A stretch of 21,958 nt of DNA from a virus. This document shows, piece by piece, positions 1-21,958 of this stretch. The DNA lies in IMG/VR virus record IMGVR_UViG_3300025151_000342, positions 1-21,958 of that record; one strand, given 5' to 3'. The notes under the pieces are model-generated. The model saw nothing but the letters and a program-made list of their open reading frames with translations, was not told the DNA's origin and searched no databases. The translations under genes and the position numbers were made by a program. How positions within the stretch are numbered: the stretch's first letter is position 1; every line of letters begins with the position of its first letter.

Positions 1-2735
1 TCCATGTCGTTGTTAGCGTCATCATAAGTGACTGCGATGAAGGTCTTGGTTCCTCCAGTAGCTACAAGCGGCCCTGCAATGTCTTGGACTTGTTCAGTGG
101 AGAGCTGTGTGTTAGTATCGGCAGTCATGTCATCGACAACCAAGTCTATGGTTCCGTCTCCGTCTTCATAGGTCGCGCTTATTCTCGTCTCTGTATTGGA
201 AGTGAACATAGCACCCACTATGTCTTGAACCTGCTCTGTCGTGAGCTGTGTATTCGTATCTGTGGAGGCCAATGTGAGGCTATTGCTCGCATCATCATAC
301 GTCAAAGAGATGTTCGATCCTGCGGTTAGAAGTGCATTGACCCTATCATCTACTCTTTCATTGGTGAAGTAAAGATTGCTAGAGCCCTCTGTGACATCAT
401 CAGTGGTTGATATCCCTGCACCTGCACCCACCACCAAATCTATGGTTCCATCAGCATCTTGATATGTTGCAGTGATATTGGTTTCCGTATTGCTACTAAA
501 CATAGCTCCTACAATATCTTGAACTTGCTCTGTGGAGAGTTGTGTGTTGGTGTCTGTCGATGCGAGAACGCCGTTTGTGGCCGTGAGATTAGAGCCAGCA
601 ATAGATGCTACAAAGTCTGCTATGGCCTCTTTCTTAGTGGCACCGGTAGCTCCTCCATCTAAAAACAAGAAATAGTCATCGGCAACAGCAACGGTCTCTT
701 CCGTTGCCTCTGATAAATCAACAGCTATTGACCCTGAGCTAATATCAATAAGACTCCCAGCAGAGATGTGCTGTTGAACGGAAGATGCAGATATTCTACC
801 ATCAGCAAAGGTTCCACTCGTTATTTTACTGGTTGCTAAGCTAGGAATATCAGATGCCGACAAACCATCATCAAGGATGTTTATCTCTGCAAGGGAGGCT
901 GTTATGCCTAGATTGGTCAGAGCGTTTCCTTGTTGTGTGCTATTGAGACCTTGGCTATCAACATCTACTCGTAATCTATTGCCCAAAGCCGTAGCCGTGG
1001 TTGTGGAGAACGATGCATCATCTCCCAAAGCCGCAGCTAACTCGTTCAATGTGTTCAGGGCTGCTGGTGCTGAATCAATTAATCCACTAACCTCGTTATC
1101 CACATAAGCTTTGATGGACTGTTGGCTCGCAGGTGATGTAGCACTATTGGAGGCAAAGTTATCTTCATCTAGGAGAGTCAGTTGATTTGCTACCGACAGA
1201 TCAATCGTACCATCGCCATCTTCGTAAGTGACGGTTATTCCAGATTCCGTGTTGCTTGAGAACATAGCACCTACGATATCTTGGACAGCTTCTGTCGTCA
1301 GTTGTGTGTTGGTGTCTGTAGCCGTGATGGTCACAGCACCCCCGCTTTCTGATATCGATATGTTAGAACCGGCGGTGAATGCTAGTGTTTCGCCACTAGC
1401 TAATGTATTGCCCCCCGCTGTGACAGCTCTTGGTTCAGTAAGAAAGCTGAACGATTGTATTTTGTCTTGAATGGCGGCCGAGGTCATCAAGCTCGTATCA
1501 TTATCCACAAACGACTCACCACTTGTCTGAACAGCTCCAGATGCTATGTCTGAAAATGCAACAGAGGAAGCGGTTGATAGGGAACCTAGTCCGAGATTGG
1601 TTCTCGCGGTGCCCGCATTGGCAAGATCAGACAAGTTGCTAGATTTAGCTAGCTTTGTCCCTATGCTGGTTGTAATTGTAGATGCGAAACTGGAATCGTC
1701 ATTTATTGCCGCTGCAAGCTCATTTAGAGTATTCAAAGCTCCCGGTGCAGAGTCTATGAGGCTTGATATCTCACTGTCCACATATGCTTTTATCGACTGT
1801 TGTGAAGCGGCATGTGTCGCTGAGTTAGAGGCCATGTTGTCCTCATCTTTGAGGTCAATGGCAATTGTAGCAGAATAGTCGCCACTGCCTGTGTTTGTTT
1901 CACTTTGAATGAGAATGCCGGTTCCACCCGTTAAATCTACACCGCTTGTAAAGCCAGATATCTCAGCCAGTATTTTATCTTGGATAGCAGCTGATGTCAT
2001 CAAAGAGGTATCGTTATCCGCAAATGACTCATTGCTAAGCTGGATACTGTTCGCGGCTAATTCTGAAACAGTAAGGCCACTCACATTGAGCGTGACGGCA
2101 CCTGATGTACCCCCACCCGACAACCCCGTGCCAGCAGTAACTCCGGTTATGTCTCCAGTCTCCTGTGTAACCCAATTGCTTCCATTGCCCACTATGGCCT
2201 GACCAGCAGTGGGTGTAAGCAACGATAGCTCCGTCAATCTGGTGCTCAGAGACTGAAACACGTCCGCACCTGTGATTTGATTGTTGGTGGGATTGATGAG
2301 CGTGGTATCGCTTCCAGCGGTCAAGCTGAATGTAACTACCTCACATTGCATGGTGTATCTGAACAGTTTTTTCGACCGATCAGATAGGTCGGTTCTAGTT
2401 TTGAAGATGATTCTGTCAATATTCGTGTTATCTCCCTTCCTAAACCCGTGAAGAATCCTACGAACTTCGTTACGCAGTACGGACAGTCTTTCTCTGCTTT
2501 TGACGGTCCTAATGTCTAAAGTCAGGTTGATATGCTCATTTACGAAATCGTACAGTAGCTCCGGTTGAGCCTCATTATGGGCGGTCTCGAAAATACGAAT
2601 AACGTCCTTATCTTGTAGCCTTACTCTCTTTCCATCGCCCTTGTCAAGAGTCGCTATGTCTTCTATTGATGGCTTAGGTGCTTTTGACCAATTAGCATCC
2701 AGAATATTTACGATAATGGAGATAGCATCCGTCAT
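1..2735 (-). CDS. Tail-completion-like domain fused to a long repetitive tail/neck fibre protein (3' end outside the window)
   Basis: Manual reverse-strand translation from the ATG at 2735 stays open to the left edge, giving at least 911 residues. Residues 1 to about 135 form a compact mixed domain (VRLQDKDVIRIFE, then LDIRTVKSRERLSVLRNEV, then a strand ending RYTMQCEV). This looks like the tail-completion/terminator proteins of HK97-type viruses; the assignment is by pattern only. From about residue 170 the protein is low in aromatics and rich in G, S, T, N and D, with TGVTAGTGLSGGG and recurring fibre modules (DTNTQL..EQVQDIVGAMF; SFxDNDTSLMTSAAIQDKI; SIKAYVD..LIDSAP). Such modules are known from trimeric fibres of marine tailed phages. 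Its start overlaps the stop of the 82-aa gene by ATGA. Probable role: host binding, or a fibre anchored at the neck or tail top. The fibre part is secure; the N-terminal call is tentative. Confidence 0.85.
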   Translation of the reverse strand, partial: MTDAISIIVNILDANWSKAPKPSIEDIATLDKGDGKRVRLQDKDVIRIFETAHNEAQPELLYDFVNEHINLTLDIRTVKSRERLSVLRNEVRRILHGFRKGDNTNIDRIIFKTRTDLSDRSKKLFRYTMQCEVVTFSLTAGSDTTLINPTNNQITGADVFQSLSTRLTELSLLTPTAGQAIVGNGSNWVTQETGDITGVTAGTGLSGGGTSGAVTLNVSGLTVSELAANSIQLSNESFADNDTSLMTSAAIQDKILAEISGFTSGVDLTGGTGILIQSETNTGSGDYSATIAIDLKDEDNMASNSATHAASQQSIKAYVDSEISSLIDSAPGALNTLNELAAAINDDSSFASTITTSIGTKLAKSSNLSDLANAGTARTNLGLGSLSTASSVAFSDIASGAVQTSGESFVDNDTSLMTSAAIQDKIQSFSFLTEPRAVTAGGNTLASGETLAFTAGSNISISESGGAVTITATDTNTQLTTEAVQDIVGAMFSSNTESGITVTYEDGDGTIDLSVANQLTLLDEDNFASNSATSPASQQSIKAYVDNEVSGLIDSAPAALNTLNELAAALGDDASFSTTTATALGNRLRVDVDSQGLNSTQQGNALTNLGITASLAEINILDDGLSASDIPSLATSKITSGTFADGRISASSVQQHISAGSLIDISSGSIAVDLSEATEETVAVADDYFLFLDGGATGATKKEAIADFVASIAGSNLTATNGVLASTDTNTQLSTEQVQDIVGAMFSSNTETNITATYQDADGTIDLVVGAGAGISTTDDVTEGSSNLYFTNERVDDRVNALLTAGSNISLTYDDASNSLTLASTDTNTQLTTEQVQDIVGAMFTSNTETRISATYEDGDGTIDLVVDDMTADTNTQLSTEQVQDIAGPLVATGGTKTFIAVTYDDANNDM
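70..1320 (-). repeat. Imperfect fibre repeats of about 42 residues
   Basis: Within the fibre gene the module DTNTQLTTEQVQDIVGAMF, followed by SxNTExxIxxTYxDxDGTIDL, occurs at about 1196-1320, 432-558 and 137-264. A fourth copy starts at about 126 and diverges after QVQDI, at about 70. The copies differ at many synonymous positions, so they are old protein repeats and not recent DNA duplications. Two further families lie upstream in the gene: the SFxDNDTSLMTSAAIQDKI module (about 1975-2045 and 1455-1530) and the SIKAYVDxEIS..LIDSAPxALNTLNELAAA module (about 1660-1840 and 990-1160). Confidence 0.85.
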
Positions 2736-2980
2736 TCAAAAACCTCCTCAAAGTCGGACATCGCCTTCTCAAGCTCTGCGTAAATAGGGTGGTTTTTCAT
2801 TTGTACGTCAACTATCTCTTCAATCTCAGTATCTGAATAGTTCAGACCGTCCTCCTCAGAGGATTGTTTTTCTACGGCAAGAAGCTTTTCATGAACAACG
2901 GGAGCGATGTCGTTAAACTTAGTGAGCTTGCTACTCAAATCATTGGTAGCTTTCTGAATTTTTTTAAGGTAGACATCCAC
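2732..2980 (-). CDS. Small helical protein between adaptor and fibre (possible neck or head-closure protein)
   Basis: An 82-aa acidic protein that starts with GTG at 2980, directly after the TAA of the adaptor gene and preceded by GGTGG. It is almost entirely predicted helix: KKIQKATNDLSSKLTKF in the first third, then an acidic segment (SSEEDGLNYSDTEIEEIVD), then HPIYAELEKAMSDFEEVFE. Cysteines and transmembrane segments are absent. It overlaps the next start by ATGA, which suggests translational coupling with the fibre protein. I do not recognise the family. Position between the head-tail adaptor and a tail-completion-like domain suggests a connector component or a small chaperone, but this is inferred from order only. 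Confidence 0.75.
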   Translation of the reverse strand: MDVYLKKIQKATNDLSSKLTKFNDIAPVVHEKLLAVEKQSSEEDGLNYSDTEIEEIVDVQMKNHPIYAELEKAMSDFEEVFE

Positions 2981-4588
2981 TTAACCACCTACTCCTGCCA
3001 CGATTATAGTTTCCTGATAGGGGATCAATAGACGCTTAGTTTCCTCTTCTAACTTCTGTACCTTTGAATTTAGGTCTATATTTTGTGTTCCTTCGGGGAA
3101 CAAAGCAGTGTAGTCATCGGAAAGCAGTATATCCTTGACAACCATTTTAGTGCAAGCTTCTTCTATCGTTTTATTGACGTATCTCTGACCATAGATGTAA
3201 GATACCTTCAAACTATGATTCTCGAAAAATGGATATTGGTTATTGAATAAGACCGCGCCGTTATCTTCTATGGCCCACCAGTCCTTCTGTCTCTCCTCAT
3301 CTGAAACGTCGGTCTTAAAACGCAATTGATTGATTGTTACTGAGCTACTAACAGCTGCTATGAAATTGCTAGTGAGGTCAGAAACTATGGTAAATGTATC
3401 TCCAGACCGGGTTATGAGAGCAACTTTATTCACATTCGTGCCATCTTCTATAAATACTAATCCAGATCCTTCCACAAAACCAGAGGAATCGGCCAGAGTG
3501 AATGATGAAACTGGAGTTCCTGTGGTAGTCGCCACAGTGGATGAAACAAGTGTCCCTTTGTCATGAGTGAGTCCGACGGGGTTATTCACTGCGATGGTGC
3601 TGTTAATTCCATCCTCGCCAGCCCTCATACTACTGATACATATCACTCCGTCACCGTCATCGCTATTTGCTGTAGCTAGATATTCGTTGGATACATTTAG
3701 GTCTTTGCCGTTTTGTGTCAGCGTTCCTATTTGTATCGCGGCCTTGCTAGTATCTGGGTCTTCATTTATCAAGCCCGCTATTTCATCGGCCACAGACTTA
3801 GCTCCGAAATCATGAATCCACTTAGAGGTGGATGTATCTCCACTGGCGCAGCCTTGTAGAGTAGCTGCATGAGCTACGTTTGGGCATAGGAATATTTTAC
3901 TAGAGCTGGATATACTACCCATGTCTGAAACCTTTAACTTGATTCGACCAGAAGCTAGCTCCCGATAGTAATCACCCTGCCATACCCCCATTCTCAATAT
4001 CTGTCGAATATTTCTATGGTTGAGATACACAGCACCCACATAGTCAGTGTAGTATCTTCTTCTGTACGGCTTGAATGTCGTGAAGTTTTTGTATTCATCG
4101 ACCACTATTCTAGGCCTCCATGCGCTTCTCGTAACCTGATCGATGTAATCCTGTTTCTTCTTAATTAGATTCTCAACATTGGCCTTGGTTATTCCCCTTT
4201 GCTTACTGTTACTAAGTATAGCCGAGGGTTGGACAAACCCATTATTGTCCTTACTAAACGTATTACCATCATTTGGTGCTATCAACCATATTGCCCCGCT
4301 GGACCCAACCGATTGAACGCTTCCAATTACATACGTAGCACCAAGAGCATTTACATCATCATAAACAGTTACGGTATCTCCTGCTCCTACACCCCATCTC
4401 CTGTAATCGGCACCTGCGATTGGAATCCTTATGTTGCTACTACTGACGCTAGTCGAATCTACAAGAGCTATTGGCTCAGTTTCGGGCAATTGTAAAAATT
4501 GCACAACTTTGTCAACAGTAGTATAGACAAGATCGTCAGGATAGAGGGGCTGACTGGGTCTATGCCCCGGATTGAATGTTCTTGGCAT
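2981..4588 (-). CDS. Head-tail adaptor (connector) protein with large beta-rich insertions
   Basis: A 535-aa protein starting at ATG 4588, with GGAGGAG about 8 to 10 nt upstream. Two separated helical parts look like an HK97 gp6-type adaptor. One is residues ~133-155 (TKANVENLIKKKQDYIDQVT, then RSAWRP); the other is the C-terminal ~95 residues (NKTIEEACTKMVVKDILLS, then DDYTALFPEG and a coiled-coil-like KVQKLEEETKRLL). Between and before them are beta-rich, Thr/Ser/Val-rich stretches (about 35-125 and 215-425) unlike the compact ~100-150-aa adaptors of classical phages. Role (inferred): the ring below the portal that forms the first part of the neck. Its position after the capsid genes and before the tail-completion-like gene fits. 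Moderate certainty on function, high on the gene. Confidence 0.8.
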   Translation of the reverse strand: MPRTFNPGHRPSQPLYPDDLVYTTVDKVVQFLQLPETEPIALVDSTSVSSSNIRIPIAGADYRRWGVGAGDTVTVYDDVNALGATYVIGSVQSVGSSGAIWLIAPNDGNTFSKDNNGFVQPSAILSNSKQRGITKANVENLIKKKQDYIDQVTRSAWRPRIVVDEYKNFTTFKPYRRRYYTDYVGAVYLNHRNIRQILRMGVWQGDYYRELASGRIKLKVSDMGSISSSSKIFLCPNVAHAATLQGCASGDTSTSKWIHDFGAKSVADEIAGLINEDPDTSKAAIQIGTLTQNGKDLNVSNEYLATANSDDGDGVICISSMRAGEDGINSTIAVNNPVGLTHDKGTLVSSTVATTTGTPVSSFTLADSSGFVEGSGLVFIEDGTNVNKVALITRSGDTFTIVSDLTSNFIAAVSSSVTINQLRFKTDVSDEERQKDWWAIEDNGAVLFNNQYPFFENHSLKVSYIYGQRYVNKTIEEACTKMVVKDILLSDDYTALFPEGTQNIDLNSKVQKLEEETKRLLIPYQETIIVAGVGG

Positions 4589-4609
4589 TCTTCATTCTCC
4601 TCCGTCCCC

Positions 4610-4786
4610 TCATATATATTCTGTGCTATAACCGGCTTCCATAGCTCTTCGGCGGAGCTTACAACGGTTAGCAGGTTGATTTGGCATCCCCTTTCCTTGG
4701 CATGGCTGCCCTCCAGCTGCGAAACAAAGAGGACAAGGGCTAGCCTTTACTATTTCTTCCCAACCGTCTTCAAACGCATCACTCAT
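4610..4786 (-). CDS. 58-aa zinc-finger-like small protein
   Basis: A short gene found by manual translation: ATG at 4786 overlaps the TGA of the 101-aa gene (ATGA), and its own TGA is at 4610-4612, just before the adaptor gene. It fills what would otherwise be a ~190-bp hole. The protein begins MSDAFEDGWEEIVKA and continues CPLCFAAGGQPCQGKGM, then NRCKLRRRA. The CPxC - 7 residues - C - 12 residues - C, then basic residues, resembles the short phage zinc fingers of the CxxC..GxPC..H..R type, with Cys in place of the usual His. Its N-terminus AFEDGWEEIVKA matches a motif shared by three other small genes here. Likely a zinc-binding adaptor or nucleic-acid-binding peptide; exact role unknown. 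Confidence 0.8.
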   Translation of the reverse strand: MSDAFEDGWEEIVKASPCPLCFAAGGQPCQGKGMPNQPANRCKLRRRAMEAGYSTEYI

Positions 4787-5088
4787 GAATAACTCCCCAT
4801 GTTGTAGTCCATTTTACCGCCGCAACCCGCACAGGCCGGGGTCCAACAAAAATGAAGTAGTCCGCACTCTGTGCATCTAGTTCCAGACCCTATATTCTGA
4901 ATATCAAATCTCTGGCGTCCCCTCATAGGAACACGGACAGTGTGTGAGTTCTTAGCCATATTCTCTTTACTGAATGGAGACTCGTCAGTCCTGACCTGAC
5001 CAGTGCTAAGTTCAGCTAGACGCTTGCCCCTTCTTTTCTCAATCTCCAATACCTCTTGGAGATTAATTTCACCTACTTGGAGTCCCAT
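4783..5088 (-). CDS. 101-aa zinc-ribbon protein
   Basis: ATG at 5088 is preceded by GGGGTGAT at normal SD spacing. The N-terminal half is charged and helical (INLQEVLEIEKRRGKRLAEL). The C-terminal third carries CTECGLLHFCWTPACAGCGG, that is C72-x2-C75 and C86-x2-C89 with an extra C81: a rubredoxin- or ribbon-like metal knuckle. The middle (VRVPMRGRQRFDIQ) could be a beta strand leading into the ribbon. Metal binding is strongly suggested by the two CxxC pairs; the function is unknown. It lies in the small virion-protein cluster and overlaps the second Cys-rich gene by 4 nt, so the two may act as a pair. Confidence 0.8.
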   Translation of the reverse strand: MGLQVGEINLQEVLEIEKRRGKRLAELSTGQVRTDESPFSKENMAKNSHTVRVPMRGRQRFDIQNIGSGTRCTECGLLHFCWTPACAGCGGKMDYNMGSYS

Positions 5089-5103
5089 CGGGTATCACCC
5101 CGA

Positions 5104-5415
5104 TTACGCTCTTCCGCCTGTTACTGTGATGAAGGTCACTACTGTTGCGAGGTCAGTAGCGTTAGCTACCTGATCTAAAGCCGCACCATCTGCGCCTGCT
5201 TCATAGGCTAGTACCTTTGCATTGGTTCTATCGTACTGGAAGACGTATCCTCCACTCACTTCAATTCCTACAGTTTCTATGTTCGCCACATATGCAGTGA
5301 GGTCAAGTGCCTCTCCGCCGGTAGGGTAGCTATCATCAAATGTAATTTTTAAGGCAACCGTCAAACGATTGCCAGTCACGTTCGTTCTTCCAAGTTGCTC
5401 GACTGTTAAGGCCAT
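5104..5415 (-). CDS. Small beta-rich structural protein of a type common in marine phages
   Basis: A 103-aa protein beginning MALTVEQLG. A longer reading from TTG at 5436 exists, but ATG 5415 is preferred because a TATA-like box sits 27 nt upstream and no SD is present. Key pattern: LTVALKITFDDSYPTGGEAL, then GYVFQYDRTNAKVLAYEAGA, and a final TDLATVVTFITVTGG strand. Proteins with this SYPTGGE / GYVFxYDxxNxKVxxY layout are common among virion-associated proteins of marine tailed phages (from memory; no accession asserted). It has no cysteines, signal peptide or membrane segment. Probably a capsid or tail decoration protein. It is the first gene after a terminator-like hairpin and appears to have its own promoter, so it may be expressed more strongly than its neighbours. 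Confidence 0.8.
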   Translation of the reverse strand: MALTVEQLGRTNVTGNRLTVALKITFDDSYPTGGEALDLTAYVANIETVGIEVSGGYVFQYDRTNAKVLAYEAGADGAALDQVANATDLATVVTFITVTGGRA

Positions 5416-5433
5416 ACAGAACTGTTGACGGGA

Positions 5434-5446
5434 CAATCCTATTTAA
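5434..5446 (-). promoter_or_regulatory. TATA-like promoter box, AATAGGATTG type
   Basis: On the minus strand the sequence reads TTAAATAGGATTG. The ATAGGATTG core begins 27 nt before ATG 5415. No SD-like motif lies between box and start, as expected for a leaderless archaeal transcript. A related box occurs upstream of two other SD-less starts, at 9559-9570 and 14954-14963. Confidence 0.5.
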
Positions 5447-5450
5447 CAGT

Positions 5451-5466
5451 GGCTTCAAAAAAAGCC
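5451..5466 (-). terminator. Short hairpin with a T7 run after the 176-aa gene
   Basis: Directly after the TGA at 5467-5469 the minus strand reads GGCTTTTTTTGAAGCC, a GGCTT/AAGCC inverted repeat containing seven consecutive T. A T-run just after a stop is the usual archaeal termination signal; the hairpin could help. It precedes a promoter-like box, so this may be a boundary between two transcription units. It could instead be a regulatory palindrome. Confidence 0.45.
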
Positions 5467-5997
5467 TCATTCATAGATGAAGACCAATCTTGCAGTGCCA
5501 CCGGTGAAAGCTCCAGCAGTGGTTGCTAATGTGATTGTCAAAGCTCCACAGACCAACCCTGACCATGGTGCCGGCTCGTCAATGACAACTCCGCCGGTCT
5601 TTGAACTTGCAGGAGCGGTTACTGTGAAATGAAGTCCAGTGGTAGCTCCAGCATCGGCGTTCATGTTTCCTCCTTCCGAAGTCTGGAAGTTTAGCGGTGT
5701 ATTGCTAGCTGTCCTATAGTCAAGGAATGATACAGTATCACAATAAGGATATTCGGTGCCACCTGCATCTTCAATGTCCATGGTCAGCTGTAATGTTCCG
5801 CTTGTAGCCGTCACTGATCCATTAGATGTGATTCTGCTTGGGTCAAGAACGACGCGAGATATCTTGCCATTGAGTTGGATAGTCTGAGAGACTGTAGCCG
5901 CAGCTGGCATATCTATCTCGACAAATTCCCTATTGACACGGGTTTTACTCCCATATCTGCCGTCACCGTCAAAGATTGACGTAGGATTGTCGGTCAT
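5467..5997 (-). CDS. 176-aa beta-rich virion protein (possible decoration protein)
   Basis: ATG at 5997 is preceded by GGAGGGCGGTGA and overlaps the previous stop by ATGA. The protein is rich in Thr, Ser, Gly and Ala with alternating hydrophobics (VSQTIQLNGKISRVVLDPSR; GTLQLTMDIED; LVCGALTITLATTAG) and ends GTARLVFIYE. This is an all-beta layout. The last strand resembles that of the 125-aa protein next to the capsid gene (TMRLTLLYS), so the two may share a fold. No enzyme motif, membrane segment or signal peptide is visible. Its place two genes after the major capsid protein suggests a capsid-surface or tail-tube-like role. Family not recognised. Confidence 0.75.
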   Translation of the reverse strand: MTDNPTSIFDGDGRYGSKTRVNREFVEIDMPAAATVSQTIQLNGKISRVVLDPSRITSNGSVTATSGTLQLTMDIEDAGGTEYPYCDTVSFLDYRTASNTPLNFQTSEGGNMNADAGATTGLHFTVTAPASSKTGGVVIDEPAPWSGLVCGALTITLATTAGAFTGGTARLVFIYE

Positions 5998-6551
5998 TCA
6001 CCGCCCTCCGCAAGATATTGACGGGCCTTACCTGTAAGTGATGCCTTTGTATCAGTGTTGATAGTGGCTATGCCTCTACTTGAACACCAATTCTGCATCT
6101 GCGCCCTAGTCATACCTGCGGAGAACCCTACTCCCATTAGCATTTCATCAGTTACATCGGAAGCGGCCAAGGTAGCTTCTTCTGGCTCTGCTGTGACTAC
6201 TTGAGTCTCAGGTAATATGTCCTCACTCGTGACGACTTCAGGCTCTGGTTCAGGCTCTGGCTCAGGTTCTGGCTCTGGCTCTGGCTCAGGTTCCGGTTCC
6301 GCTTCTACTACGGGTTCGGGTTCTGCGGCTGCCTCAAGAGCAGCTATTGCAGCTTTTCCTTGATCCTCTGCCTTTGTGTCAATGACTTCCCACATGGTTC
6401 CGCCATTGGCTATTGCTGGGATTATGTATTGTTCGATCCACCAATCGGGAACATCGTCGCGCTCCCTTCCTCGTCCGAAGCCATACTTCACGCCTTTTAT
6501 GGCGAATTCTGTGTATGCCCTCGCCCCCACATACTTCAAGGTCAAAGCCAT
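5994..6551 (-). CDS. 185-aa protein with Glu-Pro spacer and C-terminal SAP/LEM-like helices
   Basis: ATG at 6551 has AGGTGAG about 8 nt upstream; a GTG three codons earlier (6560) is possible. Three parts are visible. Residues 1 to ~75 are a small folded domain (LTLKYVGARAYTEFAIKGVK, then WWIEQYIIPAIANGGTMWEV). Next is a rigid spacer with about ten Glu-Pro pairs. The C-terminal ~50 residues have a SAP/LEM/HeH-like helix-extended-loop-helix feel (MTRAQMQNWCSSRGI, then ASLTGKARQYLAE). Small N-terminal domains beside phage capsid genes followed by a helix-loop-helix tail occur in capsid-associated proteins, where the tail may touch DNA or a partner. Function inferred; the EP spacer and domain layout are seen directly. 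Confidence 0.75.
   Translation of the reverse strand: MALTLKYVGARAYTEFAIKGVKYGFGRGRERDDVPDWWIEQYIIPAIANGGTMWEVIDTKAEDQGKAAIAALEAAAEPEPVVEAEPEPEPEPEPEPEPEPEPEPEVVTSEDILPETQVVTAEPEEATLAASDVTDEMLMGVGFSAGMTRAQMQNWCSSRGIATINTDTKASLTGKARQYLAEGGE
6241..6300 (-). repeat. Tandem hexamer repeat encoding Glu-Pro
   Basis: About ten copies of a 6-bp unit (GGCTCT, GGCTCA, GGTTCA, GGTTCT or GGTTCC on the plus strand) encode an EP run in frame. Third-position variation breaks the perfect repeat, but the tract could still change length by slippage in steps of two residues. Confidence 0.9.
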
Positions 6552-6560
6552 TTGGCTCAC

Positions 6561-6938
6561 CTATGAGTACAACAGTGTCAATCGCATTGTGTCGGTGTTA
6601 GTTCCAGACGGGGATGTGAAGAGCACTGTTGCACCAGATGTTCTGATGTCAGCAGGAATCTCAAATCCGCCTGAGTTGTTGTGAAGTCCGAGCACTGCGT
6701 GAGCGGTTGTTCCTACTACGCCAGTTATTCCGGTGTCCGTCAGATCAAAAGTGGTAGCGGAGGATGCACTGGTAATGACCAAATCTACAATCATTATCTT
6801 GACGCCTTCTGCGGCATCTCCAGCAGATACACCTGCTATTCCATTCAACCATGCGGTTGAGCTCTCAATCGTTCCCATCCATAGTCCAGTATCTAGGACT
6901 ACGGAGCAGCTTGCTTCTGTCAAATTTACGTTTGCCAT
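6561..6938 (-). CDS. 125-aa protein adjacent to the capsid gene, candidate capsid decoration protein
   Basis: ATG at 6938 has GAGGTGA about 8 nt upstream, a strong ribosome site. The protein is beta-rich and low in charge: VKIMIVDLVITSASSATTFDL, then TTAHAVLGLHNNSGGFEIP, and a terminal DTMRLTLLYS strand. Size, composition and position directly after the major capsid gene match many phage decoration (cement) proteins, which bind the outer shell after expansion. No Cys pair is present. The C-terminal strand is like that of the 176-aa protein two genes on. Stop is TAG at 6561-6563, 9 bp before the next likely start. Confidence 0.75.
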   Translation of the reverse strand: MANVNLTEASCSVVLDTGLWMGTIESSTAWLNGIAGVSAGDAAEGVKIMIVDLVITSASSATTFDLTDTGITGVVGTTAHAVLGLHNNSGGFEIPADIRTSGATVLFTSPSGTNTDTMRLTLLYS

Positions 6939-6975
6939 ATTTATTCACCTCTTTATTCTCCACCATAGTCTCCAA

Positions 6976-8142
6976 TCAGGCACTCAAGTCCCTTATCTTC
7001 CCGTGGGCTCCGTAGAACAGTTGCCATAGGTCTCCCATTGTGTGGAACATTCCCATCTGGCCAAGCCTGTTGATTCCGAATGGATCGCCAGTCTCTATAC
7101 CAGACTCGTGGTAAAGTGTTGGTTTTGCTGTGCAGAAGTACATGTAGTCAGTGTCCATGTAGTAAAGTCGGCTTAGTCCACCGCCGTCTTCGATTACATC
7201 CTTAGAAGGAATTAGTGGTACGCCGTTGTAGGTAGCTACTATGAAACCGGCTTCCATACCGGGTACACCTGTTACTCCGTTGACTCCGGGTACTACTCTC
7301 TTCATCTCTGTGAACCTCTGCTGAGGTTGTAGGAGCTGCTGGATCTTCTCCAGAGTGTCGTAGCCTGTTAGGATAACCTTTGGCTGTCCACCTCTCTCCC
7401 AGATGCTTCGGAACATACCGTCAAGGATGTTGAGAGTTAGTGCTCTCTCGGTCCCTGAGCTTCCTGCATCGACGTTTGCATCATACCACTGTTGCGAGCT
7501 TCCATCGTCTGCTCTGTCGATGTTGTACTGCTTGTGGTCTCCAGCGGAAATGTCGCTGAAGCTTGTAGTCTCGATGTTTGTAGCAGAGATACACCTGTCG
7601 ATTGACTCGAAGTTGTTCAGTGTTGTCTCTCTGTTACCCACGTCGTCAAGAAGCATTTTGTTGATCATCTCAGCGTGATGCTTAGCCATCTCCATCTTCA
7701 TGACAGCTCTTGCATCTCCAAGACCATCATCCTTGTCAGCAAGGAACATTGCAGTCTCGCTCAGATCAAATGTGTGAGCTACAGTTCTTGGCTTATCGCT
7801 AACAGCAGCGAAGGTAGGCTTGCTGGTGTCAGGTAGTGTTCCGTTCTCAGGTAGTCCGCCACTGATGGTATCTGATGGCTTTGCAGTGACGACCCTCCAT
7901 CCTGACTTCTCCCATGGCTTCTTTGGTAGTATTGAGAAGGCGTTGAACTCTTGATTGAGCTGTGACCATACCTTCCTTCCAAAGATAGCTTGGTAAGTTC
8001 CTGTGGTCGAGCTCATTAGTGGAGAGTCTGCCTTTAGCAAGTCAGTGCCACTGTACGCCCATGCGTTCTGTCCCGCACCTGCACCGTAGTACATGCGCTC
8101 CATGTCTTCTATTGTTCTGATGTATCCTCTTGATCCACTCAT
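6976..8142 (-). CDS. Major capsid protein, HK97 fold
   Basis: A 388-aa protein with a strong SD (CGAGGTGAA) 5 to 6 nt before ATG 8142. The order protease/scaffold - this gene - small beta-rich gene, and the length, are those of HK97-type shell proteins. Visible features: an early segment YQAIFGRKVWSQLNQEFNAF followed by LPKKPWEKSGWRV; a central long helix region (DARAVMKMEMAKHHAEMINKM, quoted in part); the peripheral part GGQPKVILTGYDTLEKIQQL; and late strands VPLIPSKDV and YYMDTDYMYF, typical of these proteins. It has no obvious N-terminal delta domain, consistent with a separate scaffold supplied by the protease fusion. Expected to form the icosahedral shell that is filled by TerL. Family from pattern and order; confidence is high. 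Confidence 0.9.
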   Translation of the reverse strand: MSGSRGYIRTIEDMERMYYGAGAGQNAWAYSGTDLLKADSPLMSSTTGTYQAIFGRKVWSQLNQEFNAFSILPKKPWEKSGWRVVTAKPSDTISGGLPENGTLPDTSKPTFAAVSDKPRTVAHTFDLSETAMFLADKDDGLGDARAVMKMEMAKHHAEMINKMLLDDVGNRETTLNNFESIDRCISATNIETTSFSDISAGDHKQYNIDRADDGSSQQWYDANVDAGSSGTERALTLNILDGMFRSIWERGGQPKVILTGYDTLEKIQQLLQPQQRFTEMKRVVPGVNGVTGVPGMEAGFIVATYNGVPLIPSKDVIEDGGGLSRLYYMDTDYMYFCTAKPTLYHESGIETGDPFGINRLGQMGMFHTMGDLWQLFYGAHGKIRDLSA

Positions 8143-8172
8143 TTTTTCACCTCGTGTTTTAACTCAAGACGA

Positions 8173-9540
8173 TTACTCGCCTCGGACGGCCCTCCTTGCC
8201 AGTTCTTCGACGGCCCTCCAGCCTTCTAGGTCATTGCCCATTGCGGCAAATTCCTCATGGGAAGGGACACGAATGTCAGTTGTTGGGGTTGCATCGGATT
8301 TTGCGATATCTGTTGCGCCAGCACGTAGGGTCTGAATTTCAGCACTTAGAGCTGCGATTTGTGAGGAGTAGTCCTGAGACTTTCTCATCTCTTCAGCCCT
8401 TGCTGTTTCAGCAGAGTATCTCTCTTCCCACTGTGCCTTGACCAGAGTCTTGAGCGCTTCCTCGTCTTTCATAGTTGCATATGCCCTGTAGCCTCTCTCT
8501 AGGCCTTCTGGCGTAACATCTCCAGCCTTGATGACATAGTTGTTACCTGATGCCTCGTTGTAAGCCATGTTGTCTACACCGGGCTGCTTGATGACGTACT
8601 GATTGCCACCGGGAGCTGGTAGAGCTGGTTTTGCGGTCTCGGTTGCGTCCTCGCCGCTGCCGATTTCATCGCCCTGTCCTCTGTGAGAGTAGCCACCGTC
8701 TCCGTATCCGGGCAGATATGCCTTCTCAAGACCGAAGTGCCCACGTAGTTTGTCAAGATCAATTCCCTGCTCGTGTGCAAACTTCTCAAGAGTATCGATG
8801 TAAGCCACTGCGGAGTCTTCGGATTTCTGTGGGTCCTCATCCTCTTTCATCTCTTTCATCTCCTTTTCCTCGGAGTACATCTTGTCTTCTTTCTTTCCTT
8901 TGGCGACATCTTCATCCATGTGCTTCAACACACGGGAGAGTCCGTCCCTTATTTCGTTCAATGCTTCGCTTTCTGTCATTTTTTCCACTTCCGTTTCATC
9001 CATTTTCAAAATTGTATATCGAGCTTCGGGGTTAATCCCTTTCTTGCACAGAGTAACCTCGTGTAGCTCTAGCTCGGTAATCTCACGGTGGTTGCCATGC
9101 TCAGGGGTATGCTTGCTTACCCTAAACAGTGCCTGTCCACCTATGGAGAAAGCTCGGAGGTCTCCGTCACGGATTTGCTTCTGCACCTCTCTCGCTTTCT
9201 GTATGTCGCTGCGTATCTTGCATACGACGAATAGGCCGTGGTCATCCACTTCGGATTTCCACAATCGGCCTTGTGAATCAGTGTGGTCGGCTACAACCTC
9301 TCCAACCTGAATACCGCTATGAGCTAGCTGTACGTTTCTGAACGCTTTGTTGCCCATGAATTTATCAAATGCCTTACCTAGAGCATCTGAAGGAATCCTG
9401 TCACCCTGCTTGTCCACCATATCCACACTGGCGTATCCTGCGATATAGAGATCCCCATTCTTCGTTTCCGACTTCATGATGAAATCAGAACCTACCGCAC
9501 TCCATCTTAGGGAGGGTTGTAGTGTAGCCTCTGCGGACAT
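8173..9540 (-). CDS. Prohead maturation protease fused to a scaffold-like C-terminus
   Basis: A 455-aa protein when started at ATG 9540. A TTG at 9561 would add 7 residues, but the TATA-like box 27 nt upstream supports the ATG. Residues ~20-185 match the HK97/U35 prohead protease pattern: an opening strand YIAGYASVDMVDKQGDRI, His74 in QLAHSGIQVGEVV, Ser132 in DLRAFSIGGQALF, and the closing LELHEVTLCKKGINPEAR (acidic residue 161). His and Ser are the expected catalytic pair. After residue ~190 come acidic and Lys-rich helices (MKEMKEDED), a Gly/Pro linker, two GNxYVIK segments (312-318, 332-338) and a coiled-coil-like tail, as in a scaffold. The capsid gene follows. The protease would mature the shell and degrade the scaffold part. 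Confidence 0.9.
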   Translation of the reverse strand: MSAEATLQPSLRWSAVGSDFIMKSETKNGDLYIAGYASVDMVDKQGDRIPSDALGKAFDKFMGNKAFRNVQLAHSGIQVGEVVADHTDSQGRLWKSEVDDHGLFVVCKIRSDIQKAREVQKQIRDGDLRAFSIGGQALFRVSKHTPEHGNHREITELELHEVTLCKKGINPEARYTILKMDETEVEKMTESEALNEIRDGLSRVLKHMDEDVAKGKKEDKMYSEEKEMKEMKEDEDPQKSEDSAVAYIDTLEKFAHEQGIDLDKLRGHFGLEKAYLPGYGDGGYSHRGQGDEIGSGEDATETAKPALPAPGGNQYVIKQPGVDNMAYNEASGNNYVIKAGDVTPEGLERGYRAYATMKDEEALKTLVKAQWEERYSAETARAEEMRKSQDYSSQIAALSAEIQTLRAGATDIAKSDATPTTDIRVPSHEEFAAMGNDLEGWRAVEELARRAVRGE

Positions 9541-9558
9541 TGTAGGGGCATCGTTATT

Positions 9559-9570
9559 CAATCGTATATG
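9559..9570 (-). promoter_or_regulatory. TATA-like box upstream of the protease gene
   Basis: The minus strand reads CATATACGATTG. ATACGATTG begins exactly 27 nt before ATG 9540, the spacing of an archaeal TATA box to a leaderless start. No SD lies between them. The same 9-mer is at 14954-14962, and a one-base variant lies 27 nt before ATG 5415. Confidence 0.5.
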
Positions 9571-9583
9571 AATGATAGGATGT

Positions 9584-9600
9584 TAGTCCTGACAGGACTA
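9584..9600. promoter_or_regulatory. Perfect inverted repeat between the 1132-aa gene and the protease gene
   Basis: TAGTCCTGACAGGACTA is a 7-bp perfect inverted repeat with a 3-nt centre. It begins right at the TGA stop of the 1132-aa gene (9601-9603), about 14 bp upstream of the TATA-like box. There is no T-run next to it, so a plain terminator is less likely. It may be an operator for a dimeric regulator, or a transcript-end hairpin. Confidence 0.45.
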
Positions 9601-12600
9601 TCAGGTTATAGAATCCGTGCGAACGCTAGGCTGAGGCTCTGTTGCCGATTTTTTTTTCTTGGGTGGAACACGCATAATCGCTTCTTCTTCGCTAATTTCA
9701 ATTTCGGGTTTTTCTATATCTTCAGATATGATATTCAACTGTGCTATATCCTCTTCTTCCCTTTCGTCGTCCTTACCTTGCCTTGGGTCTCCGAAAGTTG
9801 TATTGATTTCTTCGTTGATCTCTGTTGGGCCCATAGGTGCTGTGATATCTGCTTGCATACCTGACCACGCACCTCCATCGGCAGAAGCTGCATTCATTCT
9901 AGGATACTTGAATTTCTTAATCGGAGTATCTACAATGTCGTCATCAATAGCTTCATTGAGTGTGAATTTACCATCCTCGGTTCTTTCTATGCCATATTCT
10001 CCCCCGAACCTGAGAAGATGGTCATGTTTCAAACCTTTCACCTTTTCACACAACTCATCAGAGGTCAAAGATTCATCACCGACTTCTATGGCCGAAACCG
10101 CCCGTCTCATCATATGCTCTATATCGTCACTTTCTTCGTCATTGACAGCAGGTGCTTTTTTGAGTCTCCTCTTTTTCTTTTTTCGAGTAACAGAATGAAC
10201 TGGGTTATATGTCCCTGCATCTGTAGACATTACGGTGCCTGACCCTCCAGAGGCGGGAGCTGCGCCTCCGCCCCCCGCTTCCTTTAGAAGAAATGCCACA
10301 GGGGGTATCCATAGGTCTTGTTGTGATATCGCTTGTTTTACCAAATATGATAGTCCCTCGTAACCGTCAATATATGTCCCTTCATCATCCATACCCAAAT
10401 CAACTTTTACGACGGATACTATTTCTGGATACTCCAAATATAGTTGAGACCCGTTTATTGTTATCTCAGGAAGAGGAGGATATACTTTTGATTTTGATAT
10501 TTCATCATTAGCGAATAAAATCCATTTTGGGTGTAGCTCTTTGTCTTTGATAAATGTCGAAGATGCATCTCTAACTAGAAATTCACCCTTGTCAAAAGCG
10601 GCTATGGCTTTAACCAGCCCATCGTGATCCGAAAACGAACAATTCGACGGAGCAGGAAAGTGCACATTATCTGTAGAATGGTACAATGTCTTTAGAACAT
10701 TAATTCTATCCTCTAAAGGTTCAAAAGATAAATCGGTCCCCTTATGGACTAACAAATCCACCACACTCAATTTGTCGCCGTCAAGGTAAGCGTCCAAAGT
10801 AAAATTGCCTTTCATCTCCTTGAGGTCTTTACTAATTCCCTTCGGCATGCTTGGCTCTAATCTCTTCCCCTCCTTTTTGATTAGCTTACGATCTCCTTCT
10901 GGTTTCTTCTGAACTACCCAGCTTCCACTAAATCCCTTCATCGTTTCTAAATCATCCAAGTCCTTGACAATATGTGCGGGCTTAATGAGGTCTTTACCAA
11001 ACACTCCAGTCAACTCATAATCATCGGCTTTGTGTAAATCGGTCAATAAAGCTGGAAATCCTCTTGCCCCTCTCTCCAATAGATTGATTTCTTTCTGTTT
11101 GCTTCTTATTGCTTTGATATGGAAAGCCGGGTCTACGGCCCTAATGTGTTCCTCGTGTGCCGTTCTTTGCATGATGTTGAAGGGTTGTTCAGTGACATTA
11201 AACTCTATGTCCCCTGTGTCCGAGTCATATTTCCAAGTCAAAGTTGCTGGCATTAGATGCCCCCAAGCATCTGTATTGCCTGAGTTGAAGATGGGAGGCA
11301 CAACGGCTCTAGCGGTCGGGGAGAGTGGCTCAAAGTACCCATTACTAGCGATTAATTTCATAGTGGTTGTATCTGGCAGAGGCATTTCTGTGAATTTTGC
11401 TGTATCTCCGTTTCTCATTAAACGGTAGTTTACAGCAGCTAGAAGCTGTTGAATGTTACCTCTTGCGATAGTATTTCCTTCAACATTCATAAATTGTTTA
11501 GTATCGTCTTCTGATTTACTTCTAAGAACCTCAATTCCAAATTTTTCCATGACTTCATTGGCCATTCTTTTTGCTTCAAATGTCATCGTATTACTTGCGT
11601 ACCTATTCAGTTGATTGTGAAGATCGTGAAACTCGGGGTTTGAATTGGGATGTTCTTCCCCAATGAACGGTGCCAACGCAGCACCGTGCTCACCAACATT
11701 CATCATAGCCCTTCCAAATGGACTCATTGTGTATGCGGTGTGTGGTATCATCATAACTGAGCCTTGACCCTCTATTTCCGATGGATGTAAATGATGATGA
11801 TGTGCTGACCCCCCACTCCAATTAGCCCTCTTTCTCTCAAAATCTAAATTCATCTGTGAATCGGACGAAAGAATGTCTGCGTATTGTTGGCCGTTAGGCG
11901 AATTAGATGCGCCGGGATAATGTGACCCTGCAATCATATGTTTGCCTATAATTGGAAGTGCGTCCATTAACAGGTTACTTAGCCAAGAGCCTGTAAATAT
12001 CTTTGAGTAAGATTGCATGAAAACTTGTTTGAGTGAGTTAAGGTCTCTGCCAACACCTCCCCAATATTGGTATGGCTCCCACCAATGATAATTGTGGTTC
12101 TTCTCCCCCGCTTCAGTCCACGGAGAGCTGTGATAGCGGTCGGGAGAGTTGGGCATATCAGGTTGTGTAGGGCCGGATTTGTCAGCTGGTCTTGACCACC
12201 ATGCTTTGAGAGGAGTGGCTCTGTCTCTCCAATTTCTAAGTAGTCTATCAAATGTTATGCCACCTTTCTCTTGCATCTTATTGATCACGGTTCTAGCTTC
12301 GGGTGAATTCGGTTCTGAAGACATTGATAATTCGGAAAGCAACCCCATTATGACCTCCCTTTGCTCGCCAGTTTGATATTCAAGACCAAATAAGTATGAT
12401 AGCAAGCCATAATCACCCGACAACTCCTCCTTCTTTTGTTGCATATAGCCCTCATCGGTTAGCTCACGGTATCTGTTTCTATCAACCGAGTATAGATCAA
12501 ACATGCTTTCAGTGGGGTCGCCATAATTGTCTAAAACGGCCATCAAATCAGGCCTTATTCTTCTCTCCATTTCTCTGTGAGTCTTCATTGGTTCGCCTAT

Positions 12601-12999
12601 GAATTTCAAAACTATATCCACATACGCAGGGTCTCCATGAGCACCTCCATGAAGAAGGGGGCAGCTGTTGGACTCAAAATCAAATGGTTGATGCTTTCCG
12701 AACTTATTGTCCATTTCTGCCTCTGGCCAGTCACCGGAATAACTCGTGGATATTTTCGTATGCCCCGCGAGAAAGGCTTGCATGTCCGATGGCATAACCA
12801 TCTTGGAAGGCGGCATTGGTTTATCTAAATCCCTCATGGAATAAGCAGGGGGGTCGATTGCCACGGCTACAGTGGCAGTGTCAAAACTTGTAGCTTCGAC
12901 CTCTTCTAGCTTAGATAGGTATGATTCAAGATCATAATCTTGACCAGTGAGAGACGATAGCAGAACGTCTGTTCTCTGTCTGATTATTTCTTCTGACAT
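9601..12999 (-). CDS. 1132-aa capsid-operon protein with a degenerate DNA-ligase/nucleotidyltransferase domain
   Basis: ATG at 12999 follows GAGGTGAGTA. Residues 1 to ~640 are not recognised; they are Trp/Met/Asn-rich with a His cluster at 400-405 (HHHHLH). Residues ~655-845 resemble the adenylation domain of ATP-dependent ligases. Motif I is KPEGDR (K699-R704), in WVVQKK context. The motif III region is DAYLDGDKLSVVDLL (736-750), followed by LEDRINVL. A motif IV-like GEFLVRD lies at 805-811 and a motif V-like W826 (PKWILF). The spacing fits the family, but motif IV lacks the EG order and motif V lacks its Lys pair, so activity is doubtful. The C-terminus has RKKKKRRLKK (939-948) then acidic low-complexity sequence and KKKK near the end. 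Sits between small head genes and the protease. A virion, scaffold or ejected protein is possible. Confidence 0.85.
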   Translation of the reverse strand: MSEEIIRQRTDVLLSSLTGQDYDLESYLSKLEEVEATSFDTATVAVAIDPPAYSMRDLDKPMPPSKMVMPSDMQAFLAGHTKISTSYSGDWPEAEMDNKFGKHQPFDFESNSCPLLHGGAHGDPAYVDIVLKFIGEPMKTHREMERRIRPDLMAVLDNYGDPTESMFDLYSVDRNRYRELTDEGYMQQKKEELSGDYGLLSYLFGLEYQTGEQREVIMGLLSELSMSSEPNSPEARTVINKMQEKGGITFDRLLRNWRDRATPLKAWWSRPADKSGPTQPDMPNSPDRYHSSPWTEAGEKNHNYHWWEPYQYWGGVGRDLNSLKQVFMQSYSKIFTGSWLSNLLMDALPIIGKHMIAGSHYPGASNSPNGQQYADILSSDSQMNLDFERKRANWSGGSAHHHHLHPSEIEGQGSVMMIPHTAYTMSPFGRAMMNVGEHGAALAPFIGEEHPNSNPEFHDLHNQLNRYASNTMTFEAKRMANEVMEKFGIEVLRSKSEDDTKQFMNVEGNTIARGNIQQLLAAVNYRLMRNGDTAKFTEMPLPDTTTMKLIASNGYFEPLSPTARAVVPPIFNSGNTDAWGHLMPATLTWKYDSDTGDIEFNVTEQPFNIMQRTAHEEHIRAVDPAFHIKAIRSKQKEINLLERGARGFPALLTDLHKADDYELTGVFGKDLIKPAHIVKDLDDLETMKGFSGSWVVQKKPEGDRKLIKKEGKRLEPSMPKGISKDLKEMKGNFTLDAYLDGDKLSVVDLLVHKGTDLSFEPLEDRINVLKTLYHSTDNVHFPAPSNCSFSDHDGLVKAIAAFDKGEFLVRDASSTFIKDKELHPKWILFANDEISKSKVYPPLPEITINGSQLYLEYPEIVSVVKVDLGMDDEGTYIDGYEGLSYLVKQAISQQDLWIPPVAFLLKEAGGGGAAPASGGSGTVMSTDAGTYNPVHSVTRKKKKRRLKKAPAVNDEESDDIEHMMRRAVSAIEVGDESLTSDELCEKVKGLKHDHLLRFGGEYGIERTEDGKFTLNEAIDDDIVDTPIKKFKYPRMNAASADGGAWSGMQADITAPMGPTEINEEINTTFGDPRQGKDDEREEEDIAQLNIISEDIEKPEIEISEEEAIMRVPPKKKKSATEPQPSVRTDSIT
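10465..11037 (-). other. Ligase-like (nucleotidyltransferase) domain inside the 1132-aa protein
   Basis: This stretch encodes residues ~655-845. The lead-in KPAHIVKDLDDLETM corresponds to the conserved strand/helix before motif I in ATP ligases. The putative adenylated lysine is K699; the acidic residue of motif I is E701 instead of the common D. Motif III has D742 where Glu is usual. Motif IV is G805-E806 rather than E-G, and motif V reads WILFA rather than WxKxK. Fold similarity is probable by motif order and spacing; catalysis is uncertain. Confidence 0.6.
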
Positions 13000-13008
13000 T
13001 TACTCACC

Positions 13009-13725
13009 TCACAGGCGAGCAAAGACTTCTTCCGTAAGGCTCGCAATTTCTTCAATTATTCCCAAACTGCCGGGATATGCCTTTCTCAGAGATGCAAGAG
13101 CGTCTTCGGCACTATCTAAGTTATCTGTGACTCCACCAGCATAATTCAGATGCATATGAAGAGATGAAGCATTCGTGTCGTACCCAGTCTGAGCTACAGA
13201 TGGCATCTTAGCCACTTCACTGACAATGGATTTACTCGGACCGTCATTCATAGCCGGTAGTCTGTGATTAGTCGAATACACAGTGGCTCTAGTTCCAGAT
13301 GGTTGTTCTAGTAATTGAGGAACGCCATTCTCAACGGTGGTTTCTTGCTCGTACTTGACAATAATGCCCTTTTCTCTTAAAAACGCAGTTGTTGCGTCTT
13401 CTTTCTTCACCTTCTTGTCGCCCTTCGTAGCTCCAGCTATCTTGTCTGCGAATGTGATTTTATCATGAGGTGGTGCCAAAGCTGCGAAGTCCTTGTTTCT
13501 ACCTTTTGCCTTTGGAAGCTTAGGTGGCTTCCCCATGCCTCTGTCTGACTTGTACCCGTCTTCAGATTTTTTGGTGTCTTTGCGACAAGATTCACAACCC
13601 TCACAAGGGTCTGCCTTGCAGTGCATACCATACTTTGCTTTCACAACGTCCTCAAGTTGTTTAACTATGGTTAGCAATTGTCCCTCTGGCGTTTCTTTCA
13701 TTGGATTGACGTATCTTAGACTCAT
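13009..13725 (-). CDS. 238-aa protein with an N-terminal Cys cluster
   Basis: ATG at 13725 (MSLRYVNPMKETPEG) is preferred: it overlaps the previous TGA by ATGA and has GGAGG about 11 nt upstream. A longer start at 13755 would overlap by 34 nt. An early helix (QLLTIVKQLEDVVKAKYG) is followed by a compact metal-knuckle-like cluster, CKADPCEGCESCRKD. Next come a Lys/Gly-rich linker and a C-terminal helical part (SAEDALASLRKAYPGSL, then IIEEIASLTEEVFARL). Not recognised. The cluster may bind zinc or an iron-sulfur centre; spacing C-x4-C-x2-C-x2-C is seen directly. It precedes the large ligase-like protein, separated by 9 bp. Confidence 0.75.
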   Translation of the reverse strand: MSLRYVNPMKETPEGQLLTIVKQLEDVVKAKYGMHCKADPCEGCESCRKDTKKSEDGYKSDRGMGKPPKLPKAKGRNKDFAALAPPHDKITFADKIAGATKGDKKVKKEDATTAFLREKGIIVKYEQETTVENGVPQLLEQPSGTRATVYSTNHRLPAMNDGPSKSIVSEVAKMPSVAQTGYDTNASSLHMHLNYAGGVTDNLDSAEDALASLRKAYPGSLGIIEEIASLTEEVFARL

Positions 13726-14054
13726 ACTCTTGTAGCCTCCTCTGCATCGATCCACTCTTGTAATTCGTCATATCTGGACTTGGACTTTTGAAAGACCTCT
13801 CCCGTACCCTCAAATGGGCCACCGAAAGAAGTCGCATCATCCACTCCTGCTCTATTCAATGGATCGAATGTCTCATCGGCATGAGGAGTGGTCATCTTCA
13901 TCCACCCCGCCTTTCTCATCATAGTCTCAGGGTCAGACACCGCTTTTCTAAGTTCATAATTCTCGCCCTCGACGAAAGCCAATCTCTCATTGAGAGTCTT
14001 TAGCTCGGAAACTATTTGCTTCATTATCTCAAGCTCTTGATTTTCATCGGACAT
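13722..14054 (-). CDS. 110-aa coiled-coil protein
   Basis: Starts at ATG 14054, which shares one base with the upstream TGA (TGATG); a GTG one codon earlier (14057) is possible. The first ~40 residues form a strong heptad-rich helix (ELEIMKQIVSELKTLNERLA, then FVEGENYELRKAV), a likely dimer or trimer coiled coil. The rest is polar, with PLNRAGVDDATSFGGPFEG and a second helix RYDELQEWIDAEEATRV at the end. It has no Cys and no membrane segment. Family not recognised. Among head genes, small coiled-coil proteins often act in scaffolding or as partners of larger head proteins; that role is only inferred. Confidence 0.75.
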   Translation of the reverse strand: MSDENQELEIMKQIVSELKTLNERLAFVEGENYELRKAVSDPETMMRKAGWMKMTTPHADETFDPLNRAGVDDATSFGGPFEGTGEVFQKSKSRYDELQEWIDAEEATRV

Positions 14055-14575
14055 CACATTCCACCTCTCATCATGCCGTCTAATGCTCCCATGCCCTGCA
14101 TACCCATTGGAGTCACTGGCGGCATAGCAGCGGTCATGTTTGGTGTGCCAACCGGTGCATCGTAGTTCATCAGTGTTCTAACTTCTGGGTCTTCCATAAG
14201 AAGAGAAACGGACCTTTGTGTGGTTAGCCCCTGTGCCCTAAGCTGCTCCACTGCATTTGTCATAGTAGCTAAGGAGTCAGTGCTCATGCCATTTTGTTGA
14301 AGTATGGCTATGATAGCGGGCCAAGAGCCCAAATGTGCCATCATTTCGCCCAATTGACTGGAAAGAGTATCCAAAAACTGCTTTGAATTTGTTTGTGGTG
14401 GCTGAGGAGGAGTCTGTGCAGTTGGAATGTTGGATAGTGCTGAACCGGCAGCAGTTGCAGGATCAGCTACATTCATTGCTCCTTGCGGGTCTTGCTTGAG
14501 AAGCATGGAGTCCCTAATCTCTAATGACTTCATTCGGTCAGCGATAGTGCCTCGATTAGAAGAGAATCCAGCCAT
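14054..14575 (-). CDS. 173-aa protein with a Met/Gly-rich C-terminus
   Basis: ATG at 14575 has GAGGT about 8 nt upstream. The N-terminal ~40 residues are charged (GTIADRMKSLEIRDSMLLKQ). A Pro/Thr/Gln linker (TAQTPPQPPQTNSK) follows, then a helical middle (FLDTLSSQLGEMMAHLGSW, IIAILQQNGMS, NAVEQLRAQGL). The last ~25 residues are Met-, Gly- and Pro-rich (PVTPMGMQGMGALDGMMRGG), a disordered or sticky tail. No catalytic motif is visible. Family not recognised; virion or assembly accessory by context. The stop is coupled to the next gene by TGATG. Confidence 0.75.
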   Translation of the reverse strand: MAGFSSNRGTIADRMKSLEIRDSMLLKQDPQGAMNVADPATAAGSALSNIPTAQTPPQPPQTNSKQFLDTLSSQLGEMMAHLGSWPAIIAILQQNGMSTDSLATMTNAVEQLRAQGLTTQRSVSLLMEDPEVRTLMNYDAPVGTPNMTAAMPPVTPMGMQGMGALDGMMRGGM

Positions 14576-14584
14576 AGTTATACC

Positions 14585-14929
14585 TCAATACACTGTGTGT
14601 GGTCGATAGAGCTTACTGGTTCTACCTGCTCTAACCACACCAAGAGCTGAGGCTTCCTCTCCACCGGAGAATGACTTATCGGTATTCGATGGGTTGAATT
14701 GAACACCTTTTTGAAATACTGATGGATCATGAGCAATAGCTTTGTTGAGTGAATCATACAAACTCAAATCCTCTCTCAGCAACGCCATCGCGTTAGTTGC
14801 TGCGTCAAGATGCTTCTCTACAGCTAGACGGTCTTCAGTTTCAATAGCCTTTGTTAGTGCCTCTAACGCGGCCGTAGCTCTACGAGCCATTGGGTCCATT
14901 TTTTTTAGGTCAAACAGTGAGTCGCTCAT
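14585..14929 (-). CDS. 114-aa helical protein
   Basis: ATG at 14929 (MSDSLFDLKKMDPMARR) is preferred over a TTG at 14956, which would add nine residues. There is no clear SD; instead a box ATACGATTG lies 33 nt upstream. The protein is mostly helix: RATAALEALTKAIETEDRLA, then VEKHLDAATNAMALLREDL and YDSLNKAIAHDP. A polar tail follows, ending KLYRPHTVY. No Cys or enzyme motif. The family is not recognised. Its two amphipathic helices suggest a small helical bundle, perhaps a scaffold or chaperone. The start is the least certain in this cluster. Confidence 0.7.
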   Translation of the reverse strand: MSDSLFDLKKMDPMARRATAALEALTKAIETEDRLAVEKHLDAATNAMALLREDLSLYDSLNKAIAHDPSVFQKGVQFNPSNTDKSFSGGEEASALGVVRAGRTSKLYRPHTVY

Positions 14930-14953
14930 GCCTATCGTTACTTCCACACATGA

Positions 14954-14963
14954 CAATCGTATT
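14954..14963 (-). promoter_or_regulatory. TATA-like box AATACGATTG
   Basis: The minus strand reads AATACGATTGTC, lying in the gap after the TGA of the 97-aa gene and 33 nt upstream of ATG 14929. It shares ATACGATTG exactly with the protease promoter candidate and AATA(C/G)GATTGTC with the one at 5434-5446. Confidence 0.4.
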
Positions 14964-15256
14964 CAAGACTTCTGCTTAGGGTCGCCCCTCTCACCTACTA
15001 ATTTCAACCTTCTAAGAGTGTTGTCAACTAGCTTCATAGCTTTGGGCTTATCCGTGTTTTTATCGCCTTTGGAGCTTGTAGGAGAACCCTCATTTCGTAT
15101 AACTCGCTCATTTCTCTGAGTATGACCCTGTCTACGCAGGGGCCGGAGTTGAGAGCCTTTGACCCCTACCATGGCAGACCTATCAGGGACACTTCCATGA
15201 ATCGGGTCTCTTACATCTCTTTTCACAAGCTCCCAAGCCAAGTCGAAGGCACTCAT
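14963..15256 (-). CDS. 97-aa basic protein with N-terminal AFDLAWELVKRD helix
   Basis: ATG at 15256 overlaps the previous stop by ATGA and has GGGTGAC just upstream. Residues 3-14 (AFDLAWELVKRD) form a short amphipathic helix that recurs, with changes, in three other small genes of this window. The remainder is strongly basic and probably disordered (GSQLRPLRRQGHTQRNERV; KLVDNTLRRLKLVGERG), with many Arg, Lys, Ser and Gly. No known family was recognised. A charged tail next to a conserved short helix fits a small DNA-binding or capsid-packaged protein in which the helix serves as a docking tag. That is inference. Confidence 0.75.
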   Translation of the reverse strand: MSAFDLAWELVKRDVRDPIHGSVPDRSAMVGVKGSQLRPLRRQGHTQRNERVIRNEGSPTSSKGDKNTDKPKAMKLVDNTLRRLKLVGERGDPKQKS

Positions 15257-15621
15257 CTGTCACCCTCCAATTTCTTTTGAGCTTCTCTGATTAGCTCTTT
15301 TGATTTTCCTCGTGCTTCCTCTAATTTAGGATGGAATTTCAAAATAACCTTTCTACCATCCTTTTTGATTGATTTGCCGTCAACAATAACCTCGACGGGG
15401 AATACCTCAAACTTGTCATACCAATATGCTACCTCATATCCGCCGTCTTTCAACAACTCAACAAGGACTCCTCTCTTGTAGTCCTTATCCTCTGCTTGAA
15501 GAACTTTCATTTCACCTCTTGGTAGGGTGAAATCAACGCCTTTCATTTTCTTGAACTTACCACCCTTTGACTTAGCGTGATCCGCCTTTACAACGTCCCA
15601 TGCTTGGTCAAATAAGGTCAT
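15253..15621 (-). CDS. 122-aa protein with N-terminal LFDQAWDVVKAD helix and a small beta domain
   Basis: ATG at 15621 overlaps the previous TAA as TAATG and has GGTGG about 9 nt upstream; an upstream in-frame start at 15633 would overlap more. Residues 3-14 (LFDQAWDVVKAD) match the shared helix motif. After a Lys/Gly linker (HAKSKGGKFKKMKG) there is a beta-rich domain (DFTLPRGEMKVLQ; YEVAYWYDKFEVFPVEVIV) and a C-terminal charged helix (HPKLEEARGKSKELIREAQK). Not recognised as a known family. The folded domain after the tag suggests that the helix delivers different cargos to a common partner. Confidence 0.75.
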   Translation of the reverse strand: MTLFDQAWDVVKADHAKSKGGKFKKMKGVDFTLPRGEMKVLQAEDKDYKRGVLVELLKDGGYEVAYWYDKFEVFPVEVIVDGKSIKKDGRKVILKFHPKLEEARGKSKELIREAQKKLEGDR

Positions 15622-16208
15622 TAGCAATTCCACCTTCTACGAGCTGCCTTGCCTCGTGGCCCTTTCCAACTTCTGCTCCGGGCACAGAATGACTTTCTTC
15701 TAGCCGCTCTCTTGCCTTTTGGATTCTTTTCAGTCACCGGAGCTTTGAGCTTTGACCCAGTAGCTCTGTTGTATTTGGCCCTACCTTTGGCGGTCAGGCC
15801 ACCTCCTTCCTTGACAGATTGCTTCTCACCCCTGCCTACAGACAGGCTTGGGCCAGCTTTGAGTAAAACAGCTTTGACCAGAGATTGACAGGTATCGCAC
15901 TCACAAACGGATTTAACCATAGTTGGCTTTCCTCCTACACCCTGTGGCTTACTTCTTTTTCTCTTTGTAGCAGCTTTCTTTTCCTTAGCACTCATTGATC
16001 CTGCTGTTTTCGGAGTCTTAGAGCTGACCTTCTTTGACGGACGGCATTTCGGATAGCCCCTGCTCGACTTGTCAGCATCATCCCTGCCGCACGGCGGGTG
16101 TTTGCCATCCTTGTCTTTGCGTGAGACATCCACCCACTTCTCCTTGAACCAGTCTCGGAGGTCTTTTCTGAGCTCGTCTTCGCCCCATTGTCTGAACTGG
16201 ACATTCAT
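15621..16208 (-). CDS. 195-aa basic Cys-rich phage protein with CGR..PKCRP and RRKSFCAR modules
   Basis: ATG at 16208 overlaps the previous TGA by ATGA. Residues 1 to ~57 give WFKEKWVDVSRKDKDGKHPP then CGRDDADKSSRGYPKCRPS, a viral module with paired Cys. A Lys-rich linker follows, then a small CECDTCQ knuckle (102-108). Residues 135-195 carry GGGLTAKGRAKYNRATGSKL then APVTEKNPKGKRAARRKSF, CAR, and a final WNC. This second module (GL..GR..YN..TG..LK.PVT..RRKSFCAR) is a widespread small phage/virus domain, which I place near DUF6321 from memory. Its function is not established. Having both modules in one chain, with an extra CxC..C insert, is notable. Very basic; possibly DNA-binding and zinc-binding. 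Confidence 0.85.
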   Translation of the reverse strand: MNVQFRQWGEDELRKDLRDWFKEKWVDVSRKDKDGKHPPCGRDDADKSSRGYPKCRPSKKVSSKTPKTAGSMSAKEKKAATKRKRSKPQGVGGKPTMVKSVCECDTCQSLVKAVLLKAGPSLSVGRGEKQSVKEGGGLTAKGRAKYNRATGSKLKAPVTEKNPKGKRAARRKSFCARSRSWKGPRGKAARRRWNC

Positions 16209-16594
16209 TTCTTCCCCTTCTTTGACTTCTTCTTCCAGCCCCCGCCTTTGGACTTATACCACTTAGATGCCCAAGCGTTAGCATAAGCTGAGGGATATAC
16301 ATCGAATTTAGAACGAGCCTTTGACTTGGCCTGTGACCATAGGCTTGGATTGGTCGGGGCGTTGTCGCCTTTCGCTATGCCCCATGCAAACTCAAAAGCG
16401 TCCGAGCTTGCGTTTTTTTGCTGAAACTTGTCAGAAAAACCTTTGTCTCCTGTTTCTGCTTTAGGTCTGGGGAGGTAATCTTCAGGATTTTTTGGCTTCT
16501 CATCGGGCCTTGGATTTCTCATATCATCAGGAATTTTCTTTCCTGATTTTTTGTCTGGCTTATACGGCCCGTAGTCGTCTGCCATGTCACTCAT
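16205..16594 (-). CDS. 129-aa YPSAYA-family basic protein
   Basis: ATG at 16594 lies in the end of the portal gene (8-nt overlap); ATG 16585 is also possible, and a GTG at 16597 is less likely. The first ~55 residues are Pro/Lys/Asp-rich and disordered. Then DAFEFAWGIAKGD (the shared helix motif) leads into LWSQAKSKARSKFD and VYPSAYANAWASKWYKSKGG, and a tail WKKKSKKGKK. The YPSAYAN.WA.KWYK..GG block is a well-known small domain of marine phages and large viruses with no established function (family known to me by pattern). It is extremely basic at the C-terminus. In this operon it follows the portal and precedes another basic, Cys-rich protein, so a nucleoid or capsid-interior role is conceivable. 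Confidence 0.85.
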   Translation of the reverse strand: MSDMADDYGPYKPDKKSGKKIPDDMRNPRPDEKPKNPEDYLPRPKAETGDKGFSDKFQQKNASSDAFEFAWGIAKGDNAPTNPSLWSQAKSKARSKFDVYPSAYANAWASKWYKSKGGGWKKKSKKGKK

Positions 16595-18113
16595 CACCCG
16601 GCCAATCGTTTTTGTCTATTTCGTCTGACTTTTGGACGGGAGCACCCCCGCCCTGTTGAGCTGCTGCTTCAGCTGCTGCTTGTTCAGCCTGCATCTCCTC
16701 TGGCGATGGCTCTGCGAAGTCAAACTTGAGGTAAGCGTCATCTATGTCGTCCCTGAGCTTGGCCTTGTATCCTGCCTGCTTCATCTGCATCATGTTGCGG
16801 ATAGCCATCTCGTCTCTCCTCATCTGCATGATTTCATCTTCTTCCTCATGAGGTGTCAGAGATATCTTCCACTCATCTATCCCGAAAGCTTCCATTAATG
16901 CAGGGAAGACAAGCCTATCATAAACGGACTGTGAATATGAAACAGACCTGTTGCTGACTACGATCTGCATACCTTCGTTATTCAATCCGCCTCCTGTCAC
17001 GTCATTCATAAATACGTTAGAAACACCATAGAAAGCAGAGATTCGTTGCCTTATGTCGTCCTTTATGGGGATATACTGTAGCTCTTCCAATGTATCCATC
17101 ATCCTAACATACTCAAGGCCACCGCGTCCTGATTCTGTTTCAACCCCTATGGTCGGTATGTAATTCGGGTCTCTCTCAAGATGTTCCTGAATGTTACGTG
17201 CGGTTCGCTCTACGGTCTCCATATTGGATGACTTGATTACCATAACTCCTCTTGGCATTCTCTTTTTCTGATATGCCGAATAAACATAGTTATCCATGGC
17301 GATAAGAGTATTGACCTGCCTCCACATGGTAGCTACAGGACTTCGTCCATACAGCTTGGAAGGAGACCACTTGCTGATGTGTATGACCTCGCCTTCAGTA
17401 TATACTTGTCCAGAGCCAACACCGGCTAAATTCATGTAATGAATTGGAACCACTCTCATACCGGTAACTGGGCACTTTGCCTCTGAATCGGATGTCCTGA
17501 AAGACCGGTCAACTAAGCTAGTGTACTGAGACCCCCCGCGAACACCCCTTTTGTCGGACACTATTCTCATGAATATAGGATCAGCTCTTGTTATCTCTTT
17601 CACTCTGTAAAAGGCGGGCTTTCTGGTTTTAGGGTCTACAAAGTATTCCTTAGTGACTATGATATATGCATCGTCTACTATGTTCAAGTCCATCTCTATT
17701 TCCTTTAGAACGTCAATAAATGTCTGTCCCATACTGTTTTTTGTGGTGAACACTGAGTTTGCATATTCCAGTTGTGACCGATCTGCCTTGCGTACTTCTC
17801 CACCGTCTTCAGGGTCAGTCTCATACTCCTGATTATATTCTTTATCGGAAGTCACGCCTTTCACCACAAATTTAGGCTTCCAGCCCCAACCCTTCCTGAA
17901 CGTCTCTACTGTGAGGTGATTTAGTATGGAACGAAGCACCATGCACTCATATGCAGCCGCGTATAATGCCGGTATCGTAATTCCCTGTAAAAGAGGCGGT
18001 TCTTGTACGCCGGACGTGAACAAAGGCATGGTTGGAGTAGGGGTCGTGTGTCTCTCCATGTCCATTCCAACGGCAGAGAACAGACGGTCCATTCTTTGTT
18101 TGTCCAATGCCAT
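16587..18113 (-). CDS. Portal protein
   Basis: A 508-aa protein starting at ATG 18113, sharing a base with the previous stop (TGATG). The pattern is that of phage portals: N-terminal GITIPALYAAAYECMVLRSI, then a wing region (FIDVLKEIEMDLNIVDDAYI), then VIHISKWSPSKLYGRSPVAT, MWRQVNTLIAMDNYVYSAYQKK and MPRGVMVI. Next come the stem/clip area, IPIKDDIRQRISAFYGVSNV followed by FMNDVTGGGLNNEGMQI, and the C-terminal crown, rich in Glu, Gln and Ala. The last ~40 residues (AEQAAAEAAAQQGGG and PVQKSDEIDKNDW) are disordered. The dodecameric ring forms the DNA channel at one capsid vertex and docks TerL. Immediate context (TerL two genes upstream) confirms this. Confidence 0.92.
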   Translation of the reverse strand: MALDKQRMDRLFSAVGMDMERHTTPTPTMPLFTSGVQEPPLLQGITIPALYAAAYECMVLRSILNHLTVETFRKGWGWKPKFVVKGVTSDKEYNQEYETDPEDGGEVRKADRSQLEYANSVFTTKNSMGQTFIDVLKEIEMDLNIVDDAYIIVTKEYFVDPKTRKPAFYRVKEITRADPIFMRIVSDKRGVRGGSQYTSLVDRSFRTSDSEAKCPVTGMRVVPIHYMNLAGVGSGQVYTEGEVIHISKWSPSKLYGRSPVATMWRQVNTLIAMDNYVYSAYQKKRMPRGVMVIKSSNMETVERTARNIQEHLERDPNYIPTIGVETESGRGGLEYVRMMDTLEELQYIPIKDDIRQRISAFYGVSNVFMNDVTGGGLNNEGMQIVVSNRSVSYSQSVYDRLVFPALMEAFGIDEWKISLTPHEEEDEIMQMRRDEMAIRNMMQMKQAGYKAKLRDDIDDAYLKFDFAEPSPEEMQAEQAAAEAAAQQGGGAPVQKSDEIDKNDWPGDE

Positions 18114-19480
18114 CAGAGCACACTCTCCCTCAATTTATCAAATGCGTCCACGCCTATATTCTTAGACTTTAAGAATGCGACTTGTTCTTTCTTTTTTAGA
18201 GATTCATAAGTCAAAACTGTCATGGCGTCATCATCTCCGTCCAACGCCCTCTTTAACAGAGATATGTCTGTTTTTGGTTCATCAATAAATGAGTATGAAA
18301 GGTCGAACGCTTTTCTTATTCCTTCTTCACCATTTATACATAGTCCAGAGCTAGCGGCCTTAACAACATCAATGCCGAGCTCATGATTCAACGCCGTTGC
18401 ATACCATGGAGCAGTAGGGGCTGAGAAATTGAGTTCCAAACGTGGATTATAACGACTATCATACTTCACATCTGCATTGTTTTCAATCAAACCGGCTATA
18501 AACCTACCAGCGTCCTTGAGGATCACATCTCTCCGTTTAACATCATAGAACAATCCCCTGCCCACAGACTTACTCACCTCTCCCACGGATATTATGTCAA
18601 ATAGGAAGCCGTGCGATTTGATTAAAGAGGATATTTCGGCAGGGCTAGCAGCCACTCCATTGAACTTGAGAGTCTGCGCGTTCAATGCACCTCTGTCCAA
18701 AAGAAGGTCCGCACACTGTTTGAGTATGCTTCTCTCTCTCATTGAGAGCCTTATGTCTGCATCAATAACTTCTCTCCAACTCTCGTATGATTTAGTCTGA
18801 GATGCAACGTCCTTAGCGTCCGACCACATTTTAACAAATCTTCTAAATGGTATGCCAAGTCTGTCCGAGTATCGATTTAGGTTATCATAGTCTACGTCCG
18901 TGAGTGGTAAGGTCTTTACTAAATCGGGTGAGACACCGGGAAACGATGCAAGAATCGCCTGTTTCTCCTGTACTAATAATGGGTACAATGCATCTAATGC
19001 GGTCATTTCATTTTTGAGAATAAGGAGAGATGCCATTTCTGATCCTGTCATACCAAAGTTGTTTACAAACCAATTCTTGTCAATTGATAGTTTTATCTCG
19101 TTTGGGTCTTGAAGTAATCCTGTTTTACTTGGAGCGTTTACCTCGGTCCCTGCTTGGTCCGTTTCTGGACTATCACTTTCGGGATTATCCATACCACGGA
19201 CTCCAACACCCTGCCCCTGCTCAGTTTTTTGTTGCGTTTTCTTATCGGTCTCAGCTCTTGCAGATGCCTCTTGTTCAGCCGTTTGAAGCTCTTGAGTAGC
19301 AGTTTCTACTTCTCTTTCCTTGGCCGATAGTTTATTCTTCGCGGCCTCTATCATAGCATCAGCCACCTTGCCTCCAGCATATCCAGCAACAGCAGCAGCC
19401 GCAGGATTCTTTCTAATGTCGAGTGCATCACTTAAGCTCTCGACGCCTGTTATACCATCAATATACCGCCTCTCAAGCAT
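18113..19480 (-). CDS. Unrecognised 455-aa protein between TerL and portal
   Basis: ATG at 19480 is preferred (8-nt overlap with TerL, GGGGTGGG upstream) over one 13 codons earlier. Residues ~24-50 are an Ala/Gly-rich segment (NPAAAAVAGYAGGKVADAMI), followed by a coiled-coil-like stretch (KEREVETATQELQTAEQEA) and a Ser/Thr/Asp/Pro-rich linker. The remaining ~320 residues look like a folded globular helical domain (SLLILKNEMTALDALYPLLV; SWREVIDADIRLSMRERSIL; LFYDVKRRDVILKDAGRFIA). No catalytic motif stands out. The Ala/Gly segment could enter a membrane, but its charge is not ideal. It sits where some phages keep a head-assembly chaperone or ejected protein. Function unknown. Confidence 0.75.
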   Translation of the reverse strand: MLERRYIDGITGVESLSDALDIRKNPAAAAVAGYAGGKVADAMIEAAKNKLSAKEREVETATQELQTAEQEASARAETDKKTQQKTEQGQGVGVRGMDNPESDSPETDQAGTEVNAPSKTGLLQDPNEIKLSIDKNWFVNNFGMTGSEMASLLILKNEMTALDALYPLLVQEKQAILASFPGVSPDLVKTLPLTDVDYDNLNRYSDRLGIPFRRFVKMWSDAKDVASQTKSYESWREVIDADIRLSMRERSILKQCADLLLDRGALNAQTLKFNGVAASPAEISSLIKSHGFLFDIISVGEVSKSVGRGLFYDVKRRDVILKDAGRFIAGLIENNADVKYDSRYNPRLELNFSAPTAPWYATALNHELGIDVVKAASSGLCINGEEGIRKAFDLSYSFIDEPKTDISLLKRALDGDDDAMTVLTYESLKKKEQVAFLKSKNIGVDAFDKLRESVL

Positions 19481-20888
19481 CGGCCCACCCCAATCTGTTA
19501 CGCCATGTCGCCCCGTCAAGGATCACAATGTTCTCTCTGTATTCCTTTGTGGCTTGCACTGCAAGTGCTAGAGCTATGACCATGTCATCGTGAGCACCCA
19601 GACTTTCCATCTTGCCATTCTCTAACATCGTGAAATACGATAGCTCGGTGAGAAGGGCATTCATATGCCTTCTAGTAGCTCCCTCATCTTTGTATGGAAT
19701 CAATAAGTGCCTTTGCTCAAAGTGTAGTTGTAAGGTGTGTATGAGTGCTTCCTTCTTCATTCTACTCATATTGAAGGGTTTGATAGGTAAATCACTAATT
19801 TCTTGTAAGACTTGATTGAATGCCATGGCAAAGTTATTCGTTTCAAGCTCTATAATTACCGGATTGAACCTAGCATTGAGCTCAATTATTTTTTCAATTT
19901 GTTGATTGAAGTCCATGTTCTTTTCGTGATGTGTGTGGACAACACGCTTGTGTCTGTTCTCGTCCATGCCAATTACCATCATACAAGTATAATCAGCTCT
20001 ACGGTCTGCACTGATAGCTGGGTCCCAACCTATGTAATAATTCAGACTTTCATCTGGGTCGGGATAATACGATAATGAGAGTGTATCATCTTTGACCCTG
20101 TCTAAAACCTCTTCAGGGAATAAGCTAGACTCACTAGCTATTGGTTTACACAGGTACTCTCTGGTAAAAGCAATCGATGTCATTTCGCCCTTCCTAGCAT
20201 TCAATGCTTCCAAATTCCATCTCTCTGGCCACAATGGTTCTCCGGTAGCCTCATTGATCGCAGGATACTCCCCAACTGCATACCCATCAAGACTCTTTAG
20301 CTCAGAATAGAGGTCGGTGTATGAGAATGGGGTACCTACTATGCAAAGCTGTGCAGTGTGGTGAAGAACAGGTAGAAGAGCTGTATAGAACCATGTGGCT
20401 ATAGCTTTGAGCTGGGTCTGAGCTTCGCTTGACAGTATATCGTCAAGAACCACTATGTCAGGGTGAGCACCACGAACAGCCTTACCGACAGACATAGCTC
20501 TGATCGATGACTTGTTAGTCATCTTGAATAGCTGCTTTGCCCAACCTCTCTTCGGCTTCAGATGAGCCAGAGCTGGAGTTGTCATGATGAGTTCATCCAT
20601 CTTGGCCATGTGGTCTATGGATTGATGCTGACTGTGGCTGAAGAAGAGAACCTCTGTATTGGGAGTGTATGCCATTCTCCACAACAGGTAGCACCTGAAG
20701 AAGACCGATTTGCCGTGGTCACGACTGGCTATGACGCATATCTTGCTGTTGTTCTGTGCCATCTCATACCATTCTTTGTGAAAGTCTGCTAATTGAAAGC
20801 CGCATATATCCTCGAAAAAGAACCTGAAATCACGCCTGCCCATGTCGAAATCGACTTTGCTGGTAAGCTTCTGGACTGCTTCACTCAT
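19473..20888 (-). CDS. terL: Terminase large subunit (TerL)
   Basis: A 471-aa packaging motor with both expected domains. ATPase: Walker A variant ASRDHGKS (54-61), Walker B DIVVLDD (144-150), coupling motif VGTPF (184-188). RNase H-like nuclease: GWDPAIS with Asp289, IELETNN with Glu348/350, and GAHDDMVIALALA with Asp434-Asp435. These residues are the metal ligands in characterised TerLs. The length is in the usual 400-600 range, and the first ~35 residues are charged. ATG at 20888 has GGGGTGG upstream and overlaps the previous gene by 8 nt. TerL cuts concatemeric DNA and pumps it through the portal, which is encoded two genes downstream. Catalytic residues appear intact. Confidence 0.95.
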   Translation of the reverse strand: MSEAVQKLTSKVDFDMGRRDFRFFFEDICGFQLADFHKEWYEMAQNNSKICVIASRDHGKSVFFRCYLLWRMAYTPNTEVLFFSHSQHQSIDHMAKMDELIMTTPALAHLKPKRGWAKQLFKMTNKSSIRAMSVGKAVRGAHPDIVVLDDILSSEAQTQLKAIATWFYTALLPVLHHTAQLCIVGTPFSYTDLYSELKSLDGYAVGEYPAINEATGEPLWPERWNLEALNARKGEMTSIAFTREYLCKPIASESSLFPEEVLDRVKDDTLSLSYYPDPDESLNYYIGWDPAISADRRADYTCMMVIGMDENRHKRVVHTHHEKNMDFNQQIEKIIELNARFNPVIIELETNNFAMAFNQVLQEISDLPIKPFNMSRMKKEALIHTLQLHFEQRHLLIPYKDEGATRRHMNALLTELSYFTMLENGKMESLGAHDDMVIALALAVQATKEYRENIVILDGATWRNRLGWADA

Positions 20889-21939
20889 CCATCTTCCACC
20901 CCTTTGGTAGCAATCTCATGTCATCCACGGGCGCGGACTCACCTTGTGTGAATACCGATGACGGTAGCAGACTAACGTCATCTCCTGACCTAGTATCAAA
21001 ACCGGCATGTTTCAAAGCATCTTCTGGTTCTTCCCCTTTGATGAGGTCCGTATCGATTTGAAAGGTCGGAGTATCATCATATGTCACCTCCGGGGGCTTT
21101 TGGTCTGTCAGAGCGAATGCGTTTTGATTGAAGAACGGATTTGCGAATGGGTCTTTCACGATTGACCATATATCTGAGCTGATATCAGCAGAAGCCTTGC
21201 CAAATAGCTCCTCATACTTTTCTGCCACGGCAGGAAAGTAGTCTTCTAAGTCTCCCATGCTATTGTAGAGGTGCTTTCTCGCCTGTTCGTCCCCTTCTTC
21301 TGCCATATTCATTATTTCATTGACAACATTGGGGTCAGTGGATGACATGATGTTTGGCAGCTTCGGGGGGGTCTTAGCTGCTAGATCCAAACCTACCTTC
21401 AAGTCCTCTCTAAGCCCTTTTACGTCTCTACCAAACTTATTGGCCATAAATTTTAGATTTTCTGGTGTCAGGAGGTTTTTCGCGTATTTCTTAGCTTCCT
21501 CATTACCGCTACGAACCATGTCCATCAATCCGTTATAAGCACCTTCCATATCATTAACGGCAATCGAATTTCCACTGGCATCACTATCTTGAGTCAACAT
21601 GTAGTACATGTTTGCCAAAGTATCAGATGGATCTACAGGCGGGTCTTCATTTGGAATAACAAAACTTTCCCCTACCTCTGCTCTTTCTTTGACAGGTGGT
21701 TCAGGCTTTTCGACCTGCCCTAGTTCCTCTGGTGTGGCCATGACCGTTTCTCCAACCGACTCCTCCCTTATCTCAGGCTCCAGTTCCAACTCATCGGCTG
21801 GCATTGCTAGAGTGTCTTCTCTAGTTTGTTCCTCATCTGCGAGCTGTGCTTCAAGTCTGGCGATTTCCGCATATCTCCTTTGATTGCGCTCATCCTTGGC
21901 TCTGGCCTCTTCTTCTATCATCTGCCGCCTTGCACCCAT
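20881..21939 (-). CDS. 352-aa protein upstream of TerL; possible small-terminase-like partner (5' end may lie outside)
   Basis: The reading frame is open from its ATG at 21939 to the right edge (a further 6 codons, DPAGVV), so the true start may be outside the window. Visible parts: an N-terminal coiled coil (MIEEEARAKDERNQRRYAEI); an acidic linker rich in Glu, Pro and Val; a helical middle (AYNGLMDMVRSGNEEAKKYA; VVNEIMNMAEEGDEQARKHL) that reads like paired helical repeats; the segment SSDIWSIVKDPFANPFF (like the W..VK motif of the small genes); and a polar tail ending PKGWKMDE. There is no clear helix-turn-helix, so small terminase (TerS) is only a guess from position. Overlap with TerL is 8 nt. 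Sure as a gene, unsure as to function. Confidence 0.65.
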   Translation of the reverse strand: MGARRQMIEEEARAKDERNQRRYAEIARLEAQLADEEQTREDTLAMPADELELEPEIREESVGETVMATPEELGQVEKPEPPVKERAEVGESFVIPNEDPPVDPSDTLANMYYMLTQDSDASGNSIAVNDMEGAYNGLMDMVRSGNEEAKKYAKNLLTPENLKFMANKFGRDVKGLREDLKVGLDLAAKTPPKLPNIMSSTDPNVVNEIMNMAEEGDEQARKHLYNSMGDLEDYFPAVAEKYEELFGKASADISSDIWSIVKDPFANPFFNQNAFALTDQKPPEVTYDDTPTFQIDTDLIKGEEPEDALKHAGFDTRSGDDVSLLPSSVFTQGESAPVDDMRLLPKGWKMDE

Positions 21940-21958
21940 AACAACCCCAGCGGGGTCG

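Follow-up and report, generated by a model that had tools for sequence, protein, structure and literature searches.

A gene at the edge of a stretch of viral DNA of 21,958 nucleotides (IMG/VR record IMGVR_UViG_3300025151_000342, positions 1 to 21,958; the window, below) is best read as a tail terminator with a giant C-terminal fibre, and in the virion the terminator ring probably holds very large fibre trimers to the neck. The fusion noticed in the earlier note is confirmed, and the readings of the domain and of the gene are supported by fold comparison, by gene order and by a clade of related viruses. The fibres are likely to sit at the neck, a placement deduced from the domain to which they are fused.

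Results

The fused gene in the window

The window covers the structural region only, a block of genes on the minus strand that runs from the terminase through the portal, the protease, the major capsid protein (MCP) and small genes to a protein in the connector position (Table 1). The frame at 3-2735 begins with an ATG at 2735 and runs off the end of the record, which truncates the gene and makes the fibre length seen in the window a lower bound. The earlier note had described an N-terminal domain of about 135 residues that passes without interruption into more than 700 residues of fibre. Each part of that description holds: residues 1-137 are compact and contain all three motifs that had been quoted, RYTMQCEV among them, 771 residues (as a lower bound) come after residue 140, and the frame is open for all 911 codons, the fusion being clade-wide and present in 32 of 81 related loci. 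The fibre part matches tail-fibre PHROGs (phrog_1197, E 2e-31), and family searches of the window's proteins returned no Pfam or PHROG match for residues 1-140. Matches to THUMP (above the cut-off), BTB_3 and Mrr_cat within the fibre were rejected as repeat noise, since no stretch passed alone.

Table 1. Features of the window discussed in the text
Feature	Position	Strand	Basis
Fused terminator-fibre gene	3..2735	-	Open frame; fusion shared by 32 of 81 related loci
Tail-terminator domain, residues 1-137	2325..2735	-	AlphaFold model, PDB fold matches, free homologues of 141-144 residues
Linker, about residues 138-190, kept across the fused clade	2166..2324	-	Alignment of 25 distinct fused sequences
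Start of fibre shaft, repeated units	3..2165	-	PHROG tail-fibre matches; motif counts
82-residue gene	2732..2980	-	Four-base overlap with the start of the fused gene
535-residue protein, connector position	2981..4588	-	Position; matches only phrog_17057, of unknown function
Major capsid protein	6976..8142	-	phrog_24667, E 8e-52; 33-35% identical to Druskaviridae MCPs
Prohead protease	8173..9561	-	Peptidase_S78
Portal protein	16587..18113	-	phrog_18178, E 2e-56
Terminase large subunit	19473..20888	-	phrog_38, E 6e-74

Three further genes of the window can be remarked upon. The protein in the connector position has 526 to 612 residues among relatives (L004, L008, L011), a size range that suggests a variable inserted domain. 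A protein of 1,132 residues is encoded at 9601-12999, with the protease on one side and the small genes that follow the portal on the other, and is 45% identical to its counterpart in the Poseidoniales single-cell contig described below. Chalcone isomerase was rejected as an assignment for the 82-residue gene, its Pfam score being below the cut-off.

Fold of the N-terminal domain

The profile of the domain matched PDB sequences at chance level only, and because sequence searches were uninformative a fold comparison was required. The AlphaFold model of the domain, built with 46 relatives, is of mixed helix-strand type (pLDDT 77.9, pTM 0.73); its alignment is shallow, at 69-96% identity to the window, and residues 33-36 and 57-59 have a pLDDT below 50. 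The top Foldseek match in the PDB was a tail chain of HFTV1 (9fkb_Pa, E 9e-7), and 16 chains passed E 0.001, most of them labelled terminator, cap, collar, connector or neck. With VIA-align, the model gave a Z score of 14.3 against the HFTV1 chain (137 aligned residues, rmsd 3.9 A), 13.1 against T5 p142 (134 aligned, rmsd 3.7), 12.7 against a Bxb1 connector chain and 11.4 against lambda gpU (122 aligned, rmsd 3.8). We assume that the HFTV1 chain is gp29, described as a hexameric tail completion protein, an assignment that comes from the HFTV1 literature and not from the chain label.

Among phage records, a tblastn search with the domain produced three matches only, at E 0.5-0.9, which were HCTV-1 (twice) and HCTV-16. 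The proteins concerned, HCTV-1 gp119 and HCTV-16 gp123, are about 30% identical to the domain (hhalign probability 94.8), and they are encoded one small gene ahead of the tail tube, which is annotated in HCTV-16. HVTV-1 gene 127, in the equivalent position, matches the domain weakly (E 0.004 against that single sequence). The earlier proposal that the domain is a tail terminator is supported by the predicted fold, by a position adjacent to the tail-tube gene in sister viruses and close to it in haloviruses, and by the distant sequence similarity to HCTV-1 gp119; a baseplate or fibre-attachment fold, the result that had been set against it, is not what the comparison returned. The domain belongs to the terminator fold; the whole fused protein is not a plain terminator. 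The size of a plain terminator, about 110-160 residues, is found in the sister clade and is exceeded in the clade of the window.

Free and fused clades

A first scan of viral contigs with the domain gave 11 loci. Counts are based on 81 loci, near-copies included, that comprise the best 80 of 176 relatives from a profile scan and one locus from a genome scan. A further contig scan yielded mostly the same contigs and was left out of the counts, and L102 (Pseudolysobacter, 28 residues at 62%) was dropped for want of a tblastn match. The domain is a free protein of 141-144 residues in 49 of the 81 loci and is fused in 32, with no intermediates, and the frame of all 32 fused loci is open to the end of the locus or of the readable sequence. 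A maximum likelihood tree of 57 distinct domain sequences separates 23 fused sequences, including the window, from 34 free ones by one branch with support of 100/99, and throughout the fused clade the domain is always fused. Its conservation is equal in the two clades, and a second copy was not found in any of 26 fused records, which are incomplete. When the tree is rooted with HCTV-1 and HVTV-1, the fused clade is nested within the free one, with both outgroup branches at the length limit; the fusion is considered derived mainly because the outgroups carry a free domain.

The junction

Across the 25 distinct fused sequences the linker aligns without a break into the fibre, and they share no Shine-Dalgarno-like internal start that could give a separate fibre. 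Evolutionary rates were compared in 10 pairs. In domain and linker alike, the synonymous rate is above the amino-acid rate in every comparison for which the two could be calculated, three of the 20 synonymous values being saturated and three pairs being so close that changes are few; the linker is under less constraint than the domain. A 48-residue linker unit recurs, at 67% identity, in a pelagiphage protein that has a different N-terminal part and matches tail-fibre families, indicating that fibre units of this kind occur behind other anchors.

Gene order and the tail tube

The tail-tube gene starts 9-42 bases past the terminator match in all 49 free loci. In fused loci it lies 10.2-13.4 kb past the domain, in seven out of seven that reach that far, two more (L113 and L114) being too short to reach it. 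The interval holds the fibre and up to three same-strand genes of at least 85 residues each. This order puts a fibre block between terminator and tube, and the first of the fibres shares the reading frame of the terminator. Beyond the tube gene, fused record L013 encodes a chaperone-like protein and a tape measure. Two fused-clade records encode homologues of the tail-tip proteins of one free-clade record, and the window's fibre gave no match in three free-clade records over the 20 kb that start at the terminator. With tail-tip homologues present in both clades, the fibre looks like an addition.

The tube protein has 717-859 residues among 41 distinct copies (for example L083:6440-8608, free, and L013:11519-13717, fused) and is 57% identical over its full length between one free-clade and one fused-clade virus. 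A model of the protein from a free-clade virus (723 residues, pLDDT 71.4) gave Z scores of 20.1 against the P74-26 tube and 17.3 against the T5 tube, and its architecture suggests a T5-type tube that has been duplicated and has gained a decoration insert. Tube domains match at both ends of this model, and the middle (about residues 214-470) is tailspike-like or baseplate-like.

Between fibre and tube, L013:8600-11467 and its equivalents in L111 and L112 consist of variable accessory genes, one of which has FN3 domains (a Hoc-like decoration profile) and another of which, of about 190-200 residues, has no Pfam family. Tail-tip proteins of about 1,400-2,700 residues are encoded after the tape measure in both clades (L014, L017, L110, L117).

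Fibre size and C-termini

How long are the complete fibres? Seven of the 25 fused virus records have a complete gene free of gaps, three contain N gaps and 15 run off the contig end; the gene-length figures omit the single-cell locus, whose apparent frame of 25,282 or 3,473 codons arises from withheld bases counted as open, but the locus stays among the 32 fused loci. From stop to stop the seven complete genes have 2,857 (twice), 4,300, 3,214, 2,575, 4,052 and 3,738 codons, and six of them (not G004) have 2,855, 4,298, 3,214, 2,574, 4,047 and 3,733 codons from start to stop. Shafts in six viruses are 2,434-4,158 residues long, against 464-740 residues for the tape measures. Using the rises per residue of lambda and T4, the fibres would be about 134-283 nm and the tails about 73-117 nm long, as a rough estimate.

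The C-termini differ among the six complete fibres, as expected for receptor-binding parts. One of the six (L116) ends in Peptidase_S74 (E 3e-14), a chaperone type known from the C-terminus of trimeric tail fibres, another has long repeats that match tail-spike and virion-structural families, and the C-termini of the remaining ones show no clear Pfam family. The C-terminus of the window's own fibre lies beyond the end of the record.

Relatives and host

The fusion is also present in a single-cell contig of the Poseidoniales, an abundant group of ocean archaea (CACGHY010000002.1, from AG-422-I20), where the frame is open for 1,275 readable codons. Where they are readable, the homologues in this contig are 89% (terminase large subunit), 80% (portal), 71% (protease) and 81-86% (MCP) identical to the window's proteins. 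The presence of the fusion together with the head genes in a single-cell contig of this group identifies the virus of the window as a magrovirus; the source of the contig may be a virus particle that was sorted together with the Poseidoniales cell. The named relatives of the MCP are haloviruses of the Druskaviridae, at 33-35% identity, in eight of nine records, and the ninth is a Methanofastidiosa virus, at 26%. Magroviruses and haloviruses are reported to be kin, with which these MCP relatives agree. Magroviruses carry replication genes of their own (PolB and others); the window spans structural genes only.

Discussion

Where on the virion would a fibre made as the tail of a terminator be found? 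In the arrangement that we propose, six N-terminal domains would form a ring that caps the tail tube on the side of the head, as their counterparts do in HFTV1, T5 and lambda, and this ring would dock to the head. From it the chains of the fibres would emerge at the neck and trimerise, giving two trimers if all six join. Such fibres, whose estimated length exceeds that of the tail, could serve as whisker-like adhesins, long enough to extend beyond the tail tip and touch the Poseidoniales surface. A precedent for an outward C-terminal extension, in a contractile phage, is provided by phage Milano, in which the C-terminal arm of the terminator is reported to extend to the top sheath ring. The symmetry mismatch of trimeric fibres on a six-fold ring counts against the model. 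The modeled tube matches the T5 type, and if the rings are three-fold, two trimeric fibres would misfit that symmetry as well.

Other explanations of the fused gene have to be weighed against this one. The window's gene touches the contig end, where a wrong base or a chimeric contig might have joined separate terminator and fibre genes, but such an artefact is scarcely credible when 32 of 81 loci, drawn from one single-cell genome as well as many metagenomes, have the same open junction, and when synonymous change exceeds amino-acid change on either side of it; chance or a chimera is untenable on the same grounds. A biological alternative is that one polypeptide is made and is cut in the linker during assembly, so that the ring would be that of an ordinary terminator and the released fibre would take up another position. 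That the free terminators of the sister clade stop right where the linker begins, and that the window includes a prohead protease gene, fit with such processing, but in 25 distinct sequences the linker is conserved and runs on into the fibre, and an always-cut fusion would have nothing maintaining it, and we consider cleavage improbable.

Somewhat less probable again is a re-use in which the domain does nothing but attach fibres to the neck or capsid and another protein serves as the terminator. Since the fused records are fragmentary or of uncertain completeness, a diverged second terminator could have escaped the search, and the capsid turrets of HFTV1 are reported to be encoded in the corresponding interval: by their numbers, turret proteins gp30 and gp31 come after the completion protein gp29 and before the tube gp35, so genes located between terminator and tube need not be for parts of the neck. 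Against an anchor-only role, the two clades conserve the domain equally well, the tube gene of the fused clade is no longer preceded by a free copy, and no second copy was found in 26 records. A terminator that carries its fibre in the finished virion is the explanation that we favour. A wider proposal, to which we give even chances, is that the terminator itself has become an adhesin platform, so that a single step would both finish the tail and equip it with fibres that considerably exceed it in length, and that this lineage first touches its archaeal host by neck fibres and not by the tail tip.

Covalent fusion predicts the place of a fibre from sequence, and it gives a testable idea of host contact in viruses whose host group is among the most abundant uncultured archaea. 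A natural control is provided by the sister viruses, in which the terminator is free and the tail homologous. No report of a terminator-fibre fusion was found in the open-licence literature on terminators, neck fibres and Marine Group II tail fibres, and the words fiber, fibre, neck and terminator are absent from one magrovirus paper.

Comparison with known systems draws on the literature on HFTV1, Milano, T4, XM1, the lactococcal neck passage structure and magroviruses (PMC10160649, PMC8651126, PMC6669499, PMC4493119, PMC12494034, PMC10491603, PMC12886913). The closest in fold is the chain taken as HFTV1 gp29, from an archaeal tailed virus, which matches over nearly the whole domain and is reported to sit between connector and tube. 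It is a free protein of 156 residues, unlike the fused domain of the window, and HFTV1 is described as having its fibres at the baseplate and capsid turrets as its extra adhesins. The Druskaviridae proteins HCTV-1 gp119 and HCTV-16 gp123 are distant sequence relatives that likewise precede the tube by one small gene, but they are free, with 162 residues and no fibre. Lambda gpU and T5 p142 share the fold of the window's domain, and the TP901-1 terminator Ttp is reported to be placed before the tail-tube gene, as in the sister viruses; however, these three and SPP1 gp17 are all free proteins of about 130-160 residues.

Known fibres of the neck differ in what carries them. The lactococcal neck passage structure (TP901-1 ORF51 and 936 phages) is described as a neck fibre that ends in host-binding modules, but it is a separate protein with a BppU-like N-terminal domain. 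The 50 entries listed for the fold of the window's domain do not include BppU, an absence that does not count against a BppU-like fold. In TP901-1, ORF51 is reported to lie after the BppL/baseplate genes, whereas the fused gene precedes the tube gene. The collar whiskers of T4 (gp wac) and the collar spikes of XM1 (gp40) are also fibres or spikes at the collar, although they are reported to be carried by a separate collar protein and not by the terminator. Neck fibres and tail terminators were known already, but as separate proteins in the literature searched; in the clade of the window they are encoded as one.

Follow-up and report, generated by a model that had tools for sequence, protein, structure and literature searches.

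A 1132-amino acid (aa) protein encoded in the head operon of a virus contains a DNA-ligase nucleotidyltransferase (NTase) domain, which spans approximately residues 662-840. We hold with high confidence that this domain is a pseudo-ligase, and the account that best explains the observations as a whole is probably that it has been kept as a binding module of the head. It would offer a clear, testable case of an enzyme fold that an entire virus group has taken over for a head component without catalytic function.

The head operon and the 1132-aa protein

The window analysed here is the complete 21,958-bp virus record IMGVR_UViG_3300025151_000342. Its head operon runs in the order terminase large subunit, portal, small open reading frames (ORFs), a 248-aa ORF, the 1132-aa ORF, S78 prohead protease and SU10-like major capsid protein (MCP), with more genes beyond (Table 1). 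An earlier note on this DNA had placed the gene between small head ORFs and the prohead protease, and that location is confirmed, with the MCP following the S78 protease. Relatives of the 1132-aa protein were found in viral contigs, and their alignment spans the whole protein. The order of portal, 248-aa ORF homologue, 1132-aa protein gene, protease and MCP is kept in 72 distinct relatives wherever the contig reaches.

By a scan of genome contigs, one relative was located in a Poseidoniales single-cell genome (SAG AG-422-I20), on a contig of 106 kb; besides this locus, the scan returned one weak Cytophagales stretch. The window MCP is 33-35% identical to the MCPs of haloarchaeal Druskaviridae, with 33.5% identity to that of HVTV-1, and the Druskaviridae are described in the literature as related to magroviruses of marine group II archaea. 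Because of the Poseidoniales relative, the Druskaviridae-like MCP and this reported kinship, we read the window as deriving from a magrovirus-type virus of Poseidoniales (MGII) archaea, which are very common in the ocean.

Table 1. Positions in the window of the head-operon genes and of the segments of the 1132-aa protein
Feature	Position	Strand	Basis or remark
Terminase large subunit	19473..20888	-	phrog_38, 6e-74
Portal protein	16587..18113	-	PF04860, 8.1e-14; phrog_18178, 2.3e-56
248-aa ORF, always immediately upstream of the ligase-like gene	13009..13755	-	Synteny
1132-aa head-operon protein with ligase-like domain	9601..12999	-	ORF, viral-contig relatives, synteny
Residues 1-640, mostly helical, with a beta section at 539-611	11080..12999	-	AF2 secondary structure; no known family
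Residues 643-661, predicted disordered linker, candidate prohead-protease site	11017..11073	-	pLDDT <50
Residues 662-840, ligase-like NTase domain	10480..11016	-	Profiles, model, fold comparison
Motif I equivalent, K699-P-E-G-D-R704	10888..10905	-	Relatives' alignment
Motif III equivalent, D736-A-Y-L, D736 invariant	10783..10794	-	Relatives' alignment
Motif IIIa (F-D-L/V-L) equivalent, D748-L-L750, invariant	10750..10758	-	Within TIGR02779 and PF01068 matches
Motif IV-V equivalents, GEFLVRD..S.F.K....H..W, residues 805-826	10522..10587	-	Canonical Lys lost
Residues 845-905, short beta region (845-881) and helices; possible reduced OB-fold, uncertain	10285..10467	-	Model secondary structure
Residues 908-957, Gly-rich disordered linker	10129..10278	-	pLDDT <50
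Residues 958-1132, C-terminal part: a small unit of helices, then a disordered tail in which short motifs are conserved, and a beta hairpin at the end	9604..10128	-	
S78 prohead protease, extended at its C-terminus; K421-S422 (~8296-8301) invariant	8173..9561	-	PF04586, 8.9e-12
SU10-like MCP; invariant K37-[A/S]-D at ~8026-8034	6976..8142	-	PF17236, 3.5e-10; phrog_24667, 8.2e-52

The full-length AlphaFold2 (AF2) model of the 1132-aa protein has a pLDDT of 74. The stretch that first drew attention, residues 655-845, corresponds to window positions 11037-10465 on the minus strand, and the ligase-like domain within it is the sole recognised domain of the protein; the N-terminal 640 residues gave no NCBIfam match when five N-terminal regions were searched.

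Other ORFs of the window also carry distinctive segments. Three small head-operon proteins (14963-15256, 15253-15633 and 16205-16597, all on the minus strand) share the pattern F-[DE]-x-A-W-x-[LVI]-[VA]-K-x-D, in the forms FDLAWELVKRD, FDQAWDVVKAD and FEFAWGIAKGD, which may represent a targeting or processing signal. The 248-aa ORF contains a Cys cluster, C..DPC.GC..C, that is possibly metal-binding and is conserved in part of the relatives. Downstream of the MCP gene, the minus-strand ORF at 5994-6560 encodes a protein with a central (EP)n tract, and a long, repetitive, Ser/Thr-rich protein of fibre- or adhesin-like character (3-2735, minus strand), with repeat units of the form TNTQL[ST]TE.VQDI.G.MF.SNTET, runs off the window.

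Evidence for the ligase fold

The relationship to DNA ligases emerges from the family. By single-sequence search, the whole 1132-aa protein gave no Pfam or PHROG match and nothing relevant among PDB sequences, the best matches there pairing its His-rich segment HHHHLHP with expression tags; the window domain alone reached PF01068 only marginally (E 0.2). Among 54 non-redundant members used for profile searches, PF01068 was matched by 33 (best E 6.7e-4) and TIGR02779 NHEJ_ligase_lig, the LigD ligase domain, by 49 (best E 6.9e-6), while PF21974, the m3G-cap-binding domain of snurportin-1, was matched by seven (best 0.0021). Four reversed domain sequences, run as a control, gave zero NCBIfam family matches.

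An AlphaFold2 model of the domain, computed from a 54-row alignment (window 10255-11067), reached a pLDDT of 83 and a pTM of 0.76. Foldseek ranked archaeal, mycobacterial and human DNA ligases at the top, with E values of 1.5e-8 (archaeal) and up, at TM-scores that, normalised by query length, were only ~0.3-0.5. By VIA, the model aligned with human Lig1 at Z 17.0 (166 residues, rmsd 2.7 Å) and with the P. furiosus ligase at Z 16.5 (169 residues, rmsd 2.5), and Z was about 15-17 to many DNA ligases. Some of the ligase structural alignments reach model residue 257, that is, past the NTase domain and into the region of residues 845-905. The Foldseek comparison and the AlphaFold model that the earlier note had suggested as checks thus predict an NTase fold with DNA ligases ranked first, and the recruitment of such a fold into a head-operon protein, as the note proposed, is supported by the profile matches, the fold and the synteny in 72 relatives. 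That the resemblance to ligases arose by chance, as the empty whole-protein searches against Pfam and the PDB might suggest, is refuted by the family-wide profile matches, the clean controls and the fold matches, and we regard it as next to impossible.

Among predicted structures, A0A516LT18 in BFVD, an 827-aa viral protein, was by far the best structural match (E 4.3e-14) and may be a deposited relative. Further searches added little: a phage-collection search with the whole protein gave nothing useful, tblastn of distant family members against phages gave nothing, a profile search of PDB sequences returned chance matches only, and PADLOC and PHROG scans of the domain produced scattered matches only. 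With hhalign, no significant similarity was seen between the family and six to seven Poseidoniia ligases, which were represented by shallow templates.

Loss of catalytic motifs and the published magrovirus ligase

The domain shares with the NTase domains of ATP-dependent DNA ligases (PF01068; TIGR02779; archaeal ligases and human Lig1/3/4) a common fold and the motif order I-III-IIIa-IV-V. It differs from them in that the catalytic residues are lost, no clear full OB domain is present, and the domain is embedded in a 1132-aa head-operon protein. The motif residues that had been reported for the window are all in place, with KPEGDR at 699-704, DAYLDGDK from 736, LEDRINVL from 762, GEFLVRD at 805-811 and W826. 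Motif I had been described as near-intact; this holds in the window, which keeps K699, G702 and R704, but not across the family. Over 73 relatives, position 699 carries lysine 49 times, methionine 21 times, arginine twice and glutamine once, so that the lysine is lost in 24, and the Asp position of motif I is never Asp (0 of 73); G702 is invariant, and R704 is R in 56 and H in 17. In the predicted structure, K699 directly follows the motif I strand, as in ligases.

The motif III Glu is absent from all 73 sequences, with Y, V, F or T in its place, and the motif IV Lys is Arg in every one; a motif IV Glu occurs in seven of the 73, at a place where the alignment is locally uncertain. Of the two motif V lysines, the first is present in one sequence and the second in none. 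Counted over six catalytic positions, 20 members keep none, 49 keep one and four keep two, the maximum. A different set of residues is invariant in the same 73 sequences, comprising Q697, P700, G702, D736, D748, L749, L750, H752, K753, D756, D764, R765, R810, D811, S814, F816, K818, H823 and W826. The state of residue 699 has changed at least five times on a tree of the N-terminal region, with four of the changes forced by well-supported branches, and the dN/dS of the domain lies between 0.017 and 0.073 in the 13 close pairs with estimable values, alike in K and M lineages.

Because the catalytic residues are lost family-wide, yet strong purifying selection persists, a pseudoenzyme, which the earlier note had offered as one alternative, is strongly favoured. 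As judged from the sequences, the family pattern matches a repurposed pseudoenzyme rather than a gene in decay or a working ligase. The domain has lost the residues for lysine adenylation and strand joining. Another suggestion of the earlier note, a virion-carried nick-sealing activity, finds no support; DNA-end binding, which it also raised, is a possible role.

The same counts weigh on the reading of the domain as an active ATP-dependent DNA ligase, serving replication or repair and lying in the head operon through an accident of gene order. In its favour, the window retains three motif I residues, and surveys, reviews and ICTV profiles count an ATP-dependent DNA ligase among the magrovirus replication proteins (PMC10768690, PMC12999244, PMC10160649). 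Against it, all 73 relatives lack the Asp of motif I, the Glu of motif III and the Lys of motif IV, the motif V lysines are essentially absent, K699 itself is lost in 24 of the 73, and the domain is embedded in an 1132-aa protein whose gene has a fixed place between that of the portal and that of the protease. We consider this reading very improbable.

How, then, is the published ligase to be understood? In the group A magrovirus contig_156409 (Philosof 2017, as relayed in PMC7318539), an annotated ATP-dependent DNA ligase gene adjoins the prohead protease gene. Searches of 15 related contigs, each 73-108 kb long, found zero ATP-ligases above the PF01068 cut-off; the weak PF01068 matches all fall within open frames of the size of the 1132-aa protein, and TIGR02779 matches 13 of the 15 contigs, with a single match per contig that lies in an open frame of 1113-1185 aa. 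RNA-ligase and NAD-ligase models returned nothing from these contigs. A divergent true ligase could have escaped detection, since PF00136 detects PolB in only four of the 15 contigs and the contigs may be incomplete. With no second ligase found in the 15 contigs, the published magrovirus "ATP-dependent DNA ligase" (ICTV Aoguangviridae, Apasviridae), which in a group A magrovirus is the label of a gene beside the prohead protease gene, is very probably this same gene and hence the pseudo-ligase described here. The literature treats it as an active replication enzyme, whereas we find a degenerate domain of a head-module protein. The homology has therefore been annotated before, as that of an active ligase; neither loss of catalytic residues nor a head-protein setting is mentioned in the passages of the magrovirus literature that were consulted.

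Magroviruses are reported to rank with the most abundant viruses in the plankton of the surface ocean (PMC10160649). If their sole ligase-like gene is a degenerate head-protein domain, the published picture of a near-complete, virus-encoded replication machinery needs correction, and a host ligase would be needed. In the host's class, a PF01068 ligase was found in only 18 of 60 genomes, and a shorter type of 422-463 aa is common; one ligase of this shorter type has the variant motif I region KHNG.

Possible roles in the head

We favour a model in which the pseudo-ligase acts within the head. The 1132-aa protein would be produced with the procapsid and probably packed inside it, a head location that we argue from gene order. 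The NTase fold would, again probably, be retained as a non-catalytic module that binds some ligand. That many of the new invariant residues lie in the motif III, IIIa and IV-V segments suggests a retained or remodelled ligand site. The cap-binding domain of snurportin-1 offers a comparison, as a ligase/capping-enzyme-like NTase fold that binds its ligand without catalysis. The likeness extends to the PF21974 profile matches noted above (7 of 54) and to the presence of a chain of the CRM1 export complex 3nby in the Foldseek list; snurportin-1 differs in being a eukaryotic nuclear import adaptor. In T4, RNA ligase 1 (gp63) combines a ligase fold with a part in assembling the virion, namely tail-fibre attachment; it differs in being an active RNA ligase that acts on tail fibres and is encoded outside the head operon.

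Candidate ligands of the pseudo-ligase module include DNA (as ends, nicks or packaged duplex), a nucleotide, and a protein of the capsid or the host. For a ligase fold that would lie inside a DNA-filled head, DNA suggests itself first, and we name it, tentatively, as the likeliest of these.

The prohead protease might further cut the disordered linker after K657 and so separate the module from the N-terminal 640 residues as the head matures, a step that we put forward as a possibility somewhat short of even. The linker reads K657-[S/A]658-[D/E]659-[D/E]660-Y661, with K657 and S/A658 each found in all 73 sequences, and no other K-[S/A] pair of the 1132-aa protein is invariant. In the N-arm of the MCP, K37-[A/S]-D is invariant, and the HK97 protease cleaves its capsid protein after K103. 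The proposal draws on these three points together, namely the invariant pair in a disordered linker, its counterpart in the MCP and HK97-type cleavage after Lys. Reading the pair as a cleavage site is weakened by invariant K-[SA] pairs that occur also in folded regions of the protease, the portal and the MCP. The motif K-[SAG]-[DE] showed no clear enrichment across the head proteins overall, so that the protease-site idea depends on conservation and disorder only.

A model for such processing is found in DarA of phage P1, a non-capsid protein of the head interior that the prohead protease trims at the N-terminus and that is ejected with the DNA (PMC12810830). DarA is an unrelated protein, and a ligase fold is not mentioned for it in the portion of that source consulted. 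Taken to its full extent, our model would make the dead ligase domain a fixed virion component, freed at K657, residing on the packaged DNA or its end and possibly entering the archaeal cell with the DNA; we regard this complete chain of events as unlikely.

Two other accounts of the domain deserve weight, each of which we judge distinctly less probable than a binding module and about equally so. The protein could be a purely structural assembly or scaffold protein, in which the ligase fold serves as no more than an inert spacer or a protein-protein interface that binds neither nucleic acid nor nucleotide. The core head-operon position, the strong constraint over the whole protein and the disappearance of the catalytic pocket residues are all consistent with such a role. 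Against it stand the many new invariant residues in segments that correspond to nucleotide-pocket motifs (D736, D748-L750, H752, K753, R810, D811, K818, H823 and W826).

The protein could instead be a head-packaged, injected effector, or part of a "polyvalent" protein, whose pseudo-ligase binds host or viral nucleic acid, a defence nucleotide or a protein on entry. Polyvalent and MuF-fused effectors have been described in phage heads (PMC5512222), the ejection of P1 DarA fits the same reading, and the position of our gene near portal, protease and MCP is that of the capsid-operon polyvalent proteins. The syntenic slot of HVTV-1, flanked by the MuF-like gene and the protease, encodes gp115, which has a length of 1313 aa, carries zeta-toxin kinase and ADP-ribosyltransferase domains and resembles the polyvalent proteins packaged in phage capsids. 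The slot can therefore hold large nucleotide-domain proteins, and the injected-effector reading stays alive. On the other side, the near-constant architecture and very low dN/dS of the magrovirus protein resemble a structural role more than an arms race, and no homology of its sequence to that of gp115 was detected; by hhalign, the family showed no relationship to HVTV-1 gp113, gp114 or gp115, nor to a Methanofastidiosa virus head protein. The magrovirus protein resembles gp115, and the polyvalent proteins of phage capsid operons (Iyer et al. 2017), as a large multidomain protein with a nucleotide-related domain in the same head-operon slot, and differs from gp115 in the domains themselves. 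HVTV-1 gp115 (7545-11486) also contains a repeated "DWVSDPTEQAPNRW"-like segment.
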